Assembly (NCBI GenBank): GCA_021162935.1
Contig: JAGGXR010000034.1
Location: 1-64,000 of the forward strand
Origin: Deltaproteobacteria bacterium
GTDB taxonomy: Bacteria > Myxococcota_A > Polyangia > HGW-17 > SLPX01
Direction: 5' to 3'
DNA: 64,000 nucleotides
Made by a program: the position numbers and the translations under genes
Shown: positions 1-64,000 of the stretch, piece by piece
Layout of the letters: each line of letters starts with the position of its first letter
Position numbering within the stretch: the first letter of the stretch is position 1
The notes under the pieces: generated by a model
Told to the model about the DNA's origin: nothing
The model's input: only the letters and a program-made list of their open reading frames with translations
Databases searched by the model: none

Positions 1-106
1 ATAGGCACTTCGTGTATTGTCAGATAATAGCGCATTGTGCCTTTATAATAAGAAGAATGTGTGGTATTCCTCGTTGAGATATAAAACAAAAAAGGCAAAA
101 CCACAC

Positions 107-1072
107 ATGAACAACTTCTTATTCTACCAAGTCGAGTCTGTCGAGTCTGAAACGACATCCACGGCATATGCCGGTGTGCCTCTGCTGGTTGAGGCATTTC
201 TCAGATTGGTTTCGAGGCAGCAGTTGGCAGAGTTGGCCCAGGCCACAGGAATTCGAAACACGAAGACGCTCGTACGGCATCTGGTGAGCCTGATCAGCCT
301 CATGGCCAGTGGCGGGGAGCACATCAGTGATATTGAAGTGCTGAGGGCAGATGGGGGTCTGGGTCGTCTTATGGGCATGGAGTTGAGCAGTGCCACTCAG
401 TTGAAGGATGTTCTGTACCGATTCAGCCAGCGACCAGACGCCAGAGTGCTGACGGCCGAACAAGATCAGGCTTTGTCACAGCAAGGCCCGGCATGGATTC
501 GGCCCGAGGGGCCGGCACTGCAGTCGCTCGACGGAATCAGTCAGGCAGTTTCGAGCAGGTTTCCCGGCGTTCCAGGCTCGTTGGTTCATGGAGCCTTGGG
601 CGTTTCATGGGGCACTGATAGCCAAACGACCATTGCTCTCGTCGTTCCGTCCAGGACCCAGGCCTATTTCTATCGGGAAGACAACATCACCGGCGCGGTG
701 ACCGCTGACGCCACGAATCCGTACCCGGTGGACTGGTCTCAGGATCCAAACGCACCTTCCAGCCCTTCGGTGATGAGTTCGGGGTTCCAGACCCTGTCGA
801 ATGCAAATGGGTGGACCCACTATGACCTCCATGCGCTCTGTGGGGATGACGCTCCTGCGGGCACCGATGTGGGCCCGTATATGGGGATCCTGACGACGAG
901 CGGGGTCCTCTACTTTTACAATGCGTCCCATTGCTGGCTGTTCTACGACCACATGCCCATTGCACAATTTTCACCGTTTACCGCGACGGGGGCGCCACCA
1001 ACATCCAATATCATTGCCATGTTCTACAGCACCAAGTATGGCGACCGGCTCTACGTCATTGTCCAGCCGTGA
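107..1072 (+). pseudogene. Chimeric remnant: IS1380-like transposase N-terminus fused to a secreted-protein tail
   Basis: The first ~70 codons after the ATG at 107 (VPLLVEAFLRL, then an HLVSLISLMASGGEHISDIE stretch, then LGRLMGMELSSATQLKDVLY) match the pattern of the N-terminal region of IS1380-family transposases, which normally run to about 430-460 residues. Similarity seems to stop near nt 530-570. The frame then continues into an unrelated Gly/Ser/Thr/aromatic-rich segment (VSWGTDSQTTIALVV, WTHYDLHALCGDDA, DRLYVIVQP) that looks like the C-terminal beta-rich part of an exported protein. The transposase DDE catalytic region is absent, so transposition activity is not expected. I read this as an insertion or deletion scar joining two unrelated genes in frame. 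An in-frame start at 17 is possible, but the leader is AT-rich and reads less like protein. The junction position is approximate. Confidence 0.55.
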
Positions 1073-1410
1073 CCAAGACGGCAGGGTCGGCATGTGTTCG
1101 TGCTTTGGGAAAACGTGGTGGTTCTTGCTGTCAGGATGACGGTTGTCCTTTCACGTGCCTACGGGCGAGTGGGTCCTCGAGTTTTCCTCTCAGATTTCTG
1201 AGGTCCAGACGCGACGATCGTCGGTTTCTTGACGTCGGACCGGATCGTTTCTTGACGAGATGCGCCTGTCAGATGCCTGGTGGTTCTTTCTCCAGTGGCC
1301 CGGAAATTGCTGATATACTCGAAGGTAATGCTGTTTTTAGGCTGGATGCCTGCACCGGCTCAATGGGCCGAGTGTGTGGGTGTGCACGAGTTTGGAGCAG
1401 GAGGTCTGTC
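1073..1410. other. Intergenic region, no gene seen
   Basis: This is the leader of the Cys-rich lipoprotein gene. It holds two copies of TTTCTTGACG about 26 bp apart (near 1222 and 1248), each containing a -35-like TTGACG, and a TATACT at about 1314. No pair has convincing -35/-10 spacing, so I do not call a promoter. Reading frames that cross this region lack protein-like composition. Confidence 0.4.
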
Positions 1411-4400
1411 ATGGGACATCAGATGGTATCGATGAGAGGGACTGTGGTATCGATGAGAGGGACGGCGTTGCTCGGCACATTGGCAGTGGGCCTGTGGTTG
1501 GGCTTGGCGGCGGTGGTTTCCTGGCAGGGATGCGGCAGGACCCGGTTTTCCGGGACGGACAAGCCATCCACTTGCGGAAACGGTACCTGTGATTCGGCCG
1601 AAACCTGTCAGAATTGTCCTGCCGATTGTGGCGCCTGTCCGGCGCAATGCGGTGATGGACAGTGCGACCAGGCGGCGGGCGAGACCTGCAGGACCTGTCC
1701 TGCCGATTGTGGAGCCTGCCCGGGCGTCTGTGGCGACGGCCAATGTGACACGGATGCAGGCGAGTCCTGTAGGACCTGTCGCCAGGATTGCGGTGCCTGT
1801 TCGGGGTGCGGCGATGGACTCTGTGACACGACGGCGGGCGAGACCTGCGTGACCTGTTACGAGGATTGCGGAACCTGTCCGGACGAATGCGGTGACGGTT
1901 TCTGCGGCCCGACCGAGGATTGCGACGTCTGCCCCGACGATTGTGGGACCTGCCCAGGTTGGTGTGGAGACGGGCAATGCGGGCCCACCGAGTATTGCGG
2001 AAGTTGTCCCGAGGACTGCGGAGTCTGTGTTGGTTGCGGAGATGGATCCTGTGATGCAGATCGTGGCGAGACCTGCACGTCCTGTCCTGCCGACTGTGGG
2101 ACCTGTCCGGACCAGTGCGGCGACGGAATTTGTGGCATGACTGAGACCTGTCAGAGCTGTCCTGGGGACTGTGGGACCTGCCCGGATCAATGTGGGGATG
2201 GGATTTGCGGTATGACCGAAACCTGTGCGAGCTGCAGTCAGGATTGCGGCCCCTGTCCGGGGTGCGGCAACGAAATCTGCGAGGAAAATGAGACCTGTCA
2301 TACCTGCCCGCAGGACTGTGGGACCTGCCCGGATCAGTGCGGCGATGGGATCTGCGGCATGACCGAGACCTGTGAAAGCTGTTCGGCTGATTGTGGAATC
2401 TGTCCGGATCAGTGCGGCGACGGGCTCTGTGGGCCCACCGAGACCTGTTCGAGTTGCAGCCAAGACTGTGGGACCTGTCCGGGATGCGGCAATGGAATCT
2501 GCGATGCGAACGAGACCTGCACGTCCTGCCCAACGGACTGTGGGACCTGTCCAGACCAGTGCGGCGACAGTGTGTGCGGTGTGACCGAGACGTGCCAGAA
2601 CTGTCCTGCCGACTGCGGGACCTGTCCGGACCAGTGCGGTGATGGGATCTGCGGCCCCACCGAGACCTGTGCGAGCTGCAGCCAGGATTGTGGGACCTGC
2701 ATCGGCTGTGGCAATGGCGTCTGCGACGCGAACGAGACCTGTCAGAGTTGTCCGCAGGACTGTGGGACCTGTCCGGATCAATGCGGCGACGGGGTCTGTG
2801 GATCCACCGAGAGTTGTGCCACCTGTCCGGCGGATTGTGGTTCGTGCCAGGACCAGTGTGGAGATGCCTTGTGTGGCGCCACCGAGAACTGCCTGAACTG
2901 TCCCACCGACTGTGGCGTTTGCCCTGGGACCTGCGGCGATGGTGTCTGCAATCCGCAGGAGAGCTGTAGCACCTGTAGCCGGGATTGCGGCTCCTGTCCG
3001 AGCTGTGGCGACGGAGCCTGTGGGTCTGATGAGACCTGTGATTCCTGCCCCCAAGATTGTGGAGTCTGCCCTGCGACCTGCGGAGACGGCGTCTGCGCCG
3101 CCACCGAAACCTGTCAAGGCTGTCCCACTGATTGTGGGCAATGCCCAGGCGTTTGCGGAGATGGGCGCTGCGACGTTTCTGAAACCTGTAGCACCTGTCC
3201 GTGGGACTGTGGGCCCTGCCCGCCGCAATGCGGCGACGGCCGATGCGATCCGTCGGAAAGCTGCGCGTCGTGTCCGGCGGACTGCGGATCCTGCCCCGAC
3301 GCATGTGGCGATCATGTCTGTGGAGTGAGCGAAAATTGTCATTCTTGTCCTGCTGATTGCGGGGTGTGTCCCACGCAATGCAGAAACGGCCGGTGCGAGC
3401 CGGGCGAGACCTGCAAAAGTTGCCCCTGGGACTGCGGCCTCTGTCCGTCCTGTGGCGACGGCAACTGTGATCCTGGACAGGAAACGTGTCAGAGCTGTCC
3501 GTGGGATTGTGGCACCTGTCCGCCCCAGTGCGGCGATGGGGTGTGCTCCTGGAATGAGAGCTGCAACGACTGTCCCAGCGATTGTGGGTCCTGCCCTCCG
3601 ACCTGCGGGGACGGCCAGTGCAACGGCGACGAGACCTGTCAGAGCTGCAGTCGAGACTGCGGCGCGTGCCCGGCGTTGTGTGGGAACTGGGTCTGCGAGT
3701 CGGGCGAGACCTGCCACAGTTGTCCCGCTGATTGCGGGATCTGTGAGTCGGTCTGCGGCGACGGCGTTTGTGCCTGGAACGAGCGGTGCAGTGATTGTCC
3801 CATGGACTGTGGGCCCTGTCCTGCCACCTGCGGCGACGGCCAGTGCTCCGTGACCGAGACCTGTCAGAGCTGCAGCCAGGATTGCGGCGCCTGTCCGGGC
3901 TGCGGCGATGGCACCTGTGATGCTCCCGCCGAGACCTGCGTCACCTGCCCCGATGATTGCGGCAGTTGCGCTGACTCCTGCGGCGACGGAATCTGCGGAT
4001 CGAGCGAGGACTGCAATTCATGCTGGTACGACTGCGGTCTGTGCCAGGAATGCGGCGACGGCCTTTGTTGGGTCACCGAGACCTGCAAGAGCTGTCCTGC
4101 CGACTGTGGCACCTGTCCCGACCAGTGCGGTGACGGCGTCTGCGGACCCACCGAGGCCTGCTGGCGTTGTCCCCAGGATTGTGGCGCCTGCGCGGATGTT
4201 TGTGGTGACGGCCGATGTGGCCCCACCGAGGATTGTTCCACCTGTCGGTGGGATTGCGGCCCCTGCGAGGATTGCGGCGACGGCGCCTGTTCGTCCGACG
4301 AGGACTGTCATTCTTGTCCGCAGGACTGTGGTACCTGTCAGCCCGAATGTGGGGACGGCTACTGCCAGTGGGGTGAGACCTGCCAAACGTGCAGCCAGGA

Positions 4401-4938
4401 CTGCGGCGCCTGTGCCGACGTGTGCGGAGACGGTGTCTGTGGCCCAACCGAGGCCTGCTGGCGCTGCCCAGACGATTGTGGCGCCTGTCCGGACGTGTGC
4501 GGCGACGGCAGCTGCGGTCCGTCCGAGGACTGCCGTTCCTGCATGTGGGACTGCGGCGCTTGTCCGGCCGTGTGCGGCGACGGTGTCTGCACGCCTCCCG
4601 AGTCCTGCTCCACCTGTCTTTCCGACTGCGGCAAGTGCCCTTGGTGCGGAGATGGACAATGCTACTATGAAAACTGCGCCAACTGCCCAGACGACTGCGG
4701 CACCTGCCCGGACTCGTGCGGCGACGGTGTCTGCGGCTTCACCGAGGACTGTTCTGCCTGTTCTGCCGACTGCGGCCAGTGCGGCGATACCTGTGGCGAT
4801 TCTACCTGTGGCCCCAGGGAAAGCTGTCAAAACTGTTCGGTCGATTGCGGTGTCTGCCCAGACGTCTGTGGTGACCAAATTTGCGGCTCGACCGAGGACT
4901 GCCATCGGTGTCAGGATGACTGCGGTGCATGCCCATGA
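1411..4938 (+). CDS. Predicted lipoprotein made of 45 six-cysteine CGDG repeats
   Basis: A 1175-residue protein. The start at 1411 is chosen because AGGAGG lies at 1399-1404 with 6-nt spacing; in-frame starts from 931 would add an implausible leader. Residues ~17-45 form a hydrophobic signal ending at a Cys (SWQGC), consistent with a lipoprotein, although Trp at -3 is unusual. From residue ~55 to the end it consists only of a 24-27-residue unit with the pattern CGDG-x-C, E-x-C, x2-C, DCG-x-C. I count 45 units with six cysteines each, about 270 cysteines in all. No catalytic domain or C-terminal anchor follows; the last unit ends directly at the stop. Likely role: a long disulfide-stabilised surface rod or spacer. 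Similar CGDG modules occur in myxobacterial secreted proteins, usually in far fewer copies. Function unknown. Confidence 0.8.
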   Translation: MGHQMVSMRGTVVSMRGTALLGTLAVGLWLGLAAVVSWQGCGRTRFSGTDKPSTCGNGTCDSAETCQNCPADCGACPAQCGDGQCDQAAGETCRTCPADCGACPGVCGDGQCDTDAGESCRTCRQDCGACSGCGDGLCDTTAGETCVTCYEDCGTCPDECGDGFCGPTEDCDVCPDDCGTCPGWCGDGQCGPTEYCGSCPEDCGVCVGCGDGSCDADRGETCTSCPADCGTCPDQCGDGICGMTETCQSCPGDCGTCPDQCGDGICGMTETCASCSQDCGPCPGCGNEICEENETCHTCPQDCGTCPDQCGDGICGMTETCESCSADCGICPDQCGDGLCGPTETCSSCSQDCGTCPGCGNGICDANETCTSCPTDCGTCPDQCGDSVCGVTETCQNCPADCGTCPDQCGDGICGPTETCASCSQDCGTCIGCGNGVCDANETCQSCPQDCGTCPDQCGDGVCGSTESCATCPADCGSCQDQCGDALCGATENCLNCPTDCGVCPGTCGDGVCNPQESCSTCSRDCGSCPSCGDGACGSDETCDSCPQDCGVCPATCGDGVCAATETCQGCPTDCGQCPGVCGDGRCDVSETCSTCPWDCGPCPPQCGDGRCDPSESCASCPADCGSCPDACGDHVCGVSENCHSCPADCGVCPTQCRNGRCEPGETCKSCPWDCGLCPSCGDGNCDPGQETCQSCPWDCGTCPPQCGDGVCSWNESCNDCPSDCGSCPPTCGDGQCNGDETCQSCSRDCGACPALCGNWVCESGETCHSCPADCGICESVCGDGVCAWNERCSDCPMDCGPCPATCGDGQCSVTETCQSCSQDCGACPGCGDGTCDAPAETCVTCPDDCGSCADSCGDGICGSSEDCNSCWYDCGLCQECGDGLCWVTETCKSCPADCGTCPDQCGDGVCGPTEACWRCPQDCGACADVCGDGRCGPTEDCSTCRWDCGPCEDCGDGACSSDEDCHSCPQDCGTCQPECGDGYCQWGETCQTCSQDCGACADVCGDGVCGPTEACWRCPDDCGACPDVCGDGSCGPSEDCRSCMWDCGACPAVCGDGVCTPPESCSTCLSDCGKCPWCGDGQCYYENCANCPDDCGTCPDSCGDGVCGFTEDCSACSADCGQCGDTCGDSTCGPRESCQNCSVDCGVCPDVCGDQICGSTEDCHRCQDDCGACP
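1424..1463 (+). repeat. 19-bp tandem repeat inside the signal-peptide coding region
   Basis: TGGTATCGATGAGAGGGAC occurs at 1424-1442 and again at 1445-1463. The period is 21 bp, so the reading frame is kept and the peptide VSMRGT is duplicated in front of the hydrophobic core. Either internal ATG could also act as a start. Confidence 0.9.
1573..4935 (+). repeat. Array of 45 degenerate ~75-bp coding repeats
   Basis: Each unit encodes 24-27 residues with six cysteines. Units near 2100-2800 are most alike (recurrent CGDGICGMTETC and CGDGICGPTETC, then DCGTCPDQ), which suggests recent local duplication. Units towards both ends differ more. The low stop-codon content of this DNA on the opposite strand creates long spurious open frames. 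Confidence 0.9.
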
Positions 4939-5032
4939 GGGGACGATGGCATTGCACCGCAAGCAGCTGGTTCGCTGCAATTTGACCTGAGCGAAACGTG
5001 CATCATCGACCGCTGGGCACCAAAATGGTCCG

Positions 5033-6211
5033 TCAGGAGACCTTTGGGAAGTATCGATCCATGCGGTCGAAGGCGGTTTCGATCATGGTTTCGTCCACAC
5101 AGAAGGAGAGGCGGAGGTGGCCCTCTGCCGTGGGTCCGAAGTCGGATCCCGGCGTGGTCGAGACGTGGGTCTCCTGGAGCAGGCTCTTGCAGAAGGCTGC
5201 CGAATCGGTTCCGTCGTCGGTCAGGATCTTCGGAAACATCAGGTACGAGCCAGCCGGTTTGTGATACGAAAACACATGAGGCAGACGATCGAGGCGTCGG
5301 CACATGAGATTACGGGCGGATTCATATTTTGACTTGAATGTTTCGATGCAATCCTGCGAGCCGGTGAGCGCGGCCAGGGCCGCGTATTGAGATGCCACTG
5401 GGGCGCAGATGGCAAAGGCGATGTGTGCCTTGCCAATCTGGGGGACCAGGTTCTTCGATGCGTGCAGATACCCGACCCGCCAGCCGGTCATGGCGTACGA
5501 CTTGGTGAAGGTGAAGCAACTGATGGCATGCTCGGCCATGTCGGGAATCGACCCGATGGAAAAGTGCTTGTGCCCGTCGAACACGAAGTACTCATACGCC
5601 TCGTCCGTGATGACCACGAGGTTGTGTTTCAGGGCGATTTCTGCCACCTGCTCCAACTCGTGTTGCGAGAACACGCTCCCCGTCGGGTTACTCGGGCTGC
5701 AGTACAAAATGGCCTTGGTCCTGGGCGTGATGGCCCGTTCGATCCCCGCTGGGTCCAGGGCGAAGCCTTTGTCTTCGATCAAGGGAACGAACACCGGCGT
5801 GCCCGAGGCGATGCGTATCTGATTGACATGGGTGGAGTAGGTGGGGGACGGCAGGATCACCTCGTCGCCTGGGTCCAGCACCGCCATGAGCGCGGCCGAC
5901 AGTCCTTCGATAGCGCCCACGGTCACCAGGATTTGTGACGGGTCCGCCACGATGTGGTTGTCTCGTTCCAGTTTGTCCACGATGGCCTGCCTCAGGACGG
6001 GCAAACCGGCCGTTTCCGAGTAGCCGTCGGTCAGACCATCCGTCACGGCCTTAGCGGCCGCCTGCCGAATGTGCTCCGGGGCGCCCGACGTGGGCTTGGC
6101 CCAGGACAAGAACGCCACGTCCGAAATCTGTTTCGAGAGTCGCGTCATTTCGTGGATCGCGGATTTGGGAATCTGTCCGATGCGATTCGAAGTTTTTGGA
6201 AGCATGGTCAT
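5033..6211 (-). CDS. Class I PLP-dependent aminotransferase (aspartate/aromatic type)
   Basis: A 392-residue fold-type I aminotransferase, the usual length for subgroup I-alpha/gamma enzymes. Visible motifs: substrate-side GYSETAGLPVLR (~63-74), PSNPTG with Asn175, DEAYEYF with Asp203 (pyridine N) and Tyr206, the Schiff-base Lys237 in TFTKSYAMTGWRVGYL, and a C-terminal HLRLSF whose Arg should bind the substrate carboxylate. It would transfer an amino group between an amino acid and a 2-oxo acid in the cytoplasm; the sequence alone does not fix the amino acid. A purine-rich AAAGGA lies upstream of the ATG. It diverges from the alpha-2-macroglobulin gene and converges on the Cys-rich lipoprotein gene, so it is probably a single-gene unit. 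Confidence 0.9.
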   Translation of the reverse strand: MTMLPKTSNRIGQIPKSAIHEMTRLSKQISDVAFLSWAKPTSGAPEHIRQAAAKAVTDGLTDGYSETAGLPVLRQAIVDKLERDNHIVADPSQILVTVGAIEGLSAALMAVLDPGDEVILPSPTYSTHVNQIRIASGTPVFVPLIEDKGFALDPAGIERAITPRTKAILYCSPSNPTGSVFSQHELEQVAEIALKHNLVVITDEAYEYFVFDGHKHFSIGSIPDMAEHAISCFTFTKSYAMTGWRVGYLHASKNLVPQIGKAHIAFAICAPVASQYAALAALTGSQDCIETFKSKYESARNLMCRRLDRLPHVFSYHKPAGSYLMFPKILTDDGTDSAAFCKSLLQETHVSTTPGSDFGPTAEGHLRLSFCVDETMIETAFDRMDRYFPKVS

Positions 6212-6608
6212 GGCTTTGGTCCTTTGGCTCTTTTCTCCGTCGTCTTGAAGTGACGGTGGAGGATAAACGTTGATGTCGCCTCGTTACTGGGCGCAGGAGG
6301 TGGACTGCCGGTTCGCCACTTTGTCGGACGGGCAGTTGCCTGTGCACTCTTTTGTTCTGTGTCGATCGTTTCCTATTTGTTCGTTTTGGTCAAGCATCGC
6401 CGCAGCCTCGGGCCAGGCCCGATGTCTGACCGTGACTCGAGTCGAATCGATGACGCCGAATGGGTCATTTCAAGGGATTCGGATACGCGATAGTGCTTCG
6501 ATTTCCGAGTGATTGGGATGGGCTGGTTGCAAGCGATTGAATCGCTTTTCGAATGGGTGTATCCTCAAATCATTGCCACTTTGTGTTTGTGGTATTTGGA
6601 GGGGCATC
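6212..6608. other. Divergent intergenic region
   Basis: 397 bp between the aminotransferase (leftward) and the alpha-2-macroglobulin-like gene (rightward). The open frames here are short and not protein-like. It must hold both promoters; only the rightward candidate is listed separately. Confidence 0.5.
6537..6565 (+). promoter_or_regulatory. Candidate sigma70-type promoter for the alpha-2-macroglobulin-like gene
   Basis: TTGAAT at 6537-6542 and TATCCT at 6560-6565 with a 17-bp spacer. Each box matches 4 of 6 consensus bases. It would give a leader of about 37 nt ending in the GGAGGGG ribosome-binding site directly before the ATG at 6609. Confidence 0.35.
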
Positions 6609-9600
6609 ATGTTGTACAATTCGAATCGAGGGTGGGTCGAGACGTTCCGGCTGGGTTCTGTCTTGATCGTGGTGGCGTTGGGGGTCGGCTGGGGTTCCTG
6701 TCGTCGTGGACTGGGCATCAAGCTTGCTGTGGGAGAGTCCGACATCCTTGAGGCCGGGTCTTTGACCATGAAGGAGAGCCAAATCCAGATGGCTTGGCAG
6801 GGCGATGACCTGGTGGTTTCATACCAGGTCCAGTCGTCGCAGACCGGCACCATAAATTTGGATGTGGTGGCGTGGATCGTGGATCACAAGCAGGGTGGCA
6901 GGAGTGATCCTGTGACCGGCTATGTCCAGGTTGTAGACGGTGAAGGAAAGAGTGCCTTCGTGTTTCCTGGGTTGGGTTCTCGGATCGATGACAGGGACAT
7001 GGGCGATTATGTGCTCAGGTTGGCAGTCGTGGGCCTGACGTCCGGGCAGCTCCTGGCGCATCGGGCCCTGCCGCATCGGAAGCCTGATCAGAGCCTGGAG
7101 GTGTTTGCTCAGGACAGTTTCGAAAAGGATGGGACTGGGGTGGTTCGGGTGGTGGCGCATCAAGCAGGAGCGGCCACGCCTCTGGCCGGTGTACCCGTGG
7201 CGGTTCGACTTTCGCAGTGGGACCGATCCTGGTCCGCCGCCCAGGGAAAGACCGATGCTCGGGGAGAACTCACCCTGGAGTTCCCCGTGGACGCCACGAG
7301 TCTGTCGAATATCGACATGCGGGTGGTCACCTCCCTTGGGGAGGAGGAGATCGTTTCGTCTGCGGTGCGACTGAAGCCCCGCCAGAATACGCGGATCGTG
7401 CTCACCACGGACAAGCCGATCTATCAGCCCGAGCAGACCATCCACATGAGAGTCCTGGCGCTCGATGGGCCGAGTCTTTTGCCAATGGCTCAGACCGACG
7501 GTCTGTTCGAGGTGTTCGATTCCAAGGAACGGAAGGTGGCGAAGTTTGCGGTTTACACGAATGCCTATGGAATTGCCTCGGCCACGATGAAACTGGGTCG
7601 GGTCATCGATCTTGGGTCCTACCGAGTCCACGCCGAAGTGGGGGTGATCTCGACAGATCGGACCATCAAGGTATCGCGCTACGCCCTGCCGCGGTTCAGG
7701 GTGTCCGTGGCCACGGATCGCCCCTATTACCTGCCGGCCCAGGTGGTGACCGGTTCGATTCAGGCTGAATATTTCTTCGGGCAGAAGGTTGCACAGGCGC
7801 AGGTGCTGCTCAAGGCGTACACGTATGAAGCGGGTTTCACCCAATTCGCGGAGCTGACCCTATTTACGGACGACCAGGGTGAGGCGTCTTTTTCCCTGCT
7901 GCTTCCGAACACGTTTTTCGGCACCGAATTTCTCCAGGGCAATGCGTCGCTGCTGATCCAGGCCACGGTCACCGACGCAGCCGGCCATGCCGAGACTTCC
8001 TCCCGGTCATTGGTGGTGGCGCCGTCGGATGTGCTCATTTTCGTGGTGCCTGAAGCCGGGCATGTCGTTCCAGGGGTGGACAACCGTTTCTTCGTCGAGA
8101 CGGTGGACCCCACCGGTGCGCCCCTGCCCTGCAACGTGAGCATCTCGGCGCCCGGAGTCGATGCGGTGCGGGCAAACACGGACGAGAACGGTATCGACGT
8201 GGTGACCATTTCCGGACTGAGCCGACAGGCCACCTTGACGACGCACGCCTCGTGCGCAGGCGGGGTGTCTGCGGACAAATCCGTGTCCATCCAGGCAGGT
8301 CAGGGGGCTGAACTGGAGGGTCTGGTGGTTCGGGCCGATAGGCCCACCGCTGTGGCGGGCGACCGCGTCCCCATCACCATCCTGGCGCCAAGGGCCAAGG
8401 ACGTGGTCTACCTCGATGTGGTGCATCATGGTCACGTTCTGTCGAGCAAGAACGTCGATGTGGCGCAGGGAGTGGGGAGCGCGAACCTGGACGTCACCCC
8501 GGACATGACCGGGCTGCTCGAACTACGGGCCTACTACGTTGCGTCGAGCGGGGTGGTGATTCGCAATACGAGATTGCTCTACGTGAAGCACGAGGACGCG
8601 CTCAGCGTGGATTTGAGCACGGATCAGGAGCAGTATCGGCCGGGCCAGACAGCGGTCCTTGGCATCCACGTCACCGATTCGTCTGGTCGAGGTGCCCAGG
8701 CTGCCGTCGGTTTGAGCGTGGTGGACGAGGCGGTTTACGCCCTGACTGATTTTCGGCCGGGGCTGGAGAAGCAGTTTTACGACTTCGAGAGCGCATTGCT
8801 CAATCCAAGCTATCAGGTCAAGGGCTGCTCCTTCGAAGATTTGGATCGGGCTGACCAGGACGATGCATCTCGCGAAAAAGCGGATCTCTATCTTGCCACC
8901 TTGAACCGCGACCAGGCCTTCTATCCGGTCCGCTGGACGCTGAAGGGTTCGGTGGCAGACATGGACCATACGGTTGCGATTGGAGCGGTGGCTCGCGACG
9001 CGACCACGCTCGGGGACTTGGCGAGCGGCAGATTCTCCAATGTCGAAGGGCTGCAAGAGGCACTGAACGCTGCAGCTCTCTTCGATCCTTGGGGACGTCC
9101 GTACCAGGCAGAGGCGACTGGGAGCCAGTTGTGTCTCACCTCGTTTGGCCCGGATGAACGAAAGGGCACCGAGGACGATATCAAGGCGATATGCGCATCG
9201 GTGTCCTACAAGACCGTCACGTCCACCTCTGGATCTCACGATGGAGCATTTCACGATGGAGCGGCTTTCGGCCTCGATGCGGGATACGTTCCTCATAGGG
9301 ACGCCGGTATGCCCCGGGATGGAGGGTATCCCGTGGATGGTTCGGTCAGCGATGGTGGTTCTTCGTCGGGGCCGAGGCTGCGCAAGGACTTTCCCGAAAC
9401 TCTGTACTTCGATCCAGCGGTGATCACGGATTCGCAGGGGCGCGCCACGGTACAGATTCCCTTGGCGGACTCCATCACGACCTGGAAGGTGGCGGCCATC
9501 GCCAATGCGGCCACCGGCGGGCTCGGGTCCACCGACCATGGGATCCTGGTTTTTCAGCCCTTTTTCGTGGAACCAGACCTTCCTGCCTACCTTCTCAATG

Positions 9601-11483
9601 ACGTGGATGTGGCCATTCCCGTGGCGGTCTACAACTATTCCTCCTCCGAGCAGGATGTGACCCTACAGCTCAGGCAGGATTCCTGGTTCACGCTCTTGGA
9701 TTCGAACACCAAGGACGTGGTGGTTCCCGCACAGTCTCTGCGGGCAACCTCGTTTGCCGTTCACGTGGTAGACGTGGGCCGCCACCCATTTCATGTGACC
9801 GCGACGAGTGCTGATTTCTCGGATGCGGTGGAAAAGCAGATTCTCGTGCGACCCAACGGCAAGGAATACCCAAAGACCTGCGGCGGCTTTTTGACGAGCG
9901 CGACGCCCCAGTCCTGTCAGGTCACCTTCCCGTCGGTTCGGGTGGATGGGGCCGATGAGCTCTTGGTCAAGATCTACATGTCCCAGGTGGGCCATGCGGT
10001 CGAAGGATTGGATTCCATGATCAGAGAGCCATATGGGTGTTTTGAACAAACCACGTCGGTGACGTGGCCGAATGTCTTGGTTTTGAAGTATCTGCGAGAC
10101 AATCATCTGACCAATCCAGGGATCGAACTCAAGGCTCGGCAGAACATCGCGCTGGGGTACCAACGCATGCTCACCTTCCATCATCCCGATTCGGGCGGGT
10201 TTTCCTGGTTTGGGGAAGACGCTGAGCACCTCGTCCTGACGGCCTATGGGCTGATGGAGATGACGGACATGGCCCAGGTCTACGACGTGGACCAGTCGAT
10301 TCTGGACGGGGCGGCTCGATTCATCGCCAATCGGCAGAAGAGTGATGGGTCCTGGACTCCAGACCAAGACAGGGGGTTTGGGATCGGTGAAACCGTGTCC
10401 ACGAGCACCTTCCAGACCACCACGTTTGCGGCCTGGGCGCTGACCCATTGCGGACTGCATCCGGCTGCCGTCGAAAGTGCCAAGCAGTACCTCTTGAGCA
10501 ATCAGAGCGAGGCGACCACCCTGTTCTCCAAGTCGCTCCTCGTTCGTTTCCTTACCGACTCTCCTCCTGCGGACTCAGCGATGCTATTTGATCTACTCGA
10601 GGATTTGGCGTCTGCTGCGGATCGGAATACAGCAGATGGCACAGCAGTTTGGACCACCGAGGGTTCCGGTTCGTTGTACGACCACGGAAAGTTGGCGAAC
10701 CTGGAGACCACGGCTCTGGCGGTGGCAGCCCTGTCGAATGCTCGGGTGCATTCTGAGTTGGTTCAGGATGGCATTGCATACCTGGTGGGTCAAAAGGATT
10801 CCTTGGGGAATCTGGGCACCCAGGCGACCGTGCTCATGCTCAAGGCCTTGTTGGATGCTCGTGGGCCGGACCAGGCCGTAGACGGTACCGTCTCGATTCT
10901 GCTCAACGATCAACCTGCGGCCCAGGTGACCATGACCCCGGAGACATCAGACGTGTTTCGGGTCGTGGACCTCAAGAATCTTTTGGCTGCGGACGACAAC
11001 AAGGTGGACCTCGTCTTTTCCGGTGATGGGAGACCAAGCTTCCAGGTCGTGGGCCTGTGGTACGTGCCCTGGGATCAGGTTCCTCAGGATGATCCGGGCC
11101 CGCTTTCCATCGACGTGTCGTACGACCGGACCGAATTGCAGGTCAACCAGACCATCACGGTCCAGGTCACCGTGCAGAACAACGAGACGGTTCTCATTCC
11201 CATGGTCATGCTCGACCTGGGCATCCCGCCCGGATTTGAGCCCATGCAAGAGGATCTGGATGCGCTGCGGACGAATGGCACCATCACGTCCTACGAGGTC
11301 ACCGACCGCCAGATCATCATGTACCTGAGTCATCTCGACGGTGGGCAACAGGTGCAATTCGACTATCGGATTCAGGCCACCATGGCCTTTTCCGGCGAGA
11401 GCCCAGGCTATCGCGTCTACGCCTACTACACGCCCGAGATGTCATCCTACCAGGCACCGATCGCCGTGACGGTTTCGGAGTAG
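6609..11483 (+). CDS. Alpha-2-macroglobulin-like thioester lipoprotein with a GspG-like insertion
   Basis: 1624 residues. The start at 6609 is preceded by GGAGGGG; upstream in-frame starts give a non-protein leader. The hydrophobic signal ends GWGSC, suggesting a lipid-modified Cys. Macroglobulin domains follow (for example LTTDKPIYQPEQTIHMRVLA and SVATDRPYYLPAQVVTGS). The thioester motif is PYGCFEQ, with Cys1144 and Gln1147 expected to form the internal thioester, followed by an alpha/alpha toroid-like thioester domain. A bait-like, Gly/Asp-rich stretch lies at ~875-918. Just before it, residues ~735-866 contain DPWGRPY (826-832) and FGPDERKGTEDDI (846-858), the signature of the calcium-binding C-terminal part of GspG-type pseudopilins. 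Bacterial homologues trap proteases in the envelope; many are paired with PBP1C, but no pbpC is adjacent here. The C-terminus has an Ig-like domain and no membrane anchor. Confidence 0.88.
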   Translation: MLYNSNRGWVETFRLGSVLIVVALGVGWGSCRRGLGIKLAVGESDILEAGSLTMKESQIQMAWQGDDLVVSYQVQSSQTGTINLDVVAWIVDHKQGGRSDPVTGYVQVVDGEGKSAFVFPGLGSRIDDRDMGDYVLRLAVVGLTSGQLLAHRALPHRKPDQSLEVFAQDSFEKDGTGVVRVVAHQAGAATPLAGVPVAVRLSQWDRSWSAAQGKTDARGELTLEFPVDATSLSNIDMRVVTSLGEEEIVSSAVRLKPRQNTRIVLTTDKPIYQPEQTIHMRVLALDGPSLLPMAQTDGLFEVFDSKERKVAKFAVYTNAYGIASATMKLGRVIDLGSYRVHAEVGVISTDRTIKVSRYALPRFRVSVATDRPYYLPAQVVTGSIQAEYFFGQKVAQAQVLLKAYTYEAGFTQFAELTLFTDDQGEASFSLLLPNTFFGTEFLQGNASLLIQATVTDAAGHAETSSRSLVVAPSDVLIFVVPEAGHVVPGVDNRFFVETVDPTGAPLPCNVSISAPGVDAVRANTDENGIDVVTISGLSRQATLTTHASCAGGVSADKSVSIQAGQGAELEGLVVRADRPTAVAGDRVPITILAPRAKDVVYLDVVHHGHVLSSKNVDVAQGVGSANLDVTPDMTGLLELRAYYVASSGVVIRNTRLLYVKHEDALSVDLSTDQEQYRPGQTAVLGIHVTDSSGRGAQAAVGLSVVDEAVYALTDFRPGLEKQFYDFESALLNPSYQVKGCSFEDLDRADQDDASREKADLYLATLNRDQAFYPVRWTLKGSVADMDHTVAIGAVARDATTLGDLASGRFSNVEGLQEALNAAALFDPWGRPYQAEATGSQLCLTSFGPDERKGTEDDIKAICASVSYKTVTSTSGSHDGAFHDGAAFGLDAGYVPHRDAGMPRDGGYPVDGSVSDGGSSSGPRLRKDFPETLYFDPAVITDSQGRATVQIPLADSITTWKVAAIANAATGGLGSTDHGILVFQPFFVEPDLPAYLLNDVDVAIPVAVYNYSSSEQDVTLQLRQDSWFTLLDSNTKDVVVPAQSLRATSFAVHVVDVGRHPFHVTATSADFSDAVEKQILVRPNGKEYPKTCGGFLTSATPQSCQVTFPSVRVDGADELLVKIYMSQVGHAVEGLDSMIREPYGCFEQTTSVTWPNVLVLKYLRDNHLTNPGIELKARQNIALGYQRMLTFHHPDSGGFSWFGEDAEHLVLTAYGLMEMTDMAQVYDVDQSILDGAARFIANRQKSDGSWTPDQDRGFGIGETVSTSTFQTTTFAAWALTHCGLHPAAVESAKQYLLSNQSEATTLFSKSLLVRFLTDSPPADSAMLFDLLEDLASAADRNTADGTAVWTTEGSGSLYDHGKLANLETTALAVAALSNARVHSELVQDGIAYLVGQKDSLGNLGTQATVLMLKALLDARGPDQAVDGTVSILLNDQPAAQVTMTPETSDVFRVVDLKNLLAADDNKVDLVFSGDGRPSFQVVGLWYVPWDQVPQDDPGPLSIDVSYDRTELQVNQTITVQVTVQNNETVLIPMVMLDLGIPPGFEPMQEDLDALRTNGTITSYEVTDRQIIMYLSHLDGGQQVQFDYRIQATMAFSGESPGYRVYAYYTPEMSSYQAPIAVTVSE

Positions 11484-11533
11484 GACATTCCGTTGTTTCG
11501 TCTGCCAGCGAGTCAGCCTCCTGTGAGACGACA

Positions 11534-12781
11534 TCATTGCGTTTCTACGGATCGTCGGCCCGTGAACCAGCCGATGCCTAGTGTGACCGCCGTAGGTGGA
11601 AGGACCACGATCATTGCAACCACGGCCGTGCCGAGCAACAGGCCTGGGGCCGTTCCAGGGTGAGGCACGAGGGCCGCAGGCGCAAGCAGGCCAATTTGCG
11701 CGATTCCGCAGGCCGTGCCGAGCAGGGCCGCACCCGGCAAGTCTCCGATTCGGCGAGGGAAACCTTGGTTTGTGGGGAGTAGCATTGCCGGCAACGTCGC
11801 CATAGCGAGGCCCGTCGTCATCCAGTACCACCAGGCGGCGCCTGGTGGGCCGAGCGTTCCGAGTGCAAACAGGGCGACCGTACCAACGCAGGCGATCCAA
11901 AATGCCACAGGCGCCCAGACGACGAATCGGATGAGCGTCCCGAAGGATCGCAAGCCGTCTTTTTCGGGTGCTCCAAGCCTCAACATCGAGACGAGCATCA
12001 CCACGAAGAGGAGCAGGGACGCGAGCCAGAGGCGCCAGTTCGTCCAGGTGGTGCTGACGAGGTCGAGGCGATCCGCCAGGCGATCCGAAGACGTGGGCCG
12101 GCAGGGGATGCACCAGCGTGCTGGCAGTCGGCCATTTCGTTTCATGAGGATTCGATCCTCTTCCTGGTCGCCGCAGGACAGGGTCCACACACCGCGATGC
12201 GCTGGGTCCAGGTCGTAGAAGAGACGATAGTCGAGGCAGATGGTTTCGGGCAGGATCGGGCTGTGGCAGGCCAGGGTCACCACGACGAAGTGGTTCTGCG
12301 TGTTCGTTGCCCCCGAAGCGTCTTTTGGGAGGCCCTTGGCCGCCACTGTTTGGTCGGACTTGGTCGCTGGCTGCGCACCAGGGGGGGTCTGGGTTCCGTC
12401 CCGGAACGTCAATCGGGTGATGCGCAGCGGTCGGCAGGGTCTGCGGCCCTGGCGAACATGGATGTGTTTCGCTAGGTAGCGCCCGATGCGGCGTCGGCCT
12501 GCCGTGACCTGAGCCCTGGTGGGTTCGACGGTCTGGGGAAGACCGAGTGCCTCGGCCAGGTCCAGGCGAAGGATCTGGAGTTCCACCGTGGTGGTTCGTC
12601 CCTGGACGTCGGCCTGGCCCACGACCACTGAGTTCATGTGGGCCCAAGTCTGAGGTGGCGCCATGAGCGCCGTCAGAGCGAACGCCAGAGCGATTGCTCG
12701 GACGAGCCCCAAGACGTGCGTGCGTGCGTTGGGCCGGAATTTTGGCTGGGCCGCGGTCCTGTGTCGGATGGTGCTGCTCAT
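11534..12781 (-). CDS. Membrane protein: exported N-terminal domain plus about five C-terminal helices
   Basis: 415 residues. A signal peptide ends near PPQTWAH (~48). An exported domain of ~200 residues follows, starting MNSVVVGQADVQGRTTTVEL and carrying several Cys (CRPLRI, LACHS, TICLDY, LSCGD, RWCIPC). About five hydrophobic helices follow at ~250-405. The arrangement (His after the signal cleavage site, a beta-rich domain, then helices) recalls HupE/UreJ-like exported-domain proteins, but I do not see the usual HupE helix motifs, so I leave the function open. Its ATG overlaps the TGA of the upstream lipoprotein gene by 4 bp, which implies translational coupling and probably a joint function. 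Confidence 0.6.
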   Translation of the reverse strand: MSSTIRHRTAAQPKFRPNARTHVLGLVRAIALAFALTALMAPPQTWAHMNSVVVGQADVQGRTTTVELQILRLDLAEALGLPQTVEPTRAQVTAGRRRIGRYLAKHIHVRQGRRPCRPLRITRLTFRDGTQTPPGAQPATKSDQTVAAKGLPKDASGATNTQNHFVVVTLACHSPILPETICLDYRLFYDLDPAHRGVWTLSCGDQEEDRILMKRNGRLPARWCIPCRPTSSDRLADRLDLVSTTWTNWRLWLASLLLFVVMLVSMLRLGAPEKDGLRSFGTLIRFVVWAPVAFWIACVGTVALFALGTLGPPGAAWWYWMTTGLAMATLPAMLLPTNQGFPRRIGDLPGAALLGTACGIAQIGLLAPAALVPHPGTAPGLLLGTAVVAMIVVLPPTAVTLGIGWFTGRRSVETQ

Positions 12782-14661
12782 CGTTTTCGAATGAGGATTT
12801 TACGCTGGCGCATGGAGACGCGGTTGGAAAGTTGGTCCGCGACCTCGACCTGCAGCAGGACCAGACCGGAAATCGTATCCGGCACGCGCCACGTGGCTCG
12901 AAGGCGCAGTCGCCTCGGGATGAAGTGGAAGGTCTGGGCGAGCGTGGCCACGTCGCGGTTCTGGGCCAGGAGTTTGCCATCCAGGGCTCGCACGGAGATG
13001 TTCATGCGTGCGTTCATCGAGTAGTCGAGCGGTGGCCGGCTGTCGATGTGCATGCCTCCGAAGACCGCTGCGACCGGCACGTCGTCTCCCTGGCGCAGGA
13101 CCGTGATGAGTTGGACGGCGCCCTTGGTTTCCGGCCCCACGAGGAGTTTCGTGAGTTGGAGATGCGGAAGGGGCGCAAGCGGCTTTCCTGCGATCATGAA
13201 GGGCATGGTGCGTTCGGCCTGGCGGTGGGTCCTGTGATCCAGGAATCGCAGTCGGATCCGGTACGTCCCCGTGGGAGCGAATTCGGGCACGACCATGGGA
13301 ATCGACCATTGGGAGACCTTGGGCTGGGACTGCTTGCCCTGCAACTGCGCCCCGGCCTTCGCCTGGATGGTCGGCGCTTCGTGGAACCGGACCGCATTCT
13401 TGTGGAGCACGTACACCCCACCTTTTGGCCCTTCGATGGCCACGTCGCCGGTGACGTCCGCGGGTCGGCCAAAGCCCCACAGCTCGAATCGGGCCACGAT
13501 GCGCTGCCGGCGGTGGAAGCGTGCCAGGCAAACGCCGCCGGGTCCTGTGACCCTCAAACCATAGATGCCGAATCCAGCCGGAGCCACCTCGACGGAGTGG
13601 GCGAGGTGGAGCACCTGCTTGCCGATCAGGTCTCGAATCTGGATCTTGACGTCGTATCGAGCGGGCGGCTGCCCGGTGGGCATGGGCACGTCCAGTTCCA
13701 GAGGGAAGAAGGTGGGCGCAAAGGCCAACAGGTCGTCGACCACTTTGAGTCGGTGCAGAGTCGTTCGGTGGCTTGCTCTATCGGCGACCTGCACGATGGC
13801 GTCGAGGCGGATCCGCCAGCGAGGGTGGCCGGGTTTTGCCGTTGGTCTTTCGTCTTGTGACCGAAGGCCAAGTAGGATGCCCGAGATGTGCATCATGCCT
13901 CCCGGCCGCAGGTCGGCCGGCGTCGAGAACCGTACGCGTTCCATGGTAAATCGGGTCTGGACCGGACGGTTGGTTCCTTCCACGACGAAATCCACGGGCA
14001 GCCTGCCGTATCGTTTCGTGGCAGGCTCGATGATCGTGATCCAGAGTCGATGTTTGCCTGCTGGTTCCACATTCGAAAGAGCCACGGTCAGGCGCATCTG
14101 CACCCTGTGCATCGAACGGCCTGCCGGAATGGCCTGGTCCACGAGGGTGGCCGGGCCCTTTTCCAACAGCACCCGCCCTTTGGGCCCCACGAGTCTGAGC
14201 AGGGACTGGAGGTGAATGTGCCGGCCGGGGGCGGTGAACGCAGAGAGCCAAAAGGTGCAGATGAGGTTCTCTCCTCGGTAGAACCGGCCGTTTTCGCGCG
14301 GAGAGGCTGGCGAGGAAAGACGCGGTCGTCGCAGTTCGAGGACCTCGCTGCCGCCTTTCGGTGCCGGGCCGGGCCCGTCCAGAATCGCATCAGGCCCGAT
14401 CGGTCGTGACCCATTCAGACGAGCCAGACGGGCCCGGGACGTCTGCCCCGGTTGCTTTGATCGGCCTGTCTGACTTGTCTGTTGCGCGCCGGATGTCTCG
14501 GCCCCGCTCCGGTGCGTGTCATGACACCCGGTGACGGCGCCAACAGTCAGCAATGAGGCGAAGGCCGTCGACAGGACCGCCGGCGACAGACCAGTGAACC
14601 ACGTTTCTGTGGTTGGTGACATCCGAGCGCGGCCGACGTGTGGTGGGAACGATTTGGTCAT
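12778..14661 (-). CDS. Predicted lipoprotein with repeated Ig-like domains, function unknown
   Basis: 627 residues from the ATG at 14661; a longer frame starts at 14766 but adds a charged leader that would bury the signal. The hydrophobic stretch LLTVGAVTGC gives a good lipobox. A Thr/Gln/Arg-rich linker of ~60 residues follows, then at least three beta-sandwich-like units whose ends share a pattern: PAGKHRLWITIIEPATKRYG..., ARYDVKIQIRDLIGKQ..., and PTGTYRIRLRFLDHRTHRQA... . A fourth region ends the protein with RVPDTISGLVLLQVEVADQL. No catalytic motif was seen. It is the first gene of a two-gene operon with the overlapping membrane protein and is likely an outer-membrane- or surface-attached partner of it. 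Confidence 0.65.
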   Translation of the reverse strand: MTKSFPPHVGRARMSPTTETWFTGLSPAVLSTAFASLLTVGAVTGCHDTHRSGAETSGAQQTSQTGRSKQPGQTSRARLARLNGSRPIGPDAILDGPGPAPKGGSEVLELRRPRLSSPASPRENGRFYRGENLICTFWLSAFTAPGRHIHLQSLLRLVGPKGRVLLEKGPATLVDQAIPAGRSMHRVQMRLTVALSNVEPAGKHRLWITIIEPATKRYGRLPVDFVVEGTNRPVQTRFTMERVRFSTPADLRPGGMMHISGILLGLRSQDERPTAKPGHPRWRIRLDAIVQVADRASHRTTLHRLKVVDDLLAFAPTFFPLELDVPMPTGQPPARYDVKIQIRDLIGKQVLHLAHSVEVAPAGFGIYGLRVTGPGGVCLARFHRRQRIVARFELWGFGRPADVTGDVAIEGPKGGVYVLHKNAVRFHEAPTIQAKAGAQLQGKQSQPKVSQWSIPMVVPEFAPTGTYRIRLRFLDHRTHRQAERTMPFMIAGKPLAPLPHLQLTKLLVGPETKGAVQLITVLRQGDDVPVAAVFGGMHIDSRPPLDYSMNARMNISVRALDGKLLAQNRDVATLAQTFHFIPRRLRLRATWRVPDTISGLVLLQVEVADQLSNRVSMRQRKILIRKR

Positions 14662-14985
14662 GGATAGACCTCTGGTGCCTTTCGTCCATTTCGTGCGGTT
14701 TTCCATCGTTTCGTGCAGGTCGTCACGTACTCGCTTCGTTGGCCGGTCGATCAGCCATGGACCCATGGGTGGGATTCTACTTCAAAGTGATGGTTTGGTC
14801 ATCCTGTCCTTAGGTTTTGAATGGACGGTCGGAGATGGTCTTGCAAAACCCTTGTCAGAAGAAGATGAGTTGGTATTGTCGAATGGAAACAAGGTGCGTG
14901 GATTGGTCTGCGGGGCTGGCGAGACTGCTGGCCTGTTTGGTCCACGGTGGATGGCACGATGGATGGCACGAAGGGAGAACGAAAG

Positions 14986-17289
14986 ATGAAACGGCTTCAT
15001 GGTATCGTCATATTGGCGGTCTTTTCTTTGACCCTTGGGTTCGTGGGCGCATGCAGCGACGATGACAGCAGCAGCGGTCAAGTATGCGGCAACGACAAGA
15101 TCGAAGGCACCGAGCAGTGCGACGGCACGGACTTGGGCGGCAAGAACTGCACCGACGTGGGCAGCTTCACCGGCGGTCAACTCGGATGCACCCAGTACTG
15201 CACGTACGATACGTCGAACTGCACCGGCGGCGCCAACTGTGGCAACGGCACGGTGGATGCTGGCGAGGACTGTGACGGCACGAACCTGGACAGCAAGACC
15301 TGCGCCGACGCCGGCAAATTCGTGGGCGGCACGCTTTCCTGCAATGCGAACTGTCACTTTGACACGAGTCTGTGCCAGGCTGGTGAAAATTGCGGCAACG
15401 GTTTGGTGGATCAGGGCGAGGAGTGCGACAGCACGAACCTCGATAGCAAGACCTGCGCCGACGTGGGCGCCTTTGGTGGAGGGACCCTGTCCTGCGCTGG
15501 CGATTGCACCTTCGACACGACCCTGTGCGAAGCCAGCAACCCCTGCGGCAACGGCCTCATCGACCAAGGCGAAGAGTGCGATGGTACGAACCTGAACGAC
15601 ACGACCTGCGCCGACATTGGCACCTTCCAAAGCGGCGATCTTTCCTGTGCCGATGACTGCACCTTCATCACGACTGCATGCAGCACGGACCCCGATCCGT
15701 CCCAGCAGATTGCAGCGGCCCGCGCCACTGCGGACGGAACAGGACTGAGTCTGCCCATCGACGGTGCCGTGGTGACCATGACCGTTCCCGCCGTCGAGAC
15801 GTCGCCGGCCGGGTTCTTCATCCAGGCGGCCCAGACCGGCCCCGCCCTATTCGTTGCCGTGGACCCGGCGACTTTGAATCCCGTGCCGGTGGCGGGCGAC
15901 ACGGTGAGTTTCACCATTACTGGCATGGCCACCATCTACGGCCTGCGGCAGGCCACGGAACTGTCCAACTTCTCCGTGGACTCGTCGGGCTTCGGCGTCT
16001 CGACCCTGTATCAGGACGTGAACCAGGCGACCGACCTCGTCACAAACCTGGACGGATACGAAAGTGAAGTCATCAGTCTCTCGGCCACAGTCACCGACGA
16101 TTTTGCTTTTGCCGGGACCGGCTTCGTGTCGGCCACCATCGACAGTGCGGGCATGACCGGCGATCCGAATCTGTTCCTGCGGATGCCCGTCACCCTGCAG
16201 GATTCTTTGGACCTCGAAAATGGTTGCAGCCTGGATATCGTTGGAACGCCCATGTGGCGGTACAACACCGAGGCGCAGGTGGGGCTGTGGCATGCGCTCA
16301 ATGCCACGGTGACGAGTTGTCCCGCGCCCCAGGTGGTCTCGGCGACCGCCACTTCTTCCACCACGGTGGTCATTACGATGAATCGCATGATGGACGGCAC
16401 GAGCATCACGAATGCCGCCACGCAGATCACCTTCGACAATGGCCTCACCGCGAGCGCCGCCAGCGTATCCGGACGGACCATCACCGTGACCACTTCGGCT
16501 CAGACCGGTGGCACGAGCTATACGGTCACCGTGGCCAACAGCGTGAAGGACAGCATGGGCACGGGCGTGGACACGAACGCGAACAGCACCACGTTCCTGG
16601 GTTACGTGGTCCGGGCCGTGGTGATGATCAACGAGTTTAATGCGAATATCACCGGCGGTTGCGATCTGGTTGAGTTGCGCGTCGTTTCCGGCGGGAGCAT
16701 GGACGGCTACATGCTCAAGGAGCGCACGAGCAGACTCTTGACCTTCTCGGGCCTGCTCGTGGCCACCAACGACTACATCATCGTGCATTTCGACAAGAAC
16801 GACGCGTCCTGCAACCCATCGGGCGCAGACAACGAGACCACGTCGAAAAATCAGTACCCAATGGCCACCTACACGGCCAACATGGACACGGTTTGGGATT
16901 GGTACACCACCGATAACGGCATGACCCGCACGAACAACGTTTTGACCCTGTTGGACAACCAGGCTGAGATCATGGATGCGGTTCTCGCCTGTGATGCGAG
17001 CGACTCTGGCAGTTGCACGGGTTACAATTCAGCGGGCACCAGTGAGAGCGCTGCCGCCCCCGTAGCGGCGGCCAATCAGTGGGAGCAGTCGGGCGGCGGT
17101 GTGCCCGCCGGCGGTTTCGTGGACGTCGACTTCTGCCTGAATGCCGCCTACGACCTGGACGGTACGGGAACGGACCGGTCGGGCGAGTCCATTGGGAGGA
17201 ACAGCAACACCGACACGAACAAGGCGGGCGACTGGAGCCAAGGCGCCTCGACCTGGGGCATGAACAACGCCGGCCAGACCGACTTCTAG
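14986..17289 (+). CDS. Cys-rich lipoprotein with a lamin-tail-like C-terminal domain
   Basis: 767 residues from the ATG at 14986, with AAGGGAGA upstream. The signal ends GFVGAC, a good lipobox. Four repeats of ~46 residues follow (CGNG, D-x-GE-x-CDGTNL, TCAD-x-G-F, GG-x-LSC, CTFDT-x-C), each with six cysteines. Then come two Ig/beta-sandwich-like regions (~230-420; ~425-525, with a fibronectin/Big-like PQVVSATATSSTTVVITMNR) and, from ~530, a lamin-tail-like domain (VMINEFNANITGGCDLVELR, then LVATNDYIIVHFD). No enzyme motif is visible. Likely a surface-exposed adhesion or scaffold lipoprotein. It lies immediately upstream of the radical SAM trio on the same strand, separated by ~110 bp. Confidence 0.75.
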   Translation: MKRLHGIVILAVFSLTLGFVGACSDDDSSSGQVCGNDKIEGTEQCDGTDLGGKNCTDVGSFTGGQLGCTQYCTYDTSNCTGGANCGNGTVDAGEDCDGTNLDSKTCADAGKFVGGTLSCNANCHFDTSLCQAGENCGNGLVDQGEECDSTNLDSKTCADVGAFGGGTLSCAGDCTFDTTLCEASNPCGNGLIDQGEECDGTNLNDTTCADIGTFQSGDLSCADDCTFITTACSTDPDPSQQIAAARATADGTGLSLPIDGAVVTMTVPAVETSPAGFFIQAAQTGPALFVAVDPATLNPVPVAGDTVSFTITGMATIYGLRQATELSNFSVDSSGFGVSTLYQDVNQATDLVTNLDGYESEVISLSATVTDDFAFAGTGFVSATIDSAGMTGDPNLFLRMPVTLQDSLDLENGCSLDIVGTPMWRYNTEAQVGLWHALNATVTSCPAPQVVSATATSSTTVVITMNRMMDGTSITNAATQITFDNGLTASAASVSGRTITVTTSAQTGGTSYTVTVANSVKDSMGTGVDTNANSTTFLGYVVRAVVMINEFNANITGGCDLVELRVVSGGSMDGYMLKERTSRLLTFSGLLVATNDYIIVHFDKNDASCNPSGADNETTSKNQYPMATYTANMDTVWDWYTTDNGMTRTNNVLTLLDNQAEIMDAVLACDASDSGSCTGYNSAGTSESAAAPVAAANQWEQSGGGVPAGGFVDVDFCLNAAYDLDGTGTDRSGESIGRNSNTDTNKAGDWSQGASTWGMNNAGQTDF

Positions 17290-17398
17290 TCTCAGTCGGC
17301 TGATCAGAATCGATTTGCCATTTGGAAAACCGATCCATCCCGCCCTGACTTGAATCGAGCGTGCATCTCCGCCCTGATTTGGTACCATACTGCACGTG

Positions 17399-20098
17399 AT
17401 GCAATCCGAAGGCCCAACAGCGATCAAGGGGTGCGTGGCATTCGTGCACCTGCCTGCCCTGGTTCCCGACCCATTCGTGAACTATCCAACCCTGACGAGT
17501 CTCGGTCCCCTGACCGTTGCCGGATTTTTGGAATCGCGTGGGGTTACGGTTCGTTTTTTCGAGGCGCTCACTTCTGATGAACAGGACGGTGGCAAGGGGG
17601 GCGTCCGAACCGGTGGGAGGCGAACGGGCAACGACGTTCAGCCGACGATTCAGCCGGGCGCGGCCGGTCGGGTCGTGGGGCGCGGACCAAACCCTGAGAC
17701 TCTCGACGCGCTGTGTAATGGAGCGGACCTGGTGGTGCTGCCCGTGGATCTGTTCCGAGACCCCACTGGCTGGCTGGCCGACCGAGTCGAGCAGGTGGCG
17801 GCCCAGGCTCGACGTCATGAGGCGACCGTGGTGGTGGCGGACTGTTCCGTCGGCGGACAGGACTATGTGCCCCTGGATCCGGGCTTGGTGCTCGCATCAG
17901 TGCCGTCGGCTGACCTGTACCTGCGCGGCGAAGCGGAACTGGGGCTCCTCGATCTGCTCGTCGGGCGTTCCCCGGAGGATGTGGCCGGCTGCTTCTCACG
18001 GAGGCCAATCGAAACGGTGGGTCGCACCGATGCCGACGATCTGCAAGTCGTTGCCGGCGGCGCCGAGTCGGTCGGTTTGGAGCTGGTTGCAGGTGGCGGG
18101 GAGGCCTATGGACGCGAACTCGATTCGATGGATGACGGTGCGGAGCCGGCGTTTCATCTCCTGGATCTGGATCGGTTCTTTTCGGTGCAGCGCCTGGCTG
18201 CGGCGCATGACCTGATACCCGACTTCCACGGCACCGGTGCGGTGCTGCCCGTGCAGTCGTCTCGTGGCTGTCCGTTCCATTGTTCGTTTTGCGCAGGGTT
18301 GTCGAAGCGGTTTCGCACCTATTCGTTGCAGTCGATGGAGCGGCTTGTTCACGAATGGGAACTGCTCGGAGCAGACACACTGTTGTTCTTCGATGATGTG
18401 ATGAATCTGGATGAGGACCGGTTCCTGGCACTGTGCGGACTGTTGGAGGCGCGACCGCATCTGACCTGGACGGCAGTCAATGGCTTTCGTGCCGATCGGT
18501 TGGGGCGCGAGGCGATTCGAGCCTTTCACGGCAGCGGTGGGTTCGGCCTGAAGGTGTCGGCCGAGTCGGGAGACGATCGGGTCCTTGCAGATGTGATTGG
18601 CAAGAAGATGTTGGTGGACGCATCCCGGGCCGTGGCCCGCTTTGCAGCCGACGAATCAGTGCCGCTCCTCGTGCATTACGTGGTGGGGTTTCCGGGCGAA
18701 GACGCGGTGGCCATGAACCGGACCTTGCTCCTGGCGGCGGAACTGTTCGAGGAGCAGGGCGCCAGTCCCAGGCTCCAGTATGCCACGCCGATTCCGGGAA
18801 CGAGGCTCTTCGACCAGGTGCGATCCATGGGGTTGGTGGATCGGGCCATGAGTTCGGCGGACCTCGTGACCTGGTTCGTGCGCGGGCCGATTTTGGACCT
18901 GCCGGACCTGCCGGCTTCGATCCAGCGGCTGGCGGTGGACGCCTTTCGACTTCGTGTCCGCCAGTGGTCGGATCCCGTGCTTCTTCTGGATCCAACCTTT
19001 CGTTGCAACCAGTCCTGTCGGTTTTGCGCCGTGGAGCGAGACAGACTGGAGGAACCAGGCGAGGCAGACATCGAACAGGCCCTCGTTTGGGCGGCACGAA
19101 GGGGCGTGGGACGGGTGGACATCGGTGGTGGGGAGCCCACGCTCTATCCAGGTCTTGTCGGCCTCGTGGAGCAGGTCCTGCAGCTTGGGATGGACCCGAG
19201 TCTCGTGACGAACGGCAGGAGGTTGGCCTATTCCCGATACGCCGAGGAGTTGGTCCGGGCCGGCCTGCGGCGATTCGTGCTGTCCCTGTCCGGACACGAG
19301 GCCGACCTGCACGACGCCATTGCGCGAGCACCAGGCGCTTTCGACCAGGCAATGGCTGGCCTGGATAACCTGGTCCGTCTCGGCTGGCCGGCCGGCGCAC
19401 AGTTGGATGGTGGGCCGTTGGATCCTGAGCGGTTGGGCAATGGCTGGCCGGCCGGCGGGCGATTGGCCGATCGTTCCGATGGAAATCGGATCTCCCTGGC
19501 GCTCAATTTGAACGTCTGTCCCGCGAATCTCCGCAGGCTTTCCGCGATGGTTTCGTTCTTCGCGGGACGATTTCCGTTGGATGCGATCAATCTTCAGGTC
19601 GTGCTGCCACTGGGCGCAGGGGCTCGACCCGGCGAGTGGTTCGAGGACCTGGACGAGGTGGCCGAGATGGTCGGGGAGGCGGCCGACATGGCTGGTACGG
19701 TGCCCGTGACCCTGCACAATCTGCCTCCCTGTTTCCTGCCCGATCGGCTTGCTCTGATGCTCAGAGATGGGTACAAGGGGGCTCGTTTCCAATGGCGGTC
19801 CGGGTTGCCGGTCCGATTCACCGAGGTGACCGGGACGGTGCTGGAATACGGGGACGCCTGTGCGTCCTGCCCGCTACGAATCCTGTGTCCAGGGGTCCAC
19901 AGACAGGTGTTGGAGCAGGACGACCGGTTGCGCCAACGCGTCGAGGTCCTCGTGGACGCGATCCGGGCGGGAGGCGCGACCATCGATCGAGCCCTGGATG
20001 TGATGCGATTGGGAGTCGATGCCGTCGATGGAGCCCGGGATGCGATGCGATCGGGAGGTCGCAAGGAGGGGCGCTCCGAGGAAGGTGGGCGCTCGTAG
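17399..20098 (+). CDS. Fusion protein with B12-binding-like domain and two radical SAM domains
   Basis: 899 residues; GTG at 17396 and ATG at 17399 are both possible and no strong ribosome-binding site is seen. Residues ~10-195 resemble the Rossmann-type B12-binding domain of class B radical SAM enzymes (LTSLGPLTVAGFLESRG..., DLYLRGEAELGLLDLL) but lack the DxHxxG cobalamin ligand. The first radical SAM core has Cys291, 295 and 298 (CPFHCSFC). The second has Cys536, 540 and 543 (CNQSCRFC) with GGGEPTLYP. Near the end, CASCPLRILC (Cys821, 824, 830) matches a CxxCx5C motif shared with both downstream genes, suggesting an auxiliary Fe-S cluster. The C-terminal ~45 residues are degenerate and repeat-rich. 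Radical SAM enzymes cleave S-adenosylmethionine to start radical chemistry; substrate unknown. A fusion of a B12-type and a MoaA/SPASM-type enzyme is unusual. Confidence 0.8.
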   Translation: MQSEGPTAIKGCVAFVHLPALVPDPFVNYPTLTSLGPLTVAGFLESRGVTVRFFEALTSDEQDGGKGGVRTGGRRTGNDVQPTIQPGAAGRVVGRGPNPETLDALCNGADLVVLPVDLFRDPTGWLADRVEQVAAQARRHEATVVVADCSVGGQDYVPLDPGLVLASVPSADLYLRGEAELGLLDLLVGRSPEDVAGCFSRRPIETVGRTDADDLQVVAGGAESVGLELVAGGGEAYGRELDSMDDGAEPAFHLLDLDRFFSVQRLAAAHDLIPDFHGTGAVLPVQSSRGCPFHCSFCAGLSKRFRTYSLQSMERLVHEWELLGADTLLFFDDVMNLDEDRFLALCGLLEARPHLTWTAVNGFRADRLGREAIRAFHGSGGFGLKVSAESGDDRVLADVIGKKMLVDASRAVARFAADESVPLLVHYVVGFPGEDAVAMNRTLLLAAELFEEQGASPRLQYATPIPGTRLFDQVRSMGLVDRAMSSADLVTWFVRGPILDLPDLPASIQRLAVDAFRLRVRQWSDPVLLLDPTFRCNQSCRFCAVERDRLEEPGEADIEQALVWAARRGVGRVDIGGGEPTLYPGLVGLVEQVLQLGMDPSLVTNGRRLAYSRYAEELVRAGLRRFVLSLSGHEADLHDAIARAPGAFDQAMAGLDNLVRLGWPAGAQLDGGPLDPERLGNGWPAGGRLADRSDGNRISLALNLNVCPANLRRLSAMVSFFAGRFPLDAINLQVVLPLGAGARPGEWFEDLDEVAEMVGEAADMAGTVPVTLHNLPPCFLPDRLALMLRDGYKGARFQWRSGLPVRFTEVTGTVLEYGDACASCPLRILCPGVHRQVLEQDDRLRQRVEVLVDAIRAGGATIDRALDVMRLGVDAVDGARDAMRSGGRKEGRSEEGGRS

Positions 20099-20190
20099 GT
20101 GGGCGGCACGTCGGAGGCAGATGAGCGCTCCTGGGTAGGTGCGCGAGGAGATGGGATGCCGAGACGCTTGGGCGGAACAGAGAAGCAGCG

Positions 20191-21417
20191 GTGAAACACA
20201 AGAAGCACAAGCGATCTTCGTTGCGCGTGGTGTCCAGGACATCCAAGAAGTCCTCTGGGACGTCGTCTCAACCGACTGCGCCATCCAAAGCGCCGGTGTT
20301 CCAGGAGTCCGAGAGGAGTGACCCATCGGCGCGTCAGGCCGTCCTGGAAAGCGCGGCGTCATTGTCGTCGGACGGACCTTTGTCGTCGAGGCGACCCACA
20401 GCCGATGGTCGGGCTCGGGCTGCGGCCGGGCGGCAGATCGAGATCAACTTGGGCAAGGCCTGCAACAACGCCTGCCGGTTCTGCTCGAACGGTGCGGTGC
20501 CTCCCGAGGAGCAGGCGCTGGTGCCCATCGAGACCATTTCCGAAGAGATCAGGAAGGCAGCGTGGGAGGGCTATGACGCGCTCGGTTTTTTGGGCGGTGA
20601 GCCCACGATCCGTAAGGACCTGCCCACGATCATCGAAATGGGCAGGCGGGCCGGTTTCGGGCGGATCGCCCTCTGCACGAACGGAAGGCGGCTTCGTTCA
20701 CCGGAGCTGCTGTCCAACCTCATCGATGCGGGGCTCACTCGAGTGACCCTATCCATCCATAGTCACCTGCCCAGGATCGAGAACTGGCTCTGCGGTCGGT
20801 CTTCGGCCTACGAGCAAAAAATGGAAGCCATCGATCATCTCGTGGCGGCTCTTGCACGAGGACGACTGCCCCATGGTTTTGCCCTCAACACCTGCATCCA
20901 CGGGATGAACTGCGAACAGTTGCCAGACCTTGCCGCGTTTTTCCGGGCCAGGGGCGTGGGGGAGATTCGGTTCAACCTGGTTCGCCCGGAGCATTTGGCG
21001 GTGGCAGACCCTCGCCTCATTCCACGATTGCAGCGGGTCACCCGGGCGATTCTACGGACTATTTACTGGAACGAGGGCCGCGGATTCATGCGGATCACCT
21101 TCAGTGATGTGCCCCTTTGTGCCTATCCGAGTCCTTTGCTCGCATCCCCCGAACTGCTGCTTCGATACAGCGGTGAATCATGGGACCTCGACACCCAAGT
21201 CGTGGTTCAACGGGGCGAGGCGGGTCGCGACGAGTTTCGCTGGCAGGATCGCCGCAAGGAACGGCTCAAGATCCATACCGATCGGTGCGGATCCTGCGCC
21301 GCAGTGGATCGGTGCGAAGGGCCCTGGATCCGTTCCGTGGAGCTGCACGGCGACGGTGACCTCCACCCGCTTCGGGCCGATCCCTTCCTGGGAAAATCGA
21401 CCCGTGGGCCTCGGTAG
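20191..21417 (+). CDS. Radical SAM protein with C-terminal CxxCx5C motif
   Basis: 408 residues from a GTG at 20191; the ribosome-binding site is weak and later GTG starts are possible because the first ~75 residues are basic, Ser/Pro-rich and non-conserved-looking. The core begins at ~82 (QIEINLGKACNNACRFC; Cys91, 95, 98). GGEPTIRKDLP binds the SAM amino group in this fold. The strand LTRVTLSIHSH is nearly the same as in the next gene. The C-terminal CGSCAAVDRC (Cys366, 369, 375) followed by EGPWIRSVELHG matches the ending of the third enzyme. Cytoplasmic, substrate unknown. It follows the fusion protein by 92 bp and precedes the next gene by 10 bp, so all three are probably co-transcribed. 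Confidence 0.8.
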   Translation: MKHKKHKRSSLRVVSRTSKKSSGTSSQPTAPSKAPVFQESERSDPSARQAVLESAASLSSDGPLSSRRPTADGRARAAAGRQIEINLGKACNNACRFCSNGAVPPEEQALVPIETISEEIRKAAWEGYDALGFLGGEPTIRKDLPTIIEMGRRAGFGRIALCTNGRRLRSPELLSNLIDAGLTRVTLSIHSHLPRIENWLCGRSSAYEQKMEAIDHLVAALARGRLPHGFALNTCIHGMNCEQLPDLAAFFRARGVGEIRFNLVRPEHLAVADPRLIPRLQRVTRAILRTIYWNEGRGFMRITFSDVPLCAYPSPLLASPELLLRYSGESWDLDTQVVVQRGEAGRDEFRWQDRRKERLKIHTDRCGSCAAVDRCEGPWIRSVELHGDGDLHPLRADPFLGKSTRGPR

Positions 21418-21427
21418 GTAGGGCATT

Positions 21428-22318
21428 ATGGATCGTCGCGTCCGACTGCACGTCATGGTCTCGCATCGTTGCTCGAATCGCTGCGTCTTTTGCCTCGAAG
21501 ACGAGCAGGAGCGCGCAGATGCCGATTTCGGCGACCCGTTCGCCATTCTGGAAGCCTTCGAATATCGAGACACCGTCCTGTTTACCTGCGGGGAACCAAC
21601 GTTGAGCCCGATTCTCGATGACCTGGTTCGCAGGGCCGACGAACTGGGGTACCACGAGGTGGATCTGGTGACGAATGGTCGGCTCCTGGCGGATGGGAGG
21701 CGGGCGACACGCCTGGTTCAGGCAGGCTTGACGGGGGTGACCGTCTCCATCCATTCGCATCGCCCGGAGTTGCACAACCAATTGACGAGGCGGCGTTCCT
21801 TTCTCCAGACCCTCGGCGGCCTAAGGAACATGCTGGCGTTGAGGGGAGCGGCGGGGAGCGCGGATCTGGTGGTCCGTACGAGTACCGTGGCCTGCCGCCC
21901 GAATCTCGAAGACCTGCCGGAGACGATTCTGTTCTTGGATCGCCTCGGCGTGGACGTGATCAACGTGAACTTCGTGGAGCCGGCAGGGCGTGCCGCTGCG
22001 CAGTTCGACGACCTGGTGCCTCGCATGTCCGACGTGGCCCGTTCCTTGGATGGCGTGCGGGATCGGCTTTCCTGTCGCGAATTGGTGGTCACCGGCCTGC
22101 CTGCCTGCCTGCTGCGTCATGGTGCGGAATCAGGAACGGCAATGGCCGGTATGCGCGAGGTGATCTGGATGTGGCAGGGCGGCACATTCGTCCAGTTGGT
22201 TCCGAACAGGACGCAGGAATACGGCCCCATGTGCGATACCTGTCCTGCCCGGCCATCTTGCGATGGCGTCTGGATACGGTACGTGGAGCGATTCGGCTGG
22301 GACGAGTTCGGCTGGTGA
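21428..22318 (+). CDS. Radical SAM protein, compact paralogue with CxxCx5C tail
   Basis: 296 residues. The radical SAM cysteines sit at the very start (HRCSNRCVFC; Cys15, 19, 22). The GGE-type motif is degenerate: LFTCGEPTLSP has Cys in place of the first Gly. LTGVTVSIHSHRPELHNQL is shared with the preceding gene. The C-terminal CDTCPARPSC (Cys269, 272, 278) leads to DGVWIRYVERFGWDEFGW, an ending typical of MoaA/SPASM-like proteins with a shortened auxiliary-cluster domain. Last gene of the trio; the spacing of 10 bp from the previous stop indicates co-translation. No small peptide precursor gene was found between or directly after the three genes. Confidence 0.8.
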   Translation: MDRRVRLHVMVSHRCSNRCVFCLEDEQERADADFGDPFAILEAFEYRDTVLFTCGEPTLSPILDDLVRRADELGYHEVDLVTNGRLLADGRRATRLVQAGLTGVTVSIHSHRPELHNQLTRRRSFLQTLGGLRNMLALRGAAGSADLVVRTSTVACRPNLEDLPETILFLDRLGVDVINVNFVEPAGRAAAQFDDLVPRMSDVARSLDGVRDRLSCRELVVTGLPACLLRHGAESGTAMAGMREVIWMWQGGTFVQLVPNRTQEYGPMCDTCPARPSCDGVWIRYVERFGWDEFGW

Positions 22319-22352
22319 GAGGGGCGGCTCGTTGTCCTCGCTGTGCTTGCGG

Positions 22353-22379
22353 TGGACAGGAAACAGGCTTCGGTATATT
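22353..22379 (+). promoter_or_regulatory. Weak promoter candidate upstream of the RCC1 lipoprotein gene
   Basis: TGGACA at 22353-22358 (5 of 6) and TATATT at 22374-22379 (5 of 6). The spacer is only 15 bp, which is suboptimal, and the predicted leader to 22577 is ~190 nt. Confidence 0.3.
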
Positions 22380-22576
22380 TTCAACTGAGGAGGCTGTTCA
22401 AACCAGCCACCTAAACGCGCGTGACGGTCATGTTGGGGGCTGCTGATTTCGTGATAGGACGATGCCATCGACATGTTGCAGTCAGATGGATTCGGAGACC
22501 GAAAAGGACGGACAGGACGAGATGGATGAAACGAGACCGATTTGATTCGATGAGGACCCGATGCGATGGAGGCGAT

Positions 22577-23570
22577 ATGGTGGGCAATCGAGCCAATGGT
22601 GGGATGTGGGGCCGTGACCGGTGGCTGGCGGCCGTGGTGGCCGGGGCCACCGGGCTGGTCGGCCTCGTTGTCGTGGCTGGCCTGGCCGGATGTCGGGCCA
22701 AGCCGGTCCGGGGACGATAGACGATACATGTGTGACCCGGGTAAGCCAGGTACCTGCCCTGCTGGGTGGTACTGCCGTCCCACGGATTCGGCTGACATGA
22801 CCTACCGATGTTTTTCACATGAAGCGGCCATCTGCGGGGACGGAGTCCGGCAGGAAGGAGATGCCTGTGACAGCGCCGACCTGGGCGGAACGATCTGCGA
22901 GTCGCTCGGGTTTGCGGGCGGGATGCTGCTCTGCACGGCCGACTGCCACTTCGACGAGAAGGGCTGCTTGAGCGAGCTATGCGGAAACGCGAAGGTGGAG
23001 GGAAGCGAGTCGTGCGACGGCACGGACCTGGGGGGGCAGATCTGTACAGGCCTCAACCAACGAGGGGGCACGCTCGCCTGCGAGGACCACTGTCCGTTCG
23101 ACCAGAGCGGTTGTCTGCTCAACTACTCGGATTTGGTGGCAGCCGGCAGCGTGTCCTGCGTGGTTCGATACGATGGGATGGCCTGGTGCGGCGGGCAGAG
23201 CGACTTGGGTCAGCTCGGCACGGGGAACACGCAGGGATCGACCCAGCCGGTGCAGGTCCAGAATGTGCGGAACGTGACGAACGTGTCCTGCGACGGAGGG
23301 TTCACCTGTGCGGTGGCCCAGGATCGGCGGGTGTTTTGCTGGGGAGATAATTCTGAAGGACAACTCGGAGACGGGAGCGGACAGAATCAGTTGTTGCCCG
23401 TGGAGGTGCAGATGGCCGCAGGTGCCATCGAGCTTGCCACTGGGGACCAACATGCCTGCGTGTTGACCATGGACGCGCGACTGTTGTGCTGGGGGCGTAA
23501 CGATCAGGAGCAGTTCATGACGAGTTCGGTTGGTTCCAGCTCGACGCCGGTCCTGGTGACGTTGCCGTGA
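22577..23570 (+). pseudogene. RCC1-repeat Cys-rich lipoprotein gene with a +1 frameshift after the lipobox
   Basis: The ATG at 22577 has GGAGG at 22568-22572 and opens a good lipoprotein signal (LVGLVVVAGLAGC), but that frame stops at 22720. The rest of the protein lies one base to the right: MCDPGKPGTCPAGWYC, two Cys-rich repeats (CGDGVRQEGDACDSADLGG, then CGNAKVEGSESCDGTDLGG), then about three RCC1-like blades (MAWCGGQSDLGQLGTGN, VFCWGDNSEGQLGDGS, LLCWGRNDQEQF). Removing one G from the GGGG run at about 22708-22711 joins the two into one continuous lipoprotein of ~330 residues. The RCC1 part is short for a seven-bladed propeller. Either a sequencing error, a real inactivating or phase-variable indel, or programmed frameshifting; I cannot separate these. 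Confidence 0.7.
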
Positions 23571-23653
23571 TGTTCATTGTTTGGCATACCATCTTGCGCT
23601 GATGTGGGGATGGATGGGCACGCCGGCCGCTGTGCCCCATGAGGAGAAATGTG

Positions 23654-25720
23654 ATGGCTGAGGACAAACAGGCTGCGTTGGTTCGTTGGCTGGCAGCGCG
23701 GTTCATGGAGGAGAGCGGGATCGACGTGTCGAATGACTCGTCGGCAATGAATCGTCTCGACGGCGCCGCCAGGACCGCTCTGTCCGAATTGAACCATTGG
23801 GGCGAGACCACGGTGAACCTGCCTTTCTTGAGCAGCGATGCGGGTGGACCCAAGCATCTCAGGGTTGCGATCAAGGATTCGGACCTGGACGGAATTTTGG
23901 CTGAATCCATGGCATCGGCAGGCCCTGATCGGAACGCAGCGTTTCCCGGTCGGCCCGGTCGTGACGCGGGGGCTTCACCTGTCCAGGATGGAGCCTCCAA
24001 CGCAGATGCGCCTTCAGTCATGCAGTTTGGATTCGAGCCGGTCGATGACGATGATCCCTTTGCGCATGAGGTCACCCCAGCCGATGAAGTGACGCCTTCC
24101 TGGGAGAAGGAAGCAAAGCAGGCCAAGGGGCATGCGATGCCTTCGGCGGACGAGGTGCGTCATCGCACTGGTCAGACCAAACGAGGGACGGCCAGAAAAC
24201 GCCGCAGCCGGAAGGAGCGGGCTTCGAGCGATCCATGGGGGCGGAGCCCCGATGATTGGAATGCAAAGGAAAGCGATCGCAAGCTCGATACGCTGTCTCT
24301 TGTGCTCGTCTATTCGGGTGTGGTGAGCGGCCTGGGTGCGCTGGGGATGGCCATTTACTGGTCATGGCCGGTTTGGGTGGGCCACGGGAGTCGGTCTTTG
24401 AGCGTTCGACTTGTCGTCGTGTTTGCTGCGCTCGCTTTGGACGGCATGACCATGACTTTCATTGCCGCCAGAAGGTGGACGCACACGGGGTATGATTACC
24501 TGGGCTTCGATACCTGGTTTCCCATGGCCATGTCGGCGGTTCCTTTTGTTGGTTTTTTCATGGCGCTCTATTATGCCATTCGTCTCCTGGTAGGACGATT
24601 GGCAGCCGCCTCCATCACGACTTCCTATGGCCCCGGGAGTTCTTCGAGGAATACGTATCCGGCAACCAACATCGGCATCACCGGAATTCCCGGGGGGCTG
24701 GTCCTGTTGGCCTTTGCCTTGATCCATGCCGTGGTCGTCTACAGGGCGCGTTCACACTTGATTCCAGGTTATCATCATGCTCCTGCGACCAAGTCCACGT
24801 CTGTGCGGGGTGTTCCCCGTGGGGCGGCCGCAAAGGCCTCACGGAGGACCTGCCCCAAGTCGGGCGAGGTCGTCGTCAAGAACGAGACCATCAGGGTGGA
24901 CAGACGCAATCGATACTTTCCCTTGCTGCAGGGTTGTCGGTTGCGCCTGAAGATGTGTCGCTTGGTGGGATCCAAGCCATTGGCGTTGCGTGGTACGGGG
25001 CGGCTCGTCATGGAAGGTGGACGTTTGGCCATGAACCCCGATGGATTGCTGGTCGAAGATCATGTGTGGGTCACTCTTCGAGGGGTGAACGTGAAGGCAA
25101 AGGACACCGCTATTCATGCTTCTGGTCAGGCCGTCGTGGTGCTCGATGGTGGTCGAGTGGCCGGCGCGACGGCTGTTTCTGCCACAGACCAGGCAGTGAT
25201 TTTGTATCACGACGTGAATCTTCGTGGTCGTTGGAAGCGAAGCGGCACGGCCATGATTTTGGCGTTTCACCAGGGGCAGGATTTGGACAAGGTCCTGGCC
25301 AAGGCTCGGCATTTCGGTGTTGCGTTGAAACGATATCGAGAAGATGCCTGCAACGGCATCATGGCATGCTACGAAAAGGCCGACTACTTCGGTGCGGTGG
25401 CCTCTCGGGTGACGTTGCACTTTGGATCGGACGGGGCAGTCGATCGTTCGAAGATGGAGTTGAAGCACGCTGACAAGCTCGTTCGATCCTGCGTCCAGAA
25501 GTTGGTGGGCGCCAAGAAGTTGTCGCATTTCGTAGGCCCCGTGGGCACTGCTCGTTGCACGTTCGTTGGGCGGCTGAGTTCCGGTACGCGGGTCATGAAC
25601 AGCCACAAGGAGTACCGGCCCGATAGTTGGCCGGGTGATCTTTTTGGGGGCCGGAACATGCGTCGCAACAAGAGGCGCCGCAGGCACGGCAGCAGCCATG
25701 GACATAGGAGACATCGGTGA
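23654..25720 (+). CDS. Four-helix membrane protein with AgmX/PglI-like C-terminal domain
   Basis: 688 residues from the ATG at 23654, with GAGGAGA at 23641-23647. Residues 1-205 are cytoplasmic, acidic then basic (RKRRSRKERA). Four hydrophobic helices follow at ~214-238, 252-278, 286-316 and 340-365. The exported part has a short-repeat beta-helix-like stretch (LRGTGRLVMEGGRLAM..., HASGQAVVVLDGGRVAGAT) and then a domain with paired Cys (NGIMACYEKADYFGAVASRV, CVQKLVGAKKLS, GTARCTFVGRL) that resembles the AgmX/PglI C-terminal domain of myxobacterial gliding and TonB-like proteins. The tail is very basic. Its TGA overlaps the start of the protease gene, so the two are probably coupled. Confidence 0.5.
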   Translation: MAEDKQAALVRWLAARFMEESGIDVSNDSSAMNRLDGAARTALSELNHWGETTVNLPFLSSDAGGPKHLRVAIKDSDLDGILAESMASAGPDRNAAFPGRPGRDAGASPVQDGASNADAPSVMQFGFEPVDDDDPFAHEVTPADEVTPSWEKEAKQAKGHAMPSADEVRHRTGQTKRGTARKRRSRKERASSDPWGRSPDDWNAKESDRKLDTLSLVLVYSGVVSGLGALGMAIYWSWPVWVGHGSRSLSVRLVVVFAALALDGMTMTFIAARRWTHTGYDYLGFDTWFPMAMSAVPFVGFFMALYYAIRLLVGRLAAASITTSYGPGSSSRNTYPATNIGITGIPGGLVLLAFALIHAVVVYRARSHLIPGYHHAPATKSTSVRGVPRGAAAKASRRTCPKSGEVVVKNETIRVDRRNRYFPLLQGCRLRLKMCRLVGSKPLALRGTGRLVMEGGRLAMNPDGLLVEDHVWVTLRGVNVKAKDTAIHASGQAVVVLDGGRVAGATAVSATDQAVILYHDVNLRGRWKRSGTAMILAFHQGQDLDKVLAKARHFGVALKRYREDACNGIMACYEKADYFGAVASRVTLHFGSDGAVDRSKMELKHADKLVRSCVQKLVGAKKLSHFVGPVGTARCTFVGRLSSGTRVMNSHKEYRPDSWPGDLFGGRNMRRNKRRRRHGSSHGHRRHR

Positions 25721-28700
25721 TGAGATCCTGGAGAGTCGTTGAAAAGAGACCTCGACCGTCCGTTGTCTCGGCGACCGTTTGGCCGGCTGGGTTGGGAACT
25801 GTCGTGCTGGCAGTCTTGGCCACGTCGGTTGTGGTTGGCCCCTGTCAGGTTCATGCCAGGCCTGGCCCGCGCAGCCACGGCGACCATTGGCGGGTGCGTT
25901 CCATCGTGAAGCTGGAGGGGGCGTGTCTGGCCCGGTATCGCGCGGGTCTTTCTGGGTATGGATGGCCCGAGCGCCGGCTCAGGAGTCTGGATGGAAAGCC
26001 AGGGAATTTGGTGTCGCCTCCTGGTCGCGCCGGAATGCGACCAGTGGGACGCCTTGACCCGGACGGCCCGAACAGCCGGCGCTATCTTGCCTTGTTGGAC
26101 AAACGTCGGTCCGCGTTCGTGGCGGAACTCCATCGTGTCCTGCCGGGCGCCAAGGTGGTCTATGAGTTCCGTCTCCTCTTCAACGGCGTGGTGGTCGAGA
26201 CGGAGGCCCATCGACATGGCGTGCTTCGGGCGCTGCCGTTCGTCGAGTGGGTGTCGAGTACGGATCGGATCCAGTATCGACCCACCCTCGATCGGTCTGT
26301 CCCCATGATCGGTGCGCCCGACTACTGGGATGCCACCGGCGGTCAGGCCGAGGCAGGAGTCGGGATCAAGGTGGCGGTGATCGACTCGGGGATCGATATG
26401 AACAATCCATTCTTCGATCCATCGGAGTTCTACTTTCCTCTTGGGTACCCCATGGGGGCCACCACCGTGACCACGGAAAAGGTCATTGCATCACGGGTCT
26501 ACCTGAGGCCTGACGACCCAGTGGACACGTCGAAGGATGAGCCGATTCCCATCGACCACTGGGGCCACGGATCGCACTGCGCCGGAATCATCGGCGGTGT
26601 GGCGGGGACCGTGTTCGACCTGGGAGGAACGCAGTCGCGGGTCAGTGGCGTCGCGCCTGGCTGTTGGCTCATGGCCTACAAGGTGTTCTACACGTCCCTG
26701 TCGGGTCAGCCAGGCGCCGCATCGCCCGAACTCATGGCCGCGTTCGAAGACGCGGTGGCGGACGGGGCGGACGTGATCAGTAATTCTTGGGGCGGCCCCG
26801 ACGTATTCGGTAGCATGGATCCATCGCTCGACGTGTACCGCGCTGCGGTGGAGGCAGGCTGCGTGGTCGTGTTCGCGGCGGGAAACGACGGCCCCGGCGA
26901 GGGGAGCACATCGTCACCAGGCATGGACCCACTGTTCATCACGGTCGGGGCCACGTTTACGGGCCGGCTGTTCACGAATTACCTGGAGGTCACTGGGCCT
27001 GTGCCCGTTCCCTCGACGTATCGAGTGACCTCCATGGTGGTGGGAAACATCAGCGCGAGCTGGCATCGAGACGTTGGGCCCGCGCCATTGCGTTCGTCTC
27101 ATTTGGTCGACGGTGGCTCGAACGAGGATGGGTGCCAGGCCTTTTCCGCTGGGGCGTTCGACGGTGCCATTGGATTGGTTCTCCGTGGCAACTGTTCGTT
27201 CACGGACAAGGCGACTCATCTGGCGGACGCAGGAGCCATTGCCGCGGTGATCCAGGACAACAAACCGGGAGAGGTAGCCTTGGTGATGGAGGGCGACCAG
27301 GTGTCCATCCCCGCTGTCATGGTGACCTACGAAGATGGCAACCGGCTGCGCACCTGGATGGAAGCGCACGCAGCCGCCACGGCCGCCCTTCGGACCGGAC
27401 TGGTGCCCTACGACGTGCCGGATCAGACAGACGCGGTGGTGAGCTTTTCGTCCATGGGACCGACCGCCTGGGCTCATCTCAAGCCTGAAATCGTGGCGCC
27501 GGGAGCCCTCATCCTTTCCGCTGGGGCCGCCGCGGTAGGGCACAGTTCACCTGTCTGGGAACTCAAGTCTGGGACGTCCATGGCGACCCCGCACGTGGCT
27601 GGTGCGGCGGCGTTGGTGGTTCGCGTCCATCCGTCGTGGGGACATCGGGCCATCAAGTCGGCCCTGGTGAACCAGGCCAAACAGAGCGGCATCCACTCAT
27701 GGACCGGGCAGGGCAGAGCGGGTACCCTGGAACTGGGAGGTGGCCGGCTCGACTTGGGTGGCCTGTCCCATGTGACCATGCTCGCGTTTCCCTCGGTGCT
27801 CGATCTCGGTGAAGTGGAAGAGTCTGGGACGTTGGACGCCACGGTGCAACTCCAACTCGTGGATCCGGATCAGGATGGTTCGGCCCTGGTGACCCTGTCC
27901 TGGGACCCTTCGGATGCGGCTCTGCCGTTCGATCCTCCTTCCCAATCAGTGGTTTCCTTCGATGCTTCGGGCCTTGGCGATGTCCATGTCCAGGTTGCCG
28001 TGCCAACCGGGACGCCGTTGGGTGATCATTCCGGATCCCTTGTCATCGTGGGCGACGACGTCGAGTGGGCGCACGTACCCTACCTCCTGCGCGTCACCGC
28101 GCCGGTGGCCTCCAAGGACCTTCTGATCGTGGACATGTCGTTTGCTGCGGACAACAACACGGTGGATCCCGTGAATGTGTACGAGGAGGCGGCCCGGGAT
28201 GCAGAGTTGTCGTATGACGTGGCGCCCACAGGGCAACTCGCCGTCTGTCCCACGCTTGCCGTGTTGATGCGGTATCGGGCGTTGCTCGTGCTCACCGGTG
28301 ACGACCAGTGGGTGCATGGTACCTACAAAGGGCGCGGCACCCTGGACCGGCTGTCCACGTATTTGCTGCGAGGCGGGTCGGTGATTGTGGCTGGTCAGGG
28401 CCCCCTGCGTTCTTCGTCCCATGATCGCTTCACCGCCCTTGTTGGGACGGGGACGAGTAGCGGCATGCCCCTCTATGATGACTCCACCGGCGGTCTTTTG
28501 CATCTCGACGAGTATCGCGTCACGGTCAAGGGTTTGCCTGATCTGGTCACCGCGGACCTGATGCTCGATCCTGGTTCCGGTCTGGGGGACCTGCAGCTCC
28601 TGGGTGAATTGGCTCAGACCGTGTCCGGAGACGTGACGGAGCCATGGCTGGCGGATCCTTGGTCGCGGCCCGTGCTGCGGCTGACTGGGGGCAACTTCGA

Positions 28701-29370
28701 GGGCGCTGGGAACGTCGCGATGGTATACGATCCCTACGCATTCTATGGAGAGGATCGGCTCGCCGAGGCGCATCGGCATCGAGCAGTCGTGCTCGGATTC
28801 GGACTCGAAATCGTGAAGGACCCCACCCCTCTGGCCGACGGCACGCCTGCTCCTGGGAGTCGAGCCGAACTGCTCAGTCGTGCTTTTGCTTGGGCCACGG
28901 ATCGGACGTCGCTGGATGTGATCGTGGAGCAGGATCTGGACGATCCCTTGACCGTCCAGGTGACCTGTCAGGCCGCTGCCACGAACTCGGATCTGGCCAC
29001 CTATGAGTTTGATTTTGGAGACGGCGCGGACGTGGTTTTCGGGGCCGGGGCGCAGGTCCGGCACCGGTACCCACGCTACGGCGCATTCCCCTTGCAGGTG
29101 ATCGCCCGCAGCGATCTTGGGTCGGCTGCCATCGATCGCGAGTCGGTCCTCGTGCAGCCGATGAGCGAACGATCGGACGCTGGTCTGTCCGATGGGGGAC
29201 ACCTACCTGGGTCGGACGGCGGCCCAGATGGAGGACCTGAGGTTGATCCGCCTGGTCCGGGTGGCTGCTCGTGCCACGTGGGGCCATCGTCTCCGGCCCG
29301 GTCTCCCTGGCTTCCCGCGCTGTTCGTCCTGCTCGTCTCGGGCCTGTGGTTTGCGAGACGAAAGCAGTAG
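25720..29370 (+). CDS. Secreted subtilisin-like serine protease with PA, PKD and MYXO-CTERM segments
   Basis: 1216 residues; AGGAG lies at 25706-25710 and a GTG at 25717 is the alternative start. A signal peptide (~1-45) is followed by an inhibitor-I9-like propeptide (VVYEFRLLFNGVVVETEAHR). The S8 catalytic triad is intact: Asp222 (AVIDSGID), His283 (GHGSHCAGI) and Ser620 (SGTSMATPHVAGAAA), with NDGPGEG near the oxyanion Asn. The long gap between His and Ser holds a PA domain (~465-560, GAIGLVLRGNCSFTDKATHL), as in lactocepin- or cucumisin-like enzymes. A PKD-like domain (EFDFGDGADV...) sits near ~1095-1150. The end is GGCSCHV, a hydrophobic helix and ARRKQ, a MYXO-CTERM sorting signal, so the mature protease is likely anchored at the outer surface. 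Confidence 0.9.
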   Translation: MRSWRVVEKRPRPSVVSATVWPAGLGTVVLAVLATSVVVGPCQVHARPGPRSHGDHWRVRSIVKLEGACLARYRAGLSGYGWPERRLRSLDGKPGNLVSPPGRAGMRPVGRLDPDGPNSRRYLALLDKRRSAFVAELHRVLPGAKVVYEFRLLFNGVVVETEAHRHGVLRALPFVEWVSSTDRIQYRPTLDRSVPMIGAPDYWDATGGQAEAGVGIKVAVIDSGIDMNNPFFDPSEFYFPLGYPMGATTVTTEKVIASRVYLRPDDPVDTSKDEPIPIDHWGHGSHCAGIIGGVAGTVFDLGGTQSRVSGVAPGCWLMAYKVFYTSLSGQPGAASPELMAAFEDAVADGADVISNSWGGPDVFGSMDPSLDVYRAAVEAGCVVVFAAGNDGPGEGSTSSPGMDPLFITVGATFTGRLFTNYLEVTGPVPVPSTYRVTSMVVGNISASWHRDVGPAPLRSSHLVDGGSNEDGCQAFSAGAFDGAIGLVLRGNCSFTDKATHLADAGAIAAVIQDNKPGEVALVMEGDQVSIPAVMVTYEDGNRLRTWMEAHAAATAALRTGLVPYDVPDQTDAVVSFSSMGPTAWAHLKPEIVAPGALILSAGAAAVGHSSPVWELKSGTSMATPHVAGAAALVVRVHPSWGHRAIKSALVNQAKQSGIHSWTGQGRAGTLELGGGRLDLGGLSHVTMLAFPSVLDLGEVEESGTLDATVQLQLVDPDQDGSALVTLSWDPSDAALPFDPPSQSVVSFDASGLGDVHVQVAVPTGTPLGDHSGSLVIVGDDVEWAHVPYLLRVTAPVASKDLLIVDMSFAADNNTVDPVNVYEEAARDAELSYDVAPTGQLAVCPTLAVLMRYRALLVLTGDDQWVHGTYKGRGTLDRLSTYLLRGGSVIVAGQGPLRSSSHDRFTALVGTGTSSGMPLYDDSTGGLLHLDEYRVTVKGLPDLVTADLMLDPGSGLGDLQLLGELAQTVSGDVTEPWLADPWSRPVLRLTGGNFEGAGNVAMVYDPYAFYGEDRLAEAHRHRAVVLGFGLEIVKDPTPLADGTPAPGSRAELLSRAFAWATDRTSLDVIVEQDLDDPLTVQVTCQAAATNSDLATYEFDFGDGADVVFGAGAQVRHRYPRYGAFPLQVIARSDLGSAAIDRESVLVQPMSERSDAGLSDGGHLPGSDGGPDGGPEVDPPGPGGCSCHVGPSSPARSPWLPALFVLLVSGLWFARRKQ

Positions 29371-29401
29371 CGGCCGTTTCGGCCGTTCGGTGCCGTTTTT
29401 T
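29371..29401 (+). terminator. Candidate Rho-independent terminator after the protease gene
   Basis: Directly after the stop, CGGCCG-TTT-CGGCCG can form a short hairpin, and an overlapping CGGC-N8-GCCG stem runs straight into TTTTTT (29396-29401). The stems are short but GC-only. Confidence 0.45.
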
Positions 29402-29694
29402 CGCACAGAGTCAGTCATCAAACGCAATCAGGGGATAGATTCCGAGTGCGGATCTTTTGGCCCGACGGAGAAGGGAAGAATTTTTGTTGGGGTGAGACAG
29501 GCACTCGATGGGTGAGTCGAATTCGCGAAGATAAGTGACGACACCCTGAGTAAATTTGAGGAAGAGGTGTCGCATCGAGGTCCGTCATTGTTGCGGAAAT
29601 TGCTGCAGGCATACGTGGACCTGCAAGCGTTTATGGAGAAACCTGCAGAAGTGATCGGGGCGGACGCTGTGGCCCACAATGGGGCCCACCGCAC
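29402..29694. other. Intergenic region with a degraded coding fragment
   Basis: Apart from the fragment at 29516-29707 (listed separately) I see no gene here. The region is more AT-rich than its surroundings. Confidence 0.4.
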
Positions 29695-29707
29695 TCAAGC
29701 AAAATAG
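29516..29707 (+). other. Short protein-like open frame without start codon, probable gene remnant
   Basis: After a stop at 29513 the frame reads 63 codons with a protein-like, amphipathic character (DDTLSKFEEEVSHRGPSLL, RKLLQAYVDLQAFMEK, then PAEVIGADAVAHNGAHRTQAK). There is no ATG before the internal Met of FMEK and no ribosome-binding site. Its stop falls inside the left copy of the direct repeat. It may be the 3' end of a gene whose 5' part was lost. Family not recognised. Confidence 0.25.
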
Positions 29708-29769
29708 ATCATCCGTAGGAAAAACGCCCCATTAGGATAAAGGAAAAATCAGGAAAAAAGACAGGCAGT
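29695..29769 (+). repeat. Left copy of direct repeat flanking the DUF4215-like gene
   Basis: Matches 32907-32990 over its whole length: a left block GCAAAATRGAYCATCCGTAG, a middle block around CCCATTA, and a 24-bp identical right block at 29742-29765 rich in A. The right copy has an extra ~10 bp between the middle and right blocks. Same orientation in both copies; 3212 bp apart. Confidence 0.85.
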
Positions 29770-29815
29770 GGACAACAGGTCCTCTGACGAGGACCCGTCG
29801 CCCGGACGTACGGAG

Positions 29816-32782
<2,967 letters not shown>

Positions 32783-32882
32783 TGCATCCCACTCCTTTCA
32801 AATGCCCGATTGGCTCGGCAGATAGGCAAACACACGAACACACCTTGCGCCCTGGTTCCCTTTTGTATTTTTTGTAAATTTT

Positions 32883-32910
32883 AGAATAGGTCCTTTTGCG
32901 CACTTGTCAA
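32883..32910 (-). promoter_or_regulatory. Sigma70-type promoter for the DUF4215-like gene
   Basis: Read on the minus strand: TTGACA (32905-32910, 6 of 6) - 16 bp - TATTCT (32883-32888, 4 of 6), in an AT-rich stretch. The leader to the ATG at 32782 would be ~95 nt. The -35 box sits at the edge of the right direct repeat, so the repeat lies immediately upstream of the promoter. Confidence 0.6.
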
Positions 32911-32990
32911 AGCAAAATGGACCATCCGTAGGGAAAATATCCCATTATGATTTATGATTATGGAAAAATCAGGAAAAAAGACAGGGAGTT
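32907..32990 (+). repeat. Right copy of direct repeat flanking the DUF4215-like gene
   Basis: Same elements as 29695-29769; the 24-bp identical block is at 32962-32985. Seen from the minus-strand gene this copy is upstream of the promoter and the other copy lies just beyond the gene's stop codon. The left copy keeps TTGAGT where this one has TTGACA, but has no -10 box after it. Confidence 0.85.
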
Positions 32991-33175
32991 GTTTTGAGTG
33001 CGCCTCTGGACAGATTTGCCTTCGTGGAGTATCCCTGCCGCGATCGGTCCGGCAGAATTCTGCATGGCAGGCCTTCTATGGGACGGCTGTGAACGGGGGC
33101 GCCGGGCAAGAGGTTGAGGGGAACAGAACCTCGACGTTTGAACATTTCAGTGGTCGATTCGAGTTGGAGGCATGG

Positions 33176-33706
33176 GTGGTCATGGGATCCAAGGGAGGTG
33201 AGATTGGTCGGACGCAGCGAGATCCCTCCTTGGAGGGGCGACTGGGTGTCGATGGAACGGACGAGGCGGACGAGGCGGCCGGCGCAGGTGGGCTCAGGGA
33301 TGTCCTGTACCTGCACCTGCTCGAGCACTGCATCGAGACGTCGGCGCGTCATGCGCATCGCGCCTGCATGGACCGGCTGCTCGTCGAAGAGGCCGACGAC
33401 CTCGATATCGTGGACGACCAGGATGGACAGGATGCGCGGGACGTGCAGGACGACATGGATCGGCTCGGAGCCGAACTCGAACTGCTCGAAGCTTTCTTGA
33501 AGAGTCACGATTTTCGCGCCTTGCGGGCCGGGGATGCAGACCTGGCCGGTGGTCGCGATGTGTGGGTGGCCATTGGGTACGGGCCAGACGGATCAGCCAC
33601 CTTCGAAAAACTTGCAGGCCCTCCCGATGGCCATGACACGTTCAGCGCAGACGCGGATGAGCGAGGTGGTTCGTCGGAACCACATCTTCCCTGTGAACGG
33701 GAATAG
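33176..33706 (+). CDS. Small acidic helical protein, function unknown
   Basis: 176 residues from a GTG at 33176, chosen because GGAGG lies at 33166-33170 with 5-nt spacing; ATG at 33182 is the alternative. An in-frame start at 32954 would run through the direct repeat and is less likely. The middle is strongly acidic and helical (LRDVLYLHLLEHCIETSARH, DRLLVEEADDLDIVDDQDG, MDRLGAELELLEAFL). The C-terminal part has a compact beta-like motif (GRDVWVAIGYGPDGSATF). No signal peptide, so cytoplasmic. No family recognised; the protein-like composition supports this strand over the opposite-strand frame of similar length. Confidence 0.5.
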   Translation: MVMGSKGGEIGRTQRDPSLEGRLGVDGTDEADEAAGAGGLRDVLYLHLLEHCIETSARHAHRACMDRLLVEEADDLDIVDDQDGQDARDVQDDMDRLGAELELLEAFLKSHDFRALRAGDADLAGGRDVWVAIGYGPDGSATFEKLAGPPDGHDTFSADADERGGSSEPHLPCERE

Positions 33707-33823
33707 TCAGGTCGGTATGGGAGTTTTTTCACGTACGTCGGTTCGTGGCGCTTCGGTGCATCCGGTTTCGAAATTGGTATGTCAGATTTGGAAATCGGTG
33801 CGTCCTGCTTGGAGAGGAGATGA

Positions 33824-34501
33824 TTGGCCAAGATGACGTGTGATGGGACAGGATCGCGGTCAAGGTTCCGTTTGATCGCGTTGCTCGTTACGGTCGCAGG
33901 ATCCGCCTGGGGAGGCGGGTGCCATGGGAAGGCATCAGGACACGATCGTGTGCCTCGTCTGCCAGCGATCAAGGTCGTGGACGGGGCGGGGCTCTTGTTT
34001 ACGTATCGGACGGGCGATTCGTTTCAGACGGTGGACTCGGTGGACAAGGTTCCGGCCTGGGCAAGGGGCCTGGTTCGGGTCATGGACCCGAAGGTACGCA
34101 ACGTGCCGGCTGGGTGGGGTTATGTGGCGGACCTCTGCGGCAAGGCGAAGGATGGCTCCTATCCGTACAGGGCCATGAGGCTGAGTCGGTTCGAGAAGGC
34201 CCAGGCGAGGAGTTGCACCGGAGCGACCACGGCCCCAAAACTCATCGCGTACGTATCGAGCACCTGTCCGGTCTGCGCCCAGGCCGAGGCTTACCTCAAG
34301 CAACGAGGGATTCCGTTCATTGCAAGGGTCGTGGACAAGGATCCATCTGCAGCAGCGGAATTGGCCAAGAAGGCCAAGGCGGCTGGAGTTCCGATCCACG
34401 GAGTGCCCGTGTTCGACATCGCTGGCAGGCTCGTGTCCGGGTTCGATCCGAACGCCATGGCGGCCATGCTGCGTTCCGCTGGCATCACGGCGGGCCGGTG
34501 A
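33824..34501 (+). CDS. Glutaredoxin/thioredoxin-fold lipoprotein with CPVC motif
   Basis: 225 residues from a TTG at 33824 just after GGAGAGGAG; the ATG at 33833 is the alternative. A signal segment ends SAWGGGC (Cys33), a plausible lipobox. Residues ~50-90 resemble the DUF4124-like module seen in many proteobacterial envelope proteins (VDGAGLLFTYRTGDSFQTV, VDKVPAWARG). From ~138 it is a glutaredoxin-like domain: LIAYVSSTCPVCAQAEAYLK with Cys148 and Cys151, then the cis-Pro strand VPIHGVPVFDIAG. The fold and CxxC motif suggest thiol-disulfide exchange in the periplasm, which fits a locus rich in Cys-rich exported proteins, but a direct link is inference. Confidence 0.7.
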   Translation: MAKMTCDGTGSRSRFRLIALLVTVAGSAWGGGCHGKASGHDRVPRLPAIKVVDGAGLLFTYRTGDSFQTVDSVDKVPAWARGLVRVMDPKVRNVPAGWGYVADLCGKAKDGSYPYRAMRLSRFEKAQARSCTGATTAPKLIAYVSSTCPVCAQAEAYLKQRGIPFIARVVDKDPSAAAELAKKAKAAGVPIHGVPVFDIAGRLVSGFDPNAMAAMLRSAGITAGR

Positions 34502-34654
34502 CACCCTTCGTGTCTGCCTCGTGTCCAAGACATCGACGGCGTCTGGTTTCGTGACCGTGCGTTTGCGCGTTCGTCGGGCCGCCTTCTTGACAGGTATGAC
34601 CCAAAGGGGAAAAACAGGGGAACCGGGTTGGTCGAAGGGCCCAGGAGTTGATGG

Positions 34655-36295
34655 ATGCAGGTCGTTTTCGTCATGCTGTTGGCACTGTTGTCCGGAGGGC
34701 CTTTGGGGCCTTCGGGGCATCGGCGTGCTGTCGAAGCTGTCGATTCCAGGACCGGCGCTGCCGGCGATCGGCCTTTGGTTTCGTCGAGCAGAGCGACGAC
34801 GAATCAGGCCGTGCCGTCGATGTCAGCCGGCGCCTGCCACCTCGGTGACCTCCTGGCATCCTTGATGGACCCAGGCAGCAGACGAAAGGTGGCAGACGAT
34901 GTTGAGCAGAGCACGCAGGCCTGTCGGACTGAGATGCTCGAGATGCTCAAAACGGCTGCCATGGGCCCAAAGGAGTACGACGCGGTACGAAGGGTCCTGG
35001 CGAGGGCCGGCGTGGCTATGCCACCTTTTTCCGGTTGGTTTTCGGTCCCCAAGCTCAAGCCCGGCCAGGTGCCCGCCTATCGCCGGGTGGATCTGCTCAA
35101 GGCGCTCGTGGCCATCTCCGAGCCTCGCGGATCGGACATGCGCAAGGCCTATCGGGATGCGTTGAAATGGGCCTTCGTGCTGCGGGGCCTCAGTGCGCAG
35201 CGCTCCACCGCCGTGGCCGAGCCCTTGGTCCGTTTCACCTTTCGACTTGTGGGATTTGCGTTTCGGGTCGAGGTGAACCGAGGTCTGGAGAACCTGGGGG
35301 CCTATGCCGTCCCAGGTCTGCTGGCGCTGGCCTCGCAGCGTCAGGTGGACTGGAAGCGGGACCGTCGCCGCTACCTCACGAGGGCCTTTGCTCGATATAT
35401 CCTCGGCGTCCTGGTGGAGGGGGATCCTGTTTCCGCCCTGGCCTCTGCCGACCATTCCCTCAAGTTGGAGCTGCTGGCTGCATACGGCAGGTACCATGTC
35501 GCCGATGCGGTGCGGTCGCTCATCGTGTACACGAACGAGGAGGACCCGGCGCTGCGTCGTGCGGCTCGCAAGGCGCTCAGTGCGTATTTCGTGGGACCTC
35601 GGCCGCGGGTGCATCGTCGGCGTCTGAAACTGCCCGGCGGGCGGGAAACCACCGATCGGCGTTTGTTGTTCATGACGTATCGACAGCGAGCGGTCTACGA
35701 AATCCGCAAGGAACTCGATCGGCTCACGGGCGGGATCTACGATCGGGACGCCAGGGGCGCAGGCCTGCTGGCCGTGCTGTTTTCCGCACAGAATCGTCAG
35801 CGTGCCGGGCGACGCGATCGGGCCTATGCAAAGGTCGAGGCCCTTTGGGCGGCAGGAAAGAAGAAACAGGCCATCTGGCGACTGGAGCGATTGATCTCCA
35901 AAGGCGTTGGGCCGGTCGTGGGGCGTCGGGCCAGTACGATGTACGCCTCCATGGCCATGGAGGCCCTCGAATCAGGCCGAGTGGATGCATCGATCCGGTA
36001 TCGCCTCGTGTCGGCATTGGTGACCGGAGAACCCCTTGCATCGGCCTTGGCGGACGTGGCCTACCTAGAATCCTTGAAGGATCAGGCAGGAGGTCGACGG
36101 GACGATGCGCTTGCATGGTGTCGCACGTCCCTGCTTTGGAACAGGGACTACGAGGGTTGCTTCCGGGCGGTGGTGGCCTTGTCCGGGGCCAGGTTGGAGA
36201 CGGGACAGGTTCTTTTGGCTCTGGCGGTCGTGTTTGGCCTAGCCCTTCTTTGCCTCTGGGTCTCGGCCTTCCTGCTTCGACGAAGGCGAGGGTGA
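34655..36295 (+). CDS. Exported HEAT-like helical protein with a C-terminal membrane anchor
   Basis: 546 residues; AGGAG at 34643-34647 with 7-nt spacing to the ATG at 34655. Short signal (MQVVFVMLLALLSGG). The body is almost entirely helical and Arg-rich, with HEAT/TPR-like periodicity (LENLGAYAVPGLLALASQRQ, YHVADAVRSLIVYTNEED, ALRRAARKALSAYF). A single hydrophobic helix near the end (GQVLLALAVVFGLALLCLWV) is followed by LLRRRRG, so the bulk should be periplasmic and the tail cytoplasmic. No enzymatic motif. It sits 5 bp upstream of the RluA-type gene, likely in the same transcript. Confidence 0.55.
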   Translation: MQVVFVMLLALLSGGPLGPSGHRRAVEAVDSRTGAAGDRPLVSSSRATTNQAVPSMSAGACHLGDLLASLMDPGSRRKVADDVEQSTQACRTEMLEMLKTAAMGPKEYDAVRRVLARAGVAMPPFSGWFSVPKLKPGQVPAYRRVDLLKALVAISEPRGSDMRKAYRDALKWAFVLRGLSAQRSTAVAEPLVRFTFRLVGFAFRVEVNRGLENLGAYAVPGLLALASQRQVDWKRDRRRYLTRAFARYILGVLVEGDPVSALASADHSLKLELLAAYGRYHVADAVRSLIVYTNEEDPALRRAARKALSAYFVGPRPRVHRRRLKLPGGRETTDRRLLFMTYRQRAVYEIRKELDRLTGGIYDRDARGAGLLAVLFSAQNRQRAGRRDRAYAKVEALWAAGKKKQAIWRLERLISKGVGPVVGRRASTMYASMAMEALESGRVDASIRYRLVSALVTGEPLASALADVAYLESLKDQAGGRRDDALAWCRTSLLWNRDYEGCFRAVVALSGARLETGQVLLALAVVFGLALLCLWVSAFLLRRRRG

Positions 36296-36300
36296 CGCAG

Positions 36301-37275
36301 ATGGCCCGACGGTCGTCGCCAGGACGACTCGACCTGATCGTATCGCGATCCCAGGACGGCCTGCGTCTCCTCGACGTCTTGATCGGCATCGCCAAGTGGC
36401 CTCCGGACGAGGTCGTTGCCATGGTGAAATCAGGTCGTGTCTGGGTCGGGGGAAAGCGGGTTCAAGCTCCTGGGCGTCTGGTGGCATCCGGACAGCGGAT
36501 CGTCATCCAGCCTGCGCCTTCGCGACCGGCGCTCGATGTGGACCTGCGTGGGCGCATCCTCCATCTGGACGAACACGTCGTTGTTTTGGACAAGCCAGCC
36601 GGCATGCCGTCGGTGCCGACTCCTGGCACCGATCAGGGGGTCGTGACCACCGAGTTGGCTAGGACCATGGGTTGGCCCGACCTTCCGATTCCTGTCCATC
36701 GTCTCGACCGAGACACTTCGGGTGTCATGGTTCTGGCCCGGGATCGGAGGACGGCGCGGGTTCTTCAGGACCTTCAGATGGATGGCAGGGTGCGCCGATG
36801 GTACCTGGCCATCACCGTGGGGCGCCCCAAGTCGAACGAGGGGCTGTGGCGTTGGCCCATCAGGCGGGCCCCGAAGCAGACAGGGCGCTTCGAGATCCAC
36901 TCAAAGGGCAAACATGCCGAGACTCGTTTTCGAGTCGAAGGTCCACTTTCCGAGGCGAGCGATGGTTCTTCCGACGCGAGCGATGGTTCGGACCCAGGCC
37001 TTTGGCTCGTCAAGTGTGTGCTCGTGACGGGCAGGACCCACCAGATTCGTCTCCATGCCAGCCAGGCCGGATGCCCGATTTTCGTGGATCGGTGGTACGG
37101 GGGGCCGATGTTCAAACGAGGACCCATCGGGCGTCTTCGGATCGGCGCGGGTTTTCTTCCCGAGCGTATCGGCGGTCTCTATCTCCATTCGACCGGATGG
37201 TCGATTTCGGATGGTCCCATCCGTCTGGACATGGTCCAGCCTCCTGATTGGGAATCATTGTTCGAAAGAAAGTGA
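36301..37275 (+). CDS. RluA-family pseudouridine synthase with S4 domain
   Basis: 324 residues from the ATG at 36301; the open frame extends far upstream but only as a shadow of the preceding gene. An S4 RNA-binding domain covers ~10-70. The catalytic motif HRLDRDTSG is at 133-141, with Asp136 the expected nucleophile that converts uridine to pseudouridine in rRNA or tRNA. The family's RTHQIRLH motif follows near ~248-255. Between them a Ser/Asp-rich insertion contains a direct duplication (EASDGSSDASDGSD, about 36953-36990). The exact RNA target (RluC/RluD-like or other) cannot be told from sequence. Confidence 0.88.
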   Translation: MARRSSPGRLDLIVSRSQDGLRLLDVLIGIAKWPPDEVVAMVKSGRVWVGGKRVQAPGRLVASGQRIVIQPAPSRPALDVDLRGRILHLDEHVVVLDKPAGMPSVPTPGTDQGVVTTELARTMGWPDLPIPVHRLDRDTSGVMVLARDRRTARVLQDLQMDGRVRRWYLAITVGRPKSNEGLWRWPIRRAPKQTGRFEIHSKGKHAETRFRVEGPLSEASDGSSDASDGSDPGLWLVKCVLVTGRTHQIRLHASQAGCPIFVDRWYGGPMFKRGPIGRLRIGAGFLPERIGGLYLHSTGWSISDGPIRLDMVQPPDWESLFERK

Positions 37276-37299
37276 CCGGCAGGTGGGTTCAGGCGGGGG

Positions 37300-37920
37300 C
37301 TATTCCTGGGCTTGGATCCGGCGGAGCAGTTCTCGGATGCGTCTCGAGCCGCCTCCGTCACGGTAGAGGAATTTGATCCCGTTGCCTTGGCCCGACAGGG
37401 AATAGGCGACTTTTCCCGCCAGGGTGACCGGATTGTGGACGCCTGGGACATCCATGTCCAAGATGACCTCGGTGCCCACAGGCAGGTCCACGGCCGACAG
37501 GAGAAAGGCACCTCCCAGGCTGATGTCGTGGATGCCGCCCTTCATGTATTCCGCACTGTCCTGGGGTCGCCAGCGAACGGGAAAGTCGACTGGGATGCGG
37601 ACGTGGCGCCGTTTGGGATACTCTTCCTCCTTGCCCTGGACCACGTTTCTCAGGAATTGGAGCTTGTCGGTTTCCGTTGCTGCGAATTCTACCGTGGCGC
37701 CTGCGCGTACACGGAGTCTCGGTAGGGCCGGCCGCCAGGTCTGCACTGTGCCTAGGATCATGACCCGGTTGGGCAAGCCTGGGAATTTGAGGTCGATGAT
37801 GACCTTCTGTTTTTCGGTCAGCCTCGAGGTGGTCGGACAGAACAGGGCGCCCGGGACCTCGGGAGAAAAACTGTCGAGGAAATCGTCCATACGCCTGAAG
37901 CGGGTCTTGAGTATCAACAT
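37300..37920 (-). CDS. PilZ-domain protein, probable c-di-GMP receptor
   Basis: 206 residues. The C-terminal half is a PilZ domain with both c-di-GMP contact motifs: RRHVR (104-108) and DISLGG (132-137). The N-terminal ~95 residues look like a second, degenerate PilZ/YcgR-N-type beta domain without the Arg motif. This is the usual layout of myxobacterial PilZ proteins of unknown output. Converges on the RluA gene and diverges from the C45-type lipoprotein gene. Confidence 0.82.
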   Translation of the reverse strand: MLILKTRFRRMDDFLDSFSPEVPGALFCPTTSRLTEKQKVIIDLKFPGLPNRVMILGTVQTWRPALPRLRVRAGATVEFAATETDKLQFLRNVVQGKEEEYPKRRHVRIPVDFPVRWRPQDSAEYMKGGIHDISLGGAFLLSAVDLPVGTEVILDMDVPGVHNPVTLAGKVAYSLSGQGNGIKFLYRDGGGSRRIRELLRRIQAQE

Positions 37921-37993
37921 AATTCGCTCACTGTTCCATTCGTTTGGCCTTGCACGGCGTCACCACCCTGCTAGCATCACACAGCAATTTTGT

Positions 37994-38021
37994 AGTATAG
38001 TTGATTTTATTTTTCCTTCAA
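37994..38021 (-). promoter_or_regulatory. Candidate sigma70-type promoter for the PilZ gene
   Basis: Minus strand: TTGAAG (38016-38021) - 16 bp - TATACT (37994-37999, 5 of 6), in an AT-rich patch. The leader to the start at 37920 would be ~65 nt. Confidence 0.5.
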
Positions 38022-38030
38022 GCACCGTAA

Positions 38031-39383
38031 ATGTTTTTGTGGAGAAGTTTTTTGGTGGCGCTTGGGACAAGGCGATGGAGGGCGGTCGTGGGCGGTGAGA
38101 AACAGGTGCTTTTCGGTGGTGTCTTCTGGTGGATCCCATCGTTTGTGTTCATGGGGACCATGTCTTCGTTGGGGGCTGCATGCAGCGGGACGGATGAGCC
38201 CACCGGGTCCATGGAACAGCATGGCGACGTGAAGATTGTGCATCTGCGGGGAACTGCGTACCAGATGGGCCTGCAGCATGGTCGGCTGCTCCATGACCAA
38301 CTGGTCGCGGGGGCTGCCTTTATCGATGATTCTTCTCTGTGGCTCATGATGGATTGGGCCAAGGACAACGGATTCGTGGATGATGCCATTGCGAATTCGT
38401 ATCCCGATGTCATCGACGAATGCCGGGGTATGGCAGATGGAGACGAGGGCGTGTTCACGTTCGAGGAATGCATGACCCTTGCCTACGGAGATGTGATCGT
38501 CGAATTCATGGACCATCCTTCTCTGGCTTGCAGTCAGTTCATCGTGATGGATGGCGCCACCAAAGATGGCCGCCTCCTGCATGGCAGGAACTTGGATTAC
38601 GACCGGATGCCCTTCATGGAGGAAAATCCGGTTCTTTTCGTTCGGGAGCCCAAGGGAAAGATTCCGTACGTGGTCGTGGGATTTCCTGGGAACGTGGCAC
38701 CCTACACCGGGATGAACGCTGCCGGTCTGTCGGTGGCGTCCAACGAGGCGAATGCGGTCGATGATATCGATCGGACGGGACGCAGCCACGTGCAGATGGT
38801 TCGCGAGATTTTGCAGGATGCACGGTCGCTCGGTGATGCTGCGTCGTTCATCGAGTCGCAGGACCACATGACCGCGGAAATCATCGTCGTGGCGGACGGC
38901 AACGCGCACAAAGGGGCTGTTTTCGAAATGACCGCCAATCATGTGGCGGTGCGCCATGTCGATGGTCATGGGCTCGTCTATGCGACGAATCATTTCGTGG
39001 ACCCGCAGATGCTGGACAAATGCGAGCCCGTCGGGCCAGGGGACAGCACGTGGAATCGTTTCGAACGACTCGGACAACTCCTCGACCCCGACGGGAGCGA
39101 TTCGTTGTATGGGAATTTAGATATTGCCGCGGCCATCTCCATCTTGAGGGACACCTACGACGTGGTGACCCAAGAGACCCTCGATCCGAACCAGGCCATC
39201 GATGGCGCCACCCTGGCGAACAACGGTTGTATCCAATCAGTGGTGTTCGATCCGGCTGCTGGCATTCTGTACGTGGCCCTCGGCTCGGTGCCCGCCATGC
39301 GTCACGAATATGTGGGATACAGCATCGGACAGCTTCTCTCGGATCCGCAGGCCATGGCCCCGGAACCAGCGTCGTATCCGTAG
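38031..39383 (+). CDS. C45-type Ntn-hydrolase lipoprotein (acyl-CoA:6-APA acyltransferase-like)
   Basis: 450 residues. Hydrophobic signal ending SSLGAACSG gives a lipobox, so it is probably envelope-attached. LRGTAYQMGLQHGRLLHDQ and SLACSQFIVMDGATKDGRLL followed by HGRNLDYD are hallmarks of the C45/AAT family. In those enzymes the chain self-cleaves before the Cys of the ACSQF motif, here Cys167, which becomes the N-terminal nucleophile. Other support: GFPGNVAPYTGMNAAGLSV and ATNHFVDPQM. Family members hydrolyse or form amide bonds of acyl or peptide substrates. Start choice is uncertain: no clear ribosome-binding site, and later starts remain possible. Confidence 0.78.
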   Translation: MFLWRSFLVALGTRRWRAVVGGEKQVLFGGVFWWIPSFVFMGTMSSLGAACSGTDEPTGSMEQHGDVKIVHLRGTAYQMGLQHGRLLHDQLVAGAAFIDDSSLWLMMDWAKDNGFVDDAIANSYPDVIDECRGMADGDEGVFTFEECMTLAYGDVIVEFMDHPSLACSQFIVMDGATKDGRLLHGRNLDYDRMPFMEENPVLFVREPKGKIPYVVVGFPGNVAPYTGMNAAGLSVASNEANAVDDIDRTGRSHVQMVREILQDARSLGDAASFIESQDHMTAEIIVVADGNAHKGAVFEMTANHVAVRHVDGHGLVYATNHFVDPQMLDKCEPVGPGDSTWNRFERLGQLLDPDGSDSLYGNLDIAAAISILRDTYDVVTQETLDPNQAIDGATLANNGCIQSVVFDPAAGILYVALGSVPAMRHEYVGYSIGQLLSDPQAMAPEPASYP

Positions 39384-39448
39384 CGCGACGCTTCATGGAC
39401 GACTCGATGCGAGTCTTGAGATGTGAATGGAGTCTTCATTGACACTCT

Positions 39449-39478
39449 TTGTGCGCTGTGGCAAAAACGGCGCATAAT
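39449..39478 (+). promoter_or_regulatory. Weak promoter candidate for the Lys/Ala-rich lipoprotein gene
   Basis: TTGTGC (39449-39454) - 18 bp - CATAAT (39473-39478, 5 of 6). A perfect TTGACA at 39439-39444 lies 10 bp further upstream but at the wrong spacing. The 273-bp region before the gene (39384-39656) holds nothing else recognisable. Confidence 0.3.
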
Positions 39479-39656
39479 GTAGACGCGCTGGATTGTATGG
39501 TTTTGTGGGATCTGTTTTTCCATGGTCATGCTTGCCTGTGGGGCTGTCGAGATCCCAGGTCTACCGAATCGAAGAATTGCCGGGACGATGTGCTGTCCAT
39601 TTCTGGTGGGCTGGGCTTGGTGGATGTTCCGGTGCTCATTGCACAAGGAGAAGATG

Positions 39657-40745
39657 ATGAAGACAACCAGGACAGTGAAGGTGTTTGCAGTGGCGGCGTT
39701 GGCGATCGTCGTGTCCACGGCGGGATGCAAGAAGAAGTCGTCCAAGTCGGAGGACAAGACGGCGAAGAGCACAACGAAGGCGGACAAGAATCACCCGGCC
39801 GCTCGTGGTGCAGCAGCAGCCCGGCCCGGTGCCCGGCCAGTTGCCGCCACGGGGACCGTGTCCAGCAAGGCGTCCGGCCCGTTGGGCTTGGTCATGGGCC
39901 TGAACGTGTCTTCGGTGCGCGGCACGCCTCTGTGGGCCTTGCTGCTGAGTTCGGCCAAAGTCAAGAAAGCCTTGGGCGACAAGAAGTACAAGGCATTTGC
40001 CGCGGCCTGCAAAGTGGATCCGGTCAAGAGCGTGAATTCGGTTGAACTCGGCATTCTGGGATCGCTCGGTGGTAAGGGGAAGCACAACAAGGTTGTCCTT
40101 CTGATCAAGGGCACCTTTGACGCTCCCAGCTTGGTGACCTGCGTGAAGACCTTCATCGCCGCGGGCGGCAAAAAGGTGGCGGACGTCACCGTTGGCGGCA
40201 AGAAGGGGTTTACCTTTCCAACGAAGGACGACGTCGTGACGATCGTTCCGATGGATCCGCACACCTTGGGGTTTGCTTCCAAGGACGCCACCAAGGCTCT
40301 TTCGGCGTCTCTGCTTGATTCGTCGCCTCGTCTCAAGGCGCTGGGTGCCACGATCGACCGTTCCAAGTCGGTGCTCTGGGGCGTGTTTGGACGCATTCCC
40401 TTGCCCTCCATGAAGGGGAATCCCATGGGGGCCATGCTCAAGGGCGTGACCGAGATCGCCGGTGGGACGTTCACGGTGCAGCGGACTGGTACGTCCAAGG
40501 TCCTTACCGTGTCCGTGGACATGGGGTCGCCTGCTGCGGCGAAGAAGCTGTCTTCGGTCGTCAACTTGGTGAAGCCAATGATCGCCATGCAGGCGGCCAA
40601 GGGTGGCTCTGCTGGTGGCCCGAAGGCTGCGGCGATGGCTCTCCTGAACAAGCTTCAGGTTTCGGAGGACGGACCTCGACTCAAACTGTCGCTGAGCCTG
40701 GATGAAGGCATGATGAAGAAGCTGACCAAGTCGGTGGTCAAGTAA
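39657..40745 (+). CDS. Lys/Ala-rich lipoprotein, function unknown
   Basis: 362 residues. AAGGAG at 39645-39650 is 6 nt from the ATG at 39657 (another ATG at 39654). The signal ends VVSTAGCKKK, a good lipobox. A low-complexity Lys/Ser/Ala linker (~25-70) is followed by two related alpha/beta halves (GLVMGLNVSSVRGTPLWALL... and SKSVLWGVFGRIPLPSMKGN...), giving the look of a duplicated domain with a long amphipathic C-terminal half. No catalytic motif. Confidence 0.65.
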   Translation: MKTTRTVKVFAVAALAIVVSTAGCKKKSSKSEDKTAKSTTKADKNHPAARGAAAARPGARPVAATGTVSSKASGPLGLVMGLNVSSVRGTPLWALLLSSAKVKKALGDKKYKAFAAACKVDPVKSVNSVELGILGSLGGKGKHNKVVLLIKGTFDAPSLVTCVKTFIAAGGKKVADVTVGGKKGFTFPTKDDVVTIVPMDPHTLGFASKDATKALSASLLDSSPRLKALGATIDRSKSVLWGVFGRIPLPSMKGNPMGAMLKGVTEIAGGTFTVQRTGTSKVLTVSVDMGSPAAAKKLSSVVNLVKPMIAMQAAKGGSAGGPKAAAMALLNKLQVSEDGPRLKLSLSLDEGMMKKLTKSVVK

Positions 40746-40913
40746 GGAACCTGCGTTGGTCCCCTTTTGAGCGACCCTTTCTGACCGCTGTCCGTTTCTC
40801 TCCCGTTCTCTCCCTTTGACCAATCGTTTGAATATGAGGAGACGTGCCTGGTGGCTGGGCCGTCATTCCACGTTTCCTAACCTCCTGTTGAAACCGATGT
40901 GTTGGATGCAAAG

Positions 40914-41948
40914 TCAGAACCAGTCGAGACGGTGCACGAGGACCGTGAGTTTTCGTTCGAGGCGATCGGCCATGACCTTCGCGCCAGCGGTTCGAAAGAA
41001 GGCCCAATGGACCACGAAAGCCAGCACGAAGCCTGCGAGAACGTCCATGATGTAGTGCTGCTTGGTCAGCAGGGTCGAAATGCCAATGGCGAGGGCCACG
41101 AGGAATCCATAGGTCCCACGAAGTTTGCCCTGATCCCAGAGTACGAGGGCCGACATCATGACCATGGCGCAGTGGGAGGAAGGAAAGCAGTTCCATGCAG
41201 GGTCCGCTCCATGGAGCAGTCCGATGGTGAATCGGGTGAACATGGGGCCGGCTGGCTTGGGATGGGCGAGGGCGACTGGATAGACGAACATGGTCACGTA
41301 TGCAACGATCAAGACGGTCAAGAAGGCCCCGGTCGTGCGCATGGCTCGGTTCAAGTCGTGTTCGAAGGCGAACGGGAGCAGAACGAACGGATAGACCGTG
41401 ACGTAGACGAAGACCATGGTCGGCATGTAGGGAATGCGGTGGTCCAGGGAGAAGCCGAGGGTTGCATGGTGTTGTCCCGCTGTCAGGGCGCCCACGAGAA
41501 AGTATCCCGCCGACCAGAAGACAAACAGAACGAGGCCCAGCAGCATGGGGATGTGTTCTTGGATCTGAGACCGCTCTTCGGGGATGCCCATGCGTCTGCG
41601 CCACAATCGATCCAGAACGAGTGCCCCTGCCACGAGGAGCAACGGCAGACCCCATGTGATGATGTGGACGTGGAGGGCAACCGGAGGCGATACAGGAGAA
41701 ACGGTTTCCAGGATAAAATACGTCTGGGTGATGGTGATGGCGGCGAGCAGATAATAGGCGACGACTTTTTGGCTGGTGTTGAGGATGCTCGTCAGATGCG
41801 CTGCGAGTCTCGTGGTGCGATGGGGAAACGATTGCGTCGTTGCGCCGTTTCGTTCGGGTACCGAAACGTATTCCCGCTGTCCGCTCAGACTTGTTTGGTC
41901 GCTTTGGTGCGGATGCAGGGCCTTTTCATGTTTTGGTCGATGAATCAT
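40914..41948 (-). CDS. PAP2-superfamily membrane phosphatase (Aur1/inositol phosphotransferase-like)
   Basis: 344 residues with six to eight hydrophobic helices. The PAP2 motifs C2 and C3 are clear: NCFPSSHC with His259, and KQHYIMDVLAG with His298 and Asp302. The C1 KxxxxxxRP motif is not visible in canonical form, as in the Aur1/Ipt1-like branch. Such proteins dephosphorylate or transfer head groups on lipid phosphates at the outer face of the inner membrane. The first ~55 residues are hydrophilic and may mean translation starts later. Confidence 0.75.
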   Translation of the reverse strand: MIHRPKHEKALHPHQSDQTSLSGQREYVSVPERNGATTQSFPHRTTRLAAHLTSILNTSQKVVAYYLLAAITITQTYFILETVSPVSPPVALHVHIITWGLPLLLVAGALVLDRLWRRRMGIPEERSQIQEHIPMLLGLVLFVFWSAGYFLVGALTAGQHHATLGFSLDHRIPYMPTMVFVYVTVYPFVLLPFAFEHDLNRAMRTTGAFLTVLIVAYVTMFVYPVALAHPKPAGPMFTRFTIGLLHGADPAWNCFPSSHCAMVMMSALVLWDQGKLRGTYGFLVALAIGISTLLTKQHYIMDVLAGFVLAFVVHWAFFRTAGAKVMADRLERKLTVLVHRLDWF

Positions 41949-42253
41949 TAGCGTTGCATGTTACAATGAATTGTCTAGAAGAGCAATCGCAGGGAGTGCG
42001 GCTCTTTTTCCCCGAGGCGTCCGACGTCATGCGGCCAGACGTAGGGCTGGCATTCCGAAACGCGCTTTGCCACTGAATGCGAGTACTTGCCCGCTGGCAA
42101 ATTCAGCTCTCCGTCCAGCGGACAAAGATTCGCCACGTGCTGCCCACTTTCGTACCGACTTCGTCCCACAATTCCTTGTATGTTCATCGCATCGATGCCT
42201 TGCATCCCTGGGACATGGTCGATATCATACGTTTCGACATGGATCACAATGTT
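41949..42253. other. Divergent intergenic region
   Basis: Between the PAP2 gene (leftward) and the RDD gene (rightward). It carries continuations of the RDD frame upstream of 42254 but these do not look like protein. No strong promoter was found. Confidence 0.4.
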
Positions 42254-42733
42254 ATGGACAAGCCCAAGGCTTTGGCTGGATTCTGGCGACGATTTTTGGC
42301 AGGCATCGTGGATGTCCTGCTGGCCGGTGCTTTGTCTGCCGGGTGCTTTGCCTGGTGGGCGGCCACCGTGGATCTGCGGCTTCCCAGTCTTGAGGTTGGC
42401 TGGATCGAGTGGCTCGTACAGATGCCCTTTATGGGGGATCCCATGATGCTCCCAGGTCTGTTTTTGTCGGCCCTCGTTGGTTTGAGCTTGTTGTATTTCG
42501 CCACGGTGTATTGGCATGCGAGTCCGGGTCAGATGGCGTTGGGAATGATGGTGGTGGGGCCCACGGGAGAGCCGGTGGGCTGGGCCAGAGCGGCCGTTCG
42601 CTCTGTTTTGTTGGGAGGCGGCGTGGCCTATTTGGGGCTAGGCGTCCTGTGGATTGGATTCGATCGACTCAAGCAGGGTTGGCACGACAAGCTTGCGGGA
42701 ACCTACGTGGTGAGAAGCAGACGCCGGACGTGA
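42254..42733 (+). CDS. RDD-family membrane protein
   Basis: 159 residues from the ATG at 42254; in-frame ATGs at 42215 and 42239 are possible. LAGFWRRFLAGIVDVLLAGA is the typical RDD start with the Arg-Asp pair in the first helix. Two further hydrophobic helices follow (LPGLFLSALVGLSLLYFATV and SVLLGGGVAYLGLGVLWIGF). The family's loop SPGQMALGMMVVGPTGEPVGWARAAVRS and the tail QGWHDKLAGTYVV are present. Role unknown in general; some members act as transporters or accessory membrane proteins. Confidence 0.78.
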   Translation: MDKPKALAGFWRRFLAGIVDVLLAGALSAGCFAWWAATVDLRLPSLEVGWIEWLVQMPFMGDPMMLPGLFLSALVGLSLLYFATVYWHASPGQMALGMMVVGPTGEPVGWARAAVRSVLLGGGVAYLGLGVLWIGFDRLKQGWHDKLAGTYVVRSRRRT

Positions 42734-42995
42734 CATCCCGTGTTGGGCGGGATTGGCATTCACTGCTATGATGAAACTATTTTTTTCGGGAAGAGGCTGG
42801 TTGTGGCCACGTAGGATGAACGCTGGCTGGTAGGATCCACGGAAAGGGTCGGGAATCATGGACGCCGACGATATGCGGGAGAAGGGAAATTCTTTACAAT
42901 TGCGTTGTTTTCGCAAAGAGTAACATCTCATATGGCGGGTGACCGGGGTCGCCCAATGACGCATCCGTGAGGTGCAAGGGAGGGAGTGCTCCTCC

Positions 42996-45900
42996 ATGTC
43001 GAGCAAGTTGAGTTCACTGCTGGTTCAGGCCGGTGCCGTGACCGTCAAGCAGATTGAAGATGCCTTCCAGCGGCAGGTTATCTATGGCGGCGACCTGGAT
43101 ACGGTCCTGCTCGAAATTGGGGCGGTGGACGAGGTGACCCTCTGTCGTCACATGCATGTGGCGGCCGATATGCCTCCTGCGGATCTGAGTGGGGTGTCCT
43201 TGGAGGAATTCGTGCCGGCGGCCGGTGAGTTGAAGGCTGAGACGGCCGATGGGTATGGAGTGGTCCCTGTGAAGCGCATGGGAGGGAGGCTGCACGTCCT
43301 GGCCAAGTCTTCGGTGACGAGGGAACACCTCGAGGAACTCAGCTATCTTTTGGGGGCGGGCGTCGTCCCGTACGTGGTACCCGAGGTCCGGCTGGCCCAA
43401 GTTGCACATGTGGTCTACGGGAAGGACTTGGATTCTCGGATGGCGGCTTTGGTCGACCGTCTCGGTCCGCCTCCGGCCCTCCGGGATGCTGGGATTCCTG
43501 CCGTGGCTCTGGGGGGAGACGATCTGTTCGAAGTGGAAGCCATGCTTCCTGGAGAGGGAGGTCAGGAGTCCCCGGCCGTCGCGATTGGGGGCGACGCTCA
43601 GCCGGTCACGGCGGAGTCTGTGGTCGAGGAGCAGCCTCCAGTTGCTGAGGTGGAACCCGACGATGCGGACCGGATCGTCCAGGATGAGTACCAGAGACGA
43701 GGAACCATCAAAGGGATGAGTGCCGATCACGGCATGCTGTCGGATGGGATGGTGGCATCTGCCGCCGAGGTGGATGCCGCCGTGGGATCGGTTGCTCCTC
43801 TTGATGCGCAGTCAGCCTATCAGCGGACCGAAACCCTCCAGGGGGTTGTGCCGACGACCATGTCCCAGCCGGAGGAGCGCAGCCCTGGGAGCGAATCGTA
43901 TGAGCGACGAGGAACCATCAAGGGGATGGCCTCGGACCATGGCCCGCCCGAAGAATCGAGGCACCCAGGTGATACCATTCGCATGCCCGCCGCCGTGATG
44001 CGGTCCGCCATGGCGGACTGGCCCGCAAGCGAGGCGCACGAACCTGGGCAGGAATCGGATGCGGGACAGACAGGACAGTCGCAGGGGATGAACCTGCAGG
44101 ACAGGGATCTCGGACAGGACACGATCGTTTCGGATCCGGAATCACTCGATATGGCTTCGGGGGGATTCCCATCGTCGTCGGGTCCAGGGGACACAGGTGC
44201 CGTCGTCGCCGGTACGAGTGGCGCAGAGTCTGCTTCTGGAGTCCTGGCGGGGGAGATTCAGGCGGACACGGGGTTGCGAGCCGCCAGTTCCATGAGTTCT
44301 TCGGCAGCCTCTGTTGGGGGCGGAGAGCCCAAGGTCGTGGCGGACACAGCATCCTTTCATGAAATGGCCAGGGCGGCCAAGGGGGAGATCGACGTCGAGC
44401 ATGTCCCTCAGATGGGCGCCGTGGAATCGTCTGGGCCATCGGTGTTGGTTCACCTCGAAGTGCCGCAGGGCCCAGTCGAATCGCCCGGCAGTGACGACGA
44501 CCGACTCGAACCGGGGCAGGCGGCCGAGTTGCTCGGTGGGGTCGTGGATCGCGACGAGATTTTGGATTTTCTGGCGCGGGGAGCGGCCAGTCGATGCGAA
44601 TTCGTGGCGGTGTTCGTGGTGTATGGGGAACATGCCGTGGGCCGTGTCGCGGTGCACGACGGTCGGGTCGATCGTCGTGCCATTGCACAGGTCCAGATTC
44701 CACTCACCGTGGCTTCACTCTTTCGGACGGTCATCGAGACGGGGACCCAGTATTACGGCCCTGTTCAGGATGAGGGACTCAACTTTTCCGTGCTGACGCG
44801 GCTCGATCGGCTCGATGCGGGGACCGTGGTCGTGCTGCCCGTTCAATTGAAGAATCGGGTGGTTTGTGTGCTCTACGGGGACAACGGGAGCGAGGGAATG
44901 GACCCCTCGGTGGTCGCCGACCTTGCCCTGCTGCCTGCCGCAGCGGGCAATGCGTTCCAGCGCTTGATTTTGGAGTCGAAGCGTCGAAGATATTCGGAGG
45001 CCTCTGAAGGGGCAGCGGTCAGGGTATCGTCTGAACACGCGCAGGAGACGACTGCCAAGACCGGTCAGCAAAACGCAACGGGGTACGCGGCGGCCGGGAA
45101 TAGAGACGATGCAAGGGTGGTCCGTGCCGAGGAACCGGTATCGAGTTCCGAGGTGACCAGACCGATTGCCGTTCATGCGGAGGAGGCGCCTCGGGCGCTG
45201 TCGGAAGCGGCCATCGAGTTGATGCTGGACCAGTTGGAGGCGGGGGGGGAACTCGGAGAACGAGCCGAACGGGTCCTTTCCGAAGGCGGCGAAGCTGTGG
45301 TCAATGCCTGCATGGCACGGTTTCCTGGCAGACTCTGGGTGGATCGGCACGTCCCTTGTGAAATTTGGCCACCTGTCAGGGAGCACGGGCCCCTGTTGAA
45401 GCTGCTTGTGGACATGATGCCTATCACGGCGCCACGGGTCATGACATCGCTGTCCGCTCAGGATGCGGACGTTCGTTTCTACGCCACGTATTTCTTTTCC
45501 GGGGTACGTTGGCAGGAAGCGGTTCCAATACTTTATCAGCGGATGTTCGATGGAGATGCCGGGATCCGACGGGCCGCCATGACCGCCGTGGCGTTTTGCG
45601 CAGTGGGACCGATGCGTCAGACGGTACTCGAGTATCTGCACGGCGTGTTGCAGCAGGGGGTGGAGTTTCACATGGCCTGCGCGGCGGACGCCGTTGGATT
45701 CTTGGACGATCGGGTTGCCGTTCCCATGCTCATCGATATGGTGGACCACGGCAATGTCGAGGTGGGTGAGGCTGCCCAGCGGGCGTTGTTGCTCATCACG
45801 AAACATGCCTTTGGTCGGGACAAGGACGGATGGTGGGCGTGGTGGAGGCAGCATTCGAACGAACATCCAGTCGAATGGATGCTCGACGCCCTGGACGAGC

Positions 45901-46055
45901 AGGACCTGGAATGCCGTTTCGTGGCGGTGAGAAAGCTGACGGCATTGGCCGATCAGGATTTTGGCTACCGTTTCGATCTGGATGATGCGGAACGAGCAGA
46001 GGCCGTGGCACGATGGCGGAGTTGGTGGGAGCAACAGGCAAACGCACAGCAGTGA
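42996..46055 (+). CDS. GspE-N / GAF-like / HEAT-repeat regulatory protein
   Basis: 1019 residues from the ATG at 42996, with GGGAGGGA ~10 nt upstream. Residues 1-145 match the GspE/MshE N-terminal domain (LLVQAGAVTVKQIEDAFQRQ, YLLGAGVVPYVVPEVRLAQV), a fold that binds c-di-GMP in MshE-type proteins. A long disordered acidic region (~160-510) contains two near-identical RRGTIKGM motifs and one degenerate copy. A GAF-like domain lies at ~510-665 (ILDFLARGAASRCEFVAVFV, VVVLPVQLKNRVVCVLYGDN). From ~745, helical HEAT-like repeats run to the end. No ATPase domain, so it is not a secretion motor. Probably a cytoplasmic signalling scaffold, as seen in other Myxococcota. Confidence 0.72.
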   Translation: MSSKLSSLLVQAGAVTVKQIEDAFQRQVIYGGDLDTVLLEIGAVDEVTLCRHMHVAADMPPADLSGVSLEEFVPAAGELKAETADGYGVVPVKRMGGRLHVLAKSSVTREHLEELSYLLGAGVVPYVVPEVRLAQVAHVVYGKDLDSRMAALVDRLGPPPALRDAGIPAVALGGDDLFEVEAMLPGEGGQESPAVAIGGDAQPVTAESVVEEQPPVAEVEPDDADRIVQDEYQRRGTIKGMSADHGMLSDGMVASAAEVDAAVGSVAPLDAQSAYQRTETLQGVVPTTMSQPEERSPGSESYERRGTIKGMASDHGPPEESRHPGDTIRMPAAVMRSAMADWPASEAHEPGQESDAGQTGQSQGMNLQDRDLGQDTIVSDPESLDMASGGFPSSSGPGDTGAVVAGTSGAESASGVLAGEIQADTGLRAASSMSSSAASVGGGEPKVVADTASFHEMARAAKGEIDVEHVPQMGAVESSGPSVLVHLEVPQGPVESPGSDDDRLEPGQAAELLGGVVDRDEILDFLARGAASRCEFVAVFVVYGEHAVGRVAVHDGRVDRRAIAQVQIPLTVASLFRTVIETGTQYYGPVQDEGLNFSVLTRLDRLDAGTVVVLPVQLKNRVVCVLYGDNGSEGMDPSVVADLALLPAAAGNAFQRLILESKRRRYSEASEGAAVRVSSEHAQETTAKTGQQNATGYAAAGNRDDARVVRAEEPVSSSEVTRPIAVHAEEAPRALSEAAIELMLDQLEAGGELGERAERVLSEGGEAVVNACMARFPGRLWVDRHVPCEIWPPVREHGPLLKLLVDMMPITAPRVMTSLSAQDADVRFYATYFFSGVRWQEAVPILYQRMFDGDAGIRRAAMTAVAFCAVGPMRQTVLEYLHGVLQQGVEFHMACAADAVGFLDDRVAVPMLIDMVDHGNVEVGEAAQRALLLITKHAFGRDKDGWWAWWRQHSNEHPVEWMLDALDEQDLECRFVAVRKLTALADQDFGYRFDLDDAERAEAVARWRSWWEQQANAQQ

Positions 46056-46106
46056 GGTCGACCGCGTCGCTGTTTCAGTGAATCATGGATTGGGGGATGC
46101 GCGAGG

Positions 46107-47567
46107 TCAGGATCGACGGATGGTCTCGATGGCGTTCGTCATCGCCTGTTCCAAAAGGCCTTGAGGCATCTGCTTGATGAAGCCTTCCTCCATGAGGTGC
46201 GTGACCAGGCCGCGGGAGAAGTCGATGTCTCGTTGAGCGATGGCTCGGACTTCGTCGGGCGTCTTGGGCGTGCGGGCGACGCCGTCTTCGATGGCCTGGG
46301 CCGCCACGGCCGCTGCTTCATCCGGGAAGACGCCAGGCTCATCCATGAGGGGGATGATGTACTCTGGGGTCAATCCTCTCTTCTCCGCGGTCGCCGCCAC
46401 GGATCGGGCCGCCGCGACGGCCATGGCATCGGTGACCTTCTTGGCACGGACCGTCAGGCTGCCCTTAAGGATGCCTGGGAAGCCCAGTGAGTTATTCACC
46501 TGATTGGGAAAGTCGCCACGGCCGGTGGCCACCACGAATGCGCCGGCTTCTTTTGCCGCGTGGGGGTAGATTTCCGGCACCGGGTTTGCACAGGCGAACA
46601 CGATGGCCTTGTCCGCCATGGATCGGATCCATTCCGGCTTGACCACGTCGGGGCCGGGCTTGGACACGGCAATGAGGACGTCGGCACCCTTGCAGGCCTC
46701 TTCGATGTCTTTGACACCCTTCGGGTTCGTGTTCTCGCAGATTTCCCATTTGCGATAGAATCGTGGGTCGCTGCGGATGTCCTGTCGGTCCTTGTGGAGA
46801 CCTCCCTTACTGTCGAACATGATGACTTTTTTCGGGTCTGCACCCGCCTGCATGATGAGTCGGGCGATGGTGGTGTTGGCCGCTCCTGCGCCGTGGAACA
46901 CATACCGCACTTCCGAGATAGGCTTTTCGGCGAGCTTGAGCGCATTGATGAGACCGGCCAGGGTCACGCTTCCCGTGCCTTGGGCGTCGTCGTGCCACAC
47001 CGGGATGTCACAGGCATCACGGAGCGTGTCGAGCACTTTGAAACAATTGGGTTGGGAGATGTCTTCCAGGTTGACGGCTCCAAAAGAGGGCTGGAGCATC
47101 TTGACAAATTCGATGATCTTGTCCGGGTCGTTGTGTCCCTGCGCGTCCCTGCTGTCCACACAGATGGCCGTGGCGTCCACACCGCCCAGGTACTTCATCA
47201 GAAAGGCCTTGCCCTCCATGACTCCCAGGCCGCCCGATGGGGTGACGTTGCCGTCTCCGAGGACTCTGGTCGAGTCGGAGACCACCGCCACCGTGTTGCC
47301 CCGGTTGCTCAGCTCGAAGGAGAGGTCGTTGTCGTCGCGAATACTCGTCGAGATCTTGGAAACTCCGGGAGTGTACCACACGTTGAACCAGTCGAAGCCC
47401 CAGACGCCCGCTTTGGGCACGGACATCATTTTCCCGCCGTAGAACTTGTGTGCCAGAAATGATAGGCGCTTGAGAAATTCGGTTTGACCGGCCGCCACCT
47501 GGGCGGGGGAAAAATCGTCGGGGAACGCCTCGTGGAGGTTTGAAAGGTCCATTTTGATCTGTGCCAT
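46107..47567 (-). CDS. NAD-dependent malic enzyme (malate dehydrogenase, oxaloacetate-decarboxylating)
   Basis: 486 residues, with AAGGAG 9 nt before the ATG. Contains the malic-enzyme signatures WYTPGVSKI, VWHDDAQGTGSVTLAGLINA, the dinucleotide-binding VFHGAGAANTTIARLIMQAG, and FACANPVPEIYPHAAKEAGA. It converts malate to pyruvate and CO2 with reduction of NAD(P); the cofactor choice is inferred from the short bacterial NAD-type length without a phosphotransacetylase extension. Cytoplasmic. Single gene, convergent with the GspE-N protein gene. Confidence 0.9.
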   Translation of the reverse strand: MAQIKMDLSNLHEAFPDDFSPAQVAAGQTEFLKRLSFLAHKFYGGKMMSVPKAGVWGFDWFNVWYTPGVSKISTSIRDDNDLSFELSNRGNTVAVVSDSTRVLGDGNVTPSGGLGVMEGKAFLMKYLGGVDATAICVDSRDAQGHNDPDKIIEFVKMLQPSFGAVNLEDISQPNCFKVLDTLRDACDIPVWHDDAQGTGSVTLAGLINALKLAEKPISEVRYVFHGAGAANTTIARLIMQAGADPKKVIMFDSKGGLHKDRQDIRSDPRFYRKWEICENTNPKGVKDIEEACKGADVLIAVSKPGPDVVKPEWIRSMADKAIVFACANPVPEIYPHAAKEAGAFVVATGRGDFPNQVNNSLGFPGILKGSLTVRAKKVTDAMAVAAARSVAATAEKRGLTPEYIIPLMDEPGVFPDEAAAVAAQAIEDGVARTPKTPDEVRAIAQRDIDFSRGLVTHLMEEGFIKQMPQGLLEQAMTNAIETIRRS

Positions 47568-47770
47568 GTCAATATGCTCCTTTTGTTCAAAACCTAATCA
47601 CGGAAAAAATCGACTTTCGTTGCTCGAGACGACTGTTCGGTTGCAAAAAAACGCTTCTTTGGAATGGGTGCACCCATGTCCACAGGGATTTGCACTTTGA
47701 CCGGGGGTTGTCCAGGAAAAATGATACAGGGGCTGGGCCCGGCATCGTCAGGCCACAGGAGGAGGGCGCG

Positions 47771-48643
47771 TCAGGCGACCACGCGGGCCTTGGCTATTTT
47801 TGCCTTGGCTTCTCGTTGTTGGACGCGTTCTCGGAGAACTTCGAGGTCCGGCTCTCCTTCGAGGTCGAGAAAACGCTTCACCGTGAGTCGGAGATACTGC
47901 GGATCCAGGTCGCTGCCGATGTATCGACGGTCCAACAAGGCGGCGGCGATGCCCGTGGTGCCTGACCCGTTGAAGGGATCCAGGATGAGGTCTCCTGGTT
48001 GGCTGGCCGCTCGGATGATACGATCCAGCAGGGCGATCGGCTTTTGGGTCGGGTGTTTTCCGAAGCGTTTTTCCGCTTTCCTGGGCGGCATGATGCTCCA
48101 TAGGCTGCGCATCTGTTTGCCTGCGTTATCCAGCTTCATCGACTGATAGTCGAAGAAGTGCTTGGATTTTTGGTTCCGGGCCGCCCAGATGATGGTCTCG
48201 GTGGAATGAGTGAAGTACCGGCACGACAGGTTCGGTGGTGGCGTGACCTTGTACCACGAGATGTCGTTGAGGAGCTTGAAGCCCAGTTGCTGCATGGCGA
48301 ATCCGACACTAAAAATGACGTGCCTCGTGCCGGTGACGAACATGGTGCCATTGGGGTGGAGAGCGCGCTGACAGAGGCTCAGCCATTCCATGTTGAATTC
48401 ATGGATGTCCTCGGGGCTGCGTGCCCGATCCCATTGCCCCTTGTCGACGTTCGCGCGTTTGCCCGATTGGCAGGTCATGCCCCCATTGGACAGGAAATAG
48501 GGAGGGTCCGCGAAAATGAGGTTCACGGACCCTTGGGGCAGACGGGCCAGGACATCGAGACTGTCCGCGTGGAAGAGGACGAAGGTGTCGTCCTGGTTGG
48601 TAAAAAAGGGCTTGTGTTGGATCTGTGTGCGTTTGATCATCAT
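47771..48643 (-). CDS. N6-adenine DNA methyltransferase, M.DpnIIB (DpnA)-like, GATC specificity likely
   Basis: 290 residues, beta-type order: catalytic DPPYFLSNGG (motif IV) near the N-terminus, then LDPFNGSGTTG (motif I, SAM binding) near the C-terminus. Shared with DpnA/M2.DpnII as I remember it: VDKGQWD, NLSCRYFTHSTETIIWA, and GKHPTQKP. DpnA methylates adenine in GATC and can act on single-stranded DNA. No restriction enzyme or second methyltransferase is adjacent, so it looks like a solitary regulatory or protective methylase. The start is MM at 48643/48640, with a weak GAAAG upstream. Five GATC sites lie at and just upstream of its start. Confidence 0.8.
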   Translation of the reverse strand: MMIKRTQIQHKPFFTNQDDTFVLFHADSLDVLARLPQGSVNLIFADPPYFLSNGGMTCQSGKRANVDKGQWDRARSPEDIHEFNMEWLSLCQRALHPNGTMFVTGTRHVIFSVGFAMQQLGFKLLNDISWYKVTPPPNLSCRYFTHSTETIIWAARNQKSKHFFDYQSMKLDNAGKQMRSLWSIMPPRKAEKRFGKHPTQKPIALLDRIIRAASQPGDLILDPFNGSGTTGIAAALLDRRYIGSDLDPQYLRLTVKRFLDLEGEPDLEVLRERVQQREAKAKIAKARVVA

Positions 48644-48726
48644 GCTTTCAACGGTAAACAGAGTTGATCATACTGGCAAATTTTTGATCATCTCCTTGAA
48701 ATCCAAGGGAAACTGATCGTTCGATC
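48635..48726 (-). promoter_or_regulatory. GATC-dense upstream region of the methyltransferase gene
   Basis: GATC occurs at 48635, 48666, 48686, 48715 and 48723: five sites in 92 bp, against about one per 256 bp by chance. The site at 48666 overlaps a TATGAT that could serve as the -10 box on the minus strand, although no good -35 was found. If the enzyme methylates GATC, this could allow methylation-dependent autoregulation. Inference only. Confidence 0.4.
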
Positions 48727-48993
48727 AGGCCATTCGGTGAGGCGTATCGGGAAACATCTGGTGCTTCGGATCGTGTGGTTTCGGTGGGCGGACCGTGGTG
48801 GACAGATTCGTCAGACGATCACGCATGGAAGGAATAAAGTCAGTCAGGAGCGGTTATGCTCAGGGTTTGGGCTGTTGTACGATGGCGATGGCTGTGGTAC
48901 ACGTTCGGGCCATTGTGGCTCTGCCGGGGGCGTTTTCCCGGATTCGGAGTCCCGGCAGTTCGGTGTTCACGGCAAACTTGGAAAGGGAATGAG
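48727..48993. other. Leader of the Bat operon, no gene seen
   Basis: Open frames here run into the MoxR gene but have no protein-like character before the ATG at 48994. The operon promoter should lie here or in the GATC-rich segment; I could not pick one out. Confidence 0.4.
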
Positions 48994-49983
48994 ATGCAGT
49001 ACGACGTCAAGGCTATCAACGACATGGTGCGCCAGGAAAGTGGGTTCGTGGACGGTCTACTGGCCGAGGTGGCCAAGGTCATCGTGGGCCAAGAGTACAT
49101 GGTGGAGCGGATCCTGATCGGACTGCTCACCAATGGGCACGTGTTGGTGGAGGGCGTGCCTGGTCTGGCGAAGACCCTGACGATCAGCACGATCAGCAAG
49201 GCCATCGATGCCCAGTTTCAGCGGATCCAGTTTACGCCGGATCTCCTGCCTGCCGATATCGTCGGCACGGAGATCTACCGGCCGCAGACAGGTGAATTCA
49301 CGCACAAGAAGGGGCCCGTGTTCGCCAATCTGGTCTTGGCCGACGAGGTGAACCGTGCACCTGCCAAGGTTCAAAGCGCCCTGCTCGAATCCATGCAGGA
49401 GCGGCAGGTGACCATCGGGGACAAGACCTATCCCTTGCCGGATCTGTTCCTGGTGATGGCGACCCAGAATCCCATCGAGCAGGAAGGAACCTATCCGCTT
49501 CCCGAGGCGCAACTCGATCGGTTCATGCTCATGCTCAAGGTGGGTTATCCCACCAAAGAAGAGGAGCGGACCATCATGGACCGCATGACCACGGGGCAAT
49601 CGGTCGACGTGTCGATGGTGGTCAAGCCGGAGCAGTTGCTCAGTGCCAGGCAGGTCATCTCGGAGGTCTACATCGATCCCAAACTCTGCTCGTACATCGT
49701 GGATTTGGTCTACGCCACCCGTGCTCCCAAAGAATATGGAATGGCGGAACTCGCTGATTTTCTCGAGTACGGGGCGAGCCCCAGGGCGAGCATCTTTTTG
49801 AACATGGCCTCACGGGCCCACGCGTTCCTCAAGCATCGGGGGTACGTGACGCCAGAAGACATCAAGGCCATTGCGCCCGACGTGTTGCGGCATCGGCTGA
49901 TTTTGACCTATGAAGCCGAGGCGGAGGAAGTGAGCACCGAGGATATCGTCCAACGTCTGTTGGAACAGGTCGAAGTGCCGTGA
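48994..49983 (+). CDS. MoxR-family AAA+ ATPase of the Bat operon
   Basis: 329 residues from the ATG at 48994, with AAAGGGA upstream. Walker A GVPGLAKT (54-61), Walker B LVLADEVN (Asp117, Glu118), sensor 1 MATQNP and the MoxR signature EGTYPLPEAQLDRFM. The C-terminal lid domain contains SPRASIFL. MoxR ATPases act as chaperones that assemble or activate von Willebrand-factor-A proteins; here the partners are the DUF58, BatA and BatB proteins encoded downstream. First gene of the operon; 13 bp to the next. Confidence 0.92.
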   Translation: MQYDVKAINDMVRQESGFVDGLLAEVAKVIVGQEYMVERILIGLLTNGHVLVEGVPGLAKTLTISTISKAIDAQFQRIQFTPDLLPADIVGTEIYRPQTGEFTHKKGPVFANLVLADEVNRAPAKVQSALLESMQERQVTIGDKTYPLPDLFLVMATQNPIEQEGTYPLPEAQLDRFMLMLKVGYPTKEEERTIMDRMTTGQSVDVSMVVKPEQLLSARQVISEVYIDPKLCSYIVDLVYATRAPKEYGMAELADFLEYGASPRASIFLNMASRAHAFLKHRGYVTPEDIKAIAPDVLRHRLILTYEAEAEEVSTEDIVQRLLEQVEVP

Positions 49984-49996
49984 GGAAAGGGCTCAG

Positions 49997-50875
49997 ATGA
50001 TTCCCAGAGAGCTCATTCGCAAGGTCCGTCGGATCGAGATCCGGACGAATCGCCTCGTCAACGAGATGCTGGCGGGTCAGTACCAGAGTGTGTTCAAGGG
50101 GCGAGGCATGGCCTTCGAGGAGGTGCGTCAGTACTTCCCCGGAGACGATATCCGGCTGATCGATTGGAACGTGTCTGCCCGCATGAACGACGCCTACGTC
50201 AAGCTGTTCGTCGAAGAACGCGAGATGACGGTCATGCTCCTGGTGGACATGTCTGCGAGCGGCGACTTCGGGTCCGCCGAGCAGGTCAAAAGAGAGCTGG
50301 CCGCCGAGATGGCGGCGCTGCTGGCCTTTTCGGCCATCAAGAACAACGATCGGGTCGGACTGATTATCTTTACGGACCGCGTGGAGAAGTTCGTTCCCCC
50401 CAAGAAAGGGGCCAAGCACGTCCTGCGGGTGATCACGGAAATTTTGAACTTTCGTCCGGAGCACAAAGGCACGGACCTGAACGCTGCCCTCGAATTTCTC
50501 GGGTATGTTTCCAGGCGCCGTTCCGTTGCTTTCCTGTTCAGCGATTTTTTGGCCTCCGATTACGAACACAGCCTCAAAGTCGCCCACAAGCGACACGACC
50601 TCGTGCCCGTGGTCATCACCGATCCCGTTGAAGAACGTGTGCCCGACGTGGGCGTCTTGATGGTCGAGGACCTCGAAACGGGCAGGGTAATGGCATTCGA
50701 CACCTCGGCGCGTGCGGTCGGGGCGTATCGTCGACGCGTGGCGCAGATCCGCGAGTGGCGCGAGGCCATGTTCAGGAGACGAAAGATCGATTTCATCAAC
50801 GTTCGCACGGACAAGCCGTACGTCCAGGCTTTGGTTCAGTTCTTCAGGATGCGGGAAAGGAGAATGAGACGATGA
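49997..50875 (+). CDS. DUF58 protein (VWA-like partner of MoxR)
   Basis: 292 residues. Contains the DUF58 core FKGRGMAFEEVRQYFPGDDI and RLIDWNVSARMNDAYVKLFV, then a VWA-like domain starting LLVDMSASGDFG (DxSxS-type metal site). Later GLIIFTDRVEKFVPPKKG and SVAFLFSDFL follow. Cytoplasmic, no membrane helix. The typical MoxR-DUF58 pair. Its stop overlaps the next start (ATGA at 50872-50875). Confidence 0.9.
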   Translation: MIPRELIRKVRRIEIRTNRLVNEMLAGQYQSVFKGRGMAFEEVRQYFPGDDIRLIDWNVSARMNDAYVKLFVEEREMTVMLLVDMSASGDFGSAEQVKRELAAEMAALLAFSAIKNNDRVGLIIFTDRVEKFVPPKKGAKHVLRVITEILNFRPEHKGTDLNAALEFLGYVSRRRSVAFLFSDFLASDYEHSLKVAHKRHDLVPVVITDPVEERVPDVGVLMVEDLETGRVMAFDTSARAVGAYRRRVAQIREWREAMFRRRKIDFINVRTDKPYVQALVQFFRMRERRMRR

Positions 50876-52311
50876 GGTCGGCCGGTCCATGGTCCATGGC
50901 CCTGTTGGCCTGCTTGTGGGTGGTCGCGGACAGGCCTGCTCGAGCTGAGTCGGCGGGTCCACCGACCGTTCCTCGATCGGCCATGAGTCCTCGTGGCGGA
51001 CATCGAATGGCGTCTCGATCCATGACTCGAGCACGTCCTGGTCAGCATCCTGCGCCGCGGATCGTGGTGCATCCGCGACCTGCGCAGCCGCCGACGGGTC
51101 AGGCTGCTGGCGGGACGACCGCTTCGCCACCGACGCCTGGGAACCAGACGACTGGTCAACCGGCCTCATCTGGCGGAGCGGCTCCTCAGCCAACGCCTCA
51201 GGATGCCGAGACGGCCCGATGGAAGCCCATGGTGGGCAGTCATGTCGTTGCAGGTGACGCGGTGCACGTTGGTGACCGGTTTCAGCTGCGCATCGACGTG
51301 GTGCATCGTCCCCAGGTGACGGTCAATCTGCCTGCGCAAATCGGTCTGGGCGACGATGTGATGGTGTTCGGTTCGCAGAAAAAGTCGTCCGAGACCCTCG
51401 ACGACGGAAAGATCAGAGAGGAGTACGAACTCCGATTGACCTGCTTCAAGACGGGCAACGTGAAGTTAGGCCCGATCGAAGTGACCTACAGTTTTCCGGG
51501 CAAGGGCGGTCATCCGCAGGTGGCTACGGTTCAGGTCGAACCGGTGACCGTCAAGATCGTCAGTGTGACCGCCAACGAGCCGGACCCGAAGATCAAGCCG
51601 GACCAGGGTCCTGTTTCCGTATACGAAGAGAATCGGACGGCGAAATACGTGGCCATTACTCTCGTGGCCCTGCTGTTGGGTGGGCTGTTGGGTTGGCTTT
51701 TGTATGCGTGGCTTCGTCGTCGTGTCAAGAAAGAGAAGCCAGGGCCGCCGCCTCGGCCTGCTCACGAGATCGCCCTGGAGAAGCTGGACGCCATTTCGGA
51801 GTCGCCCTATCTGGAAGAAGGCCGATTCAAGGAATTTTATTTTTCGGTGTCCGAGGCGATTCGGGAGTATTTTGGAAATCGGTATGGGTTCGATTCCCTC
51901 GAACTGACCACCACGGAGCTGTTGGCGCAGATGAAGCAGGTGGCCTTCGAAGGGGTGACCCTGGAGGAACTCACCGTGTTCACCGGTGACTGTGACCTGG
52001 TCAAGTTCACCAAGTACGTGCCGGATCGCACTGATGCCGAGGACCTGCTTCGTCGGGCCTATGGGATCGTGCATTCCACCATGGTCGTGGCTCCCGTCGC
52101 CCATGATGCATCCGGTGTCGAGACGGCTGCATCGCCTGGGGTCCAGGAATCAGCGGCCCAAGAAGCGGTGAAACCGGACGAGTCATCACGCGCGGTGCAT
52201 GATGCCGCCGAGAAGTCAGCGGAGGATGTCGGCGCAACGCCCGAGCCATCCGTCGAAGCGTCGGAGGTCGATCGGTCCCAGGATCCGCCTTCGGATGGAG
52301 GGGCACCATGA
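50872..52311 (+). CDS. BatD-like membrane protein with Pro-rich exported linker
   Basis: 479 residues from the ATG overlapping the previous stop. Signal peptide ends RPARA. A Pro/Gln/Thr-rich linker (~25-110) leads to a beta domain (~115-245: VHVGDRFQLRIDVVHRPQVT, ...YELRLTCFKTGNVKLGPIEV). One membrane helix (~260-285) is followed by a cytoplasmic helical domain (~295-410) and an acidic Ala/Glu-rich tail. The cytoplasmic domain (SVSEAIREYFGNRYG, LTTTELLAQM, TGDCDLVKF) resembles the C-terminal domain of the BatD protein encoded at 55501, so this is probably a second, shorter BatD-type component. Confidence 0.7.
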   Translation: MRSAGPWSMALLACLWVVADRPARAESAGPPTVPRSAMSPRGGHRMASRSMTRARPGQHPAPRIVVHPRPAQPPTGQAAGGTTASPPTPGNQTTGQPASSGGAAPQPTPQDAETARWKPMVGSHVVAGDAVHVGDRFQLRIDVVHRPQVTVNLPAQIGLGDDVMVFGSQKKSSETLDDGKIREEYELRLTCFKTGNVKLGPIEVTYSFPGKGGHPQVATVQVEPVTVKIVSVTANEPDPKIKPDQGPVSVYEENRTAKYVAITLVALLLGGLLGWLLYAWLRRRVKKEKPGPPPRPAHEIALEKLDAISESPYLEEGRFKEFYFSVSEAIREYFGNRYGFDSLELTTTELLAQMKQVAFEGVTLEELTVFTGDCDLVKFTKYVPDRTDAEDLLRRAYGIVHSTMVVAPVAHDASGVETAASPGVQESAAQEAVKPDESSRAVHDAAEKSAEDVGATPEPSVEASEVDRSQDPPSDGGAP

Positions 52312-53477
52312 GCGCAAGAAGACGTCGCCTCATTGCTCCGCCTCCCCTTCCCGAGCGCCGGGAATCCGACTGGGAGCGCCGTTTGACCCTGTGGCTTCCG
52401 TACCTGATGTTGTTGGTGGCGGGGTTGCTCGTGACGGCCTTGGCCCTGCATCATTTTCCTTGGTCCCAAAAGAAGCTGGTGCTCACCCTGCCGCGGGGGA
52501 CCTGGGCGATTGGGGTTCGTCGGTTCCTGGGTTGGTACGTGCTACCTGTGTTGACCGTGGGCCTGGCCGTCTGGGCGGGCCTCGTGTTGTGGCAGCGCCG
52601 CACGCCCACCATGAAGTTTTCGCGGGTGTCGGACCTGGCGGCGCTGGGCCAGGGGATTCGCGCCAAGATCGTCACTTTGCCCAACGTGTTGCGTTTGACG
52701 GTGATCGGCCTTTGGTCCTTTGCCCTGCTTGGCCCCCAACTCAAGACGAACCGCGTGCTGGAGGATACCAGTCGTGGAATCGACATCATGGTGGTTTTGG
52801 ATGTCTCGGGCAGCATGAGCGCCAGGGATCTTCTGCCGAATCGACTCGATGCTGCCAAGCGTGTGATCGACGACTTCGTGGGCCGACGGAAGCACGATCG
52901 GATTGGCCTCGTTTTGTTTGCCAAGGAGGCCTACTGGTGGTGTCCCTTGACGCTCGATCACACCGCGCTGAGGACCATGCTGGCGAACGTGCAGCTCGGC
53001 GTGATCAACCCGAGGGGCACGGCCATTGGAGACGCCATTGGAACGGCGCTGAACCGGCTGCGGCGATCCAAGACCAAGTCGAAGGTGATCATTTTGCTGA
53101 CCGATGGGGACAACAACGCCGGAATCTTGATGCCGCGAAAGGCCGAGCAGTACGCGAGGACGCTTGCTGTGCGGATCTACACGATTCTGATGGGTCTCAA
53201 GGGGCAGCAGTCTTTGTTCGGCATGCGGAACCCGGTCAACCCCAAGCTGCTCGCAGAGATCGCGACCACCACGGGCGGTGTGCCCTATCTGGCGGGTGAC
53301 ACGCGATCGCTTAGGAATCGGTTTCATCGTATCCTGAATCGGCTGGAGAAGGACAAGCTTCCCGCTCGGTACATCGCCAAGTATGAACCGATCCAGCAGT
53401 GGTTCGTTGGGTTCGGGTTGTTGCTCCTGTTGTTGGAATTGGGGTTGTCTCTGACCGTGCTCAGGCGGTTTCCATGA
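52308..53477 (+). CDS. batA: BatA-like membrane protein with VWA domain
   Basis: 389 residues; starts within the previous stop (4-bp overlap). Hydrophobic helices lie at ~28-48, ~72-95 and ~125-145 and a last one at ~365-383, flanking a VWA domain. The metal-ion site is DVSGSMS (Asp165, Ser167, Ser169), with Thr and Asp residues in RGTAIGDAIG and LLTDGDNNAG. Matches BatA of the Bacteroides aerotolerance (Bat) operon. Likely faces the periplasm and interacts with BatB and the MoxR ATPase; the biochemical role of Bat proteins is not settled. Confidence 0.85.
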   Translation: MSARRRRLIAPPPLPERRESDWERRLTLWLPYLMLLVAGLLVTALALHHFPWSQKKLVLTLPRGTWAIGVRRFLGWYVLPVLTVGLAVWAGLVLWQRRTPTMKFSRVSDLAALGQGIRAKIVTLPNVLRLTVIGLWSFALLGPQLKTNRVLEDTSRGIDIMVVLDVSGSMSARDLLPNRLDAAKRVIDDFVGRRKHDRIGLVLFAKEAYWWCPLTLDHTALRTMLANVQLGVINPRGTAIGDAIGTALNRLRRSKTKSKVIILLTDGDNNAGILMPRKAEQYARTLAVRIYTILMGLKGQQSLFGMRNPVNPKLLAEIATTTGGVPYLAGDTRSLRNRFHRILNRLEKDKLPARYIAKYEPIQQWFVGFGLLLLLLELGLSLTVLRRFP

Positions 53478-53490
53478 GGAAGGGAGCGTA

Positions 53491-54558
53491 ATGTACTGGG
53501 GTCACATCGACAGTCTCTGGCCTCCCACGCACCTAGGATTTTGGCTCGTGGCGGCCGTTCCTTTGTTGATCCTGGGCTTGGCCCTGGCGGCCCATTGGCG
53601 TCGCCGCGTGCTGGAAGCCATCGGCCACGTGCCACAACTGCGACGCATGGCCGAGTCGGTGTCCCTACCCAGGAGGACGGCTCGGTCGGTCCTGGTGGTG
53701 GCTGCCTATGGCCTGGCCGTGGTGGCCTACATGCGGCCCCAGAGCGAGGGGAAAGCCGAGTGGGCCAAGAAGCAGGGCCTCGATATGGTGTTCGTGGTGG
53801 ATTTTTCCAAGAGCATGTACGCTCGTGACATTCCGAGAAGCCGCCTCGACAAGGCCAAAGACGAACTGAACCATTTCATCGACGGTCTGGATGGAGACCG
53901 GGTCGGGATCGTGGCGTTTGCCGGAACGGTCAAGCAGTTTCCTCTGACCACGGACTACAACGCGGCCAAGATGTTCTATCAGGATCTGACTCCCAACGAC
54001 ATGCCGGTGGGCGGGACCGCCATCGGTAAAGCGGTGAGCGCGGCGGTTCGCATTCTGCAACGGGTCAGACGACCCGGGCGGGAACGGGACCAGGTCATCA
54101 TCCTGCTCACCGATGGCGAAGACAACGCCTCGAATCCGATTGCCGCGGCGAAGATGGCGGCGAAGTTGGGGATCAAGATCTACGCGTTGGGCATTGGGTC
54201 TCCCAGCGGAGAACTGGTTCCCATCGTAGGAGATGATGGGGCCGAGACGGGAACGGCCAAGAACAAGGACCACAAGCCAGTGGTGAGCCGTCTGGACGAA
54301 AAGACGCTGCTCACAATGACCGACATGACCGGTGGTGCCTACTTCCATGCGACTGCCGCCAGCTTCGGCATGGCCAAGATCGCCAAGGCCATGAAGGACC
54401 TGAAGCGGGCCGCCACCAAGGCCCGAATTCGGCATCATCGCATCGAGGAGTTTCACTGGTTTCTGTGGCCGGCACTGTTCCTGTTGCTCCTGGAATTGGT
54501 TTTGGGCGAGCGGCGGCAGACATTTGCAAGGCGGGTTCGACAAGAGCCTTCCCTGTGA
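53491..54558 (+). CDS. batB: BatB-like membrane protein with VWA domain
   Basis: 355 residues, 13 bp after batA. Two N-terminal helices (~15-35 and ~65-82) and one C-terminal helix (FHWFLWPALFLLLLELVLGE) enclose a VWA domain with metal site DFSKSMY (Asp104, Ser106, Ser108), GGTAIGKAVS and LLTDGEDNAS. A short, batA-like layout; the two are paralogues. Its metal site has Lys in place of the usual Gly between the Ser residues, as in many BatB proteins. Confidence 0.85.
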   Translation: MYWGHIDSLWPPTHLGFWLVAAVPLLILGLALAAHWRRRVLEAIGHVPQLRRMAESVSLPRRTARSVLVVAAYGLAVVAYMRPQSEGKAEWAKKQGLDMVFVVDFSKSMYARDIPRSRLDKAKDELNHFIDGLDGDRVGIVAFAGTVKQFPLTTDYNAAKMFYQDLTPNDMPVGGTAIGKAVSAAVRILQRVRRPGRERDQVIILLTDGEDNASNPIAAAKMAAKLGIKIYALGIGSPSGELVPIVGDDGAETGTAKNKDHKPVVSRLDEKTLLTMTDMTGGAYFHATAASFGMAKIAKAMKDLKRAATKARIRHHRIEEFHWFLWPALFLLLLELVLGERRQTFARRVRQEPSL

Positions 54559-54572
54559 TAAACTGCCCCGGG

Positions 54573-55499
54573 ATGGACGATGAGACGATGATGACGAGAC
54601 GAGCCACGACGAAGATCGCAGCGACTCCTATGCTGGCCGTGATGGTCGGCACGATGGCATGGGGGGGCTGGAGTTGGTTCCAGCGGAAGAACGAGTCCGT
54701 GCAGAAAGGAATGTCCCTGCTGCGAAAGGGCAAGTCGGACAAGGCGCTTTTGGCTTTCAAGAAGGCGCAGCGCAAACTTGGTGAGCGGCCTGCCGTCACC
54801 TATGATTTGGCTGTGGCCCTCTCGGCGGCGGGAAAACTCGAAGATGCGGCCAAGAAGTATCTCGATGCCTCGATGAGGGGCAATCGGTCTTTGCGGATCA
54901 AGGCTCGGTACAACCTGGGGAACGTCTACTACCGTATGGCAAAAAAGTCCGCAACTCAAGGCAGTAAGCAGCTTTCGGCGGCTTTGGCCGCTCTGAAGAA
55001 GGCCGGCAACGTCGTGACGGCGCCTCAACCGACCAAGGAACAATGTGCGGCTCTTGGACAGGCAGCCAAGGCATACAAGGCGGCGGGAACGAGTTTCGGG
55101 CAGGCAAAAGAGCAGTATGGAAAGGCTCGGGGAGAGTATCGTGAGGTGCTCATTCGGCACCCTGCATTCTTTTCGGCCAAGTGGAATCTCGAATTGGCGC
55201 TCAAAGGAATCGACCAGGCAGACCATGTCCTGTCCGAGGCGAAACGCATTGGATCGCTCTATGCGGCAAAGTGCCAGAAGAAGAAAAAGAAAAATCAGAA
55301 GAATAATCAGGGCAAACAACCGAAGAATCAAAAGAAGCAGCAACCCAAGCAGAAGCAGCAAAAAAAGCCCAGTACGCAGGACATGAGGCGGAAGGAGGCC
55401 AAAAAGGCGCTCGACCGCCTGGAACGAGAGCAGCGAGAGAAGAGAAGACACCGGGCCAAGGCGGTTCCGGTGGGAGGACGCCCTGTCGAGGATTGGTAG
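54573..55499 (+). CDS. BatC-like TPR protein with Lys/Gln-rich tail
   Basis: 308 residues from the ATG at 54573, 14 bp after batB. One N-terminal helix (~15-33) acts as anchor or uncleaved signal. TPR-like repeats follow (KGMSLLRKGKSDKALLAFKK, YDLAVALSAAGKLEDAAKKY, ARYNLGNVYYRMAKKS). From ~230 the tail is a low-complexity Lys/Gln/Asn run. In Bat operons a TPR protein (BatC) usually follows BatB, which is the basis for the call; sequence conservation of BatC is low. Confidence 0.7.
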   Translation: MDDETMMTRRATTKIAATPMLAVMVGTMAWGGWSWFQRKNESVQKGMSLLRKGKSDKALLAFKKAQRKLGERPAVTYDLAVALSAAGKLEDAAKKYLDASMRGNRSLRIKARYNLGNVYYRMAKKSATQGSKQLSAALAALKKAGNVVTAPQPTKEQCAALGQAAKAYKAAGTSFGQAKEQYGKARGEYREVLIRHPAFFSAKWNLELALKGIDQADHVLSEAKRIGSLYAAKCQKKKKKNQKNNQGKQPKNQKKQQPKQKQQKKPSTQDMRRKEAKKALDRLEREQREKRRHRAKAVPVGGRPVEDW

Positions 55500-55500
55500 G

Positions 55501-57390
55501 ATGACCATGACGAACAGTCACCCGCTCGTTCGAGTCGCGGGGCGGCATTTCTTTGTGTCTTTGGCGCTTTTCCTGGTGGCAGGAGGCCACGGGGTCGTTG
55601 CGCGAGCACAACCGGCGGCACGATTGAAGAGGGCGTCCGGTCGAGTCCGTGTGGAGTCGCGTGTTTCCAGACGTCGGTTTGCCTTGGGGGACACGGTGCA
55701 GTTGACCGTCCAGATTCACGCAACGCAGCCGGTACGGGGGGCGGTGCGGTTCGGGTCTGCGTACGACAACTACGTTCGTCCCTCCATGCCGGACTTCGAC
55801 CTTTTGAGGACGAGTAGTTCCCAGTCGATCAACCTGTCTTTTGGGGGCGGATCACCGCAGCGCGTCTCCACTGAAACCTACCAGTACCAGATTCGTGCGC
55901 GACGCGCCGGAAGACTGGCGATTGGGTCGGCCCGGGTTCGAGTGGGCGGTCGGATCATCAGTTCCCGTCCCATCACGGTGGTCGTGACCTCTCAAGGCGC
56001 GCCTGCGGTATCACCAGGGGCGTCCGGGTTGCCCGCGGCCCCTTCTTTGAGTCAGGACGGTGTGGCCCTCACCGCGTCTGCGGACAGAAAGACGTGCTAC
56101 GTGGGGCAACAGGTGACCGTGACCTGGTCCATCTATCACACCTATCCTTTGACTGTGTTGCGTCCCGTCTCCATGCCGTCTGCATCCGATGCACTGGTTG
56201 AGGACCTGTTCCAGATCGGCCCCCGGACCATGTCTCGGCGGCAGAATATCAATGGCCGCGTGGTCTATGTTACGCCTTTGTATCGGAAGGCCTTTTTTGC
56301 CACGAAGCCCGGGACCCTCAAGGTTTCCCCGTTGGATGTCGACGTGGAGACGGCTCGCTTTCCTGGCAGGATGCGCAGGCGCTCTCCTCAGGTCGTGGTC
56401 ACGGTCCTGCCCCTGCCCAAGAAGGGCAAGCCGACGTTTTTCCCCAAGGAACCAGGTCGGAACGTGGGGCAGTATCGGATCACGGCCTCGCTGGACAGGA
56501 CGAACATCGATGCCGGCGAGGCGGCGACCCTGACGGTGAAGGTTGCAGGCACGGGCCATCCGGATCTGGTGGCCCTGGATCCCTTGACCCATGTCGAGGG
56601 ACTCAAGGTGCGGGCATCGCCTCCCAAGAGCGACGTGCGCCGTCAGGATTCCATTGGTGGGACCAGGACCTACGAGTACATTCTGATTGGCATCAAGGCC
56701 GGCTCACACGAGATTTCAGCATTCAAGTTTGCATACTTCGATCCAAAGGACCACGCGTATCACGTGGTGCAGACGCGGGAATTGGCCGTGACGGTCACCG
56801 GAAGTCTCCAGACGTCGGGGAGCGCCGGGGCGACTGGTGGCCCGGCCAATGTGCTTTCCATCGGGATTCGGCCCATCCATGGCCGGGTGGCTCTGGTGAC
56901 CAGGATCGGTCCGCGATTTTACGAAACCACGGTTTTCGAAATCCTGGTCGCCCTGCCGCCGCTAGTCCTGCTGGGCCTTGGGCTCTTTGTTTTGGTGCGG
57001 ATTCGGTTGTCTCGTGAAACCGATGCAGGCAGACGACGCAAGGTGCTGGGCAGGGCTCGAAGACGACTGCGGGCGGCGAGGCAGAAACTTCAAGAGGACG
57101 ACGCTGCCGGATTTTTCGGCGAGGTGGCTCGGGTGATCGAAGAAGTCCTCAGTGAAAAGCTGTCGAGGCCCGTGTCGGGCATGACGAGTGATGAGTTGAG
57201 AAAGACCATGACGCAGGCCGGACTCGACGACGATCTCATCGAACGCGTGTTGCGGGAGCTAGGCGACTGTGATTTTGCCCGTTTTTCTCCAGCAGCGGCA
57301 AGCCGACAGGAGATGGAGCGGGCCTTCGACCGGGTGCGCAAATTGACCGGGCTCATCGATCGCGTCAAGCTTGCGGAGCGTGTGTCATGA
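55501..57390 (+). CDS. batD: BatD-like protein (oxygen-tolerance family)
   Basis: 629 residues; ATG at 55501 just after the previous stop, with another at 55507. Signal peptide ends VVARAQ. Repeated beta domains with the BatD pattern: FALGDTVQLTVQI, SINLSFGGGSPQRVSTETYQ, GRLAIGSARVRVGGR, and ADRKTCYVGQQVTVTWSIYH. One membrane helix (~478-502) precedes a cytoplasmic helical domain (VARVIEEVLSEKLSRPVSGM, TSDELRKTM, LGDCDFARFSP). The length and layout are standard for BatD. Last residues overlap the batE start by 4 bp. Confidence 0.88.
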   Translation: MTMTNSHPLVRVAGRHFFVSLALFLVAGGHGVVARAQPAARLKRASGRVRVESRVSRRRFALGDTVQLTVQIHATQPVRGAVRFGSAYDNYVRPSMPDFDLLRTSSSQSINLSFGGGSPQRVSTETYQYQIRARRAGRLAIGSARVRVGGRIISSRPITVVVTSQGAPAVSPGASGLPAAPSLSQDGVALTASADRKTCYVGQQVTVTWSIYHTYPLTVLRPVSMPSASDALVEDLFQIGPRTMSRRQNINGRVVYVTPLYRKAFFATKPGTLKVSPLDVDVETARFPGRMRRRSPQVVVTVLPLPKKGKPTFFPKEPGRNVGQYRITASLDRTNIDAGEAATLTVKVAGTGHPDLVALDPLTHVEGLKVRASPPKSDVRRQDSIGGTRTYEYILIGIKAGSHEISAFKFAYFDPKDHAYHVVQTRELAVTVTGSLQTSGSAGATGGPANVLSIGIRPIHGRVALVTRIGPRFYETTVFEILVALPPLVLLGLGLFVLVRIRLSRETDAGRRRKVLGRARRRLRAARQKLQEDDAAGFFGEVARVIEEVLSEKLSRPVSGMTSDELRKTMTQAGLDDDLIERVLRELGDCDFARFSPAAASRQEMERAFDRVRKLTGLIDRVKLAERVS

Positions 57391-58169
57391 AACGGATTGG
57401 ATTGGCAAAGGCCCTGATCGGGTTTGCGATCGTGTGGTTGTGGCCTGTGGCCGCCTCGGCCACCACGGCGCAGGAGGCGTTCGACCAGGCCAATGCATCC
57501 TATGAAAAAGGCGACTTCGCCGAGGCTGTGCGACTGTACGAAAGCTGCCTATCGGGTTTCCACGTGGTCAACGAGCATCTCTACTACAACCTTGGAAACG
57601 CCTACTACAAACTCAGCAAAATGGGGCCGGCGATCTACAACTACGAACGGGCGCTCAAGGTGGATCCCGGCATGGAGGATGCGCGGCACAATCTCAAGGT
57701 GGCCAGGAAGGTGACCAAAGCCAAGGGAATGGTGGACGTGGTGGTGGGGGCGGCGCGCGAGCCGTTTTGGGTGCGGGCCGTGACAGGCCTGACCCCTGGC
57801 GTCGAGTCGGTTCTTTTCCTTGTCTTGTGGTACGCGACTTTCGTGCTCGTCCTATTGCTCTTCTACCTCAAGCGTGGTGCCTGGCGTGTGGGAGTCATCA
57901 GCGGCGCAGGGCTGTTTTTCGTGGCGAGTCTGCTCTCGGGTCTCCTTCTCGGGGGCCGGGGGTACTACGATCGAAAGCTACCCCAAGGCGTGGTTCTCGA
58001 TGATGTGACCGTGGTGCGGGAGGGCCCGCGGGAAAATGCGGCCGCTGCCTTTCGTGTGCACGCCGGGCTCAAAGTGCGTCTGTTGGAATCCGACGTGGAA
58101 TGGTATAAGATTGCTCTGAGAAATGGGTTGGAGGGTTGGGTGAAGCGTCGCCAGGTTGGCAAATTGTGA
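57387..58169 (+). CDS. batE: BatE-like protein: TPR plus SH3-type domain
   Basis: 260 residues. Signal peptide ends AASATT. TPRs at ~28-105 (AFDQANASYEKGDFAEAVRL, LYYNLGNAYYKLSKMGPAIY). Two membrane helices (~133-158 and ~167-188). The C-terminal bacterial SH3-like domain reads VTVVREGPRENAAAAFRVHA, LKVRLLESDVEWYKIAL, LEGWVKRRQVGKL. This is the full BatE architecture. The stop overlaps the next GTG start. Confidence 0.88.
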   Translation: MKRIGLAKALIGFAIVWLWPVAASATTAQEAFDQANASYEKGDFAEAVRLYESCLSGFHVVNEHLYYNLGNAYYKLSKMGPAIYNYERALKVDPGMEDARHNLKVARKVTKAKGMVDVVVGAAREPFWVRAVTGLTPGVESVLFLVLWYATFVLVLLLFYLKRGAWRVGVISGAGLFFVASLLSGLLLGGRGYYDRKLPQGVVLDDVTVVREGPRENAAAAFRVHAGLKVRLLESDVEWYKIALRNGLEGWVKRRQVGKL

Positions 58170-59122
58170 GCATCTTCGGAATCGTTCCATTCCTCGTGGT
58201 CGCAACGGCCGTGAGTGAACCAGCTCTTGCAAGGAGACCCGTCGAGAGGGGGGATCGCCATTCGTTCGTGTTGGGGATTCGGGGCGTGATGCCCAAGGCT
58301 CAGTCCGGCGGGCAAGCAGGTTCTGGCGGTACCGGGCACACCCAGCGGGCGGCCGCTCGGGGCACTGGTTCCAAAGAGGTCGTCGATGGAGAGCCAGGCC
58401 CAGCGTCTCCCCGTGCGGCCCGCCCGGCTGCTCGGCATCCCGATGCACGCCGACTCGGTCAGGATATCGAAGACGAGGAAGCCGCCCGACATCCGCCCAA
58501 GCCGGGCAAGGGACGTGGTGGTCCCTGGCTCATGAATCTGACGGTGGGCGCTGTTTTTCCGTTGAAGGCCTCCAAGGCGCCGGCCAAAGCAGGATTTCTG
58601 GTGACGTTGATCGGTGGTCGGCGCCTGTTCCAGAACGGAAGGCTCATGTTGGACGTGGGCCTCGCGGCGAGCATGCTGACGATCCGCGCCAAGGACGAGG
58701 CGGTGCTCAACCCGGATGTCGCAGAGTCCGAGCGGGTGACCTGCAAGGACTACAAGGGCTTGAATCTCTGGACGGCCGAGGCGGCGTTGGCGGTGAGTCT
58801 GCATTGGCCCAGAGTCGTGGTTGGCGTGACGGCGCTCGTCGGTGGCGGGTACGGCCAGTATCGCCAGGTCAAGAGACATGCCACGGGCGAGGTGCTTGCC
58901 TGTGGTTACGATGAGGTTGGTGCCTGGGTTCCCACGGTTGGTGGGTCTCTTCGCGTGGGGTGGGTGTTTTCGAAAGCTGTGGAACTTTCGATCGTGGGAG
59001 GGATCCGAGCCGTGTTTTCGAACCGGCGGCTCATTTATGAGAACAGCGATGGCACGTCCGCCTCGGTGGCCGTCTTTTTCCACACGGCTCACGTGGGGCT
59101 GTCCTTTGTGCATCGCTTTTGA
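58166..59122 (+). CDS. Predicted outer-membrane beta-barrel protein at the end of the Bat genes
   Basis: 318 residues from a GTG at 58166 that overlaps the batE stop (GTGA); this start gives a clean signal peptide ending EPALA, unlike the longer frame from 58136. A Pro/Arg/Gly-rich segment (~35-115) precedes alternating hydrophobic beta strands (LMNLTVGAVFPL, MLDVGLAASMLTI, AALAVSLHWPRVVVGVTALV, SVAVFFHTAHVGLSFVHRF). It ends in Phe, the usual C-terminal residue of barrel proteins recognised by BamA. No family recognised. Tight coupling to batE suggests it works with the Bat complex. Confidence 0.6.
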   Translation: MSIFGIVPFLVVATAVSEPALARRPVERGDRHSFVLGIRGVMPKAQSGGQAGSGGTGHTQRAAARGTGSKEVVDGEPGPASPRAARPAARHPDARRLGQDIEDEEAARHPPKPGKGRGGPWLMNLTVGAVFPLKASKAPAKAGFLVTLIGGRRLFQNGRLMLDVGLAASMLTIRAKDEAVLNPDVAESERVTCKDYKGLNLWTAEAALAVSLHWPRVVVGVTALVGGGYGQYRQVKRHATGEVLACGYDEVGAWVPTVGGSLRVGWVFSKAVELSIVGGIRAVFSNRRLIYENSDGTSASVAVFFHTAHVGLSFVHRF

Positions 59123-59184
59123 TTTTCACTTTCAATCGGGGTAGAATTTGCCGATGCCGTCAGGGCGGGATGGAGGTGGGTCGA

Positions 59185-62100
59185 ATGGATCGTAGGTTGG
59201 TGTCTGTGGCCGGGCTGGGGTGGATCGCGGCCCTTTCGTCGTGCCTATTCCTTGCAGTGGGAATCGCTCATGCGCAGGGGCATTTTGAGGATCAGGGGCG
59301 CCTGGGACCGGGTGAGGCGGCGGTGTTCGAAATTTTGGTGGGCCCATCCAAGGTCGATCGGATCGCCGAGCACCCACGGGCCCCCACCTGGCATGTCACG
59401 GACGCCGCGGATACCGCCGCTGCGTTGGCGCCGGCCTGGGTGCGCCCGGCCCTGTTGGACAAGCTGGGGCAGCTCGACGACGACGTCCAGGATGCGCTTG
59501 CCGCCGTCCTCGTCGAGGCTCATGGCGAGGACCCTCGGTTCGTGGACGAAGTCGCCTTCGTGATGGCGCATCTGTCCGTCGCGGATCTCACGTACGTGGA
59601 CGATGGGACGGGAACCCGGTTTGACCCAGAGCTTCTGCTCGACAATGCAAGGCTCATCTATCAGGCGGACGCCCAACTCGATTACGTGACCCTCATCGAC
59701 GAGGGCGACCCGGCCACGGACGACGACTACGACACCACGGCTCGGTATCGGATCCTGCAGGACGGGCAGGAGACCACGGTGACACTGACGCCCGAACAGT
59801 ACTATTGGTGGGTCGTGCATCCCAAGATCAGCGCGGAACCCGTCTTGTACATACACCCGCCCGATGACCGAGCAGCGGCGAAAGCCGATGGAGGACGATT
59901 TTGGCGGGAGTACCTGTTGGCGGATCGAGGCATGGCCGATGACTTCAGTCGGCCCTTCGTCCTGAGGTCGCCCAACCAGGTGGACGACGGTGATCTGAAC
60001 GGTTGGGGGCCATCGGCAGCGGGGTATGTGACCTCTCGGATCATCGATCCGATTCGCGAGATCGTCCGGACGTCGGACGGCAAGGCGGTGCTCCTGCGGT
60101 ATGCTTTTCACCCCGAGGGGACGAATCAGGGATACAACGGCACGATCCTGGCCACGACCATGCCCATGGAGCAGGCCTACGAATCGGGCAGACAGACCCT
60201 CTTCGAAAATCTGCTTTCCCTTGGTGACGGGAACGTGAAGATTCGCGCAGATTTTTCAGGGAACCGATTTCTGGTCATCAAGGACCGGGATCCTTTTGGT
60301 CATCCAACGGTGGAGACGGCCCTGACCGCGTTGGGATATGACTTCGACGTGATCGATTCGACCGCTTTTTCCCAGATGACCGGCTGGCAGGACATCGAAG
60401 ATGGTGGGTACGAAAAGGTGGTGGTGCCATCGGATCAGCCCAGGCAGCTCTACGAGCGTCTATCCGCGCACAAGGACATCATCGAAGGTTGGGTGGGTCG
60501 TTCGGCCGTGGATGACGACATGGTGTTTCAGTTCGATGGGGCGGTGGCGCCAAATCATCTTCCTGCAGACGACTGGTCGGATCTTGAGATGCCCGGCGGG
60601 CTGCATGGCCATGCTTTGGATGAAGAGACGGATCAGGTGCGACCATTTGGCTATCCCAAGCTGATGGACGTGATGCAGGGCTGTTCGGATCTCTGGGATG
60701 GGCAGGTGGAACCGGACCTGAGTGGCGATCGGTTCTTCGATCCGAATTCGTTTGCCCTCGATCGTCTCGGGTACCTGGTGTCCCAGAATCTGGACGATAA
60801 CGTTTCAGAGTTGCCTGGCGATTGGGCGGGCCCGGACGGGGATTGTTGGAAGTGCGTGCCTCGTTCGGTCAATGCGGCCAGGATCGCATATGGCCATTAC
60901 GAGAATTGCGGAGGCATTGCCATTTTGCTGACCGCCATGTCCAGGACGGCCCTGGTACCCGTTGCCAAGGTGTCGGGTTTGCCCGAGGATCATGAGTGGA
61001 ACGAGTTTCTGCTTTCGGATGCGTGGCATTCGTATCAGGTGGACTGGAGCGACGGAGCGACTCGGATTGACCGGCCTGGGAACGCCCAGGACAAGGATTA
61101 CGGCGGAGGCAAGGATCTGTCCATGGTGTTTACCTGGCGTGGAGACGGCCTGGCCATCGACGACATGGATCGGTACTCGAAGACCGTGACTGTTTCGTTG
61201 GACGTCACGGACGCGTCTGGATTGCCCGTCGACGGGGCCTCGGTTTTGGTGGCGACCGAGACCTACTACAACCCGGATTCTCTGATGGTCGCCACGGTCG
61301 AGGTGACCGATGCGAGCGGCCACGCTGAATTCCCCGTTGGAGATCATCAGAACTACTTCATACGGGTGGACAGTCCAGCCGGAGTCTGGCCGGACCGGGA
61401 CCACGTCCAGTGGGTCGCCTGCGCTGAGCCCGGGGCATCGGGCCCAAGCGGCCAGGTTTGCCCGGATCATCCCGGTTGGGATCCAACGCTGGACATGCCC
61501 ACGACGGACGAGACTGGGGCGCGGATCGACGTGCCGGTCACCCTCGATGGTACCGGCGTACCGGTGTTCGATGCAACCGCCCAGCAGGTGGCAGATGGTT
61601 CTGCGTCGGGTCATCTCGTCGTCCATCTGTCCGCCACGCAGCAGGTTCGCTATCTGCCCTCCATGGGCATCGCGTCGGAGATGGAACAGGGGGGGCGGCT
61701 CGACCTTTATCTGTTGGACTTCGACAACATGAACCGATTCGCTCAGAAGCAGCCCTTCGCATACCGCGATCACGTGGTTGTCAGAGACGCTCCATCCGAT
61801 GTATCCCTGGACATCGATCTGCCAGACGATTCGGATGCCTGGTATTTGCTCGTGGCCAACGACCATCGTGTTTCCACGGCGACCTACTATGACATGGCGC
61901 TGGATGTGAGCGGCGGCGAACAGCAGGACGCCGGTGTGCCGGACGGAGGGCTCGAAGGTGGCGGGGGACGGGGCGGTTGTTCCTGTCGCTCGTCTGGTTC
62001 TTCTGGTTTCCCCTCCTTGCTTTGGCTCCTGTTCGTTGTCGTTTTGCGATCAAGGAAGTGGCGCGACAAGCGAGGCGATAGGTCGGGGACGCCTGCCTGA
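59185..62100 (+). CDS. Secreted transglutaminase-like MYXO-CTERM protein
   Basis: 971 residues from the ATG at 59185, after GGAGG. Signal peptide ends GIAHAQ. A large N-terminal region (~1-540) has no family I recognise. A transglutaminase/papain-fold core follows: Cys575 (HYENCGGIAILLTAMSR), His603 (PEDHEWNEFLL) and Asp620 (SYQVDWSDG), in the order and spacing of the family's Cys-His-Asp triad. Carboxypeptidase-like beta domains lie at ~670-760 (LDVTDASGLPVDGASVLVAT). The C-terminus is a MYXO-CTERM signal: GRGGCSC, a hydrophobic helix, RSRKWRDKR. Likely a surface protease or cross-linker. It sits 62 bp after the barrel gene, same strand, so may be the last gene of the Bat operon. Confidence 0.8.
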   Translation: MDRRLVSVAGLGWIAALSSCLFLAVGIAHAQGHFEDQGRLGPGEAAVFEILVGPSKVDRIAEHPRAPTWHVTDAADTAAALAPAWVRPALLDKLGQLDDDVQDALAAVLVEAHGEDPRFVDEVAFVMAHLSVADLTYVDDGTGTRFDPELLLDNARLIYQADAQLDYVTLIDEGDPATDDDYDTTARYRILQDGQETTVTLTPEQYYWWVVHPKISAEPVLYIHPPDDRAAAKADGGRFWREYLLADRGMADDFSRPFVLRSPNQVDDGDLNGWGPSAAGYVTSRIIDPIREIVRTSDGKAVLLRYAFHPEGTNQGYNGTILATTMPMEQAYESGRQTLFENLLSLGDGNVKIRADFSGNRFLVIKDRDPFGHPTVETALTALGYDFDVIDSTAFSQMTGWQDIEDGGYEKVVVPSDQPRQLYERLSAHKDIIEGWVGRSAVDDDMVFQFDGAVAPNHLPADDWSDLEMPGGLHGHALDEETDQVRPFGYPKLMDVMQGCSDLWDGQVEPDLSGDRFFDPNSFALDRLGYLVSQNLDDNVSELPGDWAGPDGDCWKCVPRSVNAARIAYGHYENCGGIAILLTAMSRTALVPVAKVSGLPEDHEWNEFLLSDAWHSYQVDWSDGATRIDRPGNAQDKDYGGGKDLSMVFTWRGDGLAIDDMDRYSKTVTVSLDVTDASGLPVDGASVLVATETYYNPDSLMVATVEVTDASGHAEFPVGDHQNYFIRVDSPAGVWPDRDHVQWVACAEPGASGPSGQVCPDHPGWDPTLDMPTTDETGARIDVPVTLDGTGVPVFDATAQQVADGSASGHLVVHLSATQQVRYLPSMGIASEMEQGGRLDLYLLDFDNMNRFAQKQPFAYRDHVVVRDAPSDVSLDIDLPDDSDAWYLLVANDHRVSTATYYDMALDVSGGEQQDAGVPDGGLEGGGGRGGCSCRSSGSSGFPSLLWLLFVVVLRSRKWRDKRGDRSGTPA

Positions 62101-62198
62101 TGGATGAGTGCCCCGTGGGTTGGTCCTGCGGATGAAATGGGACAGACTTGGGGACATCGGGCCGTTTCAGAATTCTTTTTTCTGGGGCCGTCTCATTG

Positions 62199-62226
62199 TT
62201 GCGTCTCCTGTCGAGCCTGGTATTAT
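62199..62226 (+). promoter_or_regulatory. Candidate promoter for the small PilZ gene
   Basis: TTGCGT (62199-62204) - 16 bp - TATTAT (62221-62226, 5 of 6). Leader of about 70 nt to the ATG at 62302. Confidence 0.4.
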
Positions 62227-62301
62227 CCAGAGCCGTGGCTGCAAGATGAACGTACCAGTCGTTCGGTACGGACCGAGTTGCCGAGACAGGAGTCGCCGTT
62301 C

Positions 62302-62628
62302 ATGTCCAAGAAACAGGAAGCCAGGAAACACGTTCGTTATGAGGTCGATGCGTACGTAGACTACACGGGCACGGACGTTGGGTTGTACCACAAGGTGCAA
62401 AATATCAGCCTTGGCGGGATTTGTATCCAATCCTCGAGCGTTGAGGATGTGGGTACCATCGTGGATCTGGTGATCAATTTTCCTGATTTGGATTCCACGA
62501 TTGCTATCAAGGGCGAGGTCGTCTGGGCGAATCGGCACGAGCCCAAAGATATGGGTATTCGGTACATGAATTTGGACGATGGACGACTGGGCACATTGAA
62601 AAAGTTCATCCAAAAAGTAAAAAAATAG
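62302..62628 (+). CDS. Single-domain PilZ protein
   Basis: 108 residues from the ATG at 62302, with AGGAG at 62288-62292; the frame extends upstream to 62104 but that part reads as non-protein. Both c-di-GMP motifs are intact: RKHVR (8-12) and NISLGG (34-39). The rest is the PilZ barrel (VDLVINFPDLDSTIAIKGEV, VWANRHEPKDMGIRYMNLDD) with a C-terminal helix. A minimal c-di-GMP adaptor with no output domain, likely acting by binding a partner. It directly precedes an FHA-DUF4388 protein. Confidence 0.88.
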   Translation: MSKKQEARKHVRYEVDAYVDYTGTDVGLYHKVQNISLGGICIQSSSVEDVGTIVDLVINFPDLDSTIAIKGEVVWANRHEPKDMGIRYMNLDDGRLGTLKKFIQKVKK

Positions 62629-62646
62629 CAAATAGATCGTGTTTGC

Positions 62647-62675
62647 TTGACCTGGCAGAAAAAGTCGCCTAACAT
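62647..62675 (+). promoter_or_regulatory. Candidate sigma70-type promoter for the FHA-DUF4388 gene
   Basis: TTGACC (62647-62652, 5 of 6) - 17 bp - TAACAT (62670-62675, 4 of 6). It starts 19 bp after the PilZ stop codon, giving a leader of ~55 nt to the ATG at 62738. Confidence 0.5.
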
Positions 62676-62737
62676 TTCCGGCTACAACCATGTGATCGTT
62701 CGGTTGGGGACGTGCCCCGAAACCTGGAAAGTGGTCA

Positions 62738-63661
62738 ATGTCTCAATTCGCACTGCGCTTCATCTCAGGCAAGTATCAGGGTGGTGAGTTTCCTCTCCGG
62801 ATGAACCGAGAGATCATCATTGGCAGGAGCAGCGATGTGGACATGGTCCTCGTGGAGGACATGGTGTCTCGGCGCCACGCAAAAATTTCGACGATGGGTG
62901 GCGAGGTCGCCATCGAAGACTTGAATTCCACGAACGGCACCTTTGTCAACGGCGAGCGGGTCAAACGGATTCATGTCAAGGTCGGAGACCGCATTCTGAT
63001 TGGGACTTCGATCATCAAGCTCGTGTCCGTGGAGCGAGAGAGCCAGATGATCTCAGATGGGGAGGCTCGCAGCCGCATGGCCGGTGCTTCGGCCCGGAAG
63101 TCCACGACTTCGGGGCGCCCAATGTCGGGGACCATCGACGAGATTCCCCTTCCGGATCTTTTGCAACTTCTGTCTGGGAGTCGCAAGTCCGGAGTCCTGG
63201 CCGTCCGCAGCGTGGATGGCTTCGGCAAGGTGTACCTGCGTCAGGGGCGTGTTTACTACGCATCGATCGACGACAGTTTCGATCTGAGTCCACTCAAGGC
63301 GTTCTATCGATTACTCATCTGGAAATCGGGTGCTTTCGAACTTCAGGCTCCCGACGACAAGGAGTTCCTCGAAGAGATCAACGAGAGCACCGAGGCCCTT
63401 CTCATGGAGGGTATGCGGCAGATGGACGAGTTGTCTCGTCTTGAGGATGAGAAGCCGGATCCCAACGTGATCTACGGCCTCAGTTCGCCGCTGGTGCCTC
63501 CGCTCAAGGACCTCGAGCCGGAGCGGCTCGATATTCTCCAACTCGTGCACAACTACGGTCAGATCCAGACGGTCCTGGACAAGTCTCCCCTGGCGGATCT
63601 AGAAACGTACGAGCATCTCATTGCCTTGATCGACAAGGAATACATCGTCCTGCTGGACTGA
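62738..63661 (+). CDS. FHA-DUF4388 regulatory protein
   Basis: 307 residues. The N-terminal FHA domain (~1-98) has the phosphothreonine-binding residues GRS (29-31), SRRHAKI (44-50) and NSTNGTFVNG (63-72). After a Ser/Arg-rich linker, a DUF4388/PATAN-type domain (~128-230) reads GTIDEIPLPDLLQLLSGSRK, SGVLAVRS and GKVYLRQGRVYYASID. The C-terminal ~75 residues form helices resembling the usual extension in Myxococcota. Such proteins couple Ser/Thr kinase signalling to motility, development or secretion control; the partner is unknown. Confidence 0.88.
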   Translation: MSQFALRFISGKYQGGEFPLRMNREIIIGRSSDVDMVLVEDMVSRRHAKISTMGGEVAIEDLNSTNGTFVNGERVKRIHVKVGDRILIGTSIIKLVSVERESQMISDGEARSRMAGASARKSTTSGRPMSGTIDEIPLPDLLQLLSGSRKSGVLAVRSVDGFGKVYLRQGRVYYASIDDSFDLSPLKAFYRLLIWKSGAFELQAPDDKEFLEEINESTEALLMEGMRQMDELSRLEDEKPDPNVIYGLSSPLVPPLKDLEPERLDILQLVHNYGQIQTVLDKSPLADLETYEHLIALIDKEYIVLLD

Positions 63662-63739
63662 CGTCCTGACTGAATCAGACGGGAAACATCATTGCATCGG
63701 CGGGGAAGTGGTCGCACAGCCATGCCGTGGCTGGCGGGG

Positions 63740-64000
63740 CTATGGTTCCACGGTCAGTCCTTCTCTCGCCTCGACGAGGGTGATGGATTGGCCTCCGAGT
63801 TCGTCCAATCGTCTGCGGAGTCGAATGAGAAGATCGGCCACCGTGGCGTCGTCGTAGTCCTGGTCGTAATGGAAGGAGGACAGACTCCGAACCTGTGCCC
63901 GGACGGCCGCGGTGGCGGCCTGGTCGAATGACGAGAATCCACGTCCTGCTCGTCCCTCGTAGTCCTCACTCGAGTACGTGGTGTCATGGATCAGCAGGTC
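63740..64000 (-). CDS. MBL-fold metallo-hydrolase, C-terminal part (gene continues beyond the window)
   Basis: Read on the minus strand from the window edge, 86 codons end at a TAG (63740-63742). The fragment starts DLLIHDTTYSSEDYEGRAGR and continues SSFDQAATAAVRAQVRSLSS and FHYDQDYDDATVADLL. HDxxY with its metal-ligand Asp, followed by a helix and the LFHHDPxHDD-like strand, is the C-terminal half of RNase Z/ElaC-like metallo-beta-lactamase hydrolases common in Myxococcota. The HxHxDH metal site and the start codon lie outside the window. Confidence 0.72.
   Translation of the reverse strand, partial: DLLIHDTTYSSEDYEGRAGRGFSSFDQAATAAVRAQVRSLSSFHYDQDYDDATVADLLIRLRRRLDELGGQSITLVEAREGLTVEP

Follow-up and report, generated by a model that had tools for sequence, protein, structure and literature searches.

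The His-Xaa-Ser (Hxs) systems are genome-based predictions that received their name years ago; the described Hxs core has two radical SAM enzymes. The variant that concerns us here comprises HxsA4, HxsB, HxsC4, and HxsD (NF038313, TIGR03978, NF038332, and TIGR03976, respectively). In the literature, HxsB and HxsC are mentioned only as predicted maturases (PMC9062424), and we found no paper on HxsC4 or HxsA4, nor any that gives the product or chemistry of an Hxs system. Here we analyze three radical SAM genes for which the original prediction had found no known pathway; they do match the His-Xaa-Ser systems of NCBIfam, although these are themselves named but not understood.

The three genes, A, B, and C, are consecutive and all lie on the plus strand of the window, the whole 64 kb stretch of DNA that was analyzed. 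Gene A (17396..20098) encodes 900 amino acids, B (20191..21417) about 330-408, and C (21428..22318) 296; the intergenic gaps are 92 and 10 bases, and the trio is probably one transcription unit. The start of B is uncertain, its first ~78 residues having no counterpart in the aligned relatives. The predicted four radical SAM cores are borne out, all scoring far above the PF04055 cut-off: two stretches in A (109.7 bits in total; gathering score 29.5) and one each in B (82.3 bits) and C (51.8 bits). A is a fusion of two halves: the N-terminal one is of the cobalamin-type radical SAM kind, and the second is an HxsC-like radical SAM half that carries an auxiliary-cluster tail. B is HxsC-like, and C is HxsC4-like. 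The AlphaFold2 models of A and C have pLDDT of 83 and 88 and pTM of 0.85 and 0.88, respectively.

The radical SAM motifs, all encoded on the plus strand, are CPFHCSFC (residues 292-299; 18269..18292) and CNQSCRFC (residues 537-544; 19004..19027) in A, CNNACRFC (residues 91-98; 20461..20484) in B, and CSNRCVFC (residues 15-22; 21470..21493) in C. Among 23 aligned relatives of A, C292, C296, and C299 of the first motif are invariant and the second motif is at least 90% conserved; the motif cysteines of B and C are invariant as well. Each protein also carries a CxxCx5C motif near the C-terminus, likewise encoded on the plus strand: CASCPLRILC in A (residues 822-831; 19859..19888), CGSCAAVDRC, with invariant cysteines, in B (residues 366-375; 21286..21315), and CDTCPARPSC in C (residues 269-278; 22232..22261). 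All three proteins had been described as ending in this motif, which is accurate as to its general location, but in A another 69 residues follow it. Similarly, of the VSIHSH-type strand said to be shared by the trio, B has the form LSIHSH and C VSIHSH, whereas A reads LSLSGH. A fourth cysteine, in a PxC motif upstream of CxxCx5C, is invariant together with the other three both among the A relatives (C779, C822, C825, and C831) and among 25 aligned relatives of B and C (C227, C269, C272, and C278, along with C15, C19, and C22 of the radical SAM motif), and therefore CxxCx5C is not a chance occurrence. Judging from this conservation, the four cysteines are probably the ligands of one auxiliary Fe-S cluster per protein. 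In comparison with SPASM and twitch domains, these four cysteines are present, but the complete SPASM pattern, CxxCx5CxxxC, is not seen.

HxsC4 and HxsC (TIGR03977) share the radical SAM core with the trio and are the best or near-best NCBIfam matches for B, C, and the second half of A, whereas all scores fall below the respective cut-offs. With the HxsC4 profile (cut-off 500), C, for which this is the best match, scored 159.7 bits, B 99.3, and A 79.8, and the trio is not filed as HxsC4; with the HxsC profile (cut-off 267.9), the scores were 70.4, 42.6, and 62 bits, respectively. In the tree, C and its orthologue from genome G013 form the sister group (support 94) to the clade of true HxsC4, B belongs to its own clade of 10 (support 99), and the second half of A groups with others of the same fusion in a clade of 24 rows (support 99). 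B was found in only a few lineages; a scan of genome contigs with the single protein B yielded one weak locus, from Geobacteraceae, and near relatives may be missing from the sample. Like the trio, SkfB (sactipeptide), PqqE, SynChlorMet, and GeoRSP are radical SAM enzymes with auxiliary clusters, some with several enzymes per locus, but their profiles score C lower than HxsC4 does, and neither a matching peptide nor matching partner genes were seen.

For the N-terminal half of A, the nearest protein both by sequence and by fold is AprD4 (NF033070; PDB 6fd2, TMt 0.70), the cobalamin domain of which is degenerate. The two share this degenerate cobalamin-type domain and the radical SAM barrel, but the identity is 19%, the score is 76.2 bits against a cut-off of 500, and A has the HxsC-like half in addition. 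This half of A contains no recognizable B12 motif and has no B12-binding Pfam match, and its identification as a true cobalamin-binding methyltransferase was dropped for want of such a match.

The source genome (G000) encodes Hxs genes on other contigs. HxsA4 was detected on C17 (G000:C17:7497-7955, minus strand; 89.9 bits, cut-off 55), and HxsB (G000:C161:13535-15013; 532.6 bits, cut-off 370) and HxsD (G000:C161:12766-13218; 56.4 bits, cut-off 50) lie side by side on C161. In the HxsA4 precursor, a linker joins the twin-arginine-like signal (RRDFLSSSSLLLL) to the C-terminal core HCS(HGS)nW. Further HxsC-like proteins are encoded on C27, C76, C100, and C103, and several of these fall in tree clades whose members are clustered with the Hxs genes in relatives. 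As for a small peptide gene in or near the trio, none of the frames of the window contains an HxS repeat, and the gaps yielded no small ORF that was convincing. The link between the trio and Hxs is drawn in trans because no Hxs core gene is present in the window. The distance of the trio from HxsA4, HxsB, and HxsD would also fit a set of former Hxs paralogues that, in this genome, has been taken over by an unrelated pathway, but such a switch appears quite improbable given that the other family members are dispersed too and that all core Hxs genes are intact and above their cut-offs.

Across the phylum, HxsA4 was detected at E ≤ 1e-13 in 111 of 379 genomes, and the C family in all 111; another 33 genomes encode the C family without a strong HxsA4, and 235 have neither (Fisher p 2e-66, a value that, given the relatedness of the genomes, overstates their independence). 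The search with C counts any member of the family, beyond C orthologues. The A-type fusion enzymes show the same pattern, with HxsA4 (E ≤ 1e-9) also present in 77 of the 80 genomes that encode them. Within the bacterial families that contain both states, presence and absence (f10, f14, f15, f17, and f18), the radical SAM family found with B as the query and the His-Gly-Ser repeats agree in 34 of 35 genomes, and thus the co-occurrence does not reflect shared ancestry only. A C-family match without HxsA4 at E ≤ 1e-9 was found in 22 genomes; half of these (11/22) are strong matches, several in incomplete genomes, and one genome without an HxsA4 call, G042, contains repeats that score low. Matches to the His-Gly-Ser pattern in G037 (His-Gly-Trp codons), G051 (His-Gly-Arg codons), and G072 were judged to be spurious and were excluded as precursors. 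The near-complete co-occurrence with HxsA4 and its (His-Gly-Ser)n, encoded on another contig, lends support to the original prediction insofar as it envisaged peptide-modifying enzymes, possibly acting on an unseen peptide.

In many genomes, a C-family enzyme immediately adjoins HxsA4 (12 cases tabulated, mostly less than 300 bases apart), and the three HxsA4-linked enzymes tested are all true HxsC4 (620, 576, and 595 bits; cut-off 500). In 14 genomes, A-type genes are found no more than 30 kb from HxsA4, and such genes are accompanied by Hxs core genes in relatives such as G254, G028, G075, and G050. On the single contig of G254, where gene names were assigned by position and motif, HxsC4, HxsA4, HxsB, an HxsD-like protein, and HxsD occupy 418.2-421.9 kb, and the A-type gene is at 444.9 kb; the cluster, ~35 kb in all, also includes about ten other radical SAM genes. 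Genes that look like those of a sugar epimerase, a glycosyltransferase, and dioxygenases, recognized by eye only, are found in this cluster as well. The trio itself is conserved in G013, with A, B, and C together at 44-51% identity. In G097, a member of another class, A and C are ~480 bases apart (locus G097:C70, known from search matches alone), and in G002 and G005, B follows an A-type gene with a 4-base overlap. The genes analyzed here resemble the HxsA4 variant in the presence of HxsA4, HxsB, and HxsD above the cut-offs, in the sister relationship of C to HxsC4, and in the clustering of A-type enzymes with Hxs genes in relatives. They differ from it in the scores of the trio proteins, which do not reach the cut-offs of HxsC4 and HxsC, in the dispersal of the gene set in this genome, and in the presence, alongside the core, of about ten or more radical SAM enzymes, one of them a fusion.

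The trio could belong to the Hxs enzyme set and yet act, instead of on the peptide, on a small molecule or cofactor (for instance, a sugar, a lipid, or some tailoring group) that is employed alongside the Hxs product or becomes attached to it. Consistent with this possibility, AprD4, the closest fold to the N-terminal half of A, is a sugar diol-dehydratase; the nearest structures to C include enzymes of small molecules (tetraether synthase, DesII, BlsE, and MoaA) beside the peptide enzyme SkfB; and there are the epimerase-, glycosyltransferase-, and dioxygenase-like genes noted by eye in G254. We nevertheless regard such a role as unlikely, considering that HxsC and HxsC4, the named proteins to which B, C, and the second half of A are most closely related, are filed as peptide maturases, and that HxsC4 adjoins the peptide gene.

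The original prediction placed the trio between two Cys-rich lipoprotein genes, which holds for the upstream gene but not, as the sequence stands, for the downstream one. The former (14986..17289, plus strand, ATG start) encodes a Big_5 domain (PF13205), a VGAC lipobox, and four six-Cys CGNx repeats; its best match to the Myxococcota repeat TIGR02232 is 16.4 bits, under the cut-off of 20.8. The latter (22566..23570, plus strand) encodes an RCC1-repeat protein (PF00415, 75 bits) with two Cys-rich repeats, but comparison of the frames places a signal peptide and the lipobox VVVAGLAGC in a different frame, in an ORF (22421-22720) that ends at a stop. The predicted product of 22566-23570 is a lipoprotein only given a frameshift or a sequence error.

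These proteins had been put forward as substrates of the trio, which would modify the adjacent exported Cys-rich proteins, for example, by introducing thioether links at the six-Cys repeats. The gene order in the window favors this idea, as does the general tendency of auxiliary-cluster radical SAM enzymes to act near cysteines. In five matched genomes, there is a weak trend in the same direction, with Cys-rich genes making up 10 of 82 neighbors (12%) against 19 of 304 (6%; p=0.095). Over all genomes, however, Cys-rich genes within three genes of the family (9.0%) were not significantly enriched over the background (6.3%; p=0.23). A Cys-rich gene directly adjoins no more than 19 of the 131 enzymes of the family, and most members thus occur without such a neighbor, a situation that the original prediction had itself named as refuting it. 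Furthermore, 86 of 96 related genomes encode Cys-rich repeats, whether or not they also encode the family, and most of these genomes lack it; disulfides would explain exported proteins with CGNG repeats more simply. Modification of the Cys-rich neighbors by the trio, which neither the neighborhood statistics nor the co-occurrence across genomes supports, is therefore highly improbable. Both flanking genes are probably outside the system and just common neighbors in these bacteria.

Taken together, A, B, and C are probably accessory radical SAM enzymes of an HxsA4-type Hxs peptide-modification system. The best reading of the observed family membership, cysteine sets, co-occurrence, and clustering in relatives is that the trio acts in trans on the HxsA4 peptide. 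The substrate would be the HxsA4 precursor, encoded on another contig of the genome. The CxxxCxxC cluster of each enzyme would cleave S-adenosylmethionine to give a 5'-deoxyadenosyl radical, the proposed auxiliary cluster at PxC and CxxCx5C may serve as an electron acceptor or bind the peptide, and the modifications would fall on His, Gly, or Ser in the repeat, the kind of chemistry being surmised. With its second, AprD4-like radical SAM domain, A may perform two steps. Several observations weigh against the Hxs assignment: the window lacks Hxs core genes; C is far below the HxsC4 cut-off and B is present in few lineages; some genomes encode the C family without HxsA4; each genome contains about ten or more radical SAM paralogues, some of which may have different substrates; and the number of enzymes is large for one His-Gly-Ser repeat. 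A more far-reaching version, in which a phylum-wide radical SAM assembly line of ~10-14 enzymes, including HxsB, HxsC4, and the fused enzyme, turns the strictly conserved exported peptide HCS(HGS)nW into a heavily modified product of a new chemical kind, with the trio as the dispersed form of one sub-operon, is conceivable but doubtful.

By this analysis, the many radical SAM enzymes of an unnamed family are tied to HxsA4, with near-complete co-occurrence over the phylum. The short, concrete putative substrate HCS(HGS)nW and the defined list of enzymes therefore open the Hxs question to direct testing. Should a single repeat peptide be acted upon by several radical SAM enzymes, this would be an unusually enzyme-rich peptide pathway.

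Three neighbouring genes of the window, all oriented in the same direction, encode radical SAM proteins: A (17396-20098), where PF04055 is matched twice, and B (20191-21417) and C (21428-22318), with one match each. All these matches are well above the Pfam gathering score, bearing out the original prediction of three genes with four cores. The gaps between A and B and between B and C are 92 and 10 bases, respectively. The predicted common CxxCx5C tail is present in all three proteins and, in alignments of relatives, its cysteines and a fourth cysteine located upstream (PxC) are invariant; the tail is therefore a conserved feature. The window belongs to contig C5 of a 5.13 Mb assembly consisting of 168 contigs. 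The complete A, B and C set is also found in the related genome G013, the A and C pairing is kept in G097, and A and B are paired in G002 and G005, with a 4-base overlap.

None of the three proteins reaches the curated cut-offs for HxsC4 or HxsC, radical SAM maturases of the His-Xaa-Ser (Hxs) system; by these cut-offs, they are described as predicted HxsC-like accessory enzymes, not as HxsC4 or HxsC. In the tree, C and its G013 orthologue form the sister group of the HxsC4 clade (support 94). The structural model of C is a confident radical SAM barrel (pLDDT 88, pTM 0.88), and the closest solved structures are those of tetraether synthase, DesII, MoaA, BlsE and the peptide maturase SkfB. The model of A consists of two linked radical SAM units (pLDDT 83, pTM 0.85), the N-terminal half being closest to AprD4, followed by TokK, MgmA and TsrM. 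Neither predicted fold fixes the substrate.

The trio had been placed between two Cys-rich lipoprotein genes, whose products were considered as possible substrates. The upstream neighbour is indeed a Cys-rich lipoprotein, but the downstream one contains RCC1 repeats together with two Cys repeats and has its apparent lipobox in another frame. The signal peptide and lipobox (VVVAGLAGC) are encoded at 22421-22720, in a frame that closes at a stop, whereas the RCC1/Cys-repeat protein is open in a different frame at 22566-23570; this mismatch is a frameshift, a sequence error or a misjudged start. Among 96 related genomes, TIGR02232, the Cys-rich repeat of Myxococcota, is above the cut-off in 86, compared to 29 for the trio's family of HxsC-like enzymes (B as query). 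Within three genes of family enzymes, Cys-rich genes account for 30 of 332, against 19 of 304 in the background (p=0.23; 131 enzymes from 26 genomes, background stretches from five of these), with p=0.095 in the small matched comparison limited to the same five genomes; only 19 of the 131 enzymes have a directly adjacent Cys-rich gene. Therefore, the association seen in the window is not supported as functional; a weak association of the family with Cys-rich genes can still be entertained because the matched comparison is small.

Several other genes of the window stand out. An extremely Cys-rich ORF (931-4938; 284 Cys in 1335 aa) contains dozens of CxxDCGxC repeats, and 6609-11483 encodes a bacterial alpha-2-macroglobulin with bait, TED and receptor domains (PF07703, PF07678, PF07677). 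The 693 aa protein encoded at 23639-25720 starts with only a fragment of the DnaK ATPase domain (about 80 residues; PF00012, profile positions 227-302), followed by unrelated sequence with apparent membrane segments. A subtilase with PA and PKD domains (25717-29370) has a borderline match to the MYXO-CTERM sorting signal (19.5 bits vs the cut-off of 20), and a Bat-like operon with MoxR AAA ATPase, VWA and BatD genes spans 48856-57390.

Searches with A, B and C were nearly all-or-none: about 30 of the 96 relatives were matched, mostly with many copies, and the remaining genomes gave no match at the threshold used. In the gene maps, radical SAM genes are grouped together in the matched regions, about a dozen in the largest groups, and in 12 genomes these regions include a conserved non-radical-SAM protein of 139-181 aa. 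NCBIfam assigns the tested copy to HxsD (TIGR03976). Its neighbours are HxsB (TIGR03978, 606 bits), a protein similar to HxsD (NF038315) and a peptide with a C-terminal His-Gly-Ser repeat. A DNA pattern search detected this repeat in 28 of the 96 genomes, and it is present in 24 of the 25 with an A-type enzyme, that is, a two-core fusion like A; of the four genomes with the repeat alone, three appear to be spurious hits. The sequence of the repeat peptide varies remarkably little: nearly all copies read H[CAG]S(HGS)n and end in W.

A conserved protein of some 190 aa, bearing a Tat-like signal, is also encoded within the Hxs clusters of five relatives (G028, G036, G050, G067 and G075; locus L037, G028:41800-43109, and matching places), as are related proteins that measure 225-331 aa and in which a CC motif is conserved; two of these proteins, when tested, had no NCBIfam match. 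In G016, G033, G013 and G002, radical SAM clusters are adjoined by proteins distantly similar to component 1 of nitrogenase/protochlorophyllide reductase (L042:11089-12348; also L074, L075, L085 and L035), and the one tested was most similar to BchB (E 2e-6). G013, with the most family radical SAM enzymes of any genome seen, carries several genes for the His-Gly-Ser repeat peptide, HxsA4, across contigs C242, C398, C468 and C558 (L118-L120, L028).

Across a phylum sample of 379 genomes, HxsA4 (E<=1e-13) was detected in 111, all 111 of which also encode the C family (E<=1e-15); 33 genomes have the C family without HxsA4, and 235 have neither. With HxsA4 at E<=1e-9, the counts are 122 for both, 3 for HxsA4 only, 22 for the radical SAM family only and 232 for neither. 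The A-type fusion is encoded in 80 genomes, 77 of them with HxsA4. Relatedness of the sampled genomes inflates the co-occurrence p-values; within the five bacterial families that include both states, the radical SAM family (B query) and the repeats agree in 34 of 35 genomes.

By the curated criteria, the window's own genome carries an Hxs system. An HxsA4-type peptide (C17:7497-7955, minus strand; 89.9 bits vs the cut-off of 55) consists of a signal with RRDFLSSSSLLLL followed by ...AQHCS(HGS)nW. On contig C161, HxsD adjoins HxsB, both above their cut-offs, and other HxsC-like radical SAM proteins are encoded on C27, C76, C100 and C103, several of which share clades with Hxs-clustered enzymes of relatives. 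The genome thus has the enzyme set, dispersed over separate contigs.

In many genomes, 12 of them tabulated, hxsA4 is adjoined by a C-family enzyme; the three such enzymes tested are all HxsC4 proper. In 14 genomes, the distance between an A-type gene and hxsA4 is at most 30 kb. In the single 10.3 Mb contig of G254, HxsC4, HxsA4, HxsB, an HxsD-like protein and HxsD are encoded within 418.2-421.9 kb and an A-type gene at 444.9 kb, with about ten further radical SAM genes in the surrounding 37 kb. By eye, several more genes of this compact cluster (L165/L166, 413-450 kb) look like those of dioxygenases, a sugar epimerase and a glycosyltransferase, and others like those of additional radical SAM enzymes that do not belong to the HxsC-like family.

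In the literature, HxsB and HxsC are named only as predicted maturases (PMC9062424). We found no literature report of a multi-enzyme Hxs arrangement, which is weak evidence of novelty because most subscription journals are outside the coverage. Co-occurrence, linkage and homology point to the HxsA4 peptide as the probable target of the trio. Most likely, A, B and C act in trans, together with HxsB and other HxsC-like enzymes, on the HxsA4 core, which would be modified before or around export. Each of the three enzymes would generate a 5'-deoxyadenosyl radical and would hold one putative auxiliary cluster, with PxC and CxxCx5C as the ligands.
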